Shown here: piece by piece, positions 1 through 64,000 of the stretch
Position numbering within the stretch: position 1 is the stretch's first letter
Layout of the letters: every line of letters begins with the position of its first letter
Source of the DNA: Sulfurospirillaceae bacterium
GTDB lineage: Bacteria > Campylobacterota > Campylobacteria > Campylobacterales > Sulfurospirillaceae
Direction of reading: 5' to 3'
DNA: 64,000 nucleotides
NCBI GenBank assembly: GCA_028684065.1
Contig: JAQUGO010000010.1
Location: forward strand, 1 to 64,000
Position numbers and translations under genes: made by a program
The notes under the pieces: model-generated
What the model saw: only the letters and a program-made list of their open reading frames with translations
Told to the model about the DNA's origin: nothing
Databases searched by the model: none

Positions 1-421
1 GCTTCAAACCTGCTTTACCAGCGCCATAGATAACCAGTGTTTTATCTTTTTGAATTCGACTTCGGTTAATAACGAAATAATAAAAATACATCAAAAAATT
101 AATGGCAAATAAATACAAAAAGAGTTCAGAGAAAAGAAGATAAAGGAAAAAATGCCCATAATAAAAAGGAGCATACACACAAAATGCAACAATGTACACG
201 AAACTTTTAATTAAAAATGTTTTTTGCGTTACCTTAGACCATGACAACGAAAAATCTTTAAAAATAAAAATTGAAGCTAACACACGGATTGCAGTAACCA
301 TCATGACAAATTGTAATTCAAAAGGTTTATGAAATACCCAAAATGTCCATGCAAAAGTTACAGTACTTAAAAATATAATAATAAGGATATTTAAAATTCT
401 TTTATCAATATTGAAAATCAC
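1..421 (-). CDS. Membrane-bound NDP-sugar 4,6-dehydratase, N-terminal part (PglF/WbpM/CapD family)
   Basis: Only the first 140 codons lie in the window; the gene runs off the left edge. It starts with GTG at 421, overlapping the stop of the upstream transferase gene as GTGA. The visible part has about four hydrophobic segments followed by the stretch KTLVIYGAGKAGLK, which is the linker and first glycine-rich NAD-binding motif of this family. Family members convert UDP-GlcNAc to the 4-keto-6-deoxy sugar at the inner membrane. The order epimerase/reductase, initiating transferase, dehydratase matches the wbpV-wbpL-wbpM arrangement known from Pseudomonas O-antigen loci, so the product is probably the precursor of QuiNAc or FucNAc. 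The catalytic domain is not visible, so the assignment is by topology, motif and context. Confidence 0.75.
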   Translation of the reverse strand, partial: MIFNIDKRILNILIIIFLSTVTFAWTFWVFHKPFELQFVMMVTAIRVLASIFIFKDFSLSWSKVTQKTFLIKSFVYIVAFCVYAPFYYGHFFLYLLFSELFLYLFAINFLMYFYYFVINRSRIQKDKTLVIYGAGKAGLK

Positions 422-1389
422 GCAAACTTCTTTCTATTGTCTACAAATTTTGTCACACTATAAAGCAATGCAATAGCTAAGATAAAACAGATCAACAATA
501 ATGCTTGAAAATGAAAGGCAATATACCCTAATATCGCTAAAACAACATTGAAAAGCAGTGATGCAACAACAACTTTAGAATGAATCCAACCACTTTGAGT
601 GAGCCTTTGGTATGCATGTTTACGATGTGCTTGAGAGAGCTTTTCGCCATTTTTATAACGACGGTACAGCGTCAATGTAGCATCAAACCAAAAAAGGCCA
701 AAAAGAATCAACCATATCAAAAGAGAAGTTCCATGGTTTTGATGATAGATTGCAAAAATTGCCACAGTATATCCCAAAAGTGTGCTTCCAACATCACCCA
801 TAAATATCTTGGCCTTATGCCAATTCCATACTAAAAATCCCCACACTGACACAATAAGCACTAAAAAATAATCCCCACCGAACAATAGCCACCCCGCACT
901 TCCTAAAAACACTGCTTCACTTCCAGCATAACCATCAATTCCATCGAGGAAATTATAAAGATTGATGAACCATATGATGCCAAAAAATGCCAAGGTATTG
1001 GTAACAATTTGATTTTCTAGGACAAAAAAACCAAAGTCTATCCGAGTTAATCCACCTAAGAGAAAAAGTCCTAAAGCACTAATACTGGCTTGGACAAAAA
1101 GTCGTAACTTTGGGCTTAGCTCATATAAATCATCCATATAACTTACTAAAGAAAGGATGATTCCGAGCATAAGTGCATAAAATAAACGAACATCCAAATC
1201 TTTACATGTAAACAAATAAATCAATCCAAAAAACCAACACACAGCAATAGCGATACCTCCGCCATGAGGTGTGGGAACACTATGCGAGCTGCGTTCATTG
1301 GGAATATCTAAGAGTGATTTTTTTAAAGCAATCGTGCGTATCAAATAGGTCAACCCAAGAGAAAATAAAAAAAGAGTGCCATAGATCAT
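418..1389 (-). CDS. Undecaprenyl-phosphate glycosyl-1-phosphate transferase (WbpL/WecA/MraY family)
   Basis: Polytopic membrane enzyme of 323 residues that would transfer a sugar-1-phosphate from a UDP-sugar onto undecaprenyl phosphate and so start a polysaccharide repeat unit. Family motifs are in order: PHGGG near residue 41, MDD at 85-87, NLYNFLDGIDG at 143-153, MGDVGS at 197-202 and the cytoplasmic HRKHAYQR loop near 255-262. The start codon overlaps the stop of the epimerase gene (ATGA) and the stop overlaps the start of the dehydratase gene, so all three are one transcript. By analogy to WbpL the substrate may be UDP-QuiNAc or UDP-FucNAc; this is inference. A second enzyme of the same family lies at 24467-25483. 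Confidence 0.9.
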   Translation of the reverse strand: MIYGTLFLFSLGLTYLIRTIALKKSLLDIPNERSSHSVPTPHGGGIAIAVCWFFGLIYLFTCKDLDVRLFYALMLGIILSLVSYMDDLYELSPKLRLFVQASISALGLFLLGGLTRIDFGFFVLENQIVTNTLAFFGIIWFINLYNFLDGIDGYAGSEAVFLGSAGWLLFGGDYFLVLIVSVWGFLVWNWHKAKIFMGDVGSTLLGYTVAIFAIYHQNHGTSLLIWLILFGLFWFDATLTLYRRYKNGEKLSQAHRKHAYQRLTQSGWIHSKVVVASLLFNVVLAILGYIAFHFQALLLICFILAIALLYSVTKFVDNRKKFA

Positions 1390-2225
1390 TGCTTATCACC
1401 TTCAATCATCATCCGTATCCCTTCTTCCGCACTGTAAGGATTTTCAAACCCAAGAATTTTTTTGGTTTGAGCATTATCTACTTCTAAACTTTGAAATAAG
1501 CGTTTGTATAATGATGGTTTGAGCCATTTTAACAGTGTTGGAAATAACGGAATAGCGAGCAAATAAATTTTTTTATGCATCGCCGAAGCAATCAGTTTTA
1601 TCAATTCCGTCGTCGAAAGTGCTCTATCGTCACTCGCCAAAAAAATACCACCTTGACTTGTTTGGATAATCATATCGACTAAAGCACAAAGATTGCCCAC
1701 GTAGACAAAGCTTCGTCTATTTGAAATACCTCCAAAAGGTAGTATTGGAATTTTAGCGATAAGATGTGTAAGGTTTTTAATATTGGCTTTTACTCCATAT
1801 CCGTAAACAATGGGCGTTCTTATAATGCTCACTTTAAAGCTTTCATCTTCTAATTTTAGTAACGCATTTTCAGCCTTTAGCTTACTTTTTCCGTACTCAT
1901 CTTGCGGTTTACATGTAAAGCTTTCAGTGTAAACTTCATCACTCTCTTCACCGTATACTTTGACCGTACTCATAAAAACAAAATGCCGAACTCCTGATTC
2001 TTTCGCTTTTCTTGCCAATTGTAACGTCTGAGTAACATTCACATTTTCATACGCTTCAGCACTTGCGCCACCCATCTGATGCACCAAAGCCGAGAGATGA
2101 AACACCACATCGACAGCCTTTACATGTAAAGCTTCAAAGTTATCTTGCAAAAAACTAAATTTTTTTATCTCATAACTATCTTTGTATTGATTTGTAAAAT
2201 AGCTTCCTATGAGTACTCTACCCAT
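1386..2225 (-). CDS. Truncated or altered NAD-dependent sugar epimerase/reductase lacking the glycine-rich loop
   Basis: SDR-family protein of 279 residues from the ATG at 2225; a TTG at 2228 is an alternative. It is a close paralogue of the gene at 3496-4344: both have the LSALVHQ segment, the YGKSK/YGRSK catalytic Tyr-Lys motif and near-identical C-termini. The other copy opens MKILITGASGFVGSYF, whereas this one opens MGRVLIGSYF, so the TGASGFV portion that binds the dinucleotide phosphates is absent. The gene begins directly after the stop of the ATPase gene (2229). Either a seven-codon deletion or a 5-prime rearrangement linked to the ATPase gene would explain it. NAD binding is probably lost, so it may be a decaying duplicate, although the rest of the frame is intact. 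Confidence 0.75.
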   Translation of the reverse strand: MGRVLIGSYFTNQYKDSYEIKKFSFLQDNFEALHVKAVDVVFHLSALVHQMGGASAEAYENVNVTQTLQLARKAKESGVRHFVFMSTVKVYGEESDEVYTESFTCKPQDEYGKSKLKAENALLKLEDESFKVSIIRTPIVYGYGVKANIKNLTHLIAKIPILPFGGISNRRSFVYVGNLCALVDMIIQTSQGGIFLASDDRALSTTELIKLIASAMHKKIYLLAIPLFPTLLKWLKPSLYKRLFQSLEVDNAQTKKILGFENPYSAEEGIRMMIEGDKQ

Positions 2226-2228
2226 CAA

Positions 2229-3350
2229 TCAAGCTTTACTCATTTGTTTTAACCAATACTCAAATAATGGATCTTGAAGATAGTATCCTTCGCTATTTTT
2301 ATCCACTATATCTCTTTCAAGCAAGTTTTTAAGTGCTATTTGTAACGAGCCTGATTTGATTTTATATTTTGCAAGGTATTGCTCGTCGTATACGTTTTGC
2401 CCATTTTTTTCGATTATTATCTTGAGTGTTTTTTTCTGATTTGATGTTAAATTATCATATTCTACTAAAAACAAATCTTCTTCTCTACCCATTATTATTT
2501 TTAAAGCTTTTTCAAATAAAGATACATTGGCCTCGTTTTGAGTAATGTTCCATATCTCATAAGCAAACTGCTGTGTATAGTAAGGGAAACCTTTTGTGAT
2601 CGTTAGTATCTTATCTACAACCGTACCATCTATCTTTTTACCTGTATTTGCATACCTTGATAAGATAAACTCTTTCCATGAATTAGCATTAATTTCTTTG
2701 ATTTTAAAGTGCTTTACTGATTTGTAAAATGGCCTATTTTTATCTAAAAACATTTGATGAAGCAAACTCTTCTTGCTTCCCATGAAAATATAGGCTATTT
2801 TATTGGAATGCAATTGCAACACGCTTCGTAGTTTTGACTCGAGCTTTAGGTTGGTTATTTCTTGAAATTCATCAAATACTATGACTATCTTCTTACCATT
2901 TTTTACAAAAGAGAGTGGGATATTGAGAACTTCTTCAAATGTTTTATCGATATCTTCACCACCCAATACCAAAGAAAAATTTGGATTTCCGTTCTCATCA
3001 AAAGATACATTGATATTCGGTCGTATTTTCAAAATAGATTTAAAAAAATTTATAATTTTGTCCGTTGGCTCTTCTAGCGTTTTTGCTAAAGCATTAAAAT
3101 ACTTATTTATAAACTCTTCAACCGTAGATAGATACATCAGATCAAAAAACACATATTTTACGGAATCAGTTTTTTCCAACTCTTTTAAAGCTTTAAGAAT
3201 CAAAGAGGTCTTACCAAATCTTCTTGGTGCATAAATCAAGGTATTCAATCCTGCTAGCATATCTATCTTGATATCTTTTAGTTCTTCCACTCTATTGCAA
3301 AAGTACTCATCTTCAATAATCCCACCATAATAAAAAGGGTTTGACGGCAT
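2229..3350 (-). CDS. AAA-type ATPase of the archaeal ATPase (ATPase_2) family, lone gene
   Basis: Predicted 373-residue cytoplasmic ATPase. It has a Walker A motif APRRFGKTS at 41-49, a Walker B motif VFDEFQE near 158-164, a sensor-like YIFMGSKKS segment, and a C-terminal region that reads like a winged-helix domain (SGSLQIALKNLLERDIVDK). The N-terminal NPFYYGG and RVEEL elements are typical of this family, which is common in archaea and scattered in bacteria, usually as stand-alone genes of unknown role. It has no relation to sugar metabolism, sits between two paralogous epimerase genes and has its own 145-base upstream gap. That position suggests insertion into a tandem duplication. Role unknown. 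Confidence 0.85.
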   Translation of the reverse strand: MPSNPFYYGGIIEDEYFCNRVEELKDIKIDMLAGLNTLIYAPRRFGKTSLILKALKELEKTDSVKYVFFDLMYLSTVEEFINKYFNALAKTLEEPTDKIINFFKSILKIRPNINVSFDENGNPNFSLVLGGEDIDKTFEEVLNIPLSFVKNGKKIVIVFDEFQEITNLKLESKLRSVLQLHSNKIAYIFMGSKKSLLHQMFLDKNRPFYKSVKHFKIKEINANSWKEFILSRYANTGKKIDGTVVDKILTITKGFPYYTQQFAYEIWNITQNEANVSLFEKALKIIMGREEDLFLVEYDNLTSNQKKTLKIIIEKNGQNVYDEQYLAKYKIKSGSLQIALKNLLERDIVDKNSEGYYLQDPLFEYWLKQMSKA

Positions 3351-3495
3351 CAGGTTCTCTCTTTATTTTTTTTACATAATACTAAAAACATAATGTATAT
3401 TTTATTAAATTCTATGCTTTCTTGTAGTGTGAATCATTATATTTTGCTAAAAATCGTATCAACAACTTATAAATCTATTTTAAATCAATCAGAAC
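3351..3495 (-). promoter_or_regulatory. AT-rich gap, probable promoter region of the ATPase gene
   Basis: This 145-base gap between the intact epimerase gene and the ATPase gene is unusual in a region where neighbours overlap. Read on the minus strand it is very AT-rich with several TATA-like hexamers (for example TATACATTATG and TAGTATTATG), and an AGAGAG stretch lies before the ATPase ATG. No exact promoter can be fixed by eye. The gap supports independent expression of the ATPase gene. Confidence 0.35.
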
Positions 3496-4344
3496 TTATT
3501 TCAAACCATTCACCATTAAAGCTATTCCCTCTTCTGTCGTATAGGGATTTTCAAAATCTAGCACTTTTTTACTCCAAGCGTTATCCACAACCAAGTCACA
3601 AAACAACCGTCTATATAAAGATGGTTTAAACCACTTTAACAAAACTCCAAACATCTTTACATGTAAAAGATACATCTTCTTCTTTTTTGCCTTTGCGATA
3701 AGTTCTATAAGTTTTGAAGTGCTTATGGCTTCATCATCACTAGCTAGAAAGATACCTGATGCTTTTTGAGTTATAACAACATCTACCAAGTGACAAAGAT
3801 TGCCAACATAGACAAAGCTTCTTTGATTATCTATGCCACCAAAAGGTAGTATAGAGACATGCTCCACCAAGCGCATCAAGCTTTTGATGTTACCAGGGGC
3901 ATTGGACCCATATACCATCGGAGGTCTTAGAATTGAAACTGTAAAAAACTCATCTTCTAACTCTTGCAGTTTTTTTTCAGCCTCTAACTTACTCCGACCA
4001 TAGGGTGTACTTGGATTTAAATGTGAATTTTCATCGATATACGTTAAAGAAGTATCATAAACAGCGATCGTACTCATAAAAATAAAATGCTTAACCCCAC
4101 TCTCTTTAGCTTTTCTCGCCAATGCCACTGTATAGTCAATATTGATTTTTATATACTCTTCTTCCAAAGCTTTGGGTTGATGCACCAACGCCGAAAGATG
4201 CAAAACCACATCAACATCTTTTACATGTAAAGCTCTAAAATCATCTTTTAAAAAACTAAACGTTTTTATCTCATACTTATCTTTGTACTTATCTACAAAA
4301 TAAGACCCGACAAACCCACTTGCACCAGTAATTAAAATCTTCAT
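3496..4344 (-). CDS. NAD-dependent sugar epimerase/4-reductase (extended SDR, WbpV-like)
   Basis: Intact 282-residue extended SDR. The Rossmann glycine motif GASGFVG is at 7-13, the LHLSAL NAD-binding strand is near 48-53, STIAVY supplies the active-site Ser and YGRSK at 115-119 the catalytic Tyr and Lys. With the WbpL-like transferase and the WbpM-like dehydratase downstream it probably reduces or epimerises a UDP-4-keto-6-deoxy-HexNAc to give UDP-QuiNAc or UDP-FucNAc; the exact product cannot be read from sequence. The ATG overlaps the stop of the upstream glycosyltransferase (ATGA). Two copies of the recurring TTACATGTAA palindrome lie in this gene (3657 and 4221); the one at 4221 is in the same ALHVK context as a site in the truncated paralogue. 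Confidence 0.85.
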   Translation of the reverse strand: MKILITGASGFVGSYFVDKYKDKYEIKTFSFLKDDFRALHVKDVDVVLHLSALVHQPKALEEEYIKINIDYTVALARKAKESGVKHFIFMSTIAVYDTSLTYIDENSHLNPSTPYGRSKLEAEKKLQELEDEFFTVSILRPPMVYGSNAPGNIKSLMRLVEHVSILPFGGIDNQRSFVYVGNLCHLVDVVITQKASGIFLASDDEAISTSKLIELIAKAKKKKMYLLHVKMFGVLLKWFKPSLYRRLFCDLVVDNAWSKKVLDFENPYTTEEGIALMVNGLK

Positions 4345-5087
4345 TTTCGCATCAACCCTAAAAGCTTACTAGGATATTTTAATAAAATTAACCATATATT
4401 TGTTTTGATGCCATTTTCTCTACACACGCGTAACTGCTCTAAAGTGTTAATGTAAAGACTTTTTAGCGATGTACTCACTCCCCCTACTCTCATTTTTATG
4501 ATAGCCTCTGGTAGATATGCATAGCTAATTTTATACGTATATAAAAACCTCGCCATCAAATCAAAATCTGCCGCTATCTTGTAGTCTGTTTTAAAATAAC
4601 CATACTTTTCATATATCTCTCTTTTAACAAAAAAAGTCGGATGTGCTGGATACATTGCTTTTTTAAAATTTGCAGGGAAACATGTACTACTATCATAATA
4701 ACGCACAGTCTTTTCTAAATCATTCGCTTTTACATAGACAAGATCAGCAAAAATACTATCAACATTATTAGCCTTTAAAACATTTATCACTTTTTCTATC
4801 ACACATTCATCCATATAAAAATCATCGCTATTGAGTATCCCAACAATATCTCCAGAAGCTAATGCCAAGCCTTTGTTCATGGCATCATAAAGCCCATTAT
4901 CTGGCTCACTTACAAACTTTGAGATTTTATCACCATAGCTTTGCACTATCTCCACCGTTCCATCCGTACTTGCACCATCGATGATGATATATTCTATATT
5001 TTTATAAGTCTGTCCAAGAACTGAGTCAATAGCATCTTTTATCGTTTGTGCATTGTTCCACACTACTGTTATGATGGATATTTTCAT
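4341..5087 (-). CDS. Family 2 glycosyltransferase
   Basis: 248-residue GT-A fold transferase. The N-terminus KISIITVVWNN and the IIIDGASTDGT segment at about 34-44 are the nucleotide-binding part of GT2 enzymes, and NSDDF at 86-90 is the metal-binding DXD region. It would add one sugar to the lipid-linked repeat unit on the cytoplasmic face of the inner membrane. The start overlaps the stop of the upstream glycosyltransferase (TAATG) and the stop overlaps the epimerase start. Donor and acceptor sugars cannot be deduced. Confidence 0.9.
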   Translation of the reverse strand: MKISIITVVWNNAQTIKDAIDSVLGQTYKNIEYIIIDGASTDGTVEIVQSYGDKISKFVSEPDNGLYDAMNKGLALASGDIVGILNSDDFYMDECVIEKVINVLKANNVDSIFADLVYVKANDLEKTVRYYDSSTCFPANFKKAMYPAHPTFFVKREIYEKYGYFKTDYKIAADFDLMARFLYTYKISYAYLPEAIIKMRVGGVSTSLKSLYINTLEQLRVCRENGIKTNIWLILLKYPSKLLGLMRK

Positions 5088-6157
5088 TACTTTTTCATTA
5101 CTATTCTATTTAAATTATCTATATACTGTTCTAAACTATATTTTTCTTTGGCTACTTGATGATTATATATTTGAATTTGTTTCAATTTTTCTTTGTCAAT
5201 TATCAAGTTTTTAATACCATCTACTAAACTATCAACTGATTTGGTTTCTACTATCATACCATTTTCACTAAAGACAACGGCAGGAAGATATTTATAGTTT
5301 GTAGTCACTATAGCATTTTTACAAGCCATTGCTTCTATAATAGATATTGGAAAAGCTTCTGATTTATAATAACTAGGTAATACAAATATATCTGATTTTT
5401 GTAGTACTCTAGCTTTTCTTTCTCCAAATATTTTTCCTACATATTTTATTCTATCATGATGATATATTTTATTTTGAAACTTTTCTTTCACTTCATCTAT
5501 GCTCATGTACTCATCAGCTATGTATTCACCCGCTATATTCAAGTAAATATTGTCATATTCTTTACTTAGTATTTCAAAAGCATCTATAAGTTCAAATATT
5601 CCTTTACTACTCATAATATTTGAAAAGTAAACTAGATTTATCTTATCATCATCTTTTTCTTCTAACTTTTCATTCAACTCTTTGTCATAAAAATTTGGAA
5701 CAATTTCTACATTCATCTCAGGAAAATCTACAAATTGTTCTTTCATACTATCAAGAAGCACAATTGAAATATCTACTTTAGTATAACTTTTAATAAGTAT
5801 CTTTTGGTACCATTTTGGACTTGTATCTAAAAATTCTTTAAAATCTGAACCATGAAGATGATTTACTATATTTACATCTTTTAAACTTACAAGATTTATA
5901 AGTAAAATATCTTTGATACTACCTAGAATACTTCTACTACATGTAAAATACACTATATCATACTTGCTAAATATTACTTTCATACTTATAGATAAAAGTG
6001 TTTTAAAAGTAGCAAATATTTTCCCTATCTTTGATTTATTTTCTAAATTTGTATTTATTAGTATTCTTTTATCTTCATTTATACTTTCTACAAATCGTGT
6101 AAAAGCAAGAGACTGTCCATGAATAGGAGGAAAAATTGGACCTATTAATAATATCAA
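5087..6157 (-). CDS. Family 4 (GT-B) glycosyltransferase
   Basis: 356 residues with two Rossmann-like halves. The N-terminus MILLIGPIFPPIHGQS is the acceptor domain loop typical of this group, and the C-terminal half contains the donor-binding region with SEAFPISIIEAMACKNAIV, matching the E-X7-E type motif of GT4 enzymes. It probably adds a sugar to the repeat unit. It sits between the acetyltransferase gene (2-base gap) and the GT2 gene (1-base stop/start overlap), so it is part of the same transcript. Substrate unknown. Confidence 0.88.
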   Translation of the reverse strand: MILLIGPIFPPIHGQSLAFTRFVESINEDKRILINTNLENKSKIGKIFATFKTLLSISMKVIFSKYDIVYFTCSRSILGSIKDILLINLVSLKDVNIVNHLHGSDFKEFLDTSPKWYQKILIKSYTKVDISIVLLDSMKEQFVDFPEMNVEIVPNFYDKELNEKLEEKDDDKINLVYFSNIMSSKGIFELIDAFEILSKEYDNIYLNIAGEYIADEYMSIDEVKEKFQNKIYHHDRIKYVGKIFGERKARVLQKSDIFVLPSYYKSEAFPISIIEAMACKNAIVTTNYKYLPAVVFSENGMIVETKSVDSLVDGIKNLIIDKEKLKQIQIYNHQVAKEKYSLEQYIDNLNRIVMKK

Positions 6158-6159
6158 TT

Positions 6160-6663
6160 TTATATCCTTTTTTTTATAAAAACAGCAGGATTTCCAGCCA
6201 CTATACTATTTTTCTGAATATTTTTAACTACTACAGCTCCAGCCCCAATTACAACATTATCCTCTATTGAAATATTTCCTAAAATAACACAATTCGAGCC
6301 AATTTCCACATTATTTCCAATTGTAGGAGATTCTAAAGAATTTTCTGATTTGTTACCAACAGTAGTACAATGCCTTAATACAACATTATCCCCAATTATC
6401 GTATTTTTGTTAATAATTAGTGATTGACCATGGTGAATTATTATGTTTTCCCCTATTTTTGTCTTAAATGAAATTTCACAATTCAATAAAAATTCAGTAT
6501 ATATTTTATACAAAATAATAATTGGTGTACATAAAATATAAAAGCACATTCTATTCATTTTTGAATATAAATAAAAAAGTATTCTATACATAAACAGCAT
6601 AAAAAAAATTTTAAACACATTATTTTTAAAATCCGATAACACTAAAGAAATTATATTTTTCAT
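6160..6663 (-). CDS. Hexapeptide-repeat O-acetyltransferase (serine acetyltransferase-like)
   Basis: 167 residues. From about residue 66 on, imperfect hexapeptide repeats (IGENIIIHHG, IGDNVVLRH, IGNNVEIGSNCVI, IEDNVVIGAGAVV) predict a left-handed beta-helix, ending in the SIVAGNPAVFIKKR closing segment seen in CysE/WcaB/NodL-type acetyltransferases. Histidines in HHG and RHCTTVG fit the catalytic positions of the family. The N-terminal third is hydrophobic. In this context it most likely acetylates a sugar of the polysaccharide. Neighbours abut with gaps of 1-2 bases. Confidence 0.85.
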   Translation of the reverse strand: MKNIISLVLSDFKNNVFKIFFMLFMYRILFYLYSKMNRMCFYILCTPIIILYKIYTEFLLNCEISFKTKIGENIIIHHGQSLIINKNTIIGDNVVLRHCTTVGNKSENSLESPTIGNNVEIGSNCVILGNISIEDNVVIGAGAVVVKNIQKNSIVAGNPAVFIKKRI

Positions 6664-6664
6664 A

Positions 6665-6979
6665 CTATTTTATTCTTACTTTATTTTGTATTTTTAAAAA
6701 AGGAAATACTAAAAAAGACATTACTATTGTAACAAACATAGTTCTGTTTACAAAATAATCTCCAAAAAGCATTAAAAAGAAAAGCATTAAAAAGAATACA
6801 TAAATTCCAACAAAATTAATCTTTTTAGCCAGTAAAATCAATGCACTATAAATGGAAAAAACTAAGATCATTTCCAACCAATAAAAATACCCAAAATCTA
6901 AAAAATAGGGTTGGATAAATGTTGTTGCATTAAAGCCCTCACCTACATAGAGATTGGAAGTATTGATTAATAGTTTCAT
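6665..6979 (-). pseudogene. C-terminal remnant of a second Wzy-like polymerase
   Basis: This 104-residue membrane protein aligns by eye with the last quarter of the full-length polymerase immediately upstream. Its FNATTFIQPYFLDFGYF region matches FNARTYLYPFYHDLHFA, and the same order of hydrophobic segments follows. It lacks the N-terminal three quarters. It starts with ATG overlapping the polymerase stop (ATGA), so it is still translated in principle. It is best read as the leftover of a duplicated or exchanged wzy gene. It also contains an exact 15-base tandem duplication (6766-6795) that repeats five residues, a further sign of relaxed selection. An alternative is a small accessory membrane protein. 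Confidence 0.6.
6766..6795. repeat. 15-base tandem duplication
   Basis: The unit AAAGCATTAAAAAGA occurs twice back to back at 6766-6780 and 6781-6795 inside the wzy remnant. It is in frame and duplicates the residues FLMLF. It is a simple slippage-type duplication. Confidence 0.9.
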
Positions 6980-8220
6980 TGTGACTCTACCTTAGATCTA
7001 AAATTTTTATTCCTTCCAACTCTTAACTTTTTATTGAAAAATATTATTATAAAAACAACCAAAAAAGGAAAAAATATAACAAGTTCACCAAAAAAATAGT
7101 TTCCAAACGCTGTAAAAAATATTGATTTTTGAAGTGCCATTACTAATAATAAATATAATATATTTTTATTTGAAAATTTTACAATCAAGGACAAAAACAA
7201 ACCCAATAAAAATGGATACAGTAAAATACCAGCAAAATGTAAATCATGATAAAAAGGGTACAAATAGGTTCTTGCATTAAAAAATAACGTATCATAATTA
7301 CATAAATTGAAAGAATTTAATTCATATTCATTATAAAAAAAAGGTTTTAACAAAAACTTCCAAGAATACCATACACCAGACATAGGGATATCTGCCCTGA
7401 TTAATTGGTGTAAGTTTTCGTAGTTAAATGCAATGTAAGAATAAACTGAACTGAAAACCATAGAAAGAATATCATCTCCAAATAATAAAAAAACACTACT
7501 ACCTTGTCCTAATCTTATAAATGAAAAGGATACTATAGCAATAAGAAGGATACTTAAAAATAAAAATATTTTTTTCCAAGTAAAATATTTTTTTCTATTA
7601 TAAAAATAAATAATAGCTAAGATTGAAATAAGCAGCCCTCCTCTTGATACACTAAATAACAATGAATATATAATAGTTGAAAAAATAAAAAAACTTATAA
7701 GTATATTCCTTCTAATATATCCTAAAGTACTATTCATATGAAGTTCAAAAAAAGCCATTATTCCAAGATATGGAATCATTAATTCGAAATAATTAATGAA
7801 TGGGATAGCTAGAGGAACAAGACTTTTTTTATCTGATGCATCTGAAAAAAATACCATTTCAAATCCAGTGCTTTTAAAACGAATAATAAAAGCAATAATT
7901 GACATGATCATTAAAAAATTAAATATTGACTTATACATTTTTGAATAATATATTTTGTTTTTTAGATTATCAGCTGCTTTTTCCGCTAATAAAATAGAAG
8001 GTATATAAAATGCAACACCACTTAAATATATAACTAACATCATTTCAGTATTCCAAATTCTTTGAAGAGAATGATTATAAAGAAAGTCCATTGATGATAA
8101 TGCAGACGGTAAATACCATAGTAATAAAAAAATTGCCTGAGGATTCAATTTATCTTTTGTAATTTTATATAATGAAATATACATGAAAAAACCAGTGATA
8201 AGCAAAATAAAACTAAACAT
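6976..8220 (-). CDS. wzy: Oligosaccharide repeat-unit polymerase, Wzy type
   Basis: 414 residues, almost entirely hydrophobic, with about ten to twelve predicted membrane segments and a large loop between the later ones (SGVWYSWKFLLKPFFYNEYE region). The pattern, SVSRGGLL in mid-protein and the TYLYPFYHDLHFAG segment resemble the O-antigen polymerase group that joins lipid-linked repeats in the periplasm. It is next to the flippase gene, the usual position of wzy. Wzy proteins are poorly conserved, so the call rests on topology, motif resemblance and context. Confidence 0.75.
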   Translation of the reverse strand: MFSFILLITGFFMYISLYKITKDKLNPQAIFLLLWYLPSALSSMDFLYNHSLQRIWNTEMMLVIYLSGVAFYIPSILLAEKAADNLKNKIYYSKMYKSIFNFLMIMSIIAFIIRFKSTGFEMVFFSDASDKKSLVPLAIPFINYFELMIPYLGIMAFFELHMNSTLGYIRRNILISFFIFSTIIYSLLFSVSRGGLLISILAIIYFYNRKKYFTWKKIFLFLSILLIAIVSFSFIRLGQGSSVFLLFGDDILSMVFSSVYSYIAFNYENLHQLIRADIPMSGVWYSWKFLLKPFFYNEYELNSFNLCNYDTLFFNARTYLYPFYHDLHFAGILLYPFLLGLFLSLIVKFSNKNILYLLLVMALQKSIFFTAFGNYFFGELVIFFPFLVVFIIIFFNKKLRVGRNKNFRSKVESQ

Positions 8221-8224
8221 AATT

Positions 8225-9418
8225 CTATCTTCTAATCAAAAGCATATGGTGCTTTTTTAAAAAAATCATATATAAGGCAATCAATATTATTCCGTACACA
8301 ATCCTACCCCATACAAAATATCTCAAAATATTTTCAGAATTCGAATCGAGTAAAAAAGACAAATACACAATATAGACCATTAAAACAATCAAATTAATCT
8401 TAAGTATAGTTTTTCTTTGATCTAGTGCGTTAAATGTATAATACATTATTGATGTAAAAGAATATGGTAAAACTGCCCATGAGATTAAATGTAAGTATGG
8501 AAGCAAATATGCATAATTTGTAAATTTGATGATAAAAAAATTCATAAATAGGTTTGCGACAATTACAGCCAATAAAGTTGGGAAAAATATGAACGACATC
8601 TCTTTCCAATGTATAAGCTTGGATGTTTGTGTAACTTTTTTGATAATTTTTGGAAAAACTAATTCTGCTAATGTCCCGGGAATCACCATCAATGTAGCAA
8701 AAATAAATAATATAATAGAGTATTCTCCTAAAACTTCACTACCTCGATATCTTTCCAATAAAATTTTATCAATAGAAAATGATAAAAATATGACAATAGA
8801 TGTAGCAAACAATAACCCTGTAGCCCTATAAAAAGACTTTGCTTTACTAATAAACACTAAATAAGGCATTACTCTAATCAACTTAAAATAATATATCAAT
8901 AATATAAATCCAATAGTATAAGAAACTATAAAAGATATTAAATATATTTTAAAATTAAAAAATAAAATAGCTGTAATCTGCACCGCTAATGGAAAAAACA
9001 TGTTCATAAGAACTACTTGTATCATCTCTTTAGTTTTTTCTTTTGCTCTAAAAAATGCTTTATAAATTGTACCTTGTGCAAATATAAAACCAGAAATCAT
9101 AAAAATTAAAATTATAAAATTATTATTTACAAAGAAAAATACAATAATCATAAAAACTAACGAAGCCACAAAACTTATGATCATTGTAAAAAGTGTAATT
9201 TCTCTTCCCTCTTTATCATTAGAGGCTGGCACATATCTATCCATCGTAAAACGACTACCTAAATGCATAAAATCCATAAACTGAAAATATACTTTTGCTA
9301 TAGTAAGCTGCCCCAAATCTCCAAGTGACAAATTTCTTATCAACAGAATATTTAAAATAATACTTAATATTTGCATCAAATAAACGATAAACAAGTAAAT
9401 TATACTTTTTTTAAACAT
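8225..9418 (-). CDS. wzx: Polysaccharide flippase, Wzx type (MOP superfamily)
   Basis: 397 residues with about twelve membrane segments. The N-terminal region with SLGDLGQLTIAKVYFQF and the long even spacing of helices are typical of polysaccharide transporters of the MOP exporter superfamily. It would flip undecaprenyl-linked repeat units across the inner membrane for the polymerase encoded next to it. Base composition is very AT-rich, like the whole 5-9.4 kb segment. A second, unrelated-looking flippase lies at 30854-32113 and presumably serves a different glycan. Confidence 0.85.
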   Translation of the reverse strand: MFKKSIIYLFIVYLMQILSIILNILLIRNLSLGDLGQLTIAKVYFQFMDFMHLGSRFTMDRYVPASNDKEGREITLFTMIISFVASLVFMIIVFFFVNNNFIILIFMISGFIFAQGTIYKAFFRAKEKTKEMIQVVLMNMFFPLAVQITAILFFNFKIYLISFIVSYTIGFILLIYYFKLIRVMPYLVFISKAKSFYRATGLLFATSIVIFLSFSIDKILLERYRGSEVLGEYSIILFIFATLMVIPGTLAELVFPKIIKKVTQTSKLIHWKEMSFIFFPTLLAVIVANLFMNFFIIKFTNYAYLLPYLHLISWAVLPYSFTSIMYYTFNALDQRKTILKINLIVLMVYIVYLSFLLDSNSENILRYFVWGRIVYGIILIALYMIFLKKHHMLLIRR

Positions 9419-9426
9419 ATAACAAT

Positions 9427-11043
9427 CTATTTTGCAAGTGCATATACATGGTTATAAAAAGAATCTTTCATTTCTTTTCCAGCTTTTAGATTTTCACAGA
9501 GTTCTTTATATTGTAATTTATACAAAGTATCATAGTCATCACCAGGGAGAATTTCTTGTCTTGGTAGGACATCGGAGTGCCAGTAATTTTGAAAAGATAA
9601 GTACAAAATAATTATTGCTTTTTTCTTCACCTCTTCACTCAATGTCTCAATTTTTAAAATATTCTTTAAAGTATCTTCATATTCTTTTCTTGTTTTGGGT
9701 TCATGTGCAATCCCGAACCCACTGTAATAACCTTGTGCCGCTGTAATAGCCGGAATGCCGAAACAACTAAATTCTAGTCCTGCAGTTCCACGAGCCGTCA
9801 AAAGATAGTCAGCAATGTCTTTTATACTGTTGGTGTTAAAATCGTTTGGTAATATGTGGATATTATCAATAGACAACTGAGAAAGAATATCCTCTACTGC
9901 TCCACTTTCGTTCCACATATAAGAGCTAGGATGTGGTTTAACAAATACATTAATTCCTTTGACGGTTGACATAATCTTAATTACTTCAACTAACCAATGA
10001 TAATAGTCATTGAAAAGTAATCCTCCACCAACATGTGGTCCATCTGAAAAAGCATGGGCTAAAATAAATACATTTTTATTTTCTCTATTAAGGTCAAAAT
10101 ACTTCAACAAATCATCTTTTGAATAGATTTTTTTATCCCTATAGGCATTTTTTACATCAACTTGATCCACCGTACCATCTAATCTACTTTTCAAATAATC
10201 CAAGGCCTTATTATACAAAGATTTGTCCGATAAACCCTCTTCAAATTGCCGAATACTAGTCTTTAAAAAATGTTCATCTATATGAATTTTTTGATCATAT
10301 AACTTAAAAACTTTCATATCTTTTAGATAAACATTAACCCCATACTGATTTGCAAGTCTGCACAAAATACCAAATTCTGCATAAACATTATGACTCGTTA
10401 CAACAGCTTTAATATCATATTTCTCAAATATTTTTTTATACAATTCTATGCTGTACAATGCTCTAAAAATAAGCCTAAAATGTTTTTTGTATGAAATATC
10501 AGCTACAGTATAACTTTTAGGATTAAACCTAATTAATGTGTCATATAATAAATCACCAATTACAATTCCATGTTTCTCCATGCTTAGTAATTCTTCACCA
10601 GTTCTATATTTTTTAAAAATAAAAAATGTTGATAAAAGAATCTTAGAAACTAAAATAATATTGATATATTTTAACCACCAAAAAATAAAATTATTTATCG
10701 AAAATGATTTGTAAATTTCATAAACGTTACTTGAGCGTTTACTAAAACCCCTTAATAAAACCAATGATTGCAAATTCAATTTTTCTTCAATTGCCTTCGC
10801 TATTCTTGCTTTTTCAATAACACTAATTGGAGAATATAGAAAACCTTCAATTAGGACCCCGATCGGACCACTCGTCTGTGACCAGATTTCTTTATTTAAT
10901 TTGATAAACTCTTTTTCTGGATCAGATAGCACAAAACTTTTACAACAAGCATTATATATTTTTTTCAATAGACTAAACATCATAAATTTCTTTATCAATA
11001 TTAATAGAATTTTTTCTATGCAAAATATAAGAAAAAGTACCAT
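9427..11043 (-). CDS. Probable GT-B glycosyltransferase of the capsule-synthesis type
   Basis: 538 residues, not assigned to a firm family. The C-terminal half has a run of features seen in capsule-type GT-B transferases (KpsC/KpsS and polysialyltransferase-like): VFVKPHPSSYMW, then IADYLLTARGTAGLEFSCFGIPAI, where the HPSS and the Gly-Ser/Thr-Glu region would hold a nucleotide donor. It lies next to the CMP-legionaminate genes, so it may be the transferase for legionaminic acid, which is inference. The first 20 residues are very hydrophobic and lack a clear ribosome-binding site; tandem ATGs at 10983 and 10980 (MMFSLLKK) are plausible alternative starts. Confidence 0.6.
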   Translation of the reverse strand: MVLFLIFCIEKILLILIKKFMMFSLLKKIYNACCKSFVLSDPEKEFIKLNKEIWSQTSGPIGVLIEGFLYSPISVIEKARIAKAIEEKLNLQSLVLLRGFSKRSSNVYEIYKSFSINNFIFWWLKYINIILVSKILLSTFFIFKKYRTGEELLSMEKHGIVIGDLLYDTLIRFNPKSYTVADISYKKHFRLIFRALYSIELYKKIFEKYDIKAVVTSHNVYAEFGILCRLANQYGVNVYLKDMKVFKLYDQKIHIDEHFLKTSIRQFEEGLSDKSLYNKALDYLKSRLDGTVDQVDVKNAYRDKKIYSKDDLLKYFDLNRENKNVFILAHAFSDGPHVGGGLLFNDYYHWLVEVIKIMSTVKGINVFVKPHPSSYMWNESGAVEDILSQLSIDNIHILPNDFNTNSIKDIADYLLTARGTAGLEFSCFGIPAITAAQGYYSGFGIAHEPKTRKEYEDTLKNILKIETLSEEVKKKAIIILYLSFQNYWHSDVLPRQEILPGDDYDTLYKLQYKELCENLKAGKEMKDSFYNHVYALAK

Positions 11044-11088
11044 CTTTTACAAAAAAAGTCTTAACTTTCATATTACTAACTACTCTTA

Positions 11089-11877
11089 TCATAAACTAAA
11101 TCCATCATCTACTACGATATTTTGCCCATTTACGTATTTACTGCCATCACTTAAAAGATATACTAATGCACCTGTTAAATCCGAACTATCTAACATACCT
11201 TTTGTTCCACATCTTTTTTTATATTGTTCCAAAAATATTTCTGATTGATTGTCTAAAATTCCACCTGGACTTATTGCATTAACTCTAATTCCATCTTTTC
11301 TAAACATTTTAGCCATATATTTTGTCATACCCAAAAGTCCATGTTTAACAACTGTATATTCTACAGGAGAATGCATAGATGTTCCTTCATATGTCTCAAA
11401 AGCTGGTGCACCAATTCCTTGAATAGAAGATATATTTATTATATTTCCATATTTTTGTTCTAAAAAATATTTTATACAGTGTTGAGAAATGTTAAAATAA
11501 CCACCTAAATGGAGATTTAAAAATTCATTAAAATCTTCCATTTCTATTTCAAAAAATTTCTTACCATAATTTAAACTTTTTGGATAAGCATTATTTACTA
11601 AAGCATCGATTCTTCCAAACTTTTTATGCAAAGCTTCTATTAAATTTTCTATCGATATTTTTGATGAAATATCTAAATTAAAAAATAAAATCTTTGATGA
11701 AATATTTTCCATTCTTTCTTTTAATTCATCAGTTATTCTTTCTATAGTTTGATTTGCAAACTCTTCATTAATATCTGCTATTATTGTAATACCATTATTT
11801 TCAACAACTGATTTTGCAAACTCACTACCTATTCTTCCAGCTCCACCTGTTATTACTACAACTTTATCTTTAAGCAT
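11089..11877 (-). CDS. ptmA: Short-chain dehydrogenase/reductase, PtmA-like
   Basis: 262-residue classical SDR. VVITGGAGRIG at about 7-17 is the cofactor loop, NNAYP the NNAG-like motif, NISSIQG holds the catalytic Ser, and the Tyr-X3-Lys is YTVVKHG. In Campylobacter jejuni the ptmA gene sits next to ptmB in the legionaminic acid region and its exact step is not settled; the same pairing occurs here, with the start overlapping the CMP-legionaminate synthetase gene by 8 bases. It probably works on a sugar in or derived from that pathway. Confidence 0.75.
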   Translation of the reverse strand: MLKDKVVVITGGAGRIGSEFAKSVVENNGITIIADINEEFANQTIERITDELKERMENISSKILFFNLDISSKISIENLIEALHKKFGRIDALVNNAYPKSLNYGKKFFEIEMEDFNEFLNLHLGGYFNISQHCIKYFLEQKYGNIINISSIQGIGAPAFETYEGTSMHSPVEYTVVKHGLLGMTKYMAKMFRKDGIRVNAISPGGILDNQSEIFLEQYKKRCGTKGMLDSSDLTGALVYLLSDGSKYVNGQNIVVDDGFSL

Positions 11878-12571
11878 TTTTATTCCTCATCAAAAATTCT
11901 ACAAATTTAAAATCAAGTTCGTTATCAATATCTATTGATCTCTCTTCTGGCATCACATAAAGTCCTGTTTTTTCTAAAAATAGTGAATTTTTATTTAAAA
12001 TAACATCTCTTTTCCATATATATATAGAAGCATTCATATCATAGCTTTTAGGAGCATCTTGTCTTCTTACAATTGCACTGTCAAATTTTTTTGATAAATA
12101 AACTTTGCCATCTTTATCTTGCTCCACAAGATTAAAATAGGGACTTCTTCTGCTTGGCATTGCTGTGATTAGATTGTCATTTTCATTTTCTTTAAACTGA
12201 TTAAAAGAGTTTATTATATCTTCTATACTCCTTAAAGGTGCTGTTGCATCTAAATCTATCAAATAATCAAAAGTTTTATTATAATACTCTTCACTTCTTT
12301 TAAAAGCATCTTTTATCACATCTAGCTTTCCTGCTGTATCACTTGCCATTTCAGGACTTCTTTTAAAAAATACTTCTGCACCATATTGTTTTGCTACATT
12401 TGCTATTTCATCACTATCTGTACTTATAACGATATGCTCAAAAAGACCTGAAGTTTTTGCTTGTTCTATAGTGTATGTAATAAGCGGTTTGCCATTTAGT
12501 TCTTTGATGTTTTTATTTTTAACACCTTTTGAGCCACCTCTTGCACAAATAGTGCATAAAATATTACTCAT
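11870..12571 (-). CDS. legF: CMP-N,N'-diacetyllegionaminic acid synthase (LegF/PtmB)
   Basis: 233 residues, the usual length for acylneuraminate cytidylyltransferases. The N-terminus CTICARGGSKGVKNKNIKEL is the CTP-binding motif of the NeuA family, followed by KPLITYTIEQA and the DLDATAPLR motif. It activates the nonulosonic acid made by LegI with CMP before transfer. All genes needed for legionaminic acid (legB, legC, legH, legG, legI, ptmE) lie just upstream in the same transcript, which supports legionaminate rather than sialate or pseudaminate as substrate. Confidence 0.9.
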   Translation of the reverse strand: MSNILCTICARGGSKGVKNKNIKELNGKPLITYTIEQAKTSGLFEHIVISTDSDEIANVAKQYGAEVFFKRSPEMASDTAGKLDVIKDAFKRSEEYYNKTFDYLIDLDATAPLRSIEDIINSFNQFKENENDNLITAMPSRRSPYFNLVEQDKDGKVYLSKKFDSAIVRRQDAPKSYDMNASIYIWKRDVILNKNSLFLEKTGLYVMPEERSIDIDNELDFKFVEFLMRNKNA

Positions 12572-13476
12572 CTATTTTGCTCCTGTATAGTTGATATAGT
12601 ATTCATTACTTCTAAAGCTTCTTTAAAAGTACAAATATTTGTTGATTTGTTCAAAACATCTAAATGCATTTTTCCAAACATATGGTTTCGCTCCAAATTT
12701 TCAAAATCATACAGTTCTTCAAAGCATGATTTATTTTTCTTAACTAATTTATTTACTATAAAATCCAACTCATATGTATGCTCTAAAGTTTCAACCAATA
12801 GTTTTCTATGGGTAATTTTACTTATATAATCTATTGATATGTTTACTATAATATTCTTACTTGTTTTTCCTATCAACATAGTTAAATCATCGGAATTTAT
12901 ATCTAAATCTGAAATTTTACATTGTATGCTATTTAAGGTTTGAATTTTACCGCAAAGCCATTGAACATAATCAATCTCGTGACTCAAATCTAGTAGTACA
13001 CCACCACCATCTTCTTTTTTTGCACTATAACAGTTCTTATAGTCACTGTTTGGTCTCCAAGATGGTAAATATTGCCCACATTTAGCATTTACTAAAATTA
13101 TTTTTTCATCTTTTGTCATCTCTTTTAATTTTTCAAGTAGGGGATGAAATCTAAGAACATAACCAACAAAAACTTTATTATTTTTAATATCTAACTCTTT
13201 TTTTGTTTCAAAAATTGGTTTTTCACAAAAGATTAGTTTATTTTTTACATTTTCTTCTAAAAATCTTAATTGTTCGAAATGTTTATTTGTTTCAGATGCT
13301 ATTACAAAATAATCATATTGATTTATATTTTCTACAACATTTAAATTTTCATAGCAAATTTTATTTTCAATATTTTGTTTAGTTACTAAATCTATACTTT
13401 GAACTTTAGACAATTTAGATAAAACTTCATAATGTCTTTTTCCAATAGAGCCAAAACCTATAAGTAAAACTTTCAC
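12568..13476 (-). CDS. ptmF: Gfo/Idh/MocA-family oxidoreductase, PtmF-like
   Basis: 302 residues. The N-terminal Rossmann motif LLIGFGSIGKRH is clear, EKPIFE near 104 is the conserved EKP motif of the family, and GGGVLLDLSHEIDY is the substrate-domain signature with the conserved His. In C. jejuni a gene of this family (ptmF) lies among the legionaminic acid genes; its precise reaction is uncertain. The ATG overlaps by 4 bases with legF downstream and abuts ptmE upstream, so it belongs to the same unit. Confidence 0.75.
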   Translation of the reverse strand: MKVLLIGFGSIGKRHYEVLSKLSKVQSIDLVTKQNIENKICYENLNVVENINQYDYFVIASETNKHFEQLRFLEENVKNKLIFCEKPIFETKKELDIKNNKVFVGYVLRFHPLLEKLKEMTKDEKIILVNAKCGQYLPSWRPNSDYKNCYSAKKEDGGGVLLDLSHEIDYVQWLCGKIQTLNSIQCKISDLDINSDDLTMLIGKTSKNIIVNISIDYISKITHRKLLVETLEHTYELDFIVNKLVKKNKSCFEELYDFENLERNHMFGKMHLDVLNKSTNICTFKEALEVMNTISTIQEQNR

Positions 13477-14523
13477 TTAAAATACCTCATCATATTCTTC
13501 ATTTGCTTTTTTATATTCTTCTATTCGTCCAATATCTAGCCAATATTCTCTCAGAGGAAAAGATATAGCATTTTTATTTTCATTTATCATTTTCTCAAAA
13601 AGTGTAGGCATATCATAAAATTGATTTTGTGGTATATACTCTAAAACCTCTGGACTTAGCATATATATTCCAGCACTTACAAAAAACTTTTGAGTAGGTT
13701 TTTCTTCAATAGAAAGTATTTTGCTATCATTTATATTTACAACACCATAAGGAACCTGAAAATCATACTCTCTTACACACATGGTTCCCATAGAGTTATT
13801 TGATAGATGAAAATCATGAAGATGTTCAAAGTTTACATTTGTAAGCAAATCTCCATTCATCACAAAAAAAGATTCAGTTGGTTTCTCTTTCAAAAGACTC
13901 AATGCCCCTGCAGTTCCCATTCTTTGGCCTTCAAACACATACTCGATATTTACACCGAATTCACTTCCGTCTCCAAAATAATCTTGAATAATATGCGATT
14001 TATAATTCACACACATAGTTATATTTATATATCCATACTCTGCAAATTTTTCTACAATAGTTTGAAGTATTGGTTTATTTCCTACTTTTAACATAGGTTT
14101 AGGAGTCTTATCAGTAAGTGGTCTAAGCCTAGTACCAAGCCCACCTACCATAAGGACTACTTGATTAGTTTTATATTTTGGTTTTATAAGCTCTTCAAGT
14201 TCTTGAATACCTAAAATTTTTCCGCTATCATCTATAATAGGTATTTGATGGAGCTTTTTAACTAATGCGATTTTTAAAATCTCTTCTTTTGTATCACTTA
14301 TTTTCGCAATAGTAGGAGTTGTAAACATAATACTCTCAATGGAGCTATCTAAGTCTAACCCTCTTAAAAGTCCTCTTCTGATATCTCCATCCGTCAATGT
14401 TCCCAATAGCTTATCATTTTCATCCACGACTAAAGCAATTTGTATCGCTCCATTATCTATTATTTGTAAGGCTTCTTTTATTAGTGAGTTTTTATTGAGT
14501 TTTATATTTTGAATATTTTTCAT
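13477..14523 (-). CDS. ptmE: CBS-domain nucleotidyltransferase, glucosamine-1-P guanylyltransferase (PtmE-like)
   Basis: 348 residues. Residues about 1-115 form a pair of CBS domains (DGDIRRGLLRG is typical), and residues about 122-345 a sugar-phosphate nucleotidyltransferase with VGGLGTRLRPLTDKTPKPML. This fusion is the architecture of C. jejuni PtmE, which makes GDP-glucosamine and so commits the pathway to GDP-linked intermediates. The presence of the fusion here argues that the legionaminic acid pathway of this organism is GDP-based as in Campylobacter. Confidence 0.88.
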   Translation of the reverse strand: MKNIQNIKLNKNSLIKEALQIIDNGAIQIALVVDENDKLLGTLTDGDIRRGLLRGLDLDSSIESIMFTTPTIAKISDTKEEILKIALVKKLHQIPIIDDSGKILGIQELEELIKPKYKTNQVVLMVGGLGTRLRPLTDKTPKPMLKVGNKPILQTIVEKFAEYGYINITMCVNYKSHIIQDYFGDGSEFGVNIEYVFEGQRMGTAGALSLLKEKPTESFFVMNGDLLTNVNFEHLHDFHLSNNSMGTMCVREYDFQVPYGVVNINDSKILSIEEKPTQKFFVSAGIYMLSPEVLEYIPQNQFYDMPTLFEKMINENKNAISFPLREYWLDIGRIEEYKKANEEYDEVF

Positions 14524-14524
14524 A

Positions 14525-15688
14525 TCAAACCTTTAAATCATAAAATGATTTCTTTAAAATATCAGTTAAATCAACTTTTTTAATCTCTTCAATTATTTTT
14601 TGGCTAGCACATCCATCACCATAAGGATTCTGAATATTTGATAAAATATTTTGAAATTCAAGAGAATACAACTCTTTAAAAGCTTCTTTTATATTCTCTT
14701 TATTTGGAAGAGAACCAATCACACTTTTAGCTTTTATTCTTCCCTTTTGTCTATCACCTATATTAATTGTCCCTATCTTAAAACTAGGAGCTTCGGCAAG
14801 TCCGCTTGAACTATTGCCCACCATAGCATCTACAAATTGCAAAGCACTTAAATATCGTAGTTGTCCCAAAGAGGTAAATCCAACCGATTTATGAGTATTT
14901 TTTGCAACATATTCATCTATTATCTGATTTATCATTCTTCCATCTGTATCACTATTTGCTTTGGTAAATATGATGTTTGTCTCTTCAAGTTCATCGATAG
15001 CATCAAGTAGTTCTTGAAATTGCTCTTTTGCAGTTGAATTTTCAAGTGTAACGGGATGAAAAGTCACTAAAATATTTTTTTTATTTAATTTAAAATCTAT
15101 TGATGCCTCAAACTTTTCTCTTGTGAGCAGTGTTAATCTTTTTATATTTTCTATACCCATTCCACCGACATTAAAAACTCTCTGCGGTTGTTCTCCAAGT
15201 TGTATAACTCTATTTTTATACTCATCGGTTGCTGTAAAATGAAGATGACTCATTTTGGTGATACTATGTCTTATAGATTCATCAAAAGCACCTTCTGTTG
15301 TTTCTCCTCCATGAAGATGAGCAACGGGAATACGAGCTATCATCGCACTACTTACAGCAGAAAAAATCTCATATCTATCTCCCAAAACCACTAAAATATC
15401 AGGTTTTAAATCTTCATAGGCTTCGGCAAAACTTATTTGAGCTAATCCCATCGATTTTGAAACACCTACTGAGGTATCTGAAGATAAAAGCATCTCTATT
15501 TTTTTATCTATTTTAAAATCTTTTTCTATCTCTTTATACGTTAATCCAAATTCAGGACTTAAGTGCATCCCAGTAGCTATGATTTGAAGTTCAAGTTCAT
15601 TATCTGCCTCTATCTCTTTCATTAGCCAATAAAGTAAACCATATTCAGCTCTAGTTCCTGTTACTATACAAACTTTTCGTATATTCAT
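14525..15688 (-). CDS. legG: GDP-N,N'-diacetylbacillosamine 2-epimerase, hydrolysing (LegG/NeuC-like)
   Basis: 387 residues. The family start VCIVTGTRAEYGLLYWLMKEI is followed by GDRYEIFSA and HLHGGETTEGAFDESIRHSITKM, all hallmarks of hydrolysing UDP-GlcNAc 2-epimerases of the NeuC/LegG branch, and by GNSSSGLAEAP near the C-terminus. It would release 2,4-diacetamido-2,4,6-trideoxymannose for condensation by LegI, whose gene overlaps immediately upstream (ATGA). Confidence 0.9.
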   Translation of the reverse strand: MNIRKVCIVTGTRAEYGLLYWLMKEIEADNELELQIIATGMHLSPEFGLTYKEIEKDFKIDKKIEMLLSSDTSVGVSKSMGLAQISFAEAYEDLKPDILVVLGDRYEIFSAVSSAMIARIPVAHLHGGETTEGAFDESIRHSITKMSHLHFTATDEYKNRVIQLGEQPQRVFNVGGMGIENIKRLTLLTREKFEASIDFKLNKKNILVTFHPVTLENSTAKEQFQELLDAIDELEETNIIFTKANSDTDGRMINQIIDEYVAKNTHKSVGFTSLGQLRYLSALQFVDAMVGNSSSGLAEAPSFKIGTINIGDRQKGRIKAKSVIGSLPNKENIKEAFKELYSLEFQNILSNIQNPYGDGCASQKIIEEIKKVDLTDILKKSFYDLKV

Positions 15689-16683
15689 ATCAGATCATCT
15701 TCTTTATAATCTTTAGTTGCTACACTGCCTAGTATCTCGTCCCATCTCATTGGACTTATTCCATCTCCTGGTCGCTTAACTGTCATATTTTTTTCACTTA
15801 AAATATCGCCTTTTTGAATGTGGCAACTAGCAACTATTGATTTTCTAGCGATTCGCATATTTGGCAGTTCACTTTTTGAAGCTTTTTTTACACTATTGCC
15901 TAAAGCTATTTCAATATTTCGGATAGCCTTGACCATTGCTTGAAGTTCTTGCGGTTCTAAAGAAGCCTTATGATCTGGTCCATCCATAGTTTTATCCAAA
16001 GTAAAATGCTTCTCAATGACACTCGCGCCCATAGCTACGGCTGCAATATCCACTTCTATACCCAAAGTATGGTCGCTATATCCATAAGCTATATCAAAAC
16101 TGTTTCCTATGGTTAGCATCGCTTTTAAATTAACATCTTCCATAGGTGTTGGATACATTGTATTTGCATGTAAAAGAGTAATATCTTCTTTTAATGTTCC
16201 AGCTTCTATTAAAATATTAAGAGCATCTTCTATCTCACCTAAATCTGCCATACCTGTTGAGAGAATCACTTTTTTACCCAGTTTCCCAATGTGTCGTAAA
16301 TATGGAAGATTTGTGATCTCACCGCTAGGTATTTTAAATATCTCCAAACCTAAATCACCTAAAAGCTCAATACTATCATGGTCAAAAGGAGTAGATAAAA
16401 ATAAAATATTTTGTGTTTTACAATAAGCCATAAGCTCTTTATGCGTATCTAAATCAAGCTCAAGTTTTTTTATCATATCAAATTGTGATTCTGAATTATT
16501 AGTAGTTTGCTTTTGATAATCCGCTTTTTGAGCATTCTTAGATACCAACTTTTCAGCTTTAAATGTTTGAAACTTTACAGCGTCAGCACCTGCTTGACTT
16601 GCAACGTCTATAAGTCTTTTAGCTAACTCTATATCTCCATTATGATTGACACCAGCTTCTGCGATGATAAATACTTTACTCAT
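15685..16683 (-). CDS. legI: N,N'-diacetyllegionaminic acid synthase (LegI/NeuB family)
   Basis: 332 residues. The N-terminal TIM-barrel shows IIAEAGVNHNGD, DAVKFQTFKAEKLVS and TPFDHDSIELL, with STGMADLGEIE and GYSDHTLGIEV in the second half, all NeuB-family motifs. The C-terminal 60 residues (RKSIVASCHIQKGDILSE) are the antifreeze-like SAF domain. It condenses the trideoxymannose product of LegG with phosphoenolpyruvate. It overlaps both neighbours by 4 bases. Confidence 0.92.
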   Translation of the reverse strand: MSKVFIIAEAGVNHNGDIELAKRLIDVASQAGADAVKFQTFKAEKLVSKNAQKADYQKQTTNNSESQFDMIKKLELDLDTHKELMAYCKTQNILFLSTPFDHDSIELLGDLGLEIFKIPSGEITNLPYLRHIGKLGKKVILSTGMADLGEIEDALNILIEAGTLKEDITLLHANTMYPTPMEDVNLKAMLTIGNSFDIAYGYSDHTLGIEVDIAAVAMGASVIEKHFTLDKTMDGPDHKASLEPQELQAMVKAIRNIEIALGNSVKKASKSELPNMRIARKSIVASCHIQKGDILSEKNMTVKRPGDGISPMRWDEILGSVATKDYKEDDLI

Positions 16684-17258
16684 TTTACTAAACTCCCAGC
16701 TTTTATAAAACCATTGACTTCAATGTACTCTTTTGACGTAGCGTTACTTCCAAAAAATGTATTTTCTTTTACAACAACACCGCCGTTTAATACACTCGCT
16801 GTCGAGATATGACAATTATCTTCGATAATCACATCGTGTTCGATTAAAGCTTTTGAATTAATAATACAGTTTTTACCAATTTTAGCATTTACGTTTATTA
16901 ACACTTGGTGCATCACTATACTGCCCTCATCTATTGAAGAGTGTTTTGAAACATACGAAAGAGGAGAGATTATAACGGGCAGATTAAAACCTATCTCTTT
17001 GAGTTTATCAAAGAGGTTCACTCGAATTTTATTCGATGCTATCTGTCCGACTGTGATGAGTGCATTTTGACAGCTCTTGTAGATGGTTTCAAGTTCATCA
17101 TCACAAGCGATTATTTTATATCCTAAAACATCATTTCCTATAAACTCTTTTTTATCGACTATGCCAATAATGTCATATCTGTTTTCTTGTTCGATTACAT
17201 CAATAACACTGCGGCAATGCCCACCACCGCCAACTAAAACAATCTTCTCTTTTTTCAT
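16680..17258 (-). CDS. legH: Sugar N-acetyltransferase (LegH/PglD family)
   Basis: 192 residues. The N-terminal nucleotide-sugar binding domain has IVLVGGGGHCRSVIDVI, the PglD signature; from about residue 95 hexapeptide repeats form a left-handed beta-helix (IDEGSIVMHQVLINVNAKIG), with the catalytic His in ALIEHDVIIED. It acetylates the 4-amino sugar formed by LegC. Overlaps with legC (4 bases) and legI place it inside the pathway. Confidence 0.9.
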   Translation of the reverse strand: MKKEKIVLVGGGGHCRSVIDVIEQENRYDIIGIVDKKEFIGNDVLGYKIIACDDELETIYKSCQNALITVGQIASNKIRVNLFDKLKEIGFNLPVIISPLSYVSKHSSIDEGSIVMHQVLINVNAKIGKNCIINSKALIEHDVIIEDNCHISTASVLNGGVVVKENTFFGSNATSKEYIEVNGFIKAGSLVK

Positions 17259-18391
17259 AAGATTACACTACTTGGAATATTTACAACTCTCTGTTCTAAA
17301 TATTTTGCATTTTCTAAAGTTGTTTTTTGACAATCTTTAAACATCTCAAGTTCATTCATAAGTCGCCAAATAGGGCGTGTCATTACGCCGTTTTGGTTTG
17401 TAAACTTCAAAAACTCATCTCTTTGCAACGCATCACTGAGTAAAACAGCTTGAAGCCAATAGTTTGATTTTGAATCTTGAGGTTCTTCTATAAAATTTAT
17501 ATTTTCATTTGAAAAAAACTCTTTATATTTTAAAGCCAATTCTCTTTTTGATTCTAAAAATGTGTCTAATTTTTCAAGTTGGGCGACAAGAAGGGCTGCA
17601 TTTAGATTTGGCATTCTGTAGTTATAGCCTATCTCATCATGTACATACTCAAAAGGATGAGGAATCTTTGCCGTTGTAGTGATATGTTTTGCTCTTTTTG
17701 CCAATACCTCATCATCAGTCACGATAACCCCACCACCGCCTGAAGTGATGATTTTATTACCATTAAAACTAAATGCTCCTAGTTTGCCAAAAGTACCAGT
17801 ATGCTTATTTTTGTAGTAGCTTCCTAAGCTCTCAGCAGCATCTTCAACTAAAACAATATTCCACTTATCACAAATCTCTTTTATCTTTTCGATTCTACAA
17901 GGATGCCCAAAAGCATGCATTGGAACACAAGCTTTGATGATTTTTTTTGTAGTTTTATTTACACATTGATTCTCTTTTATTTCACAATGGGTTTCTAAAA
18001 AATCTTTTAATGATTTTGGACTTAAACCCATCGTATCTAAATCAACATCTACAAATATAGGGCTTGCCCCTATGTAACTAATAGCGTTACATGTAGCAAT
18101 AAAAGTCAGTGGCTGAGTGATAACTTCATCATCTTTTTTGACATCTGCCAACAAAAGACTTACATGTAAAGCTGATGTGCCATTTACTGTAGCTATGGCA
18201 AATTTACTGCCAACTTTTAAAGCAAACTCTTTTTCAAAAGTATCTACATATTTGCCAACACTTGAAACAAAAGTGGAATCTATACAATCATTGAGATACT
18301 TTTTTTCATTACCTATAAATCTAGGCTCATGCAAAGGGATAAACTCATCTGTATGAAAAGCTTGTTTTATGAAATCAACTATATTTTGCAT
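17255..18391 (-). CDS. legC: PLP-dependent aminotransferase (LegC)
   Basis: DegT/DnrJ/EryC1-family aminotransferase. I chose the ATG at 18391, one base after the legB stop, giving 378 residues, because longer starts would overlap legB and add residues absent from this family. VEDAAESLGSYY at about 182-193 and AFSFNGNKIITSGGGG with the PLP lysine at 213 are diagnostic. It aminates the 4-keto-6-deoxy product of LegB. The gene contains one TTACATGTAA palindrome (18160), the only one between 4.3 and 19.6 kb. Confidence 0.9.
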   Translation of the reverse strand: MQNIVDFIKQAFHTDEFIPLHEPRFIGNEKKYLNDCIDSTFVSSVGKYVDTFEKEFALKVGSKFAIATVNGTSALHVSLLLADVKKDDEVITQPLTFIATCNAISYIGASPIFVDVDLDTMGLSPKSLKDFLETHCEIKENQCVNKTTKKIIKACVPMHAFGHPCRIEKIKEICDKWNIVLVEDAAESLGSYYKNKHTGTFGKLGAFSFNGNKIITSGGGGVIVTDDEVLAKRAKHITTTAKIPHPFEYVHDEIGYNYRMPNLNAALLVAQLEKLDTFLESKRELALKYKEFFSNENINFIEEPQDSKSNYWLQAVLLSDALQRDEFLKFTNQNGVMTRPIWRLMNELEMFKDCQKTTLENAKYLEQRVVNIPSSVIL

Positions 18392-18392
18392 A

Positions 18393-19583
18393 TTACATTT
18401 TCCCATCAAGATATTTACCTGTTTCTTTATGCCCAAAATCTGGAATCATTGTAAAAAACTCTTTTACAATATCCTCTTTCGTCCATGAGAGTTTGGCTTT
18501 AAATTTTTGAATAGTAGTCTCAAAATAATTTAATTTTTCTTCATCAAATAACGCTTCATTTTTAATAACACCAAGATTTTCAAATCTCTCCATATCTAAA
18601 GTCTCAGCATCTGTAAAAAACTCTTCAAAATCTTTTTCACCTGTTGTATCACTTGAAGTAAATAAACAAGGCCATTTTTTCTCAGCGGGTAGAGTTTTAG
18701 AGAGCTCTCTGGCTTCATCTTCATCTTTACAGAGATATGGTTCGTAACCTAAATTTTCTAAGTATTTAACTGCAATATCCGCAAAAGTGATAAGGTGTAG
18801 ATTTTCACTTAATTTTGGAAAAAATATATCACGATTTTCTCCGAAAATACAAGACATAAGACAAAGCTCACCACTCTCTTGAGGCGTTACAAAATATCTT
18901 TTTATATCATTAGGAGCAACGATAGGTTGATTCTTTTTAATACGCTGGTCAAAGCCATGTAAAAGAGACCCATCACTAAAAGCAACATTGGCAAATCTTG
19001 CCATGGAAACGTTGATGTGTTGAGATTTCCTCATAACAAACATCTCCATAATTCGCTTACTTGCACCCATCATGTTTACGGGATTTGCTGCTTTATCCGT
19101 ACTTACACAAAAATATTTTTTAGTTCCATTTTCTATTGATTGTTCCAATGTTTTATCAGTATTAAATATATTTGTTTCAATCATACGCATAAGTGTAAAA
19201 TGGTCTTTCTCACTTCTTACATGTTTAAGGGCAGAGAGATTTAAAACATAGTCATATTTTCCATCTGCCTTTATAAAAGCATCATATTCTATGCTTCCAA
19301 TATCAAGTGCAAAAGTTTGAAAATCACCATCTATATACCCAAATGAGCTTCTTATATCACGAACAAGCTCTACCATATTATTTTCACTAATATCTACGAC
19401 ATGAAGTTTTTTAGGATTTCTTTTAAATATTTCTTTAGTGACAGCCTGACCAATTGAACCAGCTCCACCTATTACTAAAAATGAAGAAGTTACGATTATA
19501 TTTTTTAATTTCTCATTATACGTGCTTATATCTTTCGAAAAGAGCGCTTTTTCTCTACCAATTAAATTTAGTGTTTTATTCAT
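18393..19583 (-). CDS. legB: GDP-GlcNAc 4,6-dehydratase (LegB)
   Basis: 396 residues. FLVIGGAGSIGQAV is the NAD-binding motif; SALKHVRSEKD and the STDKAANPVNMMGASKRIME region with the Met-X3-Lys variant of the catalytic triad are typical of the soluble CapD/LegB/PseB-type 4,6-dehydratases. As first gene of the legionaminic acid run it would act on GDP-GlcNAc made via PtmE. A Shine-Dalgarno-like AGGAAAG lies 4-5 bases before the ATG. A longer-than-usual 105-base gap precedes it and probably holds a promoter. Confidence 0.88.
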   Translation of the reverse strand: MNKTLNLIGREKALFSKDISTYNEKLKNIIVTSSFLVIGGAGSIGQAVTKEIFKRNPKKLHVVDISENNMVELVRDIRSSFGYIDGDFQTFALDIGSIEYDAFIKADGKYDYVLNLSALKHVRSEKDHFTLMRMIETNIFNTDKTLEQSIENGTKKYFCVSTDKAANPVNMMGASKRIMEMFVMRKSQHINVSMARFANVAFSDGSLLHGFDQRIKKNQPIVAPNDIKRYFVTPQESGELCLMSCIFGENRDIFFPKLSENLHLITFADIAVKYLENLGYEPYLCKDEDEARELSKTLPAEKKWPCLFTSSDTTGEKDFEEFFTDAETLDMERFENLGVIKNEALFDEEKLNYFETTIQKFKAKLSWTKEDIVKEFFTMIPDFGHKETGKYLDGKM

Positions 19584-19688
19584 ATGCTTTCCTAATTATC
19601 GAAATAAATTGATGAAACAATTGATCAAAAATGGGGACGAGGCAACTTTTCTTTACATGTAAAGATGGTGGCACTATATCCATAGACT
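19584..19688 (-). promoter_or_regulatory. Upstream region of the legionaminic acid operon with a TTTACATGTAAA palindrome
   Basis: This 105-base gap lies between the regulator gene and legB. On the minus strand a TATAGT hexamer and, closer to legB, GATAATT could serve as promoter elements; neither is certain. It contains the perfect 14-base palindrome CTTTACATGTAAAG at 19651-19664, the only intergenic member of the iterated palindrome family in this window. Confidence 0.4.
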
Positions 19689-20012
19689 CTAGTTGCATTT
19701 TTTCATCTCTTCTAGTTCGCTTTGTAACTCTTCGTATTCTTTCTTTTTACGCTCGATAAATTTTTCGGTTAAAATTATCTTTTCTTTGATGCCTTGTTCT
19801 GTGAGAAGGTATTTGTAGTTTTTTTTATTGGTACTGTTGGAAAAGTTTTCAATTTTAATGAGCCCTTTTTCGATGAGTGCCTTAAGGATATAGTTGACTT
19901 TACCGACGCTATAGCCAATAGAGCTTGCGATATCTCTTTGCGTTGTATGCCCACATGCTGCTCTAAGAACGGCTAATGTGTCGGAATGATTATTGGTGTT
20001 GTCTGTGTTCAT
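19689..20012 (-). CDS. MarR-family EPS-associated transcriptional regulator
   Basis: 107 residues. Residues about 10-75 read as a winged helix-turn-helix (TQRDIASSIGYSVGKVNYIL is the recognition part), followed by a C-terminal lysine/glutamate-rich coiled coil. This short architecture is the group known as MarR-family EPS-associated regulators, found beside exopolysaccharide clusters. It lies exactly between loci A and B and may control one or both. A 15-base inverted repeat covers its start codon and a near-identical one lies 37 bases upstream, suggesting autoregulation. Confidence 0.85.
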   Translation of the reverse strand: MNTDNTNNHSDTLAVLRAACGHTTQRDIASSIGYSVGKVNYILKALIEKGLIKIENFSNSTNKKNYKYLLTEQGIKEKIILTEKFIERKKKEYEELQSELEEMKKCN

Positions 20013-20021
20013 AAGTTGAAT
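20007..20021. promoter_or_regulatory. Candidate operator 1 of the MarR-type regulator
   Basis: GTTCATAAGTTGAAT is an imperfect inverted repeat with arms GTTCA and TGAAT, overlapping the start codon of the regulator gene. A near-identical element lies at 20044-20058. Assignment as an operator is inference from position and symmetry. Confidence 0.35.
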
Positions 20022-20043
20022 TTTAGTATTTTTCAGCTTTTAT

Positions 20044-20058
20044 GTTCATGAATTGAAC
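20044..20058. promoter_or_regulatory. Candidate operator 2 of the MarR-type regulator
   Basis: GTTCATGAATTGAAC has perfect 5-base inverted arms (GTTCA, TGAAC) around TGAAT. It overlaps the end of the fcl gene and lies 37 bases from a sister element at the regulator start. Confidence 0.35.
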
Positions 20059-21026
20059 GCTTGTTTAAACCATGTGTAAACTTTTGCTATCCCCTCTTCA
20101 AGTTCAACTTTATGTTTCCACCCTAAATCATGAAGTTTAGACGGGTCAGTGAGCTTTACCATCGTTCCATCAGGTTTAGAGGTATTAAAAATAAGTTTTC
20201 CTTCAAAGCCAACTATCTTTTTGATAAGTTCTGCTAACTCTTGGATACTGATGTCAACACCTGTGCCAATGTTGATATGCGTATTTCTTATCTCGCTTTC
20301 ATGAGATTCATAAGTATCTTTAAAGTCTCTTTGTTCCATGATGAACACACACGCATCAGCCATATCTTCGGAGTATAAAAATTCTCGTCTTGGTTTTCCA
20401 CTACCCCATATCTCAACTTCTTTATCCCTTCGCAATTTTGCTTCATGTATTTTACGTAACAAGGCTGGCAGAACATGAGATTTTTCTAAATCAAAATTAT
20501 CATTGGGACCATAAAGATTGGTTGGCATGACTGAAATGAAGTTTGTGCCATATTGAAGGTTATAGCTTTCACACATTTTGATGCCCGCGATTTTAGCTAT
20601 AGCATAGGGTTCATTGGTATATTCGAGTTCACTTGTAAGCAGATACTCTTCTTTCATTGGCTGAGGGCAATTTTTAGGATAAATGCATGTAGAACCTAAA
20701 AAGAGAAGTTTTTTAACACCATGTACATAACTTTGATGAATGACATTGTTTTGAATCGCCAAGTTTTCATAGATAAAGTCTGCTCTATAGGTATTGTTAG
20801 CGACGATGCCCCCCACTTTGGCGGCAGCAAGAATGACGTACTCTGGTTTTTCTATTTCAAAAAACTCAGCAACGGCTCTTTGATCGGTCAAATCAAGTTC
20901 AGCATGAGTGCGAGTAATAATGTTGGCATAGCCTTTACATGTAAGACTTTTAACAATAGCGCTGCCAACAAGACCTCGGTGTCCTGCAACGTAAATTTTA
21001 GAAGTTCTATCCATCATCTTACTCAA
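20046..21026 (-). CDS. fcl: GDP-L-fucose synthase
   Basis: 326 residues, the normal length. [15 protein letters not shown] is the NADP-binding motif of the GMER family, [12 protein letters not shown] carries the conserved Ser/Cys region and [10 protein letters not shown] the catalytic Tyr-X3-Lys. It performs the 3,5-epimerisation and 4-reduction of GDP-4-keto-6-deoxymannose to GDP-L-fucose. Gmd is encoded directly upstream with an 8-base overlap, and fucosyltransferases are encoded at 27608 and 55440. Confidence 0.95.
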
Positions 21027-22137
21027 AATAACTCATGATTTTGTAGCCACCCTCTTTAAGGTAAACATCTTTGGTCATCAATTTTAAGTCTGATTTCATC
21101 ATATCATTGACCAAATCTTGCAAATCATGCTCCCTTGTCCAGCCTAATTTTTGTTCAGCTTTACTAGGGTCACCCAAAAGGAGATCAACTTCGGTTGGCC
21201 TAAAATAGCGTGGGTCAACGGCTACAACTTCTTTGCCTATCTCTACTTGGTACAAAGGATTGCTACATGCAAGCACATACGCTTTTTCTTCGACCCCAAC
21301 GCCTTTAAATTCTAGCTCAATACCTGCATACGCAAAGGCCATTTTCACAAAATCTCTGACTGTGGTTGTTTGTCCTGTTGCGATAACCCAGTCTTCAGGC
21401 TCAGGAGCTTGAAGGATCATCCACATCATGCGCACGTAGTCTTTCGCATGTCCCCAGTCACGTTTGGCATCCAAGTTACCAAGATAAAGTTTATCTTGAA
21501 GTCCTAAAGCTATCTTTGAAGTTGCCCGTGTGATTTTTCGTGTTACAAAAGTCTCACCACGCACCGGTGATTCGTGGTTAAATAAAATACCATTACATGC
21601 AAACATACCATAAGCTTCACGGTAATTAACCGTTATCCAGTACGCATACATCTTCGCAACGGCATAAGGGCTTCGTGGATAAAAAGGTGTTGTCTCTTTT
21701 TGGGGAGTTTCTTGTACTTTTCCATAAAGTTCGCTTGTACTTGCTTGGTAAATTTTAGTTTTTTGACTAAGTCCCAAAAGTTTGACAGCTTCAAGAATTC
21801 TAAGCGTTCCTGTACCATCTGCATTAGCGACATATTCGGGTGTTTCAAAGCTTACATGTACATGGCTCATCGCTGCTAGATTATAGATTTCGTCAGGTTG
21901 TACTTCTTGGATGATACGCGTTATATTCATACTATCGGTCATGTCGCCATGGTGTAAAATCAAATTTCGATTTTCAACATGAGGATCTTGATAGAGGTGG
22001 TCGATTCTATCGGTATTGAAAAGTGAACTTCTTCGCTTCATGCCATGAACGATATAACCCTTTTTAAGTAAAAATTCTGCCAAATAGCTTCCATCTTGTC
22101 CAGTAATACCTGTTATTAATGCTACTTTTTGATTCAT
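21019..22137 (-). CDS. gmd: GDP-mannose 4,6-dehydratase
   Basis: 372 residues. [19 protein letters not shown] is the NADP-binding signature of Gmd, STSELYGK the Thr/Ser-Glu catalytic segment, and [15 protein letters not shown] the Tyr-X3-Lys. [14 protein letters not shown] is also characteristic. The product is the substrate of Fcl. The start overlaps the manC stop by 4 bases. Confidence 0.96.
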
Positions 22138-23465
22138 ATAGTTTCCCTTTTAAAGTCATCTTCTATTCTTACAATATCATCTTCACCCGTATAACTTCCT
22201 ACTTGCGCTTCTATCAAAATGATAGGAATTTTGCCCAAATTCTCAAGGCGGTGAATTTCGCCTGATTTGATATACGTGGATTCATTTTCTCTCACAATAA
22301 ATGTTTTATCTTCAACTCTTACCGTTGCAGTTCCACTCACAACAACCCAATGCTCATTGCGATGAAAATGCTTTTGTAAAGAAAGACGTTTGCCTGGTTT
22401 GACCATAATCTTTTTTATTTTATAGCCGCTTTTATCTTCAAGTACCGTATATGTTCCCCATGGCCTGTGAACGGTGTTATGTGTCGTTGTGAGTAATGAG
22501 TTTTGAGTTTTGAGTTTTGAAACAATCTCTTTGACCTTTTGAGAACTTCCTTTTCGACTGATAAGCAAAGCATCTTCGGTATCAATGATAATCAAATCTT
22601 TAATGTCAATGGTGCAAACTTGTTTGTGTGATAGTATAAAATTATTGTTTTCATCATTGTCCAATTCATCAGAGAGTGCATCAAAACTTCCTACATCGCT
22701 CCAGTTAATATCGCTTGGCACCATTTTGACTTTATCACTTTTTTCCATTACCGCATAATCGATACTATCTTCAGGTATGGCCATCATTGCTTCGTGTTTA
22801 ATACGTATCATGTGTCCATCATTCACGTTCTTGCAGGCTTGTTTTGAAGCTTCATAGATAAGCGGGGAATAATGTTTAAGTTCTTCTAAAAAAATACCGG
22901 CTTTAAAACAGAACATACCGCTATTCCAATAATAATTACCTTTCGCAACATAGTTTTTTGCTGTCATCTCATCAGGTTTTTCTTTAAAACTTTGTACATC
23001 TTCGCCATTCGCTTCAATGTATCCATAACCCGTCTCAGCATAACGCGGTTTAATACCAAAAGTAACTAAAAATCCCTCATTGGCCAAAACTTCCGCTCGT
23101 TTAACCACCGCTTGATATGCATTTTGATCTTTAATCAAATGATCACTCGGAGTTACTAAAACAACCGTTTCAGGAGCAAGGGTTAAACATGCCAAAGCGA
23201 TGGCTGGGGCCGTATTGCGACCAATGGGTTCCAATAAGTATCGATTATTCGTTTTGCCTAGCTCTTCCAGTTGGTCAAGTGCTAGAAAATATTGCTCACT
23301 GTTGGATACTATCAACTGCTCATCACACAATGCATTATTACGCAAAACTGTAAGTTGAAATAAAGATTGATTGTCAAAAAGTTTGACAAATTGTTTGGGC
23401 ATAAGGGTGCGGCTTAGTGGCCAAAGTCGCGTTCCACTTCCACCGCATAAAATTAAATTAACCAA
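22134..23465 (-). CDS. manC: Mannose-1-phosphate guanylyltransferase / mannose-6-phosphate isomerase
   Basis: About 443 residues from the TTG at 23465, which I prefer because GGGAG lies 7 bases upstream and the protein then begins [18 protein letters not shown] as in other ManC/AlgA proteins; ATGs at 23489 and 23483 would give odd extensions into galE. The N-terminal two thirds are the nucleotidyltransferase; the C-terminal cupin ([24 protein letters not shown]) is the type II phosphomannose isomerase. It supplies GDP-mannose for Gmd. The linker is encoded by three copies of a 7-base repeat. Confidence 0.93.
22498..22518. repeat. Heptanucleotide tandem repeat (GAGTTTT)x3 inside manC
   Basis: Three perfect copies of GAGTTTT at 22498-22504, 22505-22511 and 22512-22518, followed by GA. 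On the coding strand this reads through the linker between the two ManC domains. The unit is not a multiple of three, so gain or loss of a copy would shift the frame. Confidence 0.85.
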
Positions 23466-24477
23466 GCTTTTTCTCCCATTCATAAGCACTTTTACAAATA
23501 AATTTTAGATTATTATACCGTGGAGTCCATTTCATTTGCCTGATAATTTTTGCATTATTTGAAATCAAACTGGCGGGATCACCTTCTCTGCGAGGAGCAA
23601 TCTCTACAGGGAAATCTTTACACGTAAGCTCTTTGAGTGTCTGAATAACCTCTTTGACCGAATAGCCTCTTCCATATCCTATATTAAAAATATCACTAGG
23701 ATTATTTTTCAAATACTCAATTGCTTGAATATGAGCAGATGCTAAATCATCCACATGAATATAGTCCCTCACGCATGTCCCATCACTTGTAGCGTAGTCA
23801 TCTCCAAAAATAGACATTTTAGTGCGTTTGCCTGTAGCACATTCAGACGCTATTTTGATAAGATGTGTTGCAATGGGAAAACTCTGTCCTATGCGAGGGC
23901 TTACACTTCCCATATCAGCTCCTGCTACATTAAAATATCTAAATATCACATATTTAAACTCCGGGTTAGCAAGTGCCACATCTTGAATAACACGCTCACT
24001 CATCAACTTACTCATCCCATAGGGGTTAATAGGTTTGGTTTCAAAATTCTCATCAATACCACTTTTAGGTACAACTAAAGGCTCACCATAAACAGCAGCC
24101 GTTGAGCTAAAGATAAATTGTTTTACGCCATTTTCAAGAGCACAGTGTATGAGATTGGTTGTATTGACCGTATTGTTCATATAGTATTTCAAAGGATTTT
24201 GCACGGATTCTGGCACAACAATGGAAGCGGCAAAGTGTAAAATTGTCTCAATACTTTCTGCATGGAGCAGTGCCGCTACTTTTGGGAAATCACATAAATC
24301 AAGCTCTATAAATTTAAAGGGCTTAATGCTTTGCAATGTTTCTAATGTTTTCCGGCTTCCCGTACTCAAATTATCCACAATTAAAATCTCTTCACCTTGC
24401 TCTAAAAGTTGCTTGGCAACGTGAGCACCAATGTACCCAGCGCCTCCCGTTATAAGAATTTTTGGTTTACTGGACAT
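23458..24477 (-). CDS. galE: UDP-glucose 4-epimerase
   Basis: 339 residues. ILITGGAGYIGAHVAKQLL is the GalE NAD-binding start, FSSTAAVYG and NPYGMSKLMSE hold the catalytic Ser and Tyr-X3-Lys, and DYIHVDDLASAH is a typical late motif. It interconverts UDP-glucose and UDP-galactose (or the HexNAc forms) and would provide the galactose or GalNAc donor for the GT6 and other transferases in locus B. It overlaps the initiating transferase gene upstream by 11 bases and manC downstream. Confidence 0.93.
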   Translation of the reverse strand: MSSKPKILITGGAGYIGAHVAKQLLEQGEEILIVDNLSTGSRKTLETLQSIKPFKFIELDLCDFPKVAALLHAESIETILHFAASIVVPESVQNPLKYYMNNTVNTTNLIHCALENGVKQFIFSSTAAVYGEPLVVPKSGIDENFETKPINPYGMSKLMSERVIQDVALANPEFKYVIFRYFNVAGADMGSVSPRIGQSFPIATHLIKIASECATGKRTKMSIFGDDYATSDGTCVRDYIHVDDLASAHIQAIEYLKNNPSDIFNIGYGRGYSVKEVIQTLKELTCKDFPVEIAPRREGDPASLISNNAKIIRQMKWTPRYNNLKFICKSAYEWEKKLG

Positions 24478-25483
24478 CGTCTTTCCTTAGTGTGTCAGGT
24501 GTTAAAATAAAATAAAATAAAATAAAACATAAAATATACAAGCCTAATATCACAATATCATCTCTCACTTTAAAACCTAAACCAAGATAAGAAAAAAGCA
24601 TTTGCATAAGCCCGATTAATAAAACTGTTTTACGCGTATCGCCGTATTGTTGTTTTAAAATAATATGGTGAATATGCGTTTTATCAGCATGAAAAGGATT
24701 CTGGTGATGAAGAACTCTTCTTAGCATCACAATTAAAGTATCGAGAATGGGTACAGCACACAATAGTAAAACAGAAATAGCCGTAATATAGTCTTTTTGG
24801 ATAGCATAAACGACGACAATTGATATGGTGAAACCTAACACCATGCTCCCAGAATCCCCCATAAAGAGTTTTGCAGGGTGCCAATTGAGTACCAAAAATC
24901 CAAATATTGCGCATAGTATGATTGATGAAAAATAAAATAAAAAAGGATCAGTATATTTAAAACCCATATACGCAAAAGGAAGGAGTATCATCACCGAAAC
25001 CAAAGAAGCTAAACCATCAAGCCCATCAATGAGATTGAGTGCACTCACAAAACCTGCTATTCCGAAGGCTACAATAAACACTGAAAACCAAACATTAAGA
25101 ATAACCTCATGCCCAAAAAATGTTCCAAAATGTTGAATATCAAACCCTACAAAATAAAGTAAAATAGCAGCTATGGCCGTGAAAAAAAGTTTTAGTGTAG
25201 AGGAGACAGACCAAATATCATCACAAAGTCCTACGACAAAGACCAATGACAAAGGCACAAGAAAAAGATAAGAGGTTTGTAAATCGCATATATAACATCC
25301 CAAAAGACATGCGCTAAAAAGAGCCATTCCACCACTTCGAGGCGTGACATGTTGATGGGTACTTCGAGCATTTGGAATATCAAGAATTTTGATGATATGC
25401 ATATATTTTACTAAAAGATAGTTTAGGCCCATCGATAGTAAAAAAACCACACCGATTTTGACCAAAAACAATACTGTTATCAT
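24467..25483 (-). CDS. Undecaprenyl-phosphate GlcNAc-1-phosphate transferase (WecA/MraY family)
   Basis: 338-residue polytopic membrane enzyme. Motifs: LDIPNARSTHQHVTPRSGG near 35-53, VGLCDDIWSV, LNLIDGLDGLAS, LFMGDSGSMVLGF and the HADKTHIHH loop with the HIHH signature of WecA. It would initiate the second glycan of the cluster. The last dozen residues are encoded by a (TTTTA) pentanucleotide repeat, so slippage would alter the C-terminal tail just before galE starts. No Shine-Dalgarno is obvious at the ATG. Confidence 0.9.
   Translation of the reverse strand: MITVLFLVKIGVVFLLSMGLNYLLVKYMHIIKILDIPNARSTHQHVTPRSGGMALFSACLLGCYICDLQTSYLFLVPLSLVFVVGLCDDIWSVSSTLKLFFTAIAAILLYFVGFDIQHFGTFFGHEVILNVWFSVFIVAFGIAGFVSALNLIDGLDGLASLVSVMILLPFAYMGFKYTDPFLFYFSSIILCAIFGFLVLNWHPAKLFMGDSGSMVLGFTISIVVVYAIQKDYITAISVLLLCAVPILDTLIVMLRRVLHHQNPFHADKTHIHHIILKQQYGDTRKTVLLIGLMQMLFSYLGLGFKVRDDIVILGLYILCFILFYFILTPDTLRKDDVQ
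24504..24528. repeat. Pentanucleotide tandem repeat (AAAAT)x4 plus AAAAC
   Basis: Four perfect AAAAT units (24504-24523) and one imperfect unit (24524-24528). It lies within the last codons of the WecA-like gene, about 30 bases before the galE start. Confidence 0.85.
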
Positions 25484-25558
25484 ACGGAGGTACTGCCCTT
25501 GCTTATTGAATATTGTTTCATTGTATATAAATATAGATTTTACTTTGTTTAAAGTAGC

Positions 25559-26677
25559 CTACAGAACCTCTTTGATTAATCGTGTATAGTATGCATTTAC
25601 TCTGTCTGTGCTGTAATATTCACGAACCAAAAGTCTACCTTCTTTTCCACCTTGTTGTAACACTTCTCGGCTCAAAGACATCGTTTTTTTCATAGCTTCA
25701 ACAAGTGATTGTACATCGTGTGGTTGAACTAAATAGCCATTTTCCCCATGCATGCAAAGCTCTTTACAACCAGCTATATCAGAGGTAATAATAAATTTTT
25801 CACAACTATTGGCTTCCAATAAAACACGAGACAAGCCTTCTCTGTAACTTGGCAAGACAACAACATCACATTGCACAAAAAACTCTTGAATCATATCTGT
25901 TTTGCCAAGATAGGTAATATACCCCTCCCGTTCCCATGCTAACACGTCTTCTTTCGAAATAGCGGTGGGATTATCTTCATCAAAGATACCTGCTAGTAAA
26001 AATTTGCCTCGAGTTGAATGCTGTCGTATGTGTTTAATCGCTTCAATATATTCATACACACCTTTATCTCTCAACAATCTTGCTACCATTAGAAATACAA
26101 TGTCTTGCGTATCCTCTTTTAAAGGACATGGAAGATAAACATCAATATCAATACCTTCCCCGGGAAGTAAAACACTCTTCTCTAAATCAATTATCCTTTG
26201 ACTTGTAAATTCATCCAAATCATCTTGATTGAGAAACAGTACATGACGTGCGGAAGTTAATGCCAAAGTATAAAGCTTTTCAACAATTTTTGAAATACTA
26301 TTTTTTTTCAGAAAAGCAGAACCAAGTCCTGAGATAATCGAAATATGAGGTATCTTTAACCATCGAGCGGCAAAGGAACCATAGATATTTGGCTTGATCG
26401 TATAGTGTAAAATCAAATCTGGTTTAATGTGGTGATAAAGACGCAATAATCTCCAAAAATACATCACATCTTGCAAAGGATTCACCCCTTTTCGCTGCAT
26501 TTTTATTTGAAAGAGTTCTACCCCTAATTCTTGTGCAATCGCATGAGAATTGCTTGCAAAATCATCATACCCGGCAACACAAACAATGCGGTATTGGCAT
26601 TGTAATACCTTAATGAGTTCTTTGCGAAACTGCATAATCGACCAAAGGGTATTAGAATTAAGAAGGATGGTTTTCAT
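25559..26677 (-). CDS. Family 4 glycosyltransferase (PglA-like)
   Basis: 372 residues, GT-B fold. The N-terminal domain includes HYTIKPNIYGSFAARWLKI and SGLGSAF, typical of the PglA/CapM-like GT4 group; the C-terminal domain has VARLLRDKGVYEYIEAI and PSYREGLSRVLLEA with the E-X7-E-like donor site. It overlaps the neighbouring GT2 gene by 20 bases. It transfers a sugar to the lipid-linked intermediate; the specificity is unknown. Confidence 0.88.
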   Translation of the reverse strand: MKTILLNSNTLWSIMQFRKELIKVLQCQYRIVCVAGYDDFASNSHAIAQELGVELFQIKMQRKGVNPLQDVMYFWRLLRLYHHIKPDLILHYTIKPNIYGSFAARWLKIPHISIISGLGSAFLKKNSISKIVEKLYTLALTSARHVLFLNQDDLDEFTSQRIIDLEKSVLLPGEGIDIDVYLPCPLKEDTQDIVFLMVARLLRDKGVYEYIEAIKHIRQHSTRGKFLLAGIFDEDNPTAISKEDVLAWEREGYITYLGKTDMIQEFFVQCDVVVLPSYREGLSRVLLEANSCEKFIITSDIAGCKELCMHGENGYLVQPHDVQSLVEAMKKTMSLSREVLQQGGKEGRLLVREYYSTDRVNAYYTRLIKEVL

Positions 26678-27611
26678 GCGTTGTTTTCTTGAATTTTTGT
26701 TTACATGTAAAGCGCTTTAATTTTTGAATAATCAATGTTGGATTGAATACAATGGCTAATAAGAAATAGCTTAGTTTACATATAGTGTGATGACTCCATT
26801 CAGAAAAAACTGCTCGAGAATACATACTATTACTAATCTTTTCGAAAAAACTTTGTTCATAGTCCACCGTAGAAAGGACAAGTCCTTTGTTAATAAAAGA
26901 CACATCCTGGTCATATAAAGATTTCATAAAAGCACAATAAGCATTTGTTGTATTGAGTATCATCAATGCCCGTTTACTTTGCGTGATACTTCCACTATCC
27001 ACTTGATAGTAGGTTAAGGGTTGATTGATATTACTCATTTTACCTAGCATACTGTATCGACACCATAACTCATAGTCTTCGCAATACAGAGCCTTTTTAT
27101 TGTACCGTAATACAGTTTTACGAAACATCACGCTGGGATGAAAAAAAGGATTTTTTGCTTCCATTAACAACTCCCTAATGGCCTCATCCGTTTGTGCTAC
27201 ATGCAGTGTCGTTATGCTCTTTCCCACCTCATTCACAATATACATTTCACTACCGCACAATACTAAGTTTTCATCCGTATCAAAAAGATTTTTTTGCATT
27301 TCTAACTTTTGAACATCCCACCAATCACCCACATCAATACGTGCAATCAAATCAGCCTTAGAAGCATCTAAGCCTTTGTTTAAAGAGGTAATCAGCCCTA
27401 AATTGCATCTGTTTTCAATAAGTTTAATACGAACATCTTTTTTTTGCCACGCAAGCAATATACTACGCGTCATCTCCAAGTCGTCATCTTGAATGATGAT
27501 AAACTCAAAATCACACATACTTTGTTCTAATACAGACACAATTGTTTTGTCTAAATGCTCAAGCTTAGGATGATACACACTCATGATGATAGAAAGAGAG
27601 GACGCTATCAT
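26658..27611 (-). CDS. Family 2 glycosyltransferase
   Basis: 317 residues from the ATG at 27611, which overlaps the fucosyltransferase stop as ATGA; an ATG 12 bases upstream is also possible. SIIMSVYHP and FIIIQDDDLE form the nucleotide-binding core, and ARIDVGDWW corresponds to the DXD region. The C-terminus has one hydrophobic stretch and a basic tail. It probably builds the same oligosaccharide as the adjacent GT11 and GT6 enzymes. A TTACATGTAA palindrome at 26701 encodes FTCK near the C-terminus. Confidence 0.87.
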   Translation of the reverse strand: MIASSLSIIMSVYHPKLEHLDKTIVSVLEQSMCDFEFIIIQDDDLEMTRSILLAWQKKDVRIKLIENRCNLGLITSLNKGLDASKADLIARIDVGDWWDVQKLEMQKNLFDTDENLVLCGSEMYIVNEVGKSITTLHVAQTDEAIRELLMEAKNPFFHPSVMFRKTVLRYNKKALYCEDYELWCRYSMLGKMSNINQPLTYYQVDSGSITQSKRALMILNTTNAYCAFMKSLYDQDVSFINKGLVLSTVDYEQSFFEKISNSMYSRAVFSEWSHHTICKLSYFLLAIVFNPTLIIQKLKRFTCKQKFKKTTHENHPS

Positions 27612-28465
27612 AATCTTATCCATTCATCAGGAACGATGTCTTGACTTTGTGCTTGCATCTTTGCATTAGCAAACCACTGTTTAGGGGCAATAACTATTTT
27701 ATGAGGATTTTGATTGAGCCAAGCACCCCACCAACTAAAACTACTATTGGCTATGATATTATGCTGGCATAGGCTCATAAGATACATATCTTCATGAGGT
27801 GTTTGCCCCTCATCACAGATATAAAGAGCATTTTCTATGGGCATATTTTCTTTGACCCAAGCGATATCATCAGAAAAAATAACATACATTCGGTCTTGAC
27901 AATATTCATTCAAATAATGCATTGCATTTTGATAATATTCTAGTGAGCAAAGTCCATGATAAGACTGCGCTGAAGCATTGAGATAATCTCCTCTTCTTAC
28001 ATGTAAAGAGATGCTATATGGGGCATACTCTATGAGCTGTTGTATTTTTTGAGTGTATGCTGACAATGGATTGCGCAGTTGAAATTGTTGCAATAATAAT
28101 TCTTTAATATCTTTAAAATAGCGTTCTGTTTGAAAATAACCTTCAATATAAACACTATCATTGGGGCTAGCTAACAATGGAGAAAAAAGTAGCGTTTTCT
28201 CCGTTATATAATGCTTCGCTGGTATATTAAAACGATTAAAAAATTTACGCAATAATCCATTTACGTTAAAAGCTTTCAAATCATCTATGCTAGCCGATTC
28301 TAAATCAATACCATAATACTCTAGTCCAAAACCATGATGCGCAGTATTTTTTTGAATAAATGAAAGGTCTAACTTTACAGCATATCCTTTTGCATGTAAA
28401 GCTTTGGCATAGGCGTATTGAAACATTTGGTTACCAAGCCCACCCATGATTTTAATGACTATCAT
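27608..28465 (-). CDS. Alpha-1,2-fucosyltransferase (GT11)
   Basis: 285 residues, the usual GT11 length. The start IKIMGGLGNQMFQYAYAKAL is the family hallmark, HVRRGDY at 155-161 is the GDP-fucose binding motif I, and NSSFSWWGAWL near 238-248 is motif III. It adds L-fucose in alpha-1,2 linkage, normally to galactose. GDP-L-fucose is made by enzymes of the same locus. A GT6 transferase gene lies 0.7 kb upstream in the same transcript, the pair known from blood-group-like antigens. Confidence 0.95.
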   Translation of the reverse strand: MIVIKIMGGLGNQMFQYAYAKALHAKGYAVKLDLSFIQKNTAHHGFGLEYYGIDLESASIDDLKAFNVNGLLRKFFNRFNIPAKHYITEKTLLFSPLLASPNDSVYIEGYFQTERYFKDIKELLLQQFQLRNPLSAYTQKIQQLIEYAPYSISLHVRRGDYLNASAQSYHGLCSLEYYQNAMHYLNEYCQDRMYVIFSDDIAWVKENMPIENALYICDEGQTPHEDMYLMSLCQHNIIANSSFSWWGAWLNQNPHKIVIAPKQWFANAKMQAQSQDIVPDEWIRL

Positions 28466-29190
28466 AGCACTATTCCAAATCGTAAATATAGTATTTGCAG
28501 AACATTATTAATGTTTAATAATTTTTTGCACTTCTTGATAGTTTCGCACGCAATTGTATTTTGAGGCATTTTCGGCTTTGTATCTTTTTTATCTATATGA
28601 CCCAGCAACTGCTCAACACTCTGTACCTTTTCATAAGCAATAGTATCTTCCCATTCAAAACCAAAAAACATCGTATCAGGATTACATGTAATAAATGGCA
28701 TCTTAGAATTGGATTGTTCTAGCATTTTTAGAACCTCTTGATAGGCAAATCCAGCAAAATTCTCTTCTTTTTTTTCTAAAAATAATAGTTTATTGTTATT
28801 ATCAACGTCTACAAAAGAAAGATGATGTTCAATATTAGTCAGCACTTCATAAGTAAATAAAGGAACTTCTATATATCCCCTAGAAGCTACTCTCATTAAT
28901 TCTTTAATAAAAATATCTAATTGATTTAAAGGGATATGTTCCAAAACATGAGAACATATCACATAATCAAACTCTTTATCCTTAAAAGGGAAAAGCTCTC
29001 CTGTGTAATAAACGATCTCTTTTTTGAGATTTCTTTTTTCTGTGCCACCTGCTTGAAGCTTTGCTAGCTCATCATTTTCATAGATTTTTTCTAGTAATAC
29101 ATTAGACCTATAAAAAGGCGTATTTCCTGGTCCTACTTCTAAGACCTTGTCTTTTTTTTGAATACCTTTTATTTTTTCAGGGAAAAACAT
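28462..29190 (-). CDS. SAM-dependent methyltransferase, class I
   Basis: 242 residues. EVGPGNTPFYRSN near residue 18 is the SAM-binding glycine-rich motif, and FDYVICSHVLEHIP is the Methyltransf_11-type post-II motif. The rest is not diagnostic. In this setting it could methylate a sugar or the chain end. It overlaps the GT11 gene by 4 bases. The substrate is unknown. Confidence 0.8.
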   Translation of the reverse strand: MFFPEKIKGIQKKDKVLEVGPGNTPFYRSNVLLEKIYENDELAKLQAGGTEKRNLKKEIVYYTGELFPFKDKEFDYVICSHVLEHIPLNQLDIFIKELMRVASRGYIEVPLFTYEVLTNIEHHLSFVDVDNNNKLLFLEKKEENFAGFAYQEVLKMLEQSNSKMPFITCNPDTMFFGFEWEDTIAYEKVQSVEQLLGHIDKKDTKPKMPQNTIACETIKKCKKLLNINNVLQILYLRFGIVL

Positions 29191-29200
29191 TGTTTCTCTT

Positions 29201-29995
29201 TTATTTTATATAGCATTTATACCTAGCCATTAGCCCAATAATATACTCTTTGCACCAAGAAATAAAGGAATTCGTAGTGTAAAATTTGATGGTATTAACA
29301 TTAATAATATTGGGTTTATGAATTAAAAGGATTTTGGGTTTATAAGGCAAATTTCTACCTTCAGGATATAAGTAAGCAGGCTCCAATATATTCACATTGT
29401 GCTCTAATTGCTGAATTTCAAGATTTAAATATGCATTCCAATAACTCTCATCGTGCCAAAGAGCCATCAAACCATTATCCAAATCTTTTTCAATAGCTTG
29501 CAATAATTGCAAAGACATCTTCAAAAAGTCATCCCTGCGCCCACCGCAAATTCCACCCGCAAAGTAATATTTTCCTTTCTCAACATAAGCCATAGAAGAT
29601 TTACGTCTCTCATAGGTAAAATCAGGTTCTACTTTATTATAAAAGCCTGGATGCAAACAAGCCACAAGTTTTTTATCTATACCAAAAAACTCTTCCAAAC
29701 TCACATCAACGATAAACTGACAATTTGCATTAAAAAATACTATATAATCAAAATTTGCCAATTGCTCTTTAATACGTGAAAACATACGATAACGATACAA
29801 CGTATTGAAAGGCCAACCTAAATTATCTTGATGAATAATTGTCAGAGTATTATTTGTCTCAAATTTTTTGGTATCGGTAAATACAAAATAATGTTTTTGT
29901 ACATCTTTACAAAAATGTTTTTCGCAAGAGCTGTAAAAATCTGACCAAAATTTATAATATTCTCCTGTACAGATATATAAAATTGCTATCTTCAA
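29201..29995 (-). CDS. GT6-family glycosyltransferase with NXN motif (blood-group A/B transferase homologue)
   Basis: 264 residues from the TTG at 29995, chosen because it overlaps the upstream stop (TTGA) and has GGAAG 8 bases before it; upstream in-frame codons lie inside the neighbouring gene. Features of CAZy family 6 are visible: IAILYICTGEYYKFW at the start, GWPFNTLYRYRMF near 60-72, FFNANCQF with Asn89-Ala-Asn91 in place of the metal-binding DXD of animal enzymes, and LWHDESYWNAYL near the C-terminus. Bacterial GT6 enzymes with NXN are metal-independent alpha-1,3-Gal or GalNAc transferases that act on fucosylated acceptors. The nearby GT11 gene supports that use here. Confidence 0.85.
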   Translation of the reverse strand: MKIAILYICTGEYYKFWSDFYSSCEKHFCKDVQKHYFVFTDTKKFETNNTLTIIHQDNLGWPFNTLYRYRMFSRIKEQLANFDYIVFFNANCQFIVDVSLEEFFGIDKKLVACLHPGFYNKVEPDFTYERRKSSMAYVEKGKYYFAGGICGGRRDDFLKMSLQLLQAIEKDLDNGLMALWHDESYWNAYLNLEIQQLEHNVNILEPAYLYPEGRNLPYKPKILLIHKPNIINVNTIKFYTTNSFISWCKEYIIGLMARYKCYIK

Positions 29996-30867
29996 AGTTT
30001 TTTCTTCCAGCAAGGTAATAGAAGTTTTATAATCACTCTTATAAAACTTATTCGCTTTAGTGTACAAAAGCAAATTGATGGCCATAAGTATTGTATTATT
30101 GCTTTATACTTGTAACATAAAGCCGTATTTGAAAGCCATCGTAAATTCCATTTACATATTGCTTGTGCATATGAAGGTTCATTTTTATAGAGATTTAAAA
30201 TATTTCTTTCTGCTTCTTGCATTTTTAATATATTAGACGATAAATGATTATCGTGTTTTCTATAATAACTCAAAAACTCATTACAAAATCCTATTTCATA
30301 ACACTTTGCTATTTTTAACCACATTTGAAAATCTTCAATATAACCCTCATCATAATCAAATTGCATATACACTTCTTTATTGATTAAAACACTAACACTG
30401 TTGATAAAAAAATCTCCCATCAAAAGCTCTTCGAAAATCCTTCCAGATTTATAGCATTCTTCAATTTTCATCAATTTATTACTATTATTATCTACAATAG
30501 TAATTTTTGAATACACCATGGCATATTGAGGATTATGTTCTAAAAAACCAACTAACTTTTCAATTTTTTCACAATGAAAGTAATCATCTGATGCAAGTAA
30601 TGCAATATATTTACCCTTTGCTTTTTGCCTTAATATTTTTAATGTTGGGATGATTCCTTTATTTTCTTGAAGTGACAAATTAAAATTATACTTTTTGTGA
30701 AGTTCGCGTAAAATATCGGTTGTCTTATCAGAAGACCCATCATCAACAATGATTAATTCAATATTATTATAAGTTTGATTCACAACGCTTAATACTGCTT
30801 CTTTTATATAGCTTTCATGGTTATATGAAGGTATTAAAACACTTACCAATGGTTCAGTTTTTCGCAA
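29992..30867 (-). CDS. Family 2 glycosyltransferase
   Basis: 291 residues. VSVLIPSYNHESYIKEAVLS and LIIVDDGSSDKTTDIL are the GT2 core; LASDDYF is the DXD region. The C-terminal third has a hydrophobic stretch that may associate with the membrane. Overlaps the flippase gene upstream by 14 bases and the GT6 gene downstream by 4. The donor is unknown. Confidence 0.9.
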   Translation of the reverse strand: MRKTEPLVSVLIPSYNHESYIKEAVLSVVNQTYNNIELIIVDDGSSDKTTDILRELHKKYNFNLSLQENKGIIPTLKILRQKAKGKYIALLASDDYFHCEKIEKLVGFLEHNPQYAMVYSKITIVDNNSNKLMKIEECYKSGRIFEELLMGDFFINSVSVLINKEVYMQFDYDEGYIEDFQMWLKIAKCYEIGFCNEFLSYYRKHDNHLSSNILKMQEAERNILNLYKNEPSYAQAICKWNLRWLSNTALCYKYKAIIQYLWPSICFCTLKRISFIRVIIKLLLPCWKKKL

Positions 30868-32113
30868 ACAAGATTCCTCTAAAAAACCAGAATAAAAACG
30901 ATGTATACATTAGCGATTTTATCATATATGCATAAGTAACACCTATTAATCCAAAATGATTAATACAAACTATAGAAAGCACGAAAAATAACAAATTAAA
31001 CCCTATTTCTGAAAATATATATATTTTAGTCATTGTTTTTGCCAACATTAAATAGCCTAATAAAACACCCATAACCTTAAAAACATCACCAATTAGCTGA
31101 AATTTAAATAATTCTTCCATAGCTAAAAAGTCCTTTGTAAATATAAAGACAATAATAAAATCTCTTAGAAAGAAGATGCTTATAGCCATTAATATTGTCA
31201 AAGGTATTACAACTTTATACCCAGCCCACAATTCTTTTTTTAAAAGTTTTATATCTTGCATTTCAGACAATCTAGGTAAAAAGTACATTGAAATGATTGA
31301 AACAATAATTGCCAAATAAATATCTGATATCCTCCACATTGCCTGCCATAAACCAGTATCAACCCATGAACTTGTTTTACCAATATAATTTCGTATCAAT
31401 ATTTGTGTTGTTGGTACCGATATGGCAGAAGAAATTGCCATTAATGCAAAATTAAAAACATTTTTAAAATAAGTTGATTCAAACTTATACGTAAAATTTA
31501 ATAATTTGAACCATTTTTTTTTCTTTAAAAAAAACAATGTTACTAAAAAAGCTAAAGATTGACTCAGCGTTAGACCTAACAATACTCCGTAAATTTGAAA
31601 CCAATAAACCAATAAACCAATAGAACATAGTGACATTAAATACCCTGCTATTTGCAGGACAACTAACAAAGATATTTCTTTGAATCCATTTAAAATTGCT
31701 AAGAAAAAATTGTTGAAAACAAATAAAAAAATATTGAGTGAAAAAAATAAAAATATTGATGAATACTGTTCTGTTCCAAATAAGACTATAGATAAATAGT
31801 CTTTAAAAAACAATATTAAACTTGATGAAATGAATGTAAGGACTAATGAAACCTTTATTGCCGTGCTCCAATAAAAATTGAGCTGATTTTGATTAGATGA
31901 ATATTCTGCTGTATGCTTTACAATACCTGTTTCTATTGTACCAACGCAAAGGCTCATGATCATTTGCATAAAGCTCTGAAACTGCCCCATAAAAGCAATG
32001 CCTATAGGCCCAGCATAGCTTGCTACTAACTTATTAGTAACAAGCCCCAAAACTAATCTACAAATAAAACCTATAGATACAATGAACGATACCTTAAATA
32101 AAGTCATAGCCAA
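30854..32113 (-). CDS. wzx: Second polysaccharide flippase (Wzx/O-antigen translocase type)
   Basis: 419 residues with about twelve membrane helices. The N-terminus with NKLVASYAGPIGIAFMGQFQSF resembles WzxE/WzxB-type O-antigen translocases. It would export the locus B repeat unit. No full-length Wzy gene is evident in locus B. The coding sequence holds three perfect copies of an 8-base repeat at 31598-31621, which could make its expression switchable. Confidence 0.87.
   Translation of the reverse strand: MAMTLFKVSFIVSIGFICRLVLGLVTNKLVASYAGPIGIAFMGQFQSFMQMIMSLCVGTIETGIVKHTAEYSSNQNQLNFYWSTAIKVSLVLTFISSSLILFFKDYLSIVLFGTEQYSSIFLFFSLNIFLFVFNNFFLAILNGFKEISLLVVLQIAGYLMSLCSIGLLVYWFQIYGVLLGLTLSQSLAFLVTLFFLKKKKWFKLLNFTYKFESTYFKNVFNFALMAISSAISVPTTQILIRNYIGKTSSWVDTGLWQAMWRISDIYLAIIVSIISMYFLPRLSEMQDIKLLKKELWAGYKVVIPLTILMAISIFFLRDFIIVFIFTKDFLAMEELFKFQLIGDVFKVMGVLLGYLMLAKTMTKIYIFSEIGFNLLFFVLSIVCINHFGLIGVTYAYMIKSLMYTSFLFWFFRGILFAKN
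31598..31621. repeat. Octanucleotide tandem repeat (AAACCAAT)x3 inside wzx
   Basis: Three perfect copies at 31598-31605, 31606-31613 and 31614-31621. On the coding strand they encode part of a membrane helix (GLLVYWF). The unit length is not divisible by three, so slippage would cause a frameshift in the middle of the flippase. Confidence 0.85.
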
Positions 32114-32150
32114 TGAAAAAATTTAATATTTCTTGAAATGAAAAATTTCA

Positions 32151-33410
32151 TTACAATCGCCACGTAGGATTTTTTACAATCCCTTTGACATCAACGATAA
32201 CACCACCTAGTTTTGCATAGCTAGCTTCTGAATACTCAACAAATTCTTGATGCCCAACTGCCACAACGATAGCATCGTATGTTTTATTACCCTCTAATGG
32301 ATTTCCTACTAAATCATACCCATAGTACTTTTTTGCTTCTGCCTTATCAACCCAAGGGTCATATACATCCACATGGCATTTAAAAGCTTCTAACTCCGTG
32401 ATAATATCTACAACTTTAGTGTTACGAATATCGGGGCAATTTTCTTTAAAGGTTAAGCCTAAAACCAAAACATTTGCATCTTTAATTTTGGCATCATGCT
32501 CTATCATAAGTTTAATCGTTTTGTCGGCGATATATTTTCCCATACCATTATTGATCTGGCGCGCTCCCAAAATAAGGTTGGGTTTATAACCCAATTCTTC
32601 GGACTTGTAGGTCAAATAATAAGGATCAACGCCGATGCAATGTCCACCTACAAGGCCTGGTTTAAGTTTAATAAAATTCCACTTCGTAGCGGCCGCTTCA
32701 ATGACTTCATTGGTGTCAATGCCCATGGTATTAAAAATAAGGGCTAGTTCATTGATAAGCGCGATATTGACATCTCTTTGAGTATTTTCGATAACTTTAC
32801 TAGCTTCTGCTACTTTAATACTTGAAGCTTTATGCGTTCCAGCAAGGATAATACTTCGGTACAAGGTATCAACTTTATCAGCGATTTCAGGCGTTGAACC
32901 AGATGTCACTTTCAAAATGTTTTTAACCGTATGTGTTTTATCCCCTGGATTAATACGCTCAGGAGAATAGCCCGCGTAAAAATCGCTGTTAAAAGTTAGC
33001 CCTGAAACTTTTTCGAGCACTGGCACACAAACTTCTTCGGTGACGCCTGGGTAAACTGTGCTTTCATAAATAACAATATCTTCTGTTTTGAGCACTTTTC
33101 CTACCGTTTCACTTGCCTTAACAAGCGGTGTCAAATCAGGACGATTGCTTGTATCGATAGGGGTAGGGACCGTCACAATAAAAATTGTGCATGTACGCAA
33201 ATCTTCAAGATTGGTGCTGAAGTGAATACCATTCTTGATGGCTTCTTGCACCTCTGTAGCATCCAATTCCATCGTTCTATCATAACCTGCTCTGAGCTCA
33301 TCAATACGTGTTTGAAAGATGTCAAATCCAACGACAGTATATTGTTTTGCAAATTCCACAGCGAGTGGAAGTCCCACATATCCAAGTCCAATAATTGCTA
33401 TTTTATCCAT
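32151..33410 (-). CDS. UDP-sugar 6-dehydrogenase (TviB/WbpO-like)
   Basis: 419 residues. KIAIIGLGYVGLPLAVEFA is the NAD-binding start, ESTVYPGVTE and GGHCIGVDPYYL carry the conserved catalytic region with the active Cys near 258, and VLVLGLTFKENCPDIRNTK is the C-terminal signature. Overall it most resembles the Vi-antigen TviB and WbpO group, which oxidises UDP-GlcNAc or UDP-GalNAc to the uronic acid. That would make the locus B glycan acidic. The exact substrate is not fixed by sequence alone. Confidence 0.88.
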   Translation of the reverse strand: MDKIAIIGLGYVGLPLAVEFAKQYTVVGFDIFQTRIDELRAGYDRTMELDATEVQEAIKNGIHFSTNLEDLRTCTIFIVTVPTPIDTSNRPDLTPLVKASETVGKVLKTEDIVIYESTVYPGVTEEVCVPVLEKVSGLTFNSDFYAGYSPERINPGDKTHTVKNILKVTSGSTPEIADKVDTLYRSIILAGTHKASSIKVAEASKVIENTQRDVNIALINELALIFNTMGIDTNEVIEAAATKWNFIKLKPGLVGGHCIGVDPYYLTYKSEELGYKPNLILGARQINNGMGKYIADKTIKLMIEHDAKIKDANVLVLGLTFKENCPDIRNTKVVDIITELEAFKCHVDVYDPWVDKAEAKKYYGYDLVGNPLEGNKTYDAIVVAVGHQEFVEYSEASYAKLGGVIVDVKGIVKNPTWRL

Positions 33411-33418
33411 AAATCATC

Positions 33419-34237
33419 CTAAAAATTTTCTTTCACTCTTAAAAAGCTTGGAAAACGTGGTTTACCACTTTGTGGTAACTCCTTGTATTGATACGTAATC
33501 GTCGTTCCAACAGCAGGAGGATTTCTTCTGAGCGTGTCAGATAAACCTGAGCCTATTTCAAAAACCACCCCATTACGCTTTTGACATGTAAGGCTTCCAG
33601 TCATATTATGATATTTTCCTTGCCCAGGTTTATAGCCTATCACTTCACACTCTTCGTCGTAGAAACTTTTTACTTTTAAGGAGTTTTTATCACGTTTAGC
33701 GATATAAGAGGTAATAGGATTTCGTATAACCACTCCTTCACCACCCGCATTTTCAACCTCAGACAAAAAGGCCTTAAGATCTTTTTTACCTTTGCATGTA
33801 CGCTGAGCTATAATATGTAAATAAGGTAAATCGTGCTGTTTTATATAGTTTTCAAGCACTGCTAATCGCTGCATTAAACCGCCCTTTGCATGCGGAACTT
33901 CAAAAATATTATAGGTGATTTGATGCCAACCAGCATGCGGTGTTTGTTGCCTAACAATCGAAAGAATATTTTGAAAATCCCCATGTTTACTCCACAGCTC
34001 GCCATCCAATTCAAAAGGTGGAAAGTCCTTGGTAAACCAAGCAGGTGCGTGAAGTTCAACGCCACCACGTGAAACAAGTTTCTTCCCATCCCAATAAGCC
34101 CTTACACCATCCAGTTTTTCACTCATCAGCCATCCCGTAACGTTTTGGCCTTTATACTCTTTTAGAAGCAACAGTTCGGGTGGCTCTGCATGTAAAAAAA
34201 TTAATACGATGAAACAGCATGCAATGTATTTAAACAT
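33419..34237 (-). CDS. ligE: Periplasmic ATP-dependent DNA ligase (LigE type)
   Basis: 272 residues from the ATG at 34237, which overlaps the rmlB stop as TAATG. A signal peptide is clear: MFKYIACCFIVLIFLHA then E. The nucleotidyltransferase motif I is SEKLDGVRAYWDG with Lys41 as the adenylated residue; FELDGELW (III), GGEGVVIR at 165-172 (IV) and SLKVKSF (V) follow, then a small OB-fold. This minimal ligase with a leader is the LigE group, found in Proteobacteria and Campylobacterota many of which are naturally competent; a role in DNA uptake is suspected but not proven. Its place in a sugar operon is odd. Confidence 0.9.
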   Translation of the reverse strand: MFKYIACCFIVLIFLHAEPPELLLLKEYKGQNVTGWLMSEKLDGVRAYWDGKKLVSRGGVELHAPAWFTKDFPPFELDGELWSKHGDFQNILSIVRQQTPHAGWHQITYNIFEVPHAKGGLMQRLAVLENYIKQHDLPYLHIIAQRTCKGKKDLKAFLSEVENAGGEGVVIRNPITSYIAKRDKNSLKVKSFYDEECEVIGYKPGQGKYHNMTGSLTCQKRNGVVFEIGSGLSDTLRRNPPAVGTTITYQYKELPQSGKPRFPSFLRVKENF

Positions 34238-35253
34238 TAAACGTGACTTCTGTACTTTTGAAGATACCACGCAATCGTCTTCACAATACCACTTTCAAAA
34301 TTTTCCTCAGCTTCCCATCCAAGTTTTGTCTCTATTTTAGTTGCATCAATTGCATAACGTCTATCGTGCCCAGCTCTATCTTCCACAAAACTGATTAACG
34401 CTTTATATGAACCCTCATGGGGCACCATTGTGTCAAGCACTTCACAGATTTTATGGGCGATGTAGAGATTGTCTCGCTCGTTTCGTCCACCAATGTTATA
34501 CACTTCGCCACTATTGCCCTCGTGGTATACCAAATCAATGCCTTTGCAGTGGTCTAGTACATACAACCAATCACGGATATTTTTTCCATCGCCATAAATA
34601 GGAATATTCTGCCCACTCAATGCTTTACGTATAATGGTAGGGATGAGTTTTTCATCGTGTTGTTTTGGACCGTAGTTGTTAGAACAATTGGTAATAACTG
34701 TATTCATTCCATACGTATGATGATACGCTCGCACTATCATATCACTCCCCGCTTTAGACGCAGAGTAAGGTGAATTGGGAGCATAAGGTGTACTTTCTGT
34801 AAAAAATCCTGTCTCTCCAAGCGTACCATAAACTTCATCGGTGGAAATGTGGTGAAAACGGCACTCTTCATAACCTTCTTTACGAATAAAAGGCTTTTCC
34901 ATCCAATATTTGTACGCCACATCAATCAAAGTAAATGTACCATTGACATTGGTTTCAACAAAGACACCAGGATTTTTAATGGAATTGTCCACGTGGCTTT
35001 CTGCCGCAAAGTGAATAACGCCTTGGATATCAAATTCATTGAAAAGGTTTTCAACGACATTTCTATCGCGAATATCGCCTTGCACAAAAGTATAACGCTT
35101 ATTTTCGGCAACTTCATTAAGATTTTCAAGATTACCAGCATAAGTTAAAAGGTCTAAATTCACCAAACCATAATGCTCATACTTTTCTAAAAAATAAGGC
35201 ACAAAGTTTGAACCGATAAAGCCTGCACAGCCCGTTACTAAAATATTCTTCAT
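34237..35253 (-). CDS. rmlB: dTDP-glucose 4,6-dehydratase
   Basis: 338 residues. ILVTGCAGFIGSNFV is the NAD motif, HFAAESHVDNSI and HHISTDEVYGTL are RmlB hallmarks with the Thr-Asp-Glu catalytic triad, and YSASKAGSD holds the Tyr-X3-Lys. Its product, dTDP-4-keto-6-deoxyglucose, is the branch point for L-rhamnose (RmlC/RmlD at 50651-52068) and for the formylated 3-amino sugar (44487-47193), both encoded on the opposite strand. Confidence 0.96.
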   Translation of the reverse strand: MKNILVTGCAGFIGSNFVPYFLEKYEHYGLVNLDLLTYAGNLENLNEVAENKRYTFVQGDIRDRNVVENLFNEFDIQGVIHFAAESHVDNSIKNPGVFVETNVNGTFTLIDVAYKYWMEKPFIRKEGYEECRFHHISTDEVYGTLGETGFFTESTPYAPNSPYSASKAGSDMIVRAYHHTYGMNTVITNCSNNYGPKQHDEKLIPTIIRKALSGQNIPIYGDGKNIRDWLYVLDHCKGIDLVYHEGNSGEVYNIGGRNERDNLYIAHKICEVLDTMVPHEGSYKALISFVEDRAGHDRRYAIDATKIETKLGWEAEENFESGIVKTIAWYLQKYRSHV

Positions 35254-35254
35254 T

Positions 35255-36118
35255 TTATTTCACCAAATCTTTGAGATATTGTCCATAACCATTTTTGCTT
35301 AATGGCTTAGCAATCTCTAAGACTTGCTCTTTAGTAATCCATCCGGAATTTAAAGCAATTTCTTCCAAACACGCTATTTTGAAACTTTGGCGTTTTTCAA
35401 TCATCTGAACAAACAATCCAGCTTCCATAAGGCTATCGTGTGTCCCTGTATCAAGCCATGCAAAACCACGACCTAAAATTTCAACTTTTAATTTACCTTG
35501 TTTTAAGTAAGCCTCATTGACCGCTGTGATTTCTAGTTCACCTCGTTCAGATGGCTTAACAGCCTTCGCAATTTCGATGACACTATTATTGTAAAAATAA
35601 AGCCCTGTAACGGCAAATGGTGATTTTGGATTTTGTGGTTTTTCTTCAATACTAATTGCCTTTTGGTTTTCATCAAACTCCACGACACCAAAGCGTTGTG
35701 GGTCTTTAACTTGATAGCCAAAAACGATAGCACCCTCTTCCAATTGAGCAGAGCTTTGTAACAAAGGTGTAAATCCTTGACCGTAAAAGATATTATCTCC
35801 TAGAATTAAGCAGACATTATCATTCCCTATAAACTCTTCCCCTAAAATAAACGCTTGGGCTAAGCCATCAGGGCTTGGTTGAATTTTATAGGAAAGAGAA
35901 ATGCCCCACGTACTCCCATCGCCCAAGAGTTCCTCAAATTTACCAATATCTTGCGGTGTGGAGATAATTAATATCTCGCGAATACCTGCTAACATCAATA
36001 CCGATAACGGATAGTAAATCATCGGTTTATCGTAAATGGGCAATAATTGCTTACTAATGGATTTAGTCACAGGATAAAGCCTTGTGCCACTCCCTCCCGC
36101 TAAGATAATGCCTTTCAT
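35255..36118 (-). CDS. rmlA: Glucose-1-phosphate thymidylyltransferase
   Basis: 287 residues, normal for Rml[21 protein letters not shown] is the nucleotide-binding loop; [26 protein letters not shown] and [21 protein letters not shown] are family signatures; [10 protein letters not shown] lies near the C-terminus. It makes dTDP-glucose for RmlB. A one-base gap separates it from rmlB and from the mutase gene. Confidence 0.96.
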
Positions 36119-36119
36119 A

Positions 36120-37490
36120 TTAGTGTAACCCCTCTTTTGCTTGAAGAATAATCTCGTTTAATTTTTGCTCGTAAAGTTTAGCATGGGCTTCATTAGTTGA
36201 CTCAAAGCGTGTAACCAACACAGGGGTTGTATTGCTCGCCCTTACCAATCCCCATCCATCACTAAAAATAACCCTAACGCCATCTACATCAACGATCTCT
36301 TTAATCACTGGAAAATCTGCAGGGGGATTTTTTAAAAGCTCTTTGACTTTATCAACCAATGGAAACTTATCGTTCTCATTCGTCTCAACTTTAAGCTCTT
36401 CAGTCGAATAAACAACAGGAAGTTTAGCAATCTCAGCATCCACATCCAAACCATTTTTGACCATTTCAATCATACGAAGTGTGGCGTAAATCGCGTCATC
36501 GTAACCAAAATAACGGTCATTAAAGAAGAGGTGACCACTGACTTCTGCGGCAAAATCAGCATTGGTTTTGGCAATCATCACTTTAAGGTTACTGTGACCT
36601 GTTTTGTACATAATCGCATGGCCACGCTTATTAATTTCATCATACATGACTTGAGAACATTTCACTTCGCCAATCACGGTTGGATTTTTCATAGCACTGG
36701 AGAAAAGAATCGCCATGATGTCGCCTTTGACATTGTTGTGTTTGGTTAAAAACGCCAATCTATCGGCATCTCCGTCGTAAGCAAACCCAAGGGCATATTC
36801 ACCTTCAAGCTCTTTTTTGATGTCTTTTAAGTTTTTTTCGACTGTTGGGTCCGGATGATGGTTTGGAAAAGTTCCATCAGGGTCTGTAAATAAACCTTTA
36901 CATGTAAAGCCTAAAGCTTTAAAAACATCTTGCACTACAACACCTGCAACACCATTTCCACAGTCGTAAACAAAAGGTTGTTTAAAGCCTTTTAAGTGGT
37001 CAAATTCTTTAATAAGATACGCGATATAACGCTCTTTAGAATTGATGAACGTTGAAGCTGTATTGTCCTCAATGCGCATTGTATAATTGGCGATAATATC
37101 ACGACCAAGCGCATAAATATCTTCACCAAAAAACGGTTTTTTATCAATCGTAATTTTAAAACCATTGTATTCGCTTGGATTGTGTGAACCAGTTATCATA
37201 ATAGAGGCATTAGGGCTAATGCCGTCGAAGTTTTGAAAGTTGCTAAAGTAATTCACTGGGGTGGCAACTAGTCCCATATTAAGCACTTTGCAACCAGCTT
37301 TATTTAAACCACTGGTGAGATATTCGCACAATATAGGTGAATGCGAACGCGCGTCATAACCGATGGCAACATAATTACCAATTTTTTTTACATGTAAGCC
37401 TAAAAAATAACCAATCAGCTTTGTCATTTGCTCATTGAGCTCTTTTTCGTAGATACCTCTAATGTCATATTCTCTAAATATTGTTTTCAA
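36120..37490 (-). CDS. manB: Phosphomannomutase/phosphoglucomutase
   Basis: 456 residues, alpha-D-phosphohexomutase family. [10 protein letters not shown] is the N-terminal signature, [15 protein letters not shown] contains the phosphoserine, [12 protein letters not shown] is the metal-binding loop and [14 protein letters not shown] the phosphate-binding C-terminal loop. Enzymes of the AlgC/ManB type serve both mannose and glucose, so it can feed ManC and RmlA. Two TTACATGTAA palindromes are in this gene (36898 and 37388), one in each permitted reading frame. Confidence 0.93.
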
Positions 37491-38275
37491 TGGTGTTCCT
37501 TGTAAAATTCATCTTCAATTGCGATTCCAAAAGGATCTGTATAGGACTTTTCGGCTCGTAAATTTTCTTGCATTGTAGCCAATGCACGCTGATAATCTTC
37601 TATAATTAAATTGCCTTTTAACAGTTCGTACTTCAAAAATAACCAATACGTATTGAGCACATCACTTTCACAATACTCTTTGATTTTTTCAATTTCTCCC
37701 GCATAAAAAAGCTCCATCACCTGATCGCCACTCACATCATATTTCCCGGGAAGACCTACCATCGAGCAGACATGGTCAAGTTTTAAACCCCGTACCGCTC
37801 CAAATTCACAAAGATGATCCATCAAATCAATATGAAAACGGTCACTATAACGTGCTCGATAATTATCCCATTTATTCTTATTGAGTTCTCTATTTTCTTG
37901 CTCAAAATAAGCACTACATGTAAGGTTATATTGCATCGCGCGAAGCATCAATAAAGGCATGTCAAAACTACGACCATTAAAGCTTACGAGCTTTGGATTT
38001 TTTTGATTGATGAAGTTTAAAAAGTTTTTAATCATCTTATATTCACTCTCGCCTTCGATGCTACTGACTTTACGGAAGATGCCAAAATCATCAGCAATCA
38101 CGGCGGAAATAGAGACTATTTTATGAAAGGATAAGGGTAAAAAACTACTGCCACTTTTAGCCTCTTGCTCTTGCATTGCTAAAAGTGAAACTTCTTTGTC
38201 ATCGCCTTCAAAATGCAGAACATCGCGAATCAGTTTTGCATCAGGTATGGTTTCGATATCAAATACGCAAATCAT
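37487..38275 (-). CDS. Predicted 3'-5' exonuclease, DEDDy type (PolB exonuclease-like)
   Basis: 262 residues. VFDIETIPD is Exo I (Asp, Glu), SFNGRSFDMPLL is Exo II, and EYCESDVLNTYWLF is Exo III with the Tyr-X3-Asp arrangement. This is the DNA_pol_B_exo2-like family of stand-alone proofreading-type nucleases found across Proteobacteria. The role is unknown. It is the first gene of the minus-strand run, overlaps manB by 4 bases, and is divergent from the lipid A acyltransferase gene. Confidence 0.85.
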   Translation of the reverse strand: MICVFDIETIPDAKLIRDVLHFEGDDKEVSLLAMQEQEAKSGSSFLPLSFHKIVSISAVIADDFGIFRKVSSIEGESEYKMIKNFLNFINQKNPKLVSFNGRSFDMPLLMLRAMQYNLTCSAYFEQENRELNKNKWDNYRARYSDRFHIDLMDHLCEFGAVRGLKLDHVCSMVGLPGKYDVSGDQVMELFYAGEIEKIKEYCESDVLNTYWLFLKYELLKGNLIIEDYQRALATMQENLRAEKSYTDPFGIAIEDEFYKEHH

Positions 38276-38299
38276 TAAGTACCTCTTTGGCTTGATTTG

Positions 38300-38313
38300 G
38301 TTACAATTGTAAC
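38300..38313. promoter_or_regulatory. Perfect 14-base palindrome in a divergent promoter region
   Basis: GTTACAATTGTAAC lies in the 63-base gap between the divergent exonuclease and lipid A acyltransferase genes. The symmetry extends imperfectly outward (GATTT on the left, AAATC on the right). Its place between divergently transcribed operons suggests a regulator binding site for the whole cluster; no known consensus is claimed. Confidence 0.4.
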
Positions 38314-38338
38314 TAAAATCAACTATGAAAGTTATAAG

Positions 38339-39229
38339 ATGCGAGAATATTTAGAATATTACATTGTTAAAAGTATTTTATTTTTAACCAAATTTTTACC
38401 CATTTCTTTCATCTATACTCTGTGCAAAACTATCGCCTCTTGGTTCTTCAAGCTCGATAAACGAAGGCGATCATTGACTCTTAAAAACTTGCATCTTGCC
38501 TTTCCTCAAAAATCTGAATCTGAAATTTTGGCTTTGGCTTACAAAGCCTATGAAAGTGTTGCTATTACTCTTGCTGAGACCCTTTTGATGTACCACGAAC
38601 GCCTTGATATTGATACAATGATCGCCAATAAAGAGGAAATTCTAGCACGCATTGACCATTATCTTGCCAATAATAATCGCGGAAAACTAATGATAACAGG
38701 CCATTTTAGCAACTGGGAACTTTTGGCTCATTTTTTTGCCAAACACGGACACCCTACAAAAAATATTGCACGCAGAGGTAACAATCATTTAATTGATGAA
38801 AATATTATTTTACGGTTTAGGCAACGTTACGGCAATACCCATATTTACAAAAAAAATGCCATTATTAGTCTTGTAAAAACACTTAAAGTGGGTGGTATGG
38901 TCTCATTATTGTTTGACCAAAAAGCCAGTGGCGTTAATACCATTAAAACGCACTTTTTTGGACAAGAAGTTGATACCATTGATATTATCGCTCAACTTAA
39001 ACGAAAATTTAACCCCTTAGTATTCCCAACATTTATCGCAAGGCTTCCTGATGGCAGATACAATGTCATCATGCAAGACCCTGTTGAGTACCTCGCAGAA
39101 GAAACAATGGAGCCAGCAGAGCAAATCATCGCAATGTCACAACGCTACAATGACATTCTTGAGGAACTGATTAAACAGTACCCTGAACAATGGTTTTGGA
39201 TGCACAATCGTTGGAGACTCCCTCAGTGA
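38339..39229 (+). CDS. lpxL: Lipid A acyltransferase (LpxL/HtrB family)
   Basis: 296 residues from the ATG at 38339. A hydrophobic N-terminal anchor is followed by GHFSNWELL near residue 121, the catalytic H-X4-E motif, then FDQKASG and a C-terminal WFWMHNRWR, all typical of lauroyl/myristoyl acyltransferases that add secondary acyl chains to Kdo-lipid A at the inner membrane. It heads the plus-strand LPS-related run; the next gene starts with GTG overlapping its stop. Confidence 0.92.
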   Translation: MREYLEYYIVKSILFLTKFLPISFIYTLCKTIASWFFKLDKRRRSLTLKNLHLAFPQKSESEILALAYKAYESVAITLAETLLMYHERLDIDTMIANKEEILARIDHYLANNNRGKLMITGHFSNWELLAHFFAKHGHPTKNIARRGNNHLIDENIILRFRQRYGNTHIYKKNAIISLVKTLKVGGMVSLLFDQKASGVNTIKTHFFGQEVDTIDIIAQLKRKFNPLVFPTFIARLPDGRYNVIMQDPVEYLAEETMEPAEQIIAMSQRYNDILEELIKQYPEQWFWMHNRWRLPQ

Positions 39230-40119
39230 CTATCCTTATCTTAAGTGATGGTAGAGCTGGACACGTCAACCAATCTATCGCTTTTGCAAAACACTTACAC
39301 GCCACATATGAAGTCATTTCCATTAAGTATTCATGTCAAGCATACAAAATGCTCTCTTATCTTTTGGATAAACTTTATTTCTACACTGCGTGTATCTTTA
39401 AATATGACATGCCACAGAAAGATAACTATGATGTGATTGTTTGCGCCGGTTCTACAACATACTATGCCGCAAAGGTATTGGCGAGAAGGATGCACACCCC
39501 AGCGATTACAATGATGCTACCGAAAGGGTACCGCTACGATTTTGATACGATTTTTGCCCAAATGCACGATAATCCGCCACTTCAACATAACATCATTCCT
39601 TTACCTGCTAATTTTAGTTACGTAGAACCTAAAGGTCTTTTTGTCCCTAAAAGCAAATCCGTAGGCCTTATTATCGGTGGAAATAATGCGCTTTTTACGA
39701 TGGATAAAGCTAGAATGAAAAGCCAACTCGATTTTATTTTCACGCACTTTGCAGACTACGAGATTGCTGTTACCACCTCACCCAGAACTCCTAAAGAAAT
39801 TGAGAGCTTAGTAGAGAGCTACCCTTTTGCGTACAGCGTGATTTTCTCCCAAAATAAGATGAACCCAATTGCGGATTTCCTGCACCACTGCGAGGTTGTT
39901 TTTATCACAATGGACTCAACATCCATGATCAGTGAAGCCATTAGTTATGGTGCTTCGTGCATCGAAATTTTACCACTAGACAATACCCAAAACACTAAAT
40001 TTTATACGATGGTGCAAACCCTAGAGCGTGAAGGTTATCTGCATATTTTCAATGACTCAGTGGCTTTAAACAATCGTAAAATCAATTTTGAGACCTACGC
40101 ACAAAGGCTCAACGTATGA
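39226..40119 (+). CDS. ELM1/GtrOC1-family putative glycosyltransferase
   Basis: 297 residues from the GTG at 39226 that overlaps the lpxL stop (GTGA); an ATG at 39190 would lie deep in lpxL. The start TILILSDGRAGHVNQSIAFA and the later LIIGGNNALFTMD and FITMDSTSMISEAISYG are the conserved blocks of the mitochondrial fission ELM1-like family (GT-B fold). In bacteria these genes often sit with LPS core genes. The acceptor is unknown, but coupling to lpxL suggests lipid A or core modification. Confidence 0.8.
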   Translation: MTILILSDGRAGHVNQSIAFAKHLHATYEVISIKYSCQAYKMLSYLLDKLYFYTACIFKYDMPQKDNYDVIVCAGSTTYYAAKVLARRMHTPAITMMLPKGYRYDFDTIFAQMHDNPPLQHNIIPLPANFSYVEPKGLFVPKSKSVGLIIGGNNALFTMDKARMKSQLDFIFTHFADYEIAVTTSPRTPKEIESLVESYPFAYSVIFSQNKMNPIADFLHHCEVVFITMDSTSMISEAISYGASCIEILPLDNTQNTKFYTMVQTLEREGYLHIFNDSVALNNRKINFETYAQRLNV

Positions 40120-41201
40120 AAATCGTTCAACTCATTCCTGAGCTCAATGAAGGTGGCGTGGAAAGAGGTGTGGTAGAGCTTTCACGGGAGCTGGTCAAGC
40201 AGGGATTTGAAAGCGTTGTGATTAGCAATGGAGGCAAATTAGTCAATCAATTGCAAAACGATGGGGCTTCACATGTAAAGGTGAATGTCTGTTCCAAAAA
40301 CATCCTCACAGCACCTTGGCGCATCTGGAAACTTTACCAAGCACTTCAAAATATCAAGCCTAACCTTTTACATGTAAGAAGTCGCGTACCCGCGTGGATG
40401 GTCTTTTTTGCTAATAAGCTTTTACACCTTCCCATTGTTTCAACGGTGCATGGATTTAATTCGGTGAGTGCTTATAGCAAAATCATGACCAAAGGCGATC
40501 ATGTTATCTGCGTCAGCAATGCCATCAAAATCTACATTCAAAAACATTACCATACACCTGAAACCAAAATTACCATTATCCCACGCGGCGTGGATTTGGA
40601 AAAATTTAATCCCAACAATCTCGATAGCGTTTTTATAGATGAATTTAAAAAACACTATAATCTCAAAGAAAAATGGATTGTTTCAACAGTTGGCAGAATC
40701 ACACAACTCAAAGATTTAGAAACTTTTATAGAAGCAATTGCTATACTAAAAAAAGATTTTCCAAATGTTATAGGATTAATTGTTGGCGGGGTCAGAGAAG
40801 ATAAGCAAACGTACTTTGCCTCACTCCAAAACCTTGTGAACTCTTTACATGTCAAAGAACATATCCATTTTTGTGGGAGCACTAACAATGTGGCGGAAGT
40901 GTATGCCTTAAGTGATGTCATCATCAGCAGCTCCAAAAAACCGGAAAGTTTTGGTAGAAGTGTTGCCGAAGCTATTGCGCTTAATACACCTGTTGTTGCG
41001 ACCAATCACGGCGGTGTTCTTGACATCGTACAAGAAGGGGTTAATGGTTATTTTACGCCTATTGGGGATGCAGAGGGTTTGGCTCTAAAAATTGTCAATG
41101 CAAAAGATTTACACTTTAATGGATATGACTATATTCAAAATAATTTCTCTTTAGAACAAATGGTTACTAAAACTATACAAATATACGAAAGGTTACTATG
41201 A
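40116..41201 (+). CDS. Family 4 glycosyltransferase, LPS core type
   Basis: 361 residues, GT-B. VQLIPELNEGGVERGVVELS is the acceptor-side loop, STVGRITQLKDLETFIEAI begins the donor domain, and PESFGRSVAEAIALNTPVVA is the E-X7-E-like motif. Overlaps both neighbours by 4 bases in the LPS run. It contains a TTACATGTAA palindrome at 40368 and close variants near 40270 and 40847. Confidence 0.9.
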   Translation: MKIVQLIPELNEGGVERGVVELSRELVKQGFESVVISNGGKLVNQLQNDGASHVKVNVCSKNILTAPWRIWKLYQALQNIKPNLLHVRSRVPAWMVFFANKLLHLPIVSTVHGFNSVSAYSKIMTKGDHVICVSNAIKIYIQKHYHTPETKITIIPRGVDLEKFNPNNLDSVFIDEFKKHYNLKEKWIVSTVGRITQLKDLETFIEAIAILKKDFPNVIGLIVGGVREDKQTYFASLQNLVNSLHVKEHIHFCGSTNNVAEVYALSDVIISSSKKPESFGRSVAEAIALNTPVVATNHGGVLDIVQEGVNGYFTPIGDAEGLALKIVNAKDLHFNGYDYIQNNFSLEQMVTKTIQIYERLL

Positions 41202-42190
41202 GAATAATACATTGCGCACCTTTTAATGTTGTCACCAAACTTGGCGCTGCGCTTTATTCAAATCCCGTCAAAATTTCGCACGGCTTTGTTGAAAATGGTC
41301 ACTATGTACATAACTTTGACTATAGGGATGCAGCACGCTATTACTCTTTTTTCAATAGCAAAAAGAATGGCGCACGCAAGATGAATCAGCTTTTTTTAGA
41401 ATGCATCGAAGCCATTCAACCAGACCTCGTGATTTTTGGTCACGCTAAATTAATTGATGAAGAAACCTTTGCTCTTCTGAAAAGAAAAAATATCAAAATG
41501 ATTTTATGGTATAACGATATGGTTGTAGAAAATCATCTCAAAAACTGTGGATATCTCTTTGATTTAGTATTTGCTACAGGTGCTGGCGATATTTTAAAAC
41601 AGTTTAAAACGTTTAATCCAAATGCCTTTTTCTTACCCAATCCTGTCAATATTAATATGGAAAAATATCAAGCTTTTGCTTGTGAACAGCCCTATGATCT
41701 TTTGTTTACAGGTAGAAAAGATGAACAAAGAAAATATTTTATAGATTTAATTCATACCCATCTGCCCGATATTAAAAGCACTATTTTAGGGCAGACAGAT
41801 GAAACAACGGTCATTGGTGATGAGTATTTTCAGTTTATTCGCAATGCAAAAGTCTGTTTAAATCACAACAGAGATATGTATATGAATAATCAGTGGTATA
41901 CCTCAGATCGTTTGATGCACATTCTAGGAAATGGTGCATTTTGTCTCAGTCGCCCTATTATTAATGGTGAAGATTTTTTTGAAGACAAACTGGACCATTA
42001 CAACGACTTTGAAGAGATGCAGTCAAAGCTATTATATTTTCTAGACAATGTGTCCGAGCGAACTCAAAAAGCACAATGGCTCCACAGTAGAGTGCATGAA
42101 CTATTCAATACTAAACGTGTCAGTGGGTATATCCTTGACGTATTAGTCCAGAATTCAAAGCAACTCAAGCAATACGAATGGTGGAAATAA
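41198..42190 (+). CDS. CgeB-like glycosyltransferase, paralogue 1
   Basis: 330 residues. No firm family, but the layout (short N-terminal domain beginning RIIHCAPFN, then YDLLFTGRKDEQRKYFIDLI and a C-terminal CLNHNRDMYMNNQWYTSDRLMHILG) fits CgeB-type GT-B transferases. It is a paralogue of the protein at 43423-44490: both share the IVHCA/IIHCA start, FDYRDAAR/FSYRDTAK and the SDRLMH/SDRMNH segment. They flank the O-antigen ligase gene. Probable LPS sugar transferase. Confidence 0.75.
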   Translation: MRIIHCAPFNVVTKLGAALYSNPVKISHGFVENGHYVHNFDYRDAARYYSFFNSKKNGARKMNQLFLECIEAIQPDLVIFGHAKLIDEETFALLKRKNIKMILWYNDMVVENHLKNCGYLFDLVFATGAGDILKQFKTFNPNAFFLPNPVNINMEKYQAFACEQPYDLLFTGRKDEQRKYFIDLIHTHLPDIKSTILGQTDETTVIGDEYFQFIRNAKVCLNHNRDMYMNNQWYTSDRLMHILGNGAFCLSRPIINGEDFFEDKLDHYNDFEEMQSKLLYFLDNVSERTQKAQWLHSRVHELFNTKRVSGYILDVLVQNSKQLKQYEWWK

Positions 42191-43422
42191 AAACGATGCC
42201 AATGCAAGCAACTAAGCGGGATTATCTTAAAGATTTTCATCTATTACAAGGGATGCTCATTTTATGGATTTTATTTATTCCTTTAAAAAACACATTGTAT
42301 CAGATTAGTGTTATTCTAATAATTCTTATGTTTGTATACCATATCATTCAATTTCAGACATATAAAACTCTGCGTATAATTTTCACTCATACCAAAAGTA
42401 TTTTCTTTGGATTAGGTATGATTATGCTCAGCATGCTCATATCCTCTCTTCTAGGCTTAGATCCATCAAAAAACTTCATTGATTTGCTCAAATTTTTCTA
42501 TCGTTTTGTTGCTATTCTTTTTATCTTGCTCTATTTTTATCAACAACAATTTTTCAATCGAAAATTTTGTGTTACTGTTATTCTCATTACGTTAACACTC
42601 TATGCATTAGATGGACTTTATCAATACGTTACACACTATGATCTACTTTTTCACAAACCTTTAGAGAAAGGTGGACTTATTGGTCCTATGTTTAGTCGCA
42701 ATATTTTTGGATTATTTATGGCATGTTATGCCTCTTTATTATTTTATAGTATGGTAACTTTTCAAACAATACGATATCCCTTTCTTTTAAAGACTATTCT
42801 AGTTTTTCTTTTTTTCTTATCATTATTTCTTCTTTTTCACTCTTTATCGCGAGCTTCTTGGGTAGCGTTTGCAATTTTTATTGTTTTATATGCTCTCTTT
42901 AATGCCAAACAAATATTGCTTTCAAAAAAGAATCTCTTCTTTTTAATGCTACTATTAGCTGGAGTTTTCGCCCTTTTTGACTTTAGTCCTGCACTGATGA
43001 ATCGTTTTCAATCACTCCTACAAGGTCAAGATGCCAATAGATTTGCGATTTGGAAAGAAACGTTGGCCTTAATTTCACATCGTTTATGGTTTGGATATGG
43101 CGTAGATGCATCCATTACACTGCTCAAAATATCTGTTAAGCACGTACACAATATGATATTAGAAATAGCCCTTTATCTTGGGATTTTTGGTATTATCGGC
43201 TATGCAGTGCTCCTAGGAAGCGTCTACAAAACAATCTACATTATTAAACAGTACCATTATGCTTTTTTTCTCACCTCTTTCTTGGTTTTATTACAATTTG
43301 ATGGCGGTTTAGTGAATAGTAAAGTACATCTTTCAATTTTCGTTGTATATCTTTGGTTTATCTCTTCACATGGTATCGATACAATCATCATCTCTAATCA
43401 TACTCAAAAGATGGAATCTTAA
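42178..43422 (+). CDS. waaL: O-antigen ligase-like membrane protein (WaaL/Wzy_C family)
   Basis: 414 residues, about eleven to twelve membrane helices with a larger periplasmic loop late in the protein. LFHSLSRASWVAF and the later QDANRFAIWKETLALISHRLWFGYGVD match the Wzy_C-family pattern (conserved Arg in SRASW, GXG near the loop), and VKHVHNMILEIALYLG carries the conserved His of ligases. It would join a lipid-linked O-chain to the lipid A core. Its 5-prime end overlaps the CgeB-like gene by 13 bases; an ATG at 42196 is an alternative. It could instead be a polymerase. Confidence 0.8.
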   Translation: MVEIKTMPMQATKRDYLKDFHLLQGMLILWILFIPLKNTLYQISVILIILMFVYHIIQFQTYKTLRIIFTHTKSIFFGLGMIMLSMLISSLLGLDPSKNFIDLLKFFYRFVAILFILLYFYQQQFFNRKFCVTVILITLTLYALDGLYQYVTHYDLLFHKPLEKGGLIGPMFSRNIFGLFMACYASLLFYSMVTFQTIRYPFLLKTILVFLFFLSLFLLFHSLSRASWVAFAIFIVLYALFNAKQILLSKKNLFFLMLLLAGVFALFDFSPALMNRFQSLLQGQDANRFAIWKETLALISHRLWFGYGVDASITLLKISVKHVHNMILEIALYLGIFGIIGYAVLLGSVYKTIYIIKQYHYAFFLTSFLVLLQFDGGLVNSKVHLSIFVVYLWFISSHGIDTIIISNHTQKMES

Positions 43423-44490
43423 ATGAATCACCCTTTAAAAATAGTCCACTGTGCTAATTTCAGTTACCCTTACAATGGTAAAGTCTTTTACGCAACTGAT
43501 CGAAAAGTCTCTTATGGCCTGATGGCACAAGGTCATTTTGTCTATGATTTTAGTTACAGAGATACGGCTAAAGCACAACGTTTTTTAGGCTTTAAAAGAA
43601 ATAGCCTCGATAAGATGAATTTGGACTTGATTGAAACGTGTAAAAATATAGAGCCCGATCTGTTGCTCCTTGCAAAATCAGAGTTTATCTATCCTTCAAC
43701 CTTGATAACTATTAAAAAACTCTTACCTACTATCAAAATTGCCAAATGGTTTGTTGATTTTTTAAATAAAGAAGGAGAGCAGTTTTTTCAACAATTTCAG
43801 TATATTGATTATTTTTTCCAAACATCTGCAGCAGAACTTCCGAGTCTTTCCCAAAGATTCCCCCATCTACGCTGTGCGTATATGCCCAATATCACCGACC
43901 CAGCCATTGATAGCTTAATCATTAATAATAACAAAGAATATGACATTATTTACATTGCAAGAGACCACAAAGAGGATGTGAGGTATAAATTTGCCTTAGC
44001 CCTTAATAACTTTTGCAATGAGCATAATTTGACCATCAAGATTTATGCATCACTTGGGAATCCTCCCATTTTTTGGCATTTATACTATCAAGAAATTAGT
44101 AAAGCAAAAATTGCTATTAACTTTAACCGTGAAGATTTCTTAGAAGGTGAAAATAAACAAAAATTTATGGGCTCCTCCGATAGAATGAACCATTTTATGG
44201 GAATAGGCACATGTACCTTTTCGCCTAAGATACATGGCTTAGACACGCTTTATCAAGATGGCGTTGACGTTGTTTATTTTGATGGGGTGGACGATTGTTT
44301 TCGTAAAATTCAAACATACCTTAAAAATGATGCCTATAAGCAAATCGCTATCTCTGGCAATGCTAAAGCATACGCTGTTTCTAATGCAAAAAAAGTCACA
44401 CAATTTATGATAGAAAGTATTTTTGAAAAATCTTACAGCCAAATGTACGAGTGGCAACATCTCACGTATAAAGTAGGAAATACATTATGA
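43423..44490 (+). CDS. CgeB-like glycosyltransferase, paralogue 2
   Basis: 355 residues, homologous over its length with the protein at 41198-42190. KIVHCANFSYPYNGKVFYAT, FSYRDTAKAQRF, AINFNREDFLEG and SDRMNHFMGIGTCTF correspond to matching segments there. The gene begins immediately after the waaL stop and overlaps the ketoisomerase gene by 4 bases. Two paralogues around the ligase gene suggest that one arose by duplication and took a new donor or acceptor. Confidence 0.75.
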   Translation: MNHPLKIVHCANFSYPYNGKVFYATDRKVSYGLMAQGHFVYDFSYRDTAKAQRFLGFKRNSLDKMNLDLIETCKNIEPDLLLLAKSEFIYPSTLITIKKLLPTIKIAKWFVDFLNKEGEQFFQQFQYIDYFFQTSAAELPSLSQRFPHLRCAYMPNITDPAIDSLIINNNKEYDIIYIARDHKEDVRYKFALALNNFCNEHNLTIKIYASLGNPPIFWHLYYQEISKAKIAINFNREDFLEGENKQKFMGSSDRMNHFMGIGTCTFSPKIHGLDTLYQDGVDVVYFDGVDDCFRKIQTYLKNDAYKQIAISGNAKAYAVSNAKKVTQFMIESIFEKSYSQMYEWQHLTYKVGNTL

Positions 44491-44885
44491 AAATTAAAAT
44501 GATTGATTTCAAAATTATGGGAGACGAACGAGGCTCTTTAATTGCCTTGGAAGAACATCATAATGTCCCTTTTGATGTTAAAAGAATCTATTATATCTTT
44601 GGTACTAAAAAAGATGTCCGCAGAGGTTATCATGCCCATCGTGATTTAAAGCAACTTGCGATTTGCATCAGCGGAAGTTGTAAATTTTTACTGGATGATG
44701 GTAAAAACAAACAGCATATTGAACTCAATTCTCCTACTCATGGGCTTTTAATTGAGGGCTTAATTTGGCGAGAGATGTATGATTTTAGTGACAACTGTGT
44801 TTTAATGGTATTAGCAGATAATTATTATACTGCTAATGATTATATACGAGATTATGAACAATTTTTACAAGAAAGTTTAAAATGA
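44487..44885 (+). CDS. dTDP-4-keto-6-deoxyglucose 3,4-ketoisomerase (FdtA/QdtA)
   Basis: 132 residues, cupin fold. RRGYHAHRDLKQLAICISG is the hallmark of FdtA/QdtA-type sugar 3,4-ketoisomerases, with the two catalytic His in HAHR. It uses the RmlB product. FdtA and QdtA differ only in the stereochemistry at C4 of the product, so galacto (Fuc3N) or gluco (Qui3N) cannot be settled here. It is followed without gap by the formyltransferase and aminotransferase genes of the same pathway. Confidence 0.92.
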   Translation: MKIKMIDFKIMGDERGSLIALEEHHNVPFDVKRIYYIFGTKKDVRRGYHAHRDLKQLAICISGSCKFLLDDGKNKQHIELNSPTHGLLIEGLIWREMYDFSDNCVLMVLADNYYTANDYIRDYEQFLQESLK

Positions 44886-46087
44886 AAATTTGCATTGCGG
44901 GAAAAAACAATATTTCTGTGGATATCCTAGAGTATTTACTTCATACTTTAAAATATGAGATTAATAAAATTTTCGTTATCCCCAATAAAACAGATACTGG
45001 CGAAGATGGCTGGCAACGATCACTTTTAAAATATGCAACATTAAATAACATATCTGTTACAAATCTAGAAAATATCTATGAACATCAAGATTTAATTTTT
45101 TTGTCATTAGAATTTGACACTATTATAAAACCAAACAAGTTTCGTTCTCAACTTCTTTATAATATTCATTTTTCATTACTTCCAAAATATAAGGGCATGT
45201 TTACGTCAATCTTGCCTATTCTAAATAATGACCTTATTTCGGGTGTTACTCTCCATAAAATTGAACAAGGTATTGACACAGGAGATATTATTGCACAGAA
45301 AGAGTTTACTATAGACTTAAATGATAATTCAAGAGATACTTATTTCAAATACTTAAAATTTGGCTCATCACTTATAAAAGAATATTTACCTTTATTAATA
45401 AAAAACAAAGCCTTAATGGGAACGAAACAATCAGCACAAAACTCATCTTATTATTCGAAACAAAGCATAAACTTCACAAATTTAGCTATTGACTTGAACC
45501 AAACGGCTATACAAATACATAACCAAATTAGAGCATATAATTTTAGAGAATATCAACAACCAAATATTTTTGGTTCCAACATTTTAAGTTCAAAAATATT
45601 AACTATTCACTCAACTCAAAAACCGGGTAAAATTATTTTTGAAAATGAAATAAGCTATACAATAAATACTATTGACTATAATCTTGTGTTATACAAGGAT
45701 AAATCTATCGACTTATTTAAAGCTTGCGAGAAAGGAAATCTATCTGAAGTTCAAAAACTTTTACAAATACCAAAAATTATTAATGTGCAAAATCAGAATG
45801 GATGGACGCCCCTCATTGTAGCCATTTACAATAACCATGTTGAAATCGTAAAAACTTTGCTCATCAATGGTGCGGATGTTAAAATTAAAAATTTCAAGGG
45901 AACAACATGCTTAATGTATGCGAAAAGCTCTTTTATAAAACACAATGACCCAACAATATTAAATCTCTTACTTGATCTAGACAATAACTTATCACAAAAA
46001 GATTATGAAGGCAAAAACATTATTGATTATTGTACTGAAAATAATGAAACTATAGCTTTACAAATAATAAAGGACAAAATAACGTGA
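44882..46087 (+). CDS. Sugar N-formyltransferase fused to ankyrin repeats (FdtF/QdtF type)
   Basis: 401 residues. The N-terminal formyltransferase has [13 protein letters not shown] with Asn94 and His96 and GIDTGDI with Asp132, the Asn-His-Asp catalytic set using N10-formyl-tetrahydrofolate. After a linker, residues about 275-400 form ankyrin repeats ([45 protein letters not shown]). The same fusion is known for dTDP-Qui3N and dTDP-Fuc3N formyltransferases, where the repeats bind an extra nucleotide sugar. Here it lies between the ketoisomerase and aminotransferase genes of that pathway. Codon use is more AT-rich than in the flanking genes. Confidence 0.92.
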
Positions 46088-47193
46088 TTCCATTTCTCGA
46101 TTTAAAACTAATTAATACTCAATATAGAACTGAATTGATAGATGCATGCACGAAAGTTATTGATAGTGGCTGGTATATTCACGGTCAAGAGTGTCAAGCC
46201 TTTGAAAAAGAGTTTGCAAACTACTGTGGTACTGAGTATTGTATTGGCGTTGCTAATGGCTTAGACGCACTCGTTCTTATCATAAGAGCTTATAAAGAAA
46301 TGGGAGAAATGTGTGATGGCGATGAAATCATAGTACCTGCAAATACTTATATCGCATCTATTCTAGCCATTTCACAAAACCATCTTGTGCCGATTTTGGT
46401 AGAGCCCGATATAAAAACATATCTCATAGACCCTCTTAAAATAGAAGAAAAAATCACAAAAAAAACAAAAGCTATCTTGGCTGTTCACCTCTATGGGCAA
46501 ACATGTCAAATGGACATAATCAACTCAATTGCTACAAAATATAATTTAAAAGTTATTGAAGATTCTGCACAGTCCCATGGTGCTTATTTCCAAGATAAAA
46601 GAAGTGGTAATTTAGGAGATGCTAGTGGTTTTAGTTTTTATCCAGGTAAAAATCTAGGTGCACTAGGAGATGGTGGTGCCGTAACAACAAATCACAAAGA
46701 ACTAGCCCAAACTGTTCAATACCTCGCTAACTATGGAAGCGAAAAAAAATACCATAATATTTACCAAGGCGTTAATAGTAGGCTTGATGAGATCCAAGCA
46801 GCAATGCTTCGTGTTAAATTAAAAAACATTGATCAAGAAAACAACATCAGACAAGAACTAGCGCTTTATTATCTTCAACACATAAAAAATGAAAACCTCA
46901 TTTTGCCAGTACCAAGAAATGCAAAAGAACATGTATGGCATCTTTTTGTAATCCGTACTGAAAATAGAGAACACCTAGCTAACTTTTTATATCAAAACGG
47001 AATTGAAACAATGATACATTATCCCATTCCACCACATAAACAACAAGCCTATGCTACTTTAAATGCCATGCATCTACCTTTATCAGAACAAATTCACAAA
47101 GAGGTGTTGAGCATTCCGCTTAATGTTTCTATTACACAAGCTCAACGCAATGAAATTGTTGATGCATTAAATACATATCTAAAAAATAATTGA
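46084..47193 (+). CDS. dTDP-3-keto-6-deoxyhexose 3-aminotransferase (FdtB/QdtB)
   Basis: 369 residues, DegT/DnrJ/EryC1 family. [27 protein letters not shown] and [16 protein letters not shown] with the PLP lysine at 189 are present; the last is typical of the FdtB/QdtB/DesV subgroup. It makes the 3-amino sugar that the preceding gene product formylates, giving dTDP-Fuc3NFo or dTDP-Qui3NFo. The stop is 29 bases before the first MBOAT gene. Confidence 0.93.
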
Positions 47194-47214
47194 TGTTTCA
47201 TTATTCATTGGTAG

Positions 47215-48390
47215 TTGCCTAAATGCTCTTTAACAGTTACGAATTTTTATTCATCTTTTTACCTTTAACGTTTTTTATCTATTTTTATCTCAATAGTAAA
47301 AAACTTACAACCGCTAGCATTGCTTTTTTGGTTTTTGCTTCTTTGGTTTTTTACAGCTATTGGAATATTATCTATTTACCTCTCATTCTCTCTTCCATGC
47401 TGTTTAACTTTGTCATCGGCAATACACTAAGTAAGCACACACTCAAGGTAAATAAAAAAGCCTTTTTAACATTTGGGATAAGTGCTAATTTACTCTTACT
47501 AGGTTACTTTAAATATACTGATTTCTTTTTAGATAATTTCAATGGTATCGTAGGAACGCATATTCCTTTGCCTCATATTATCTTGCCTCTGGGTATTAGC
47601 TTCTTTACGTTTACACAGATTGCTTATTTGGTAGATTGCTATAAAGATAAAGTCAAAGAGTATGATTTTATCCGTTATGCTTTATTTGTTACCTATTTCC
47701 CTCATTTGCTTGCAGGTCCTATTTTACACCATTCAGAGATGATGCCTCAGTTTAGCAGTATTCGCAATAAAGCTAAAAACTATAAAAATATTGCTGCTGG
47801 TCTTTTTCTTTTTTCCATTGGTTTATTTAAAAAAGTGGTTATTGCTGATACGTTTGCTCTCTGGGCCAATATAGGGTTTGACACAGCTACTACACTGAGT
47901 TTCTTTGAAGCGTGGGCTACGAGTTTAAGTTATACTTTTCAACTTTATTTTGATTTTAGTGGTTATACCGATATGGCTATTGGTGCTTCTTTACTCTTTA
48001 ATATCAAACTGCCTATTAACTTTAATTCTCCCTACAAAGCATGTGATATTCAAGATTTTTGGAGACGGTGGCATATGACCCTTTCTCGTTTTTTAAGAGA
48101 TTATATTTATATTCCTCTTGGAGGAAACAGGCAAGGAGAGTTTAGAACTTACGTGAATCTTTTCGCAACATTCCTTTTAGGTGGTCTTTGGCATGGTGCG
48201 GGTTGGACATTTATTTTTTGGGGGACACTACATGGTATTGCTTTAATGCTTCATCGTGCATGGAAATCTCTTGGATTTACGATGAATAAGTATCTTGCTT
48301 GGTTTATTACGTTTAATTTTGTCAATTTTGCTTGGATTTTCTTTAGGGCCAAGGAATGGACGGATGCGGTTAAAGTTATCTCTGGGATGA
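47215..48390 (+). repeat. MBOAT duplication, copy 1 (direct repeat)
   Basis: Collinear with 52061-53236 without a length change (constant offset 4,846). The first part differs by scattered, mostly synonymous changes; 47964-48390 is identical base for base with 52810-53236. Homology starts abruptly at TTGCCTAAATG, where the bases before the ATG equal the last codons of rmlC upstream of copy 2, and ends abruptly at GGGATGA. Confidence 0.95.
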
Positions 48391-48662
48391 GTTGGCTAGG
48401 AATAGAAGAGTCTTATAAAAGATTCCTATTGGTACACCATAATATAGCAAAGTTTAGTATTCTCTTTGACAATATACAAGGTGGCAAAAGCACATTTTAT
48501 TGGATTTGTTTCACTTTTATTTTCTTAATGTTTCGCAATTCAAATGAAGTCCAACAAAATCTCAGGTATTCATACCGAATGCTTTTCTATATAATCATTG
48601 TATACTATGTATCATTACTAAATTTATCTAACGTTTCTGATTTTTTATATTTTAATTTCTAA
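47223..48662 (+). CDS. MBOAT-family O-acyltransferase (AlgI-like), copy 1
   Basis: 479 residues, about ten membrane helices. FFTFTQIAYLVD, FPHLLAGPILHH, DFWRRWHMTLSRFLRDYIYIPLGGNR and LWHGAGWTFIFWGTLHG with the invariant His are the MBOAT/AlgI signatures. With the SGNH-like protein encoded next it would move acetyl groups from the cytoplasm to periplasmic polysaccharide. Residues 1-389 are nearly identical to copy 2 at 52069; residues 390-479 are clearly different, though both end in a related FLYFNF tail. No good Shine-Dalgarno is present because the 5-prime bases come from rmlC. Confidence 0.92.
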   Translation: MLFNSYEFLFIFLPLTFFIYFYLNSKKLTTASIAFLVFASLVFYSYWNIIYLPLILSSMLFNFVIGNTLSKHTLKVNKKAFLTFGISANLLLLGYFKYTDFFLDNFNGIVGTHIPLPHIILPLGISFFTFTQIAYLVDCYKDKVKEYDFIRYALFVTYFPHLLAGPILHHSEMMPQFSSIRNKAKNYKNIAAGLFLFSIGLFKKVVIADTFALWANIGFDTATTLSFFEAWATSLSYTFQLYFDFSGYTDMAIGASLLFNIKLPINFNSPYKACDIQDFWRRWHMTLSRFLRDYIYIPLGGNRQGEFRTYVNLFATFLLGGLWHGAGWTFIFWGTLHGIALMLHRAWKSLGFTMNKYLAWFITFNFVNFAWIFFRAKEWTDAVKVISGMSWLGIEESYKRFLLVHHNIAKFSILFDNIQGGKSTFYWICFTFIFLMFRNSNEVQQNLRYSYRMLFYIIIVYYVSLLNLSNVSDFLYFNF

Positions 48663-48670
48663 GAGCATTT

Positions 48671-49648
48671 ATGAATTCAAAAAAATTTACAATTAGATTT
48701 CTATATATCATTATTTTTCCATATATAGCGTTGTATATCTTATATTTTGTCGTTAATCCAGAACAAATCTTCAAATCTTCAATTACTGAAAAAAAATTTT
48801 TTTACACAAAAGAATTTTCTAGAAAGCAATTTGAAATGCTCAAAACGAATGAATCTATACTAATTTTTGGAACATCTCAATCGCATATGTTATCAACTGA
48901 AATGTTGAATCAAAAAGTATTAAATTTTCATAATTTATATTCAGAACCTGGAGATATTATAAATTTTCTTTATCAACTTAATCAAAAGCAGATACATAAT
49001 ATTAAAGAAATTATATATCTAATAGATCTTAGAGCTGGTGCCACAAGAGAAGATAGCAATCTAATAAATTATTCTGCAGCAAAAATAATATATCCTTTAT
49101 CATTAAATTCCATCAAAAGATTATTTCTTGATATTCGCTTTAACACTCTCTCAAAATATGAAAATTTCTTAAATAAAGATGGCAGTATAAAATGGTTAAA
49201 TTCAACAAAACATATTCAAAATATAAATGAATATACAAAAAATACTCAACTAAAATTCAATGACAGACTTATTCAAAGAGTACTAGATATTAATCAATTT
49301 TGTATTAAAAACAATATAAACATACGCTATATTACATCAGTTACAAATGAAAAATTCTTTAAAAAAATCAATCTTGATGAAGTAGAACAATTTTCATCGT
49401 CACTATTAAAGGGTGGCATTGTACATTTGGGATTGTTTTATTATATTGATGGAATCAGTAATTTAAAAAATAAGAATGGGCACTACATCGCTTTTATGGA
49501 AAAAGAACATTTAAATCAATATTATGTTGAGAAATGGGTACATAACTATATTTTGAAAGAAAATGAATATACAATAAAAAATTTAGACGATTTAAAACAC
49601 TATATTCAAAGAATGCACAAGCTACAACAAAAACTTAGGGAACAATAA
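48671..49648 (+). CDS. Membrane-anchored SGNH-like protein, probable MBOAT partner
   Basis: 325 residues. One N-terminal membrane segment (FLYIIIFPYIALYILYFVV) then a periplasmic domain. ILIFGTSQSHMLS near residue 64 is in the place of the GDS nucleophile motif, and EKEHLNQYYVEKWV near the C-terminus may correspond to the DXXH block, though with Glu for Asp. The fold assignment is therefore tentative. It lies 8 bases after MBOAT copy 1, mirroring the SGNH protein after copy 2, so it probably transfers the acyl group to its own glycan target. Very AT-rich. Confidence 0.6.
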   Translation: MNSKKFTIRFLYIIIFPYIALYILYFVVNPEQIFKSSITEKKFFYTKEFSRKQFEMLKTNESILIFGTSQSHMLSTEMLNQKVLNFHNLYSEPGDIINFLYQLNQKQIHNIKEIIYLIDLRAGATREDSNLINYSAAKIIYPLSLNSIKRLFLDIRFNTLSKYENFLNKDGSIKWLNSTKHIQNINEYTKNTQLKFNDRLIQRVLDINQFCIKNNINIRYITSVTNEKFFKKINLDEVEQFSSSLLKGGIVHLGLFYYIDGISNLKNKNGHYIAFMEKEHLNQYYVEKWVHNYILKENEYTIKNLDDLKHYIQRMHKLQQKLREQ

Positions 49649-49674
49649 TATGCAAAAATACAAAGTACAAAAAC

Positions 49675-50649
49675 ATGATTAACTACCTCTTTAGACACAA
49701 CAAGGACTATTCACGCTTTAACATCATCAAACAACTTCTGAAAGAGTTTACATGTAAGCGCCCTATTTACATTTTGCTTCCTTTTTCAAAAAATCAGTTT
49801 TTCAAACATTTTTTTAAAAGAAAGTATATTATCAACGATTTTTTCATTTCAAATTATGATACGTATGTTTACGATAGAAAAAAAATCACAAAATACAACC
49901 CAAGGGCATGGTGGAAATTTTTTCAAGACTGGTTTAATTTTAGATATTCACACTATCTCTTATCCGATACACAAGCGCATTTTGAATATTGGCAGTCACT
50001 TTTTGGACCTTTTAAAGGAAAGCATTTTGTTCTTCCCGTTCTTGCTGATAAAACGATTTATTATCCATCTAACACCATCACGCCTAAGCATGAAAAAGTA
50101 TCGATTCTTTTTTATGGCTCTTTTATTCCACTGCATGGAATTGATATTATTTTAAATGCTTTTTATCTTCTTGAAAAAGAAAATATTCCGTTTCATGCAA
50201 CCATCATCGGCAAAGGCCAAACGTATAAACAAATGAAGCAATTGTATAATGAATTGCACCTACAAAATGTTACAATGGATGGAACCTTTATCAAAGAAAC
50301 GGAACTTGCCGAAAAAATTAGAGAATCAGACATTGTTCTAGGAATTTTTGGTGAGAGCATCAAGGCAAAATCGGTCATCCCTAATAAAGCCTATCAAGCC
50401 TTAGCCTCACAAAAAGCTCTTATTACAATGCATTCTGATACGCTTTACGAGTTTTTAACCGATGAAGACATGGTAACGTGCCAAAATACGCCTGAAGCCT
50501 TAGCCAAAACAATGAAAAAACTTATTCTCAATCCCCAGTTCATTGCCACATACCAACAAAATGGCTATAATAAATTTTTATCACTCTACGATAAAACACA
50601 ACACGAATTTATACAATTTATTCAATCCATTGACACAAAGAAAGAGTAA
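49675..50649 (+). CDS. Family 4 glycosyltransferase
   Basis: 324 residues, GT-B. The donor domain is clear: ILFYGSFIPLHGIDIILNAF, ATIIGKGQTYKQMKQL, IPNKAYQALASQKALI in place of the usual E-X7-E region. The N-terminal domain is divergent. A ten-codon reading frame beginning at the ATG at 49650 overlaps the start in another frame and may be chance. A TTACATGTAA palindrome at 49748 encodes FTCK. The substrate is unknown; the next genes make dTDP-rhamnose, so rhamnose is possible. Confidence 0.82.
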   Translation: MINYLFRHNKDYSRFNIIKQLLKEFTCKRPIYILLPFSKNQFFKHFFKRKYIINDFFISNYDTYVYDRKKITKYNPRAWWKFFQDWFNFRYSHYLLSDTQAHFEYWQSLFGPFKGKHFVLPVLADKTIYYPSNTITPKHEKVSILFYGSFIPLHGIDIILNAFYLLEKENIPFHATIIGKGQTYKQMKQLYNELHLQNVTMDGTFIKETELAEKIRESDIVLGIFGESIKAKSVIPNKAYQALASQKALITMHSDTLYEFLTDEDMVTCQNTPEALAKTMKKLILNPQFIATYQQNGYNKFLSLYDKTQHEFIQFIQSIDTKKE

Positions 50650-50650
50650 T

Positions 50651-51520
50651 ATGCAGACAATATTAGTAACAGGAGCAAATGGCCAACTAGGTCAAGAAAT
50701 TGCTTGTTTAGCGCCCTTATACACAGAGTATCTATTTATTTTTCCAACCAAGGATATGCTAGATATCACAGAAGAAAAAGCTATCGATACATTTTTAAAC
50801 CAAAATAAAATAGATATCATCATCAATTGCGCAGCCTATACGGCCGTCGATAATGCTGAGACCGAAACGACGCTTGCTGATTCCATCAACCATTATGCTG
50901 TTCAAACGCTCGCTCTTTATGCTAAAAATAACGCTATTAAGCTCATTCATATTTCAACAGATTATGTGTTTAATGGTCAAAATTTCAAACCTTATACTGA
51001 AGAGGATATGACAGCACCGCAAAATAGTTATGGTGTATCTAAATTGGCGGGAGAGAAAGCTATGCAAGCTATTAATCCAACAAACTCATTGATTATTCGC
51101 ACCTCGTGGCTCTACTCTGGCTTTGGCAGTAATTTTGTTAAAACAATGCTAAAACTTGGTCATCAGAAAGAGAGCTTGCGTGTGATTTACGACCAAGTCG
51201 GAACACCAACCTATGCGGCAGACTTAGCCAAAACCATCCTTGACATCCTTCCTCAAATCAACAATAAGACCATTGAAATTTACCATTACTCTAATGAAGG
51301 TGTCCTCTCATGGTATGACTTTGCAAAAGAAATCATGAAAATGGCAAAGCTTACATGTAAGGTTTTTCCTATTGAAACGAAAGACTATCCCACTGCGGCG
51401 AAACGCCCCTATTATAGTATCTTAAATAAATCAAAAATCAAAAATGACTTTAAAGTAGACATCCCCTATTGGAAAGATAGTTTGGATGCGTGCTTGCGAA
51501 AACTAGGAGAAAGACAATGA
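50651..51520 (+). CDS. rmlD: dTDP-4-dehydrorhamnose reductase
   Basis: 289 residues from the ATG at 50651, one base after the previous stop; a longer reading frame from 50543 runs inside the glycosyltransferase gene and is not credible. ILVTGANGQLGQEIA is the cofactor motif, STDYVFNG and YGVSKLAGEKA are RmlD hallmarks, and RTSWLYSGFGSNFV follows. It completes L-rhamnose synthesis after RmlC. Contains the palindrome CTTACATGTAAG at 51350. Confidence 0.95.
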   Translation: MQTILVTGANGQLGQEIACLAPLYTEYLFIFPTKDMLDITEEKAIDTFLNQNKIDIIINCAAYTAVDNAETETTLADSINHYAVQTLALYAKNNAIKLIHISTDYVFNGQNFKPYTEEDMTAPQNSYGVSKLAGEKAMQAINPTNSLIIRTSWLYSGFGSNFVKTMLKLGHQKESLRVIYDQVGTPTYAADLAKTILDILPQINNKTIEIYHYSNEGVLSWYDFAKEIMKMAKLTCKVFPIETKDYPTAAKRPYYSILNKSKIKNDFKVDIPYWKDSLDACLRKLGERQ

Positions 51521-52068
51521 CTTTTACCCCTACTGCTATTCCAGATATTATCGTTTGTGAACCCATCATTCATGGCGATGAAAGAGGCTATTTTGTTGAG
51601 ACTTTTAGGCAAGATAGATTAGAGGCTTATTTAGGTTACAACGTTAATTTTTTACAAGACAATGAATCCAAATCAAGTTATGGTGTTCTGCGTGGGTTGC
51701 ACTATCAACTCGAGCCATTTGCTCAAACCAAACTCGTGCGTGTCATTCAAGGAACTATTTTGGATGTTGCCGTTGATATTCGCAAAAACTCCCCTACTTT
51801 TGGCTTACATGTGAGTGTTGAACTCTCAGGTGAAAACAAAAAACAGATGTTTATACCTAGAGGTTTTGCCCATGGATTTGTTGTTCTCAGTGCAGAAGCT
51901 ATCGTTGCTTACAAAGTTGACAATTATTATGCTCCAGAATGCGATAGAGGCATAGCTTATAATGACCAACAACTGGGTATTGATTGGATTGTTCCCGAAC
52001 TACAACACAAAATTTCATACAAAGATACACAACATCCATCATTTAAAGATGCGGAGTTCTTTGCCTAA
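51517..52068 (+). CDS. rmlC: dTDP-4-dehydrorhamnose 3,5-epimerase
   Basis: 183 residues from the ATG at 51517, which overlaps the rmlD stop (ATGA) and follows an AGGAG ribosome-binding site by 6 bases. DERGYFVETFRQD, GVLRGLHYQLEPFAQTKLVRV with the catalytic His, and FIPRGFAHGFVVLS are RmlC signatures. The gene order rmlD-rmlC is separated by 14 kb and a strand change from rmlB-rmlA. Its last codons (TTTGCCTAA) are echoed in front of the distant MBOAT copy 1. Confidence 0.96.
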   Translation: MTFTPTAIPDIIVCEPIIHGDERGYFVETFRQDRLEAYLGYNVNFLQDNESKSSYGVLRGLHYQLEPFAQTKLVRVIQGTILDVAVDIRKNSPTFGLHVSVELSGENKKQMFIPRGFAHGFVVLSAEAIVAYKVDNYYAPECDRGIAYNDQQLGIDWIVPELQHKISYKDTQHPSFKDAEFFA

Positions 52069-53236
52069 ATGCTCTTTAACAGTTACGAATTTTTATTCAT
52101 CTTTTTACCAGTAACGTTTTTTATCTATTTTTATCTCAATAGTAAAAAGCTTACCACTGCAAGCATTGCTTTTTTAGTCTTTGCTTCATTGCTTTTTTAC
52201 AGCTATTGGAATATTATCTATTTACCTCTGATTCTCTCTTCTATGCTATTTAACTTTGTCATAGGCAATACTCTAAGTAAACACACCCTCACGGTAAATA
52301 AAAAAGCCTTTTTAACATTTGGTATCAGTGCTAATTTACTCTTACTCGGCTATTTTAAATATACCGATTTCTTTTTAGATAATTTCAATGGTATTGTAGG
52401 TACTTCTATTCCTCTTCCTCATATTATCTTACCTCTGGGTATTAGCTTCTTTACGTTTACACAAATTGCCTATTTGGTGGATTCTTATAAAGATAAAGTC
52501 CAAGAGTATGATTTTATCCGTTATGCTTTATTTGTAACGTATTTTCCGCATCTTTTGGCTGGCCCTATTTTACACCATTCAGAAATGATGCCTCAGTTTA
52601 GCAGTATTCGCAATAAAGCTAAAAACTATAAAAATATTGCTGCTGGTCTTTTTCTTTTTTCTATTGGTTTATTTAAAAAAGTGGTTATTGCTGATACATT
52701 TGCTCTCTGGGCCAATACAGGATTTGACACTGCTGCAACATTGAGTTTCTTTGAAGCGTGGGCTACGAGTCTAAGTTATACTTTTCAACTCTATTTTGAT
52801 TTTAGCGGCTATACCGATATGGCTATTGGTGCTTCTTTACTCTTTAATATCAAACTGCCTATTAACTTTAATTCTCCCTACAAAGCATGTGATATTCAAG
52901 ATTTTTGGAGACGGTGGCATATGACCCTTTCTCGTTTTTTAAGAGATTATATTTATATTCCTCTTGGAGGAAACAGGCAAGGAGAGTTTAGAACTTACGT
53001 GAATCTTTTCGCAACATTCCTTTTAGGTGGTCTTTGGCATGGTGCGGGTTGGACATTTATTTTTTGGGGGACACTACATGGTATTGCTTTAATGCTTCAT
53101 CGTGCATGGAAATCTCTTGGATTTACGATGAATAAGTATCTTGCTTGGTTTATTACGTTTAATTTTGTCAATTTTGCTTGGATTTTCTTTAGGGCCAAGG
53201 AATGGACGGATGCGGTTAAAGTTATCTCTGGGATGA
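52061..53236 (+). repeat. MBOAT duplication, copy 2 (direct repeat)
   Basis: Partner of 47215-48390. Here the repeat begins inside the last codons of rmlC, a natural gene junction, so this copy is more likely the parent arrangement. The 3-prime 427 bases (52810-53236) are identical to copy 1, the 5-prime part is not, which points to gene conversion. Confidence 0.95.
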
Positions 53237-53511
53237 TGGGGATCAATGGTGTTGTCATTAGTGTAAAACTTAAATTTCTTAAATCTTTTGCAACACGTTA
53301 CTCTGATTTTTTTGGTCACCTTATTTATGGCTCAACGACCTACATTTACATTTTCATTATGCTGTATTGGGTAATAAAACTTAAAAATTCTAATGAAATG
53401 ACAGCTCTGTTTAAACCTACTTGGCAAACACTATGGATAATGCTTAGTGTGAGCATTTATGCATTATTAGATATGTCAAAAGTATCAGAATTTCTCTATT
53501 TTAACTTTTAA
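52069..53511 (+). CDS. MBOAT-family O-acyltransferase (AlgI-like), copy 2
   Basis: 480 residues; same motifs and topology as copy 1 at 47223. The ATG directly follows the rmlC stop, so translation is probably coupled. The last 91 residues diverge from copy 1 after residue 389 and include an extra positively charged segment. It is followed 6 bases later by a canonical SGNH partner gene. Two different C-termini on the same membrane core, each beside a different partner, suggest that the C-terminus helps recognise the partner. Confidence 0.92.
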   Translation: MLFNSYEFLFIFLPVTFFIYFYLNSKKLTTASIAFLVFASLLFYSYWNIIYLPLILSSMLFNFVIGNTLSKHTLTVNKKAFLTFGISANLLLLGYFKYTDFFLDNFNGIVGTSIPLPHIILPLGISFFTFTQIAYLVDSYKDKVQEYDFIRYALFVTYFPHLLAGPILHHSEMMPQFSSIRNKAKNYKNIAAGLFLFSIGLFKKVVIADTFALWANTGFDTAATLSFFEAWATSLSYTFQLYFDFSGYTDMAIGASLLFNIKLPINFNSPYKACDIQDFWRRWHMTLSRFLRDYIYIPLGGNRQGEFRTYVNLFATFLLGGLWHGAGWTFIFWGTLHGIALMLHRAWKSLGFTMNKYLAWFITFNFVNFAWIFFRAKEWTDAVKVISGMMGINGVVISVKLKFLKSFATRYSDFFGHLIYGSTTYIYIFIMLYWVIKLKNSNEMTALFKPTWQTLWIMLSVSIYALLDMSKVSEFLYFNF

Positions 53512-53520
53512 GGAAAGGTG

Positions 53521-54585
53521 TTGTCAAATAAAAAATTTGCATTTATTTTTTTAAGTATTATTGCTATCTTTACACTTCTTAATTTTTCAATATGGTCTTT
53601 GTATACCAAAGAAATTTTAACACGTGAAGGAGACTTTATTACGGGCGATTTAACTCGTATTGGTTATCTAAGCAAAGCTGTACACAAGAGAAAAAATGAA
53701 ATTGACTTACCTAAACAGCATGATTCTCAACCAAAAGCAACACATTATGAGCTTGTAACAATTGGGGACTCCTTTTCACAAGGTCACAGTGGGGGCAAAA
53801 ATAGATATTATCAAGATTATATTGCAACAAAATTCAATTGGAATGTCTTAAACTTACCCCAATATCCAAATACACAAAATTATAGTGAAACGATTATAGC
53901 CCTTGCTAACAATGGCTTTTTAGATAAATATCACATTAAGTACGTCCTAATCGAATCTACCCAACGAAGAGTTGTTGAGCGATTTACAAAGCACGTTAAC
54001 TATTCTCTCTCAATACCATATGAAGAAAGTGAAAACTTTTACCATATTCAAAAAGAGCATAGTTTTCAACTCCCAGATGTCACAGCTATCAATAATGGGA
54101 ATAGCAAATTTGTCCTTTACAATTTTCTTTATCACTTTTCAGACCGAGCATTTTTTTCGGATGTACATAAAGTCAAACTTACTCAAAAGTTTTTTTCAAC
54201 ATCTTTAGGAGATTACTTGCTGTATTATCATAAAGATATAAGCACTATCAAAAACACCACTTTAGCATCTTTAGAAACAGTAAATTCTGAGCTTAATACT
54301 CTTTCACGATTTTTAAAAGAAAAAGGTATTCAACTTATTTTCATGCCTGCTGTAAGCAAATATGATCTTTATAGCCCTTTTATTGTTAATAATAAATATG
54401 AACTAGACCCTTTTTTTAATCTTTTCGAAACATTAAAAAAAGACTATATATTCATTGATACTAAAAAAATTCTTTCAAAAGAGCTCCAAAAAAATGAGCA
54501 AGATATTTTTTATGGTGACGATACACACTGGAGCTATAAGGCTTCAGACATTATCATTTCATACCTTTATAAAATCATCAAATAA
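53521..54585 (+). CDS. SGNH/AlgJ-like O-acetyltransferase, MBOAT partner
   Basis: About 354 residues from the TTG at 53521; the adjacent GTG at 53518 is an alternative, but AAGGAAAGG spacing fits the TTG better. An N-terminal membrane segment is followed by TIGDSFSQGHSG (GDS nucleophile near residue 84) and, near the C-terminus, GDDTHWSYKAS, the DXXHW block of AlgJ/AlgX-type enzymes. This is the periplasmic half of an acetylation pair with MBOAT copy 2. It probably acetylates the rhamnose- or amino-sugar-containing chain. Confidence 0.85.
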   Translation: MSNKKFAFIFLSIIAIFTLLNFSIWSLYTKEILTREGDFITGDLTRIGYLSKAVHKRKNEIDLPKQHDSQPKATHYELVTIGDSFSQGHSGGKNRYYQDYIATKFNWNVLNLPQYPNTQNYSETIIALANNGFLDKYHIKYVLIESTQRRVVERFTKHVNYSLSIPYEESENFYHIQKEHSFQLPDVTAINNGNSKFVLYNFLYHFSDRAFFSDVHKVKLTQKFFSTSLGDYLLYYHKDISTIKNTTLASLETVNSELNTLSRFLKEKGIQLIFMPAVSKYDLYSPFIVNNKYELDPFFNLFETLKKDYIFIDTKKILSKELQKNEQDIFYGDDTHWSYKASDIIISYLYKIIK

Positions 54586-54682
54586 TGAATCCTTATTCTA
54601 AACTTGGGTATCTTTAATCTTGATAACATACAAAACTTGTTATATTGTCACAAACATTTAAAAATATATAAAGAGTAAACTA
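54586..54682 (+). promoter_or_regulatory. Gap with a possible promoter for the following glycosyltransferase gene
   Basis: A 97-base gap, long for this run. TTGATA at 54620-54625 and TATATT at 54641-54646 could be -35 and -10 elements, although the 15-base spacing is short. An AAAGAG ribosome-binding site lies before the ATG at 54683. Confidence 0.3.
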
Positions 54683-55435
54683 ATGAAATCAATAGTGTGT
54701 ATGAAATGGGGAACCCTTTACGGAGCTGATTATGTTAATACTTTATACAGTATGGTTAAACGAAATATTACTGGAGAATTTAGATTTGTTTGTTTAACAG
54801 ACAACCCCGTAGGCATTAATCCTGCTGTAGAGATTAGAGAATGCCCTTCTTTAGTTTTATCACCCGAGTATGCTGCTCATAAAACAGGTGGCTGGAGAAA
54901 ACTAACTTTATGGGATTCTTCTGTTTTTCACAAAGATGAAACTTGGGTATTTTTTGACTTAGATGTTATTATTGTCGATAATATCGATGCCTTATTTGAT
55001 TATGAACCTCAAGAAACATTTATTGTTATGCAAAATTGGACGCAAAAAGGTAAAAACATAGGCAATACGTCAGTGTTTAGATTTACAGTAGGGAAGCATG
55101 ATTATCTTTTTAATAATTTTTCTAAAAATTTTGCTCAGATTATCAATGACCCAGCAACAAAAAATGAACAAATCTATATTTCAAAAAATATTAGCAGTAT
55201 GAAATTTTGGCCAGATGAATGGTGTATCCTCTTCAAAGTACAGTGCATTCCACCCTTTCCTCAAAGATTATGGAAAGAGACAAGTATTCCTAAAGGAACA
55301 AAAGTTATTGCATTTCCTGGGGTTCCTAATCCTCATCAAGCAAAAGACGGTATATGGCCAGCCAAATGGTACAAAAAATTTTATAAGACTATCAAGCCCG
55401 CAACATGGATTAATGATTACTGGAAGGTTAATTAG
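54683..55435 (+). CDS. Putative GT-A fold glycosyltransferase
   Basis: 250 residues. KSIVCMKWGTLYGADYVNTL starts a nucleotide-binding domain, RFVCLTDNPVGI is typical of glycosyltransferases that read out a DXD motif, and WVFFDLDVIIVDNID at about 90-104 supplies Asp-Leu-Asp. The C-terminus (AFPGVPNPHQAKDGIWPAKWYKKF) contains the HQAK segment expected to contact the donor diphosphate. The exact CAZy family is not recognised. It is the last plus-strand gene and faces the GT10 gene tail to tail with a 4-base gap. Confidence 0.65.
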   Translation: MKSIVCMKWGTLYGADYVNTLYSMVKRNITGEFRFVCLTDNPVGINPAVEIRECPSLVLSPEYAAHKTGGWRKLTLWDSSVFHKDETWVFFDLDVIIVDNIDALFDYEPQETFIVMQNWTQKGKNIGNTSVFRFTVGKHDYLFNNFSKNFAQIINDPATKNEQIYISKNISSMKFWPDEWCILFKVQCIPPFPQRLWKETSIPKGTKVIAFPGVPNPHQAKDGIWPAKWYKKFYKTIKPATWINDYWKVN

Positions 55436-55439
55436 ATAC

Positions 55440-56459
55440 TCATAATCTAGCCATTAAGCTTTTAACAGCATTGGTGATTCTAAAATTAAAAAGTCGTAGT
55501 AAATCAGGGAGATATCTGACTCGCATGATTCTCCTTGAGTAGATTTTTTGATGAGGTGTCATCTCTGCTAATTCGGCCTTTTCAACAATCTTGCTAATCA
55601 TTGCCAATAGATTATACTCTTCAAGGACTCTACGTCTTGCTTCTTTCACAGCATCAAGCCTTCGCTCATATTCGCCCTCTTCTGAAATAATCTTTTTAAT
55701 TTTTTGAATAGAGCCAGACATATCGTTAATATCAATTTGAATTAAGCTTTCTTTGGGAAAATAGTTATAAACATTGGGGCATCCATGATAAATAGGTACT
55801 GTAAAACCTAAAAAAGCATCTGCAAGCTTTTCAGTCCATACATTATCTTCAATATGATTTTCAATGGCTACATGGAACTCATAATCATCCAATGCTTCTG
55901 CTTTTTTTTCAATCCATTTAAACCCTCTACCATACCTTTCTAACTCTGGAATTTCTTTTTCCATCATCGCGGTAAAAGCATAACGTAATTTATGCATCGT
56001 ATGTCCTTGCTGTTTATTAGAACATACGGTTGAAAGTTTTTTCGTTTTTGTAGGATGTGTTACACTAATAATTTCATTATAATCCTTTCCATAAAACCAA
56101 ACATTGCCCGTTTGAGAACGTAAAGCGTTAGGGTGTGGGAGAATTTTTTCATCTTGGTTGGTAATGAGATAATGAAACTGTTTAGCAAAAGCTCGTCCAT
56201 ACCGCGTAATAGAACTAGGCTCTGTCGTCACTAATATCGTATTTTCTTTTGGGCATTGCAATAATTCTATTCTATGAGGAATAATATGAGAAATATCATC
56301 AATAACAACTAGCCAATCGTAATTCTGTTCTAACGCATTAAATATAAAAGAACATTTCCCCCATGTTGCACTATTATTAATTGTCTGAGGAATAAAACAA
56401 GATTCTTCAAGGGTGGTACTATAACGACTTATTAACTTAACTCTTATACTTTTTTCCAT
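55440..56459 (-). CDS. Alpha-1,3/1,4-fucosyltransferase (GT10 family)
   Basis: 339 residues. The GT10 donor-binding signature is visible as FHVAIENHIEDN (195-206) followed by TEKLADAFLGFTVPIYHG (209-226), with GCPNVYNYFP next. The tail is basic (RRIMRVRYLPDLLRLF), as in Helicobacter enzymes that use it for membrane contact, but no heptad repeats are seen. It would use GDP-L-fucose from locus B to fucosylate GlcNAc or a related sugar. It lies on the minus strand, apart from the main loci. Confidence 0.88.
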   Translation of the reverse strand: MEKSIRVKLISRYSTTLEESCFIPQTINNSATWGKCSFIFNALEQNYDWLVVIDDISHIIPHRIELLQCPKENTILVTTEPSSITRYGRAFAKQFHYLITNQDEKILPHPNALRSQTGNVWFYGKDYNEIISVTHPTKTKKLSTVCSNKQQGHTMHKLRYAFTAMMEKEIPELERYGRGFKWIEKKAEALDDYEFHVAIENHIEDNVWTEKLADAFLGFTVPIYHGCPNVYNYFPKESLIQIDINDMSGSIQKIKKIISEEGEYERRLDAVKEARRRVLEEYNLLAMISKIVEKAELAEMTPHQKIYSRRIMRVRYLPDLLRLFNFRITNAVKSLMARL

Positions 56460-56490
56460 TTTTCTTTATTGTACCTTATGAATTTATCTA

Positions 56491-57018
56491 TTACTGAATA
56501 ATAATATTATAAATCATATTATACATTTCTTGAAAATTTTGCACAGTATCTGTGGGTACCATGATATTAACATCGCAAAATTCACCCATAACACTATTGG
56601 CTATGGTGCTAATACCTATCGTTTTACATCCCATATTCCGACCAAGACTTAAAGCTCTTAATACATTCTTACTGCAACCACTTGTTGAAAGACCTAATAA
56701 AATATCACCTTTTTTAGCTTTTATTTCAAGTTGTTTTTCAAAAATTTTATCAAAACCATTTTCATTAGCAATTTCTGTTATTATTCCAACATCATTGGTC
56801 AAAGAAAATGCAAAAAAAGGATTTTTTACATTGAGCTGATAGACCATTGTATTAGCATTATGCGCGTGAAGACCATTTCCAAAGACATAGAGATGATTGT
56901 TGTTTTTCAATGCTTCTTGAACTACTACCTTAGCCGTATAAATATAACTTTGTAAATTAGCAAAAACCTCTTCAGAGATGGCTTGATGCCGACGTATCTG
57001 ATCAATAATTTGTTGCAT
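56491..57018 (-). CDS. SIS-domain sugar-phosphate isomerase-like protein
   Basis: 175 residues. The fold is SIS: LYVFGNGLHAHNANTMVYQL, then KGDILLGLSTSGCSKNVLRAL at about 101-121 (STSG phosphate loop) and MGCKTIGIST. It resembles GmhA sedoheptulose-7-phosphate isomerase, but the usual GNGGSA loop reads GNGLHA, so the active site differs and the reaction may not be the same. It lies between the GT10 and TPR genes with the TPR gene abutting. Confidence 0.75.
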   Translation of the reverse strand: MQQIIDQIRRHQAISEEVFANLQSYIYTAKVVVQEALKNNNHLYVFGNGLHAHNANTMVYQLNVKNPFFAFSLTNDVGIITEIANENGFDKIFEKQLEIKAKKGDILLGLSTSGCSKNVLRALSLGRNMGCKTIGISTIANSVMGEFCDVNIMVPTDTVQNFQEMYNMIYNIIIQ

Positions 57019-57726
57019 TTATTCTTTCAACTCTTTCGTAATATCACTCAAAAGATTGGTATATTCAAGATAAGGAACTTCCTCTTTTTTGGAAATCAAG
57101 GCCTCTTTAGCACGCTTAAAGAAACGTCGTGCTTCTTCTAGATTTTTAACATCATAGGTTAAAATTTTTCCCAAATAATAGTTAGCATAAATATGAGAAG
57201 GTTCATGTTCAACAATTGTTTTCAGTTCTTCAATAGCACTATACGTTTGGCAATTTTTTTGTAAAGAAATAGAAAGTTTAAGACGAATTTCATCTTGCGT
57301 ATTATCCGCAGAAAGACTTTTACGGTACATGTACACTGCTTCGTTGAAAATACCCATCTCATAGTATCCATCACCCAATTTATTCCACAACTCTTTATCA
57401 TTAGTAGCGCCTGCTTGTTTACGAAGGTTGGTCACTTTTAATGCGAAAGGTAAAACACTCGCAATAGGGCTTTGTTGAACATTATGAGGGTCAACAGAAT
57501 ACGCATCAACCAAGATTTCAAACCCTTTGGCAATACGCCCTTGTTTGAGATAGATATTCGCCAATTGGAGCAAACACTTAGTATTTGTTGGTTCACTCAG
57601 TAAAATAGTTTCTATCGCTTCTTTTGCTTTATTGACATCAAAGCGTTCTACTTCACAAACAGTATACTCATTCGCATGTAAGTTTATTACTGTCAAGCAT
57701 ATAACAATAAAGATTTTGTAATACAT
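57019..57726 (-). CDS. Periplasmic TPR-repeat protein
   Basis: 235 residues with a signal peptide (MYYKIFIVICLTVINLHA then NEYTV). The mature part consists of tetratricopeptide repeats, visible as pairs such as CLLQLANIYLKQGRIAKGFE, LWNKLGDGYYEMGIFNEAVY and IYANYYLGKILTYD. TPR proteins of this type mediate protein contacts in the periplasm. No partner is evident. A TATAAT box lies upstream at 57756-57761 (minus strand). Confidence 0.85.
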   Translation of the reverse strand: MYYKIFIVICLTVINLHANEYTVCEVERFDVNKAKEAIETILLSEPTNTKCLLQLANIYLKQGRIAKGFEILVDAYSVDPHNVQQSPIASVLPFALKVTNLRKQAGATNDKELWNKLGDGYYEMGIFNEAVYMYRKSLSADNTQDEIRLKLSISLQKNCQTYSAIEELKTIVEHEPSHIYANYYLGKILTYDVKNLEEARRFFKRAKEALISKKEEVPYLEYTNLLSDITKELKE

Positions 57727-57755
57727 AAAACCTCAATAAAAATAGTCTTTATTGG

Positions 57756-57761
57756 ATTATA
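57756..57761 (-). promoter_or_regulatory. -10 box of the TPR/SIS/GT10 transcript
   Basis: On the minus strand the sequence reads TTTTGTATAATCC, an extended -10 with a perfect TATAAT, 30 bases before the ATG at 57726. No clear -35 is seen, which is normal for Campylobacterota promoters. Confidence 0.5.
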
Positions 57762-57823
57762 CAAAAGTTTTATAAAAGTCGTATGTCAACGAAAAATATT
57801 TCCTAAAAACTAAGCACTCTTAA

Positions 57824-57853
57824 AGTATCATTGGTTATAATAATCATGATACT
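57824..57853 (+). promoter_or_regulatory. Promoter of the cytochrome c gene, flanked by an 8-base inverted repeat
   Basis: A perfect TATAAT lies at 57836-57841. It is enclosed by AGTATCAT (57824-57831) and ATGATACT (57846-57853), exact inverted arms separated by 14 bases. The arrangement suggests an operator for a dimeric regulator that covers the -10 region. A strong ribosome-binding site (AAGGGGTG) follows before the ATG. Confidence 0.5.
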
Positions 57854-57873
57854 AAAACATAAGGGGTGATTAA

Positions 57874-58170
57874 ATGAAGAAAATTTGGACTATTTTGGCA
57901 ATCGCAGCAGTCTCTACTTTGATGGCAGCCGATGGTGAAGCAGTGTATAAATCAAAATGTTTTTCATGTCATGGAGACAAAGCAGCTAAAGCGGCTTTGA
58001 ACAAATCTCAAATTATAGCGGGTTGGGATCAAGCAAAGATTATCGCCTCTATTCAAGGGTATAAAAATGGTGAAGGTGGCCCAATGAAAGGGGTTATGAA
58101 GCCTATTGCCTCAGGACTTAGTGAAGATGATTTAAAAGCTGTAGCAGCAACCATATCTTCGTTTAAATAA
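57874..58170 (+). CDS. Small periplasmic class I cytochrome c (c553-like)
   Basis: 98 residues. A signal peptide (MKKIWTILAIAAVSTLMA) precedes a mature domain with one haem-binding motif, CFSCH, with cysteines at 29 and 32 and the axial His at 33; Met71 or Met75 in GGPMKGVM is the likely distal ligand. Length and layout match soluble electron carriers that feed terminal oxidases in Campylobacterota. Its neighbours are cbb3 oxidase maturation genes, consistent with a role as electron donor. Confidence 0.92.
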   Translation: MKKIWTILAIAAVSTLMAADGEAVYKSKCFSCHGDKAAKAALNKSQIIAGWDQAKIIASIQGYKNGEGGPMKGVMKPIASGLSEDDLKAVAATISSFK

Positions 58171-58179
58171 CTTAAAATT

Positions 58180-58202
58180 GCACGGGAGGCTTACTCCTGT
58201 GC
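58180..58202 (-). terminator. Hairpin terminator downstream of ccoS, possibly bidirectional
   Basis: GCACGGGAG (58180-58188) pairs with CTCCTGTGC (58194-58202) over 9 pairs including one G-T, with a 5-base loop. On the minus strand it is followed by AATTTTAAG, a short T-run, so it best serves the ccoI-ccoS transcript. It also lies just after the cytochrome c stop. Confidence 0.6.
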
Positions 58203-58220
58203 TCAACAATACTAAACTAT

Positions 58221-58463
58221 CTAATCTGGTGGTCTGTAACCTTTGGTTCGTTCTTCTTTTTGACGTAAAATCTGTGCTTTTTTCTGCTCCATTTTTACCG
58301 CATCTTGTAAAGACTCTTCACTATCAAATTGGGCACCATCGATAAATTTTTTTTGATCATCAAACTGGCCACTTCGAACGCCCCACAATAAAGCCCAAAG
58401 GCCAAAAGCGCCAAGCAATGTTGAAGCCCCAAGCATCATAGCGATTACCCATCCATCCATCAA
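58221..58463 (-). CDS. ccoS: cbb3-type cytochrome oxidase assembly protein CcoS
   Basis: 80 residues. One N-terminal membrane helix (VIAMMLGASTLLGAFGLWALLWGV) is followed by SGQFDD, the conserved CcoS segment, and a charged tail. CcoS is needed for cofactor insertion into cbb3 oxidase. The start overlaps the ccoI stop by 4 bases, the usual pairing. The C-terminal tail is longer than in many homologues. Confidence 0.92.
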   Translation of the reverse strand: MMDGWVIAMMLGASTLLGAFGLWALLWGVRSGQFDDQKKFIDGAQFDSEESLQDAVKMEQKKAQILRQKEERTKGYRPPD

Positions 58464-60892
58464 GCATCCTTTTTTGAAACAAATTTTAGCAGCGTAATAC
58501 GCATCGAATTACTGACCACAACGATAGAACTTAGCGACATCGAGAGGGCGGCAATGAGAGGAATTACATATCCACTCATTGCTAAAGGAATTGTAATAAA
58601 ATTATAGAGCAATGAAAAAATAAGATTTTCTTTCACACTGTGTAATGTTTTTCGCGCTATGATAAATGACTCATATAATGACTCTAAGGTATCACTGCGT
58701 AACACTATATCACTCACATCTATCGCCACATCGGCACCACTTCCCATGCTAATAGCAATTTCAGCTTTTGCAAGCGCAAGTGCGTCATTGATGCCATCAC
58801 CCACCATTACAACATTTTTGCCCTCTTTTTGTAAACCTTCTATGTATGCTGCTTTCTGAGCAGGAAGAAGTTCTGCTTCAACCGTATTTATGCCAACTTG
58901 ACATGCAATGGCTTGTGCGGCAGAGTGATGATCACCTGTGAGCATGACAATATCAAGCCCCAAATTTTTAAGTTTTTGAATACTTTCTTTAGCACCCAGT
59001 TTAGGGCTATCTTCCAATCCAAAAAGAGCGACTACTTCACTATCAATTGCCACAAAGAATTGACTTAAAGAGGCATATTCTAAAGGAATTTCAAACAAAA
59101 TACCCTCTTGTCTCATCATTTGTGCATTACCACCTACAATACTATGCCCCTCACATGTAGCTTTGATTCCCTTTGCTTCAATGCTTTTAACATTTTCAAG
59201 ATGCTTTGCTTGTAAACGTATCTCTTGTCCCAGTAAAAAAGCTTTGACTCCTTTACTAATTGGGTGTGTCGATTCCGATACTAAGGCATAAACTAAAGCA
59301 CTATCAAACGGTTTCAAAGAACTAAAATGCACAACCTCTGGGCTCCCTTTTGTAATGGTACCAGTCTTATCTAAAGCCAATACGGTACATTTTGCCATGG
59401 ATTCTAAAAATCCTGCTTCTTTAAAGAATATGCCTCTTTTCGCGGCTAATCCAAGACCTACTAAAGTTGCTACAGGTGTTGCAAGGCTAAGCGCACAAGG
59501 ACATGCAACTACAATGACTGAGATGGAAACAATCAATGCTTTTTCAAAAGAACCACTCATCATATACCACCCAGCAAAGGTGGTTATGGCTAATATAAAA
59601 ATTGTCATAGAAAAATAGCCTGAAATTCTATTGGCGAGCTTCTCAATCTGTGGTTTTTTGGTCATTGCATCTTCTAATAAAGAAACAATTTTACTAAGTG
59701 TTGAGGAAGAAAAAGTATGCGTTGAGCGATAGCGAATCACACTATCCAAACAAATTGAACCACTAAGAATTTTATCTCCCACACTTTGTAACTGAGGAAT
59801 AGACTCGCCTGTAAGACTGGAAAGGTCAAAAGAACCTTCACCACTTAAGATAATTCCATCAATAACTACCTTATCCCCAGCACGTACCTCAACAATTTCC
59901 CCAATGCTGACCGATTCAACGCTAGTAAGTATCTTTTCTTCATCTTTAATGATAGTGACCTCAGAGGGCATCGAGCTACCAAAAGCATCCAGTGTATCAA
60001 CAGCTTTTTTCTTCGTGAGCACTTCTAGATATTTTCCTGCAAAAACAAAAGTAATAATCATCGTCACCGAATCAAAATAGACTTCAGTATTTTTGCTAAA
60101 CATCGCATATACCGAAAAAATATAGGTTAAACTTGCTCCCGTTGCAACGAGTACATCCATATTGATATACCGATTTTTGATACCATAATAGGCCCCTTTA
60201 AAATAAACAGAACCTGTATAAAAAAGAGTTGGTGTGGCAAGAGCAAACTCTGCAAAATTGAGAATACTTTTAATATTACTTTGCATTCCTGTAAAATAGC
60301 CTGAATACTGTGCTATGGCAATCCACATGACATTCATCGTTGCAAAAATACCTACTAAAAGTTTGGAGTAATATTCCCTGCGTTGTGCATTAGCACGTTC
60401 TTCTTGCAAACTTGGATCATAAGGATATGCGTTATAGCCAATACTCCGAATCGTTGCAATAATCTCTGAAAGTTTGATAAGTGAATTATCCCATACAATC
60501 TTGGCTTTATGATTGGAATAGTTGATAGACACCTCAACAATGCCCTCTTTTTTTGAGAGAACTTTTTCATTTAGCCATACACACGCACTGCAATGAATGC
60601 CTTCAATAATGAGTGATATTTCACTCAATCCTTCACTATTTTGTTTGACATATTTTGAGACAAACCCTTCTAAATCAAACCGTGCAATATCATCAAAACT
60701 CTCTTTTGGTGGATCCAAGGTCACTTCACCCATTTTGTCATAAAATGTATCTAATCCTTCTTCCCGCAATAAATGAAAAATTCCTTGGCACCCTTTGCAA
60801 CAAAAGTAGTATGGAACTTGCATACTTCTATCTTCAATTAAAAAAGATTTCTCATATTCAAGGTGACAATGATCACAACGCTTTTTTTCCAT
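58460..60892 (-). CDS. ccoI: Copper-translocating P1B-type ATPase CcoI/FixI
   Basis: 810 residues. The N-terminus has a CDHCH pair and CCKGC (Cys 6, 9, 31, 32, 35), the treble-clef metal-binding domain specific to CcoI/FixI, then an HMA domain with GIHCSACVW (Cys 101, 104). Eight membrane helices follow, with TGES at 361-364, ACPCALS (Cys-Pro-Cys 464-466), DKTGT at 508-512 and GDGINDALAL. It exports copper for insertion into cbb3 oxidase. ccoNOQP are not in the window. Confidence 0.95.
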   Translation of the reverse strand: MEKKRCDHCHLEYEKSFLIEDRSMQVPYYFCCKGCQGIFHLLREEGLDTFYDKMGEVTLDPPKESFDDIARFDLEGFVSKYVKQNSEGLSEISLIIEGIHCSACVWLNEKVLSKKEGIVEVSINYSNHKAKIVWDNSLIKLSEIIATIRSIGYNAYPYDPSLQEERANAQRREYYSKLLVGIFATMNVMWIAIAQYSGYFTGMQSNIKSILNFAEFALATPTLFYTGSVYFKGAYYGIKNRYINMDVLVATGASLTYIFSVYAMFSKNTEVYFDSVTMIITFVFAGKYLEVLTKKKAVDTLDAFGSSMPSEVTIIKDEEKILTSVESVSIGEIVEVRAGDKVVIDGIILSGEGSFDLSSLTGESIPQLQSVGDKILSGSICLDSVIRYRSTHTFSSSTLSKIVSLLEDAMTKKPQIEKLANRISGYFSMTIFILAITTFAGWYMMSGSFEKALIVSISVIVVACPCALSLATPVATLVGLGLAAKRGIFFKEAGFLESMAKCTVLALDKTGTITKGSPEVVHFSSLKPFDSALVYALVSESTHPISKGVKAFLLGQEIRLQAKHLENVKSIEAKGIKATCEGHSIVGGNAQMMRQEGILFEIPLEYASLSQFFVAIDSEVVALFGLEDSPKLGAKESIQKLKNLGLDIVMLTGDHHSAAQAIACQVGINTVEAELLPAQKAAYIEGLQKEGKNVVMVGDGINDALALAKAEIAISMGSGADVAIDVSDIVLRSDTLESLYESFIIARKTLHSVKENLIFSLLYNFITIPLAMSGYVIPLIAALSMSLSSIVVVSNSMRITLLKFVSKKDA

Positions 60893-60925
60893 ACTGCTCT
60901 TTCATGACTTATAGTTAATACGAAA

Positions 60926-60931
60926 ATTATA
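60926..60931 (-). promoter_or_regulatory. -10 box of the ccoI-ccoS transcript
   Basis: The minus strand reads CACGATATAATTTTCG with a perfect TATAAT, 34 bases before the ccoI ATG. A GGTCAA stretch lies about 17-20 bases upstream of it and may act as a weak -35. Confidence 0.5.
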
Positions 60932-61031
60932 TCGTGACTTTTTAATAATTGACCTTAGAAAAGAGTACCTACGTGATAAAATAATGACACTTTTATACAC
61001 ATATAACTTATTTTCTGCGTCAAAAATATTC

Positions 61032-61043
61032 AATCAATTGATT
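61032..61043. promoter_or_regulatory. Palindrome AATCAATTGATT upstream of the SQR-like gene
   Basis: A perfect 12-base palindrome located 53-64 bases before the ATG at 61096, followed by TATAGAAT and TATTAT as possible -10 elements. It contains TTGAT/ATCAA half-sites like those of Crp/Fnr regulators, but the spacing is not that of a standard FNR box. Confidence 0.35.
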
Positions 61044-61095
61044 TTTTTCTTCCCATTAGTATAGAATTGTTTATTATCCAACACAAAGGAAGCAT

Positions 61096-62550
61096 ATGGC
61101 ACGAGTAGTTGTTTTAGGGGCTGGAATTTCAGGGCATACAGCCGCAATGTTTGCGAAACGAAAACTTGGCTCAAGCCATGAAGTCATTGTTGTTTCGCCA
61201 AATAGCAAATGGAACTGGATACCTTCAAATATCTGGGTTGGGGTTGGGCAAATGCGTCCTGAAGATGTCATTTTTGAATTAGAACCTGTCTATGATAAAT
61301 TGGGCATCTCTTTTAAGCAAGCCAAAGCCATTAGCATTCATCCTGAAGGTGATACCAACAGTAACAATGGTTTTGTCACAATCAAGTATACAGGACAAGG
61401 TAAAGAGGGGCAAAACGAACAGGTAGCGTATGATTATCTCATCAACGCCACAGGGCCAAAGCTCAATTTTGCAGCCACAGAAGGCTTAGGACCTGATAAA
61501 TTCACCCAATCAGTCTGTACCTATTCTCATGCACAAGAAGCCAATGAACATTTTCAAGAGGCTATCGAAAAGATGAAAAAAGGCGAAACACAACGCTTTT
61601 TGATAGGTACGGGACATGGTATGTGCACATGCCAAGGAGCTGCTTTTGAATACATCTTTAATATTGACCACGAATTACGTGCTCTTGGACTTCGAGATAA
61701 AGCAGAATTAACATGGATATCTAACGAATATGAGCTGGGTGATTTTGGCGTAGGCGGTATGCACATCAAACGCGGTGGTTACATTACCAATGGTAAAATC
61801 TTTGCAGAGTCTCTTTTTACAGAACGAGAGTTACACTGGATTACAAGAGCGCATGTTAATAAAATTGAAAAAGGTATTGCTCATTATGAAACACTTGAAG
61901 GTGAAGATAAAAGTGTAGAATTTGATTTTGCGATGCTCATTCCTCCTTTTGCAGGTGTTGGACTTAAAGCATTTGGAAAAGATGGTACGGATATTACTTC
62001 ACAACTTTTTGCAGCCAACGGCTTCTTAAAAGTAGATGCTGATTATACCCCAAAAGCTTTTGAACAGTGGAGTGCTAACGATTGGCCAAAAACCTATCAA
62101 AATCCTACCTATAAAAACCTCTTTGCATGTGGTATAGCATTTGCCCCTCCCCATGCGATTTCTAAACCACTTGTGAGCACCAAAGGTGTCAATATCTTCC
62201 CAACACCTCCACGAACAGGTATGCCCTCAGGCATCATTGGCAAAGCCGTAGCGCTTAGTATTGTCGATATGATCAATGGTGCGAGTGAGCCAACGCATCT
62301 AGCATCAATGTCACATATGGGTGCAGCATGTGTCGCAAGTGCGGGTAAAGGACTTTTTGGAGGAACGGCAGCATCTATTACGATGTATCCTGTTGTACCT
62401 GATTATGAAACTTACCCAGAATATGGCCGAGATATTAACTACACCACGGGCGAAATCGGTACTGCTGGACATTGGATTAAAGAGATTTTACACCATATGT
62501 TTTTATACAAAGCCAAAGCGAAGCCGTTTTGGTTTATTATCCCAGAATAA
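61096..62550 (+). CDS. sqr: Sulfide:quinone oxidoreductase family flavoprotein
   Basis: 484 residues. VVVLGAGISGHTAA (6-19) is the FAD-binding motif; WIPSNIWVGVG, YDYLINATGP, GHGMCTCQGAAFEYIF and the late NIFPTPPRTGMPSG fit the SQR-like branch of the disulfide oxidoreductase superfamily. Candidate redox cysteines are in SVCTYS, GMCTC, FACGIAF and GAACVAS. It would pass electrons from sulfide or a related thiol to quinone at the membrane face. A good AAAGGAAG ribosome-binding site precedes it. The SQR subtype is not determined. Confidence 0.85.
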   Translation: MARVVVLGAGISGHTAAMFAKRKLGSSHEVIVVSPNSKWNWIPSNIWVGVGQMRPEDVIFELEPVYDKLGISFKQAKAISIHPEGDTNSNNGFVTIKYTGQGKEGQNEQVAYDYLINATGPKLNFAATEGLGPDKFTQSVCTYSHAQEANEHFQEAIEKMKKGETQRFLIGTGHGMCTCQGAAFEYIFNIDHELRALGLRDKAELTWISNEYELGDFGVGGMHIKRGGYITNGKIFAESLFTERELHWITRAHVNKIEKGIAHYETLEGEDKSVEFDFAMLIPPFAGVGLKAFGKDGTDITSQLFAANGFLKVDADYTPKAFEQWSANDWPKTYQNPTYKNLFACGIAFAPPHAISKPLVSTKGVNIFPTPPRTGMPSGIIGKAVALSIVDMINGASEPTHLASMSHMGAACVASAGKGLFGGTAASITMYPVVPDYETYPEYGRDINYTTGEIGTAGHWIKEILHHMFLYKAKAKPFWFIIPE

Positions 62551-62561
62551 GGAATTTTGAT

Positions 62562-62723
62562 ATGCAAACCAATAGAAATCCATACGAACAGGCCTACTAT
62601 CCACCTAAACCACTTCCGAGTGTTGTTTTTATGCGCAAATGTGTCTTATGGCAAATTGTCAGATTTATCGTTATCAACCTTAAAATGCTTGTTGTCGTAT
62701 CCAAATCACACTCGAAGCATTAG
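62562..62723 (+). CDS. Small protein (53 residues) downstream of the SQR-like gene
   Basis: Starts at the ATG at 62562, 11 bases after the SQR-like stop, with AAGGA 8 bases upstream, so translation is well supported. The N-terminal half is polar and Pro/Tyr-rich (NPYEQAYYPPKPLPS); the C-terminal half is a hydrophobic stretch (VLWQIVRFIVINLKMLVVVS) ending in a His/Lys tail. It is followed directly by a strong terminator, so it is the last gene of the sqr transcript. I do not recognise the family; it could anchor or assist the flavoprotein. Confidence 0.65.
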   Translation: MQTNRNPYEQAYYPPKPLPSVVFMRKCVLWQIVRFIVINLKMLVVVSKSHSKH

Positions 62724-62729
62724 CCAAAA

Positions 62730-62770
62730 ATTAATAGTAAGAGCTACTCTTACTATTAATTTCTTTTTCA
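62730..62770 (+). terminator. Rho-independent terminator after the sqr transcript
   Basis: ATTAATAGTAAGAG (62730-62743) and CTCTTACTATTAAT (62747-62760) form a perfect 14-base stem with a 3-base loop, followed by TTCTTTTTC. An A-run before the stem could make it work on the other strand too. Confidence 0.9.
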
Positions 62771-62832
62771 AAACCTTTGTGCTAAAGTTAGACCCATATA
62801 TAAACAATAAAAAACGGCTCAGAGGAATGTGA

Positions 62833-64000
62833 TTGAGGCTAGAACAAAAACTCTATATCAAATCTATTTTCATACTTTTCGTTAGTATTTTAGGCGTAAG
62901 TATCTGGCAAAAAAATACTATTTTATCCTATCTTTCTCTTGGTTTAATGCTTACTTTTTACTTTTATATCTTATCACGATTAACTCATCAAATGATAAAA
63001 ATGAAAAAAGAGTTGCGTCAAAGTCTTTACCTAGATATGAATACAGGTATGCCAAATCGTCTCAAACTCCTCAGAGACAAAAAAAAACTCGACCAGTCCA
63101 TCACATCAACGCTTATTATCATCAATATCGATTCTTTTCAAAACACGAACAATTTCTACGGCCACGCCTTTGGTGATGCGTTTTTAAAAGTTATAGCAGA
63201 GTGGCTATCTCAAAACCTTCCACCCATTGAATCAACACTCTATAAATTTGAAGCTGATATTTATGCTATTTTCATTACAGCCCCTTTTAATGAATTTAAC
63301 CTTAAAAAATACCTCAAAAAGCTCTCAACTAAAATCACAACTGATCGTATTATGTGCCAAGAAGTGGAAGTGGATACGACATTAAGTATTGGCGCTGTTC
63401 AAACCAATACAAATCTTTTAAAATATGCTTTTATTGCCTGTAAAGAAGCAAAAAACAAACGACTTCCGTATATAATTTATGACCAAAAAAGTCATATGGA
63501 TGATGAATATCTCCATAACATGCAAATGCATCATATTCTTAAAGATGCTTTAGCAAAAGACTTGGTCACACCCTTCTTTCAACCTATTTTAGATATTAAA
63601 ACCAATCATATTGAAAAATATGAAACACTAATGCGCATTCGTAAAGAAGATGGTACTTATTACATGCCAAGTGAATTTCTACATGTTGCCAAACATTCTA
63701 AAATTTATTCAAAACTCTCTATGTCGCTCATTCAAAAAGCCTTTGAAACATTTCAAATCTCCTCTAATAGCTTTTCGATTAACCTCTCTTTTCTTGATAT
63801 GACCAATCCCATTACGACCACTTTTATCCTTGAAAAATTGGAAGAATTTAATGTCGGACCTTGGGTTATTTTTGAAATTTTAGAGAGTGACGGTATTGAA
63901 AATTATGATGCTGTCATTAAATTTATCGATAAGGTAAAAGCCTATGGTGCAAAAATTGCCATTGATGACTTTGGAGCAGGTTATTCAAACTTTGAAAGAC
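62833..64000 (+). CDS. Membrane GGDEF-EAL protein with degenerate GGDEF (3-prime end beyond the window)
   Basis: Begins at the TTG at 62833 with GAGGA 6 bases upstream; the frame is open to the window edge (389 codons). Two membrane segments occupy about residues 8-47. The GGDEF domain follows (DMNTGMPNRLKLL, IINIDSFQNTNNFYGHAFGD), but the signature itself reads EADIY at about 140-144, so cyclase activity is unlikely. The EAL domain begins near 235; the motif reads ETLMR at 264-268, and later INLSFLDM, FEILES and DDFGAGYSNF keep the metal and substrate residues. It is probably a c-di-GMP phosphodiesterase or effector. Confidence 0.88.
   Translation, partial: MRLEQKLYIKSIFILFVSILGVSIWQKNTILSYLSLGLMLTFYFYILSRLTHQMIKMKKELRQSLYLDMNTGMPNRLKLLRDKKKLDQSITSTLIIINIDSFQNTNNFYGHAFGDAFLKVIAEWLSQNLPPIESTLYKFEADIYAIFITAPFNEFNLKKYLKKLSTKITTDRIMCQEVEVDTTLSIGAVQTNTNLLKYAFIACKEAKNKRLPYIIYDQKSHMDDEYLHNMQMHHILKDALAKDLVTPFFQPILDIKTNHIEKYETLMRIRKEDGTYYMPSEFLHVAKHSKIYSKLSMSLIQKAFETFQISSNSFSINLSFLDMTNPITTTFILEKLEEFNVGPWVIFEILESDGIENYDAVIKFIDKVKAYGAKIAIDDFGAGYSNFER

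Follow-up and report, generated by a model that had tools for sequence, protein, structure and literature searches.

How does a glycan locus come to hold two related sugar-nucleotide epimerase genes, one of them lacking the loop that should bind its cofactor, and what is the state of the damaged gene? These questions arise from a Sulfurospirillaceae genome of 2.67 Mb. Here we describe a window that spans the first 64 kb of a contig of 82 kb, at the start of which both genes are located.

Gene order at the locus

Transcription on the minus strand proceeds from a gene for a family 2 glycosyltransferase (GT2, positions 4341-5087) through gene A (3496-4344), an ATPase_2 gene (PF01637; 2229-3350), gene B (1386-2225) and a WecA/WbpL-like initiating sugar-phosphate transferase gene (PF00953; 418-1389) to the start of a gene truncated at the contig end (1-421). 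The latter encodes the N-terminal part of a protein that we take to be WbpM-like, and homologues were found in all six synteny loci. Both A and B encode extended-SDR proteins of the "epimerase" type. A overlaps the GT2 gene by four bases, and the overlap between B and the transferase gene is the ATGA at 1386-1389.

Two start codons may be considered for B, ATG at 2225 and TTG at 2228, the latter extending the gene to 1386-2228. The stop codon of the ATPase gene directly precedes this TTG ATG and shares its frame. Only the TGA (2229-2231) and then the TTG separate the ATPase reading frame from the ATG of B, and read-through would give a fusion protein.

In addition, a 12-base palindrome, TTTACATGTAAA, is present in the window at 1201, 1908, 2119, 3656, 4220, 19652, 26700 and 36897. 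Five of these eight copies fall within 3 kb over wbpL, B and A, where 0.14 would be expected at the density of the same genome (a post hoc comparison). This palindrome is highly iterated, with 14-792 copies per genome in the 19 genomes of the genus that were searched (124 in the genome studied here), compared with 0-3 copies for a reversed-pattern control and 0-1 copies in the 12 genomes searched from the order's other genera. Among the matches listed in a literature search for this string, none was about the genus by its title; for palindromes in Sulfurospirillum, the passage retrieved from the matches listed concerned CRISPR only. Elsewhere in the window, two ORFs that we take to be MBOAT-like membrane acyltransferases (47223-48662 and 52069-53511) start about 4.8 kb apart and are near-identical by eye over most of their length.

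Loss of the cofactor loop from gene B

The dinucleotide-binding loop of these proteins has the motif TGxxGxxG. It is present in A (TGASGFVG, residue 6) and absent from B, whose N-terminus reads (L)MGRVLIGSYF where that of A reads MKILITGASGFVGSYF. B is six residues shorter here than A and seven shorter than homologue L005. We used an alignment of 59 rows, comprising A, B and 57 distinct full-length homologues that were left after repeats and fragments (shorter than 240 residues or not spanning the ends) had been dropped. B alone was gapped in the loop columns (1 of 59), which the remaining 58 rows all filled, so that chance variation does not explain the gap. The loop residues of these 58 rows were well conserved: the first Gly in 58/58, Thr or Ser in 58/58 and the second Gly in 57/58. 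A first-pass annotation of this DNA, in which B was described as a copy without the loop seen in its paralogue, was correct in both the coordinates and the gap. Its identification of the missing residues as the pyrophosphate-binding loop is supported by the alignment and by a predicted AlphaFold2 structure. Relatives with the same short start, which it had named as a case that would speak against its reading, were found in none of the 58 rows.

At the 5' end of B (2202-2225, minus strand), the junction lies between 2207 and 2208, 18 bases inside the gene counted from the ATG. As both the ATG and the strand-like RVLI remain, the cut is internal to B. The lost segment had been placed at the border with the ATPase gene; it was indeed near this border, but not at it. 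No loop sequence was present around the start of B in any of the three minus-strand frames. A displacement of the loop to the far side of the ATPase gene was also considered and rejected, as the 145-base gap between A and the ATPase gene had no remnant of it when read in three minus-strand frames.

Conservation and predicted fold of gene B

Both proteins scored above the Pfam gathering cut-off of PF01370 (20.9 bits), A with 101.2 bits and B with 78.6 bits, the match of B starting no earlier than profile position 58. Neither protein reached the cut-off of any NCBIfam model. The catalytic motif of SDR enzymes is S/T ... YxxxK, and it is found in A (ST 91, Y115GRSK) as well as in B (ST 87, Y112GKSK), where STVKVY and YGKSK are retained. 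The frame of B is open over 280 codons. Of the columns with at least 90% conservation among the other rows, 85 in number, none is changed in B. The median over all 59 rows is 3 changes, and three other homologues, L019, L119 and L064, have nine each. Within type 1 rows alone (see below), B differs at 1 of 112 such columns (median 3, 49 rows). If nine random replacements had accumulated since the loss, they would have spared all 85 columns with a probability of 3.6%. A long-standing pseudogene was therefore rejected, there being no stop codon, no frameshift and no change in the conserved columns. This state fits either a very recent loss or a constraint that still acts on B; the intact catalytic residues favor recent loss. 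Full conservation of the remaining part is also what is expected of a constrained protein.

AlphaFold2 was run on A and on B, each time with an identical set of 39 sequences, namely these two proteins plus 37 of the 57 homologues, and both models were of high confidence (mean pLDDT 91.5 for A and 90.6 for B). Strands 1 (residues 2-6) and 2 (25-29) of the A model have no counterpart in the B model, and the first ten residues of the latter have a mean pLDDT of 68. Given the absence of the loop and the loss of these strands in the model, it is very unlikely that B binds NAD(P), and the prediction is that B has most likely lost its function as an NAD(P) enzyme. Foldseek matched the fold to many UDP-sugar epimerases and reductases at about 20% identity, which did not decide the substrate. 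The first-pass annotation had left two fates for B, a dead copy or a non-catalytic subunit of the intact one. The predicted structure agrees with the first; for the second, conservation is the only positive evidence, and the retained catalytic residues point to recent loss instead.

Origins of genes A and B

It had been proposed that A and B arose by tandem duplication. The two proteins are homologous, with 59% identity over 274 residues, but to call them close paralogues is generous. The seven full-length homologues from the family's other genera (L006-L009, L011, L012 and L016) share 64-70% identity with B. In the tree, A groups with genes of congeners G013 and G020 (L018/L019; support 100/99), and this clade next joins the L005/G017 gene (96/96), all of them from A's own genus, while B is placed outside the set of A and congeners (the bootstrap had not quite settled). 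The nearest kin of A are single-copy genes of congeners. Forcing A and B together costs 48 log units; AU tests against such a clade were marginal, both at full length (p 0.044) and for the middle segment (p 0.0525). In the tree of the middle segment, A falls within nine type 2 rows (99 by SH-aLRT), and B is among the rest. Because the gene recombines, any single tree is approximate.

The two types can be recognized by signatures. Most rows, judged by eye, have either the type 1 signature of B (KVYGEE / RTPIVYGYGVKAN) or the type 2 signature AVY / RPPM(V/I)YGxxAPGN, which in A reads AVY / RPPMVYGxNAPGN; L016 and L109 are intermediates. Copy number was assessed with A as query in 398 genomes of the order (E 1e-60, at most six candidates scored per genome). 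Matches were found in 50 genomes, 48 of which had one copy. Two copies occurred only in the genome studied here and in G211, which has 7% contamination.

Gene neighborhoods provided further information. A transferase match was found in 49 of the 57 loci of relatives (the other eight had none in the stretch fetched), and among these 49 the epimerase and transferase genes overlapped by four bases in 30, lay within 60 bases in 37 and were further apart in 12. An epimerase of B's type directly abuts the transferase gene in G004. In G020, an overlapping GT2-epimerase pair stands at the end of the cluster, directly abutting the transferase gene, and its GT2 is 75% identical to that of the window. 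The order of B and wbpL is thus the usual pair, and GT2 with A resembles the end of a congener's cluster.

We also computed GC3 for 38 chosen genes. Below 5087, the five genes that start with the transferase and end with GT2 had values of 29-31%, and above 20046 the range was 26-36% for the 19 genes computed. In the minus-strand glycan cassette between them (5087-19583), where GC3 is mostly low, 13 of the 14 computed genes had 11-24% and the remaining one 30%. The step at 5087 therefore indicates that the edge of a compositionally different cassette adjoins GT2 and A.

A further observation came from G017, whose homologue (L124 11775-12632) is a single epimerase gene with an A-b-A mosaic of both types present in the window. 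Its nucleotide identity to A is 82-91% in the first three 90-base windows and 83-96% in the last four, whereas the middle (windows 135-450) is 70-87% identical to B versus 46-66% to A. This pattern fits 214 of the 268 sites at which A and B differ and the G017 gene agrees with one or the other, with breaks near alignment bases 144-150 and 498-513. As the maximum in 2000 shuffles was 172, the mosaic exceeds all of them, and recombination within the epimerase gene is real and active in the genus.

Separate origins of A and B are supported by the tree, the signatures, the GT2-A pair as found in G020, the B-wbpL order, the GC3 step and copy number. With the AU tests only marginal, it was the tree taken together with the subtype signatures, the synteny and the number of copies that led us to reject tandem duplication as the simplest history. 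The two types could still stem from an old duplication at the root of the genus and subsequent losses.

The ATPase gene

The ATPase matched PF01637 with 49.7 bits (cut-off 33.2). An 87% homologue occupies an equivalent place in G018 (L075), likewise just upstream of a wbpL-like transferase gene, and DNA similarity between the two loci begins 59 bases ahead of the start codon and ends one codon short of the stop. The two transferases share 75.5% identity, compared with 87% for the ATPase, and the latter therefore looks horizontally moved. Its relatives are sporadic, being present in 12 of 60 genomes. It was also considered as a known defense gene and rejected, the match being weak and partial (mad8, E 3.8e-5, 21 bits).

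The first-pass annotation had further suggested that the ATPase gene split a pre-existing duplication. This is not supported by G018, in which the ATPase gene precedes the wbpL-like gene and the 17 kb locus has no homologue of A or B at E 1e-8; nor did a search of this genome, which is 77% complete, with A at E 1e-60 find anything. By eye, that locus does have an SDR gene, of a different kind. In G018 (L075 1495-2976), the ATPase gene is followed, in the place of B, by a 78-codon ORF with no Pfam match. This ORF has a weak PADLOC match to SIR2 (17 bits) and is antitoxin-like by eye, and AGGGTCAG is found on both sides of the ATPase gene in G018.

In the window, the ATPase gene is flanked by an 8-base direct repeat, ATCAATCA, at 2224-2231 and 3484-3491. 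A target-site duplication was considered and rejected, because a common 8-mer turns up in 3.9% of draws when two 40-base pieces of the window are picked at random, and because G018, with different flanks, does not have the repeat.

Proposed history and alternatives

We consider it likely that B is a WbpV-like reductase gene that was very recently inactivated and is redundant next to A, at the border of an exchanged cassette. B would have been the resident sugar-nucleotide reductase/epimerase of the glycan locus, in its usual place directly before the initiating transferase gene. Judging from this context, it probably was WbpV-like and may have served synthesis of a 6-deoxy-HexNAc such as UDP-QuiNAc. 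Recombination within the genus would then have exchanged the neighboring cassette, and A, of the other subtype, would have entered with its glycosyltransferase. Once redundant, B could have lost its cofactor loop when a few codons were deleted in frame, probably between short ATA/ATA-like repeats, after which it is predicted to be unable to bind NAD(P). The frame may still be open since the loss is very recent, and possibly also through translational coupling to the overlapping wbpL-like gene, which may disfavor frameshifts in B. Any activity still needed would be supplied by A, although A and B may differ in substrate, so that A need not replace B.

Alternatively, the arrival of the ATPase gene may itself have caused the loss, through a ragged insertion that removed or rewrote the first codons of B. 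The junction and the stop codon of the ATPase gene are no more than about 25 bases apart, the first ten bases of B (ATGGGTAGAG) recur inside the ATPase gene (minus strand, 2483-2492), the repeat described above stands on either side of it, and homology of the ATPase unit with G018 ceases right at this end. However, RVLI, which matches the (K/R)-hydrophobic x3 of relatives, is kept before the gap, the A-ATPase gap holds no piece of the loop, and for the repeat there is the 3.9% chance level given above, along with the different flanks in G018. We regard this origin of the deletion as unlikely.

An artefact, whether a mistake in sequencing or assembly or a deletion present only in the culture that was sequenced, would explain why the short B occurs in this genome only among those examined and why the rest of the gene looks fully constrained. 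It has a low probability: an in-frame gap of 6-7 codons is unusual for, and unlikely to be, a sequencing error, and the assembly is of good quality, with 99.94% completeness and 0.41% contamination in 16 contigs. Similarly improbable is that B, though dead as an enzyme, is kept as a silent donor, whose intact type 1 substrate domain can be copied by recombination into the intact type 2 gene A, switching sugar specificity. Such conversion would yield a gene like that of G017, with ends like A and a middle like B.

Finally, a maintained pseudoenzyme, that is, a non-catalytic subunit or regulator pairing with A via SDR dimer helices, is very doubtful: the open frame and unchanged conserved columns would suit it, and Foldseek places the B model among SDR structures, with matches listed that include the MAT alpha2-beta complex (entry 4ktt), whose beta subunit is presumably a non-catalytic SDR-fold protein, but a settled pseudoenzyme would not need the intact Ser/Thr and YxxxK, no relative has the short start, beta strand 1 at the centre of the fold is missing from the model, an A-B dimer is not assured at 59% identity between different subtypes, and a literature search on this reading found no paper.

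Most likely, then, the locus is an ordinary leftover of surface-sugar gene swapping. With recent inactivation of B as the preferred history, it provides a freeze-frame of change at a surface-sugar locus, with two enzyme subtypes next to each other at the border of a cassette, one of them newly broken, and with a mosaic of both in a congener. It also serves as a caution that an open and well-conserved reading frame can still encode a dead enzyme. If the donor reading were true, glycan switching by conversion from a relic would become testable in an environmental genus.

Comparison with known systems

In Pseudomonas, wbpM follows wbpL, and in the window a WbpM-like gene is found after the transferase gene. 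In the wbpV-wbpL pair of P. aeruginosa O6, the description of WbpV assigns it to UDP-QuiNAc synthesis (PMC4773840), and in Acinetobacter KL4, qnr is described as paired with itrB (PMC3628348). The window resembles both in that a reductase/epimerase gene is near a gene for a WbpL-type initiating transferase, and B is probably WbpV-like by this analogy. Unlike wbpV and qnr, B has no cofactor loop; the likeness is one of gene context alone, with a putative substrate and product.

Gene remnants in glycan loci have also been described. Initiating transferase genes itrB2 of Acinetobacter KL8 and KL9 are referred to as "remnant" (PMC3628348). Like B, itrB2 belongs to a glycan locus and is considered redundant there following an earlier exchange of genes for sugar synthesis. 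Unlike B, it encodes a different enzyme, and the account of itrB2 mentions no loss of a catalytic part.

The closest published parallel that we found, by analogy, is the galE1/galE2 pair of Neisseria meningitidis, in which an intact galE1 and a truncated galE2 are reported at the edges of the cps island (PMC5349592). According to that report, galE2 lost its first 402 nucleotides, for which illegitimate recombination is the authors' model, and is located in an inverted repeat region. In both systems, a horizontally exchanged polysaccharide island is bordered by two sugar epimerase genes, one intact and one damaged at its N-terminus, the two copies are mostly of different functional classes, and recombination between or near them appears to have occurred. 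In contrast to galE2, B lost just 6-7 codons, is arranged head-to-tail with A and is otherwise pristine. In addition, A and B belong to another enzyme subfamily than galE and to another phylum.

Follow-up and report, generated by a model that had tools for sequence, protein, structure and literature searches.

The window analysed here, a 64,000-nucleotide stretch of DNA from what is most likely a Sulfurospirillum species, probably carries a variable O-antigen cassette that was laterally acquired into the conserved Sulfurospirillum LPS locus and that builds a blood-group-A-like branch. The branch would be made by two glycosyltransferases, a GT11 fucosyltransferase and a GT6 enzyme, whose joint assembly of an A/B-like trisaccharide was proposed in a preliminary description of this DNA and is, at the level of sequence, well supported by the enzyme families, the active-site residues, the recurrent neighbourhood of the two genes and natural fusions between them.

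The proposed pathway takes its order of action, linkages and destination from established O-antigen pathways. The WbpL-type initiator would start the repeat unit on undecaprenyl phosphate, and the GT4 and GT2 enzymes would extend it to a beta-Gal residue. GT11 would add Fuc in alpha-1,2 linkage, using GDP-Fuc from the genus-core manC-gmd-fcl genes, and GT6 would then cap this H-type disaccharide with alpha-1,3-GalNAc to give the blood-group-A-like branch. Wzx would flip the unit, and the polymer would be ligated to lipid A-core (a ligase-like gene lies at 42178). We infer GalNAc as the donor, Fuc-alpha-1,2-Gal as the acceptor, the linkage, the order of action and LPS as the destination; the acceptor is suggested by the recurrent pairing of GT6 with GT11.

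A cassette within a surface-polysaccharide region

One long surface-polysaccharide region occupies the minus strand of the window from 38275 down to 418 (Table 1). The cassette within it spans 8.7 kb (23458-32113) and nine genes: galE, the wbpL-type initiator gene, GT4, GT2, GT11, a methyltransferase, GT6, a further GT2 and wzx. Initiator, glycosyltransferases and Wzx thus lie in one cluster (PF00953, PF00535, PF00534, PF01943), as expected of a Wzx/Wzy O-antigen locus. No Wzy was found within the cassette; a polytopic open reading frame at 6976-8220, which has no Pfam hit, is a candidate. LPS O-antigen is the predicted destination, with support from an O-antigen ligase-like gene in the window. 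Genes for a nonulosonic (legionaminic-type) acid adjoin the locus.

Table 1. Features of the cassette and its surroundings in the window
Feature	Position	Strand	Basis or remark
GDP-L-fucose supply: manC 22134-23489, gmd 21019-22137, fcl 20046-21026	20046..23489	-	Genus-wide frame, outside cassette
GalE, UDP-Gal source, perhaps UDP-GalNAc	23458..24477	-	TIGR01179, 455 bits (cut-off 262)
WecA/WbpL-type undecaprenyl-phosphate sugar-1-phosphate transferase (initiator)	24467..25483	-	PF00953, 122 bits; under TIGR02380 cut-off
GT4 glycosyltransferase of the unit	25559..26677	-	PF00534, 96 bits
GT2 glycosyltransferase, candidate for addition of acceptor Gal	26658..27623	-	PF00535, 71 bits; putative role
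GT11 fucosyltransferase, predicted alpha-1,2 to beta-Gal	27608..28465	-	PF01531; GT11 neighbour in 67/82 GT6 loci (loci chosen for likeness to the window GT6)
Class I SAM methyltransferase-like protein	28462..29190	-	PF08241, 32 bits
NXN-type GT6 enzyme, predicted to transfer alpha-1,3-GalNAc (possibly Gal)	29201..29995	-	Profiles, BoGT6a, active-site mapping, start junction
GT2 glycosyltransferase upstream of GT6	29992..30867	-	PF00535, 98 bits
Wzx-type flippase	30854..32113	-	PF01943, 43 bits
NDP-sugar dehydrogenase, ligase-like, rmlB, rmlA, PMM, exonuclease (conserved frame, other side)	32151..38275	-	Relatives mostly 57-92% identical, same order
O-antigen ligase-like protein	42178..43422	+	PF04932, 70 bits

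The genes around the GT11-GT6 pair overlap or are spaced by 10-bp gaps: the GT11 frame opens within the last codons of the methyltransferase gene and itself runs into the next GT2, and the TTG start of GT6 at 29995 overlaps the stop of the GT2 upstream. Such overlaps suggest translational coupling and a single operon. The earlier proposal of one transcript is supported to this extent, although promoter- and terminator-like sites were no more frequent than in shuffled sequence. The preliminary description had placed the pair downstream of galE and the GDP-fucose genes; the direction has to be reversed, since all of these genes are on the minus strand, where transcription reaches the pair first and galE, manC, gmd and fcl later. 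Both members were correctly located in 27608-29995, but the methyltransferase-like gene between them went unmentioned. Its product may O-methylate one of the sugars in the unit. We considered it as a standard part of the GT11-GT6 module and rejected this, as none of the other GT6 loci has a close relative of it.

Probable acquisition of the cassette

In six congeners the same locus is closed: the exonuclease-PMM-(rmlA-rmlB)-ligase-dehydrogenase frame leads directly into manC-gmd-fcl with no cassette, and the distance from ligase to manC is 1.2-2.4 kb, with only dehydrogenase genes inside. At this locus manC is 74-83%, gmd 91-94% and fcl 82-84% identical to the window genes. In the window, the nine genes from galE to wzx fill the junction between manC and the dehydrogenase. 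The closed junctions therefore make GDP-fucose synthesis part of the genus frame and the cassette the variable part; in congeners the GDP-fucose genes mostly occur without any GT11. Eight congener O-antigen loci, chosen as a control irrespective of GT6 or GT11, contained neither gene. The wzx-GT2-GT6-methyltransferase end of the cassette has 27-31% G+C, compared with 37-40% in the frame. Because six junctions are closed, the comparison favours gain in the window over loss in the relatives.

The GT6 tree also bears on transfer. The window GT6 groups with sequences from Methylomonas and from Neisseriaceae, Burkholderiales and Sphingobacteriaceae MAGs (SH-aLRT 99), while the GT6 of a congener (G015) is sister to a Gracilibacteria MAG sequence. 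Two forms of vertical inheritance were rejected: a single Campylobacterota GT6 clade (AU 2.5e-56) and a pair formed by the window and G015 sequences, i.e., inheritance within the genus (AU 0.001). These trees were quick ones without bootstrap, and the tested groups were chosen after the first tree. By this phylogeny the window GT6 was acquired independently of those in other Campylobacterota. Lateral transfer, which had been raised earlier together with a GT6 phylogeny as the way to check it, is thus supported by the empty junctions, the low G+C and the tree. The GT11 tree gave no supported sister group for the window GT11, and the Methylomonas methanica GT11 (37.5% identical) is not its nearest relative. 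For lack of such a sister group, co-transfer of GT6 and GT11 as one unit from a Methylomonas-like donor is neither supported nor rejected by the tree.

Distribution of the pair

The earlier picture of a pair found in animals and in only a few bacteria that live with hosts, and thus surprising in a sulfur lineage, does not fit its distribution: the pair is frequent among free-living bacteria and occurs in cyanophages too. GT6 relatives are encoded in at least 251 contigs of a species-level collection with one genome per species. The best 80 of the 251 include Methylomonas methanica, Burkholderiales, Neisseriaceae, Chitinophaga and Mucilaginibacter, candidate-phylum and lake or groundwater genomes, and gut bacteria (habitats taken from record titles). 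GT11 lies in the flanks (up to 6 kb) of GT6 in 67 of 82 distinct loci; the 80 loci were picked for likeness to the window GT6, and the figure covers this part of the family only. In 37 loci GT11 is on the same strand and within 200 bp. A GT2 homologue adjoins GT11 in 36 of 68 loci. Four loci have both domains in one open frame and in both orders: GT6-GT11 in Hoeflea, Kuenenia and Magasanikbacteria MAGs, GT11-GT6 in a Gastranaerophilales MAG. The closest GT6, that of M. methanica NCIMB 11130 (57% identical), has GT11 directly after it and, unlike the window, no intervening methyltransferase.

In a set of 200 order-level genomes, GT6 was matched in 4 (window genome counted) and GT11 in 21. The three other GT6 genomes all have GT11, and in two of them the genes adjoin. 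With the window genome left out, the chance of finding GT11 in all three is about 9 in 10,000; with it counted, the figure is 9e-5.

Phages carry the pair as well. A GT6 relative is present in 71 phage records, mostly of cyanophages (31-39% identical among the matches listed); only two plasmid records have one. Prochlorococcus phage P-SSM2 has GT11 at 1.5 kb upstream of its GT6, and the two overlap in Synechococcus phage B23; the GT6 of these phages is about 35% identical to that of the window. An animal-host explanation is unlikely for these cyanophages. The presence of GT6 in 36 bacterial species and two cyanophages had already been noted (PMC3961637); no description of a near-constant GT11 partner outside animals, or of natural fusions, was found in the literature searched. 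We tentatively suggest that the GT11-GT6 pair is first and foremost an environmental module for surface glycans that phages share, in some cases a single bifunctional fusion, and that its use for host mimicry in the gut is secondary. The distribution itself shows that genes for A/B-like epitopes belong to the normal variation of O-antigens away from animals. It weakens arguments that take bacterial GT6 as a sign of host mimicry or of exchange with vertebrates, and it indicates environmental sources of enzymes for blood-group sugar synthesis, natural GT6-GT11 fusions included.

The benefit of the cassette is likely cell-surface diversification (phage, grazers) and not mimicry of an animal host. 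A role in phage defence, also raised in the preliminary description, is plausible. A more specific version holds that the glycan acts against phages or grazers by changing or capping a phage receptor; it is compatible with a laterally acquired O-antigen cassette and would give its selective cause. The cassette filling an otherwise closed junction, the independent GT6 acquisitions and the related pair in phage genomes all agree with it, but any diversification of the O-antigen would leave the same pattern, and we regard the specific role as possible without leaning toward it.

Identity and predicted donor sugar of the enzymes

The GT11 protein (285 aa) matches PF01531 with E 3e-35 and 122 bits (cut-off 23.9). 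The HxRRGD motif of the family is present as HVRRGDY, just as had been reported, and no other GT11-family member occurs in the genome. A PDB search with GT11 found no homologue. Its alpha-1,2 linkage is a prediction only, because the family also includes HhFT2, an alpha-1,3 enzyme (PMC4202792).

The GT6 assignment, for which a profile search had been called for, holds: the 264-aa protein scores 96 bits against PF03414 (E 2e-27; cut-off 25) and 272 bits against NCBIfam NF041524 (cut-off 250). The genome (2,670,322 bases in 16 contigs searched) likewise encodes no second GT6. Its best matches among solved structures are three BoGT6a constructs (about 193 bits, E 6e-56), followed by human ABO transferases at about 90 bits. 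The NAN motif noted before is confirmed in place of DXD, and WHDE and the equivalent of Lys231 align with BoGT6a. Active-site mapping used the BoGT6a contacts given in PMC3961637 in the range Thr10 to Lys231; all those tested are identical in the window GT6, namely T10, Y13, W66, N69, T70, R73, N95, A96, N97, H122, T134, G157, W189, H190, D191, E192 and K231. The enzyme is predicted to be a metal-independent, retaining alpha-1,3-Gal/GalNAc transferase.

The donor can be predicted from a tripeptide. At ABO positions 266-268 the window GT6 has AGG, which is of the A-transferase type (LGG or AGG). In vertebrate enzymes AGG is A-transferase-specific, and human ABO carrying it makes A and no B antigen (PMC6351642). 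By alignment, the GalNAc enzyme BoGT6a also carries AGG. Applying the vertebrate tripeptide rule to bacterial enzymes, we infer GalNAc as the donor and an A-like instead of a B-like branch. UDP-GalNAc would perhaps be supplied through GalE, in which the gate residue, Tyr299 in the E. coli enzyme, is a Leu. That GT6 instead transfers Gal, or is promiscuous, and so builds a B-like epitope would suit the UDP-Gal supplied by GalE, the vertebrate origin of the rule and the varied donor tripeptides of bacterial GT6 (AGG, MGG, QGA and others). We consider it unlikely given the A-transferase signature, the human AGG result and the AGG of BoGT6a.

In the alignment, the window GT6 lacks the C-terminal lid of BoGT6a (His239/Arg243) and ends in PNIINVNTIKF. 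A frameshift removing the usual C-terminus was rejected, as the other frames are closed and have no GGHxxLR motif. The strict lid motif is also missing in 38 of 88 matched GT6 frames, among them that of the window's nearest relative; the 88 include copies of the window gene and some fragments. The lid is a feature of BoGT6a that varies within the bacterial NXN clade and does not define the family. In BoGT6a itself, a double mutant at Arg243/244 lowered kcat only about tenfold (PMC3961637). The missing lid, along with the legionaminic-type genes next door, is what speaks for a non-functional GT6 or GT11 or for another linkage, for example in a capsule or a glycan containing the neighbouring nonulosonic acid. 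With the remaining catalytic residues intact, both frames open, the genes coupled and the cassette equipped with its own initiator and wzx, this reading is quite improbable, and an A-like O-antigen branch remains the preferred one.

Comparison with known systems

Host contact had been raised as an explanation, i.e., an animal-associated bacterium whose epitope shields it from the immune system, the idea put forward for Helicobacter mustelae; GT6 in H. mustelae and other Helicobacter (PMC2846917) and the many gut carriers would suit this, but with no evidence pointing to animal contact here, many carriers environmental by record title, the nearest GT6 from a methanotroph, the pair in cyanophages and a genus known to reduce sulfur and nitrate (PMC3035281, PMC4794192), it is very unlikely. 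The preliminary description was right in surmising a sulfur-metabolising lineage.

The pair is not a new type, because H. mustelae, Escherichia coli O86 and Bacteroides ovatus provide precedents. H. mustelae, of the same order Campylobacterales, is one reason that the pair is not unexpected in this lineage: its GT6, HMU12050 (BgtA), adjoins a single fucosyltransferase gene, HMU12060, and its LPS bears a monofucosyl A type 1 epitope (PMC2846917). The likeness, drawn from published descriptions, extends to GalNAc specificity, which is known in H. mustelae (PMC2846917, PMC4202792) and predicted for the window GT6. There are differences: H. mustelae is a pathogen of the stomach in a host of blood group A, and other Helicobacter GT6 sequences lie elsewhere in the tree. 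B. ovatus BoGT6a (PDB 4AYL/4AYJ/4CJ8) shares NXN, AGG and the donor and catalytic contacts to Lys231 with the window GT6, but differs in its lid and tail and sits on a separate branch. In E. coli O86 (GT6 WbnI, GT11 WbwK), likewise compared by description, an O-antigen unit receives the H disaccharide first and the GT6 sugar next, as proposed for the window (PMC4202792); WbnI, however, is a B (Gal) transferase, in contrast to the GalNAc specificity predicted here.

GT6 genes in other genomes

In the tree, the GT6 of Sulfurospirillum deleyianum (same-genus relative G015, locus L003, 1381-2148) is a close sister of that of a Gracilibacteria MAG (L035, 5317-6093), and the two share an unusual C-terminal tail; we attribute this likeness to recent transfer or a mis-binned contig. 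Two other MAGs, one of Clostridiales and one of Akkermansia (L075, L081), carry almost identical GT6 genes, which a binning error or very recent transfer would explain. At four further loci (L017, L044, L065, L066), spanning four phyla, a single open reading frame encodes both GT6 and GT11, and both domain orders are found.

Other genes in the window

The genome's single PF00852 match is a GT10 gene, which together with GT11 would permit Lewis-like structures. The legionaminic-acid-type pathway is apparently complete: its synthase matches TIGR03569 (523 bits), and the remaining gene names are putative and follow the C. jejuni pathway. The two MBOAT genes are 94.8% identical across their initial 1168 bases and divergent beyond, pointing to recent duplication or conversion. 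Because the window begins at the end of contig C12, the polysaccharide region may be truncated there (window positions 1-418). Separately, one protein combines a formyltransferase domain with ankyrin repeats.

Additional features of the window
Feature	Position	Strand	Detail
Legionaminic-acid-type pathway	11089-19583	-	LegB, C, H, I, G, PtmE, PtmF, LegF, PtmA, in this order
Formyltransferase-ankyrin protein	44882-46087	+	
MBOAT O-acyltransferase, copy 1	47223-48662	+	
MBOAT O-acyltransferase, copy 2	52069-53511	+	
GT10-family fucosyltransferase	55440-56459	-	PF00852; Lewis-type alpha-1,3/4
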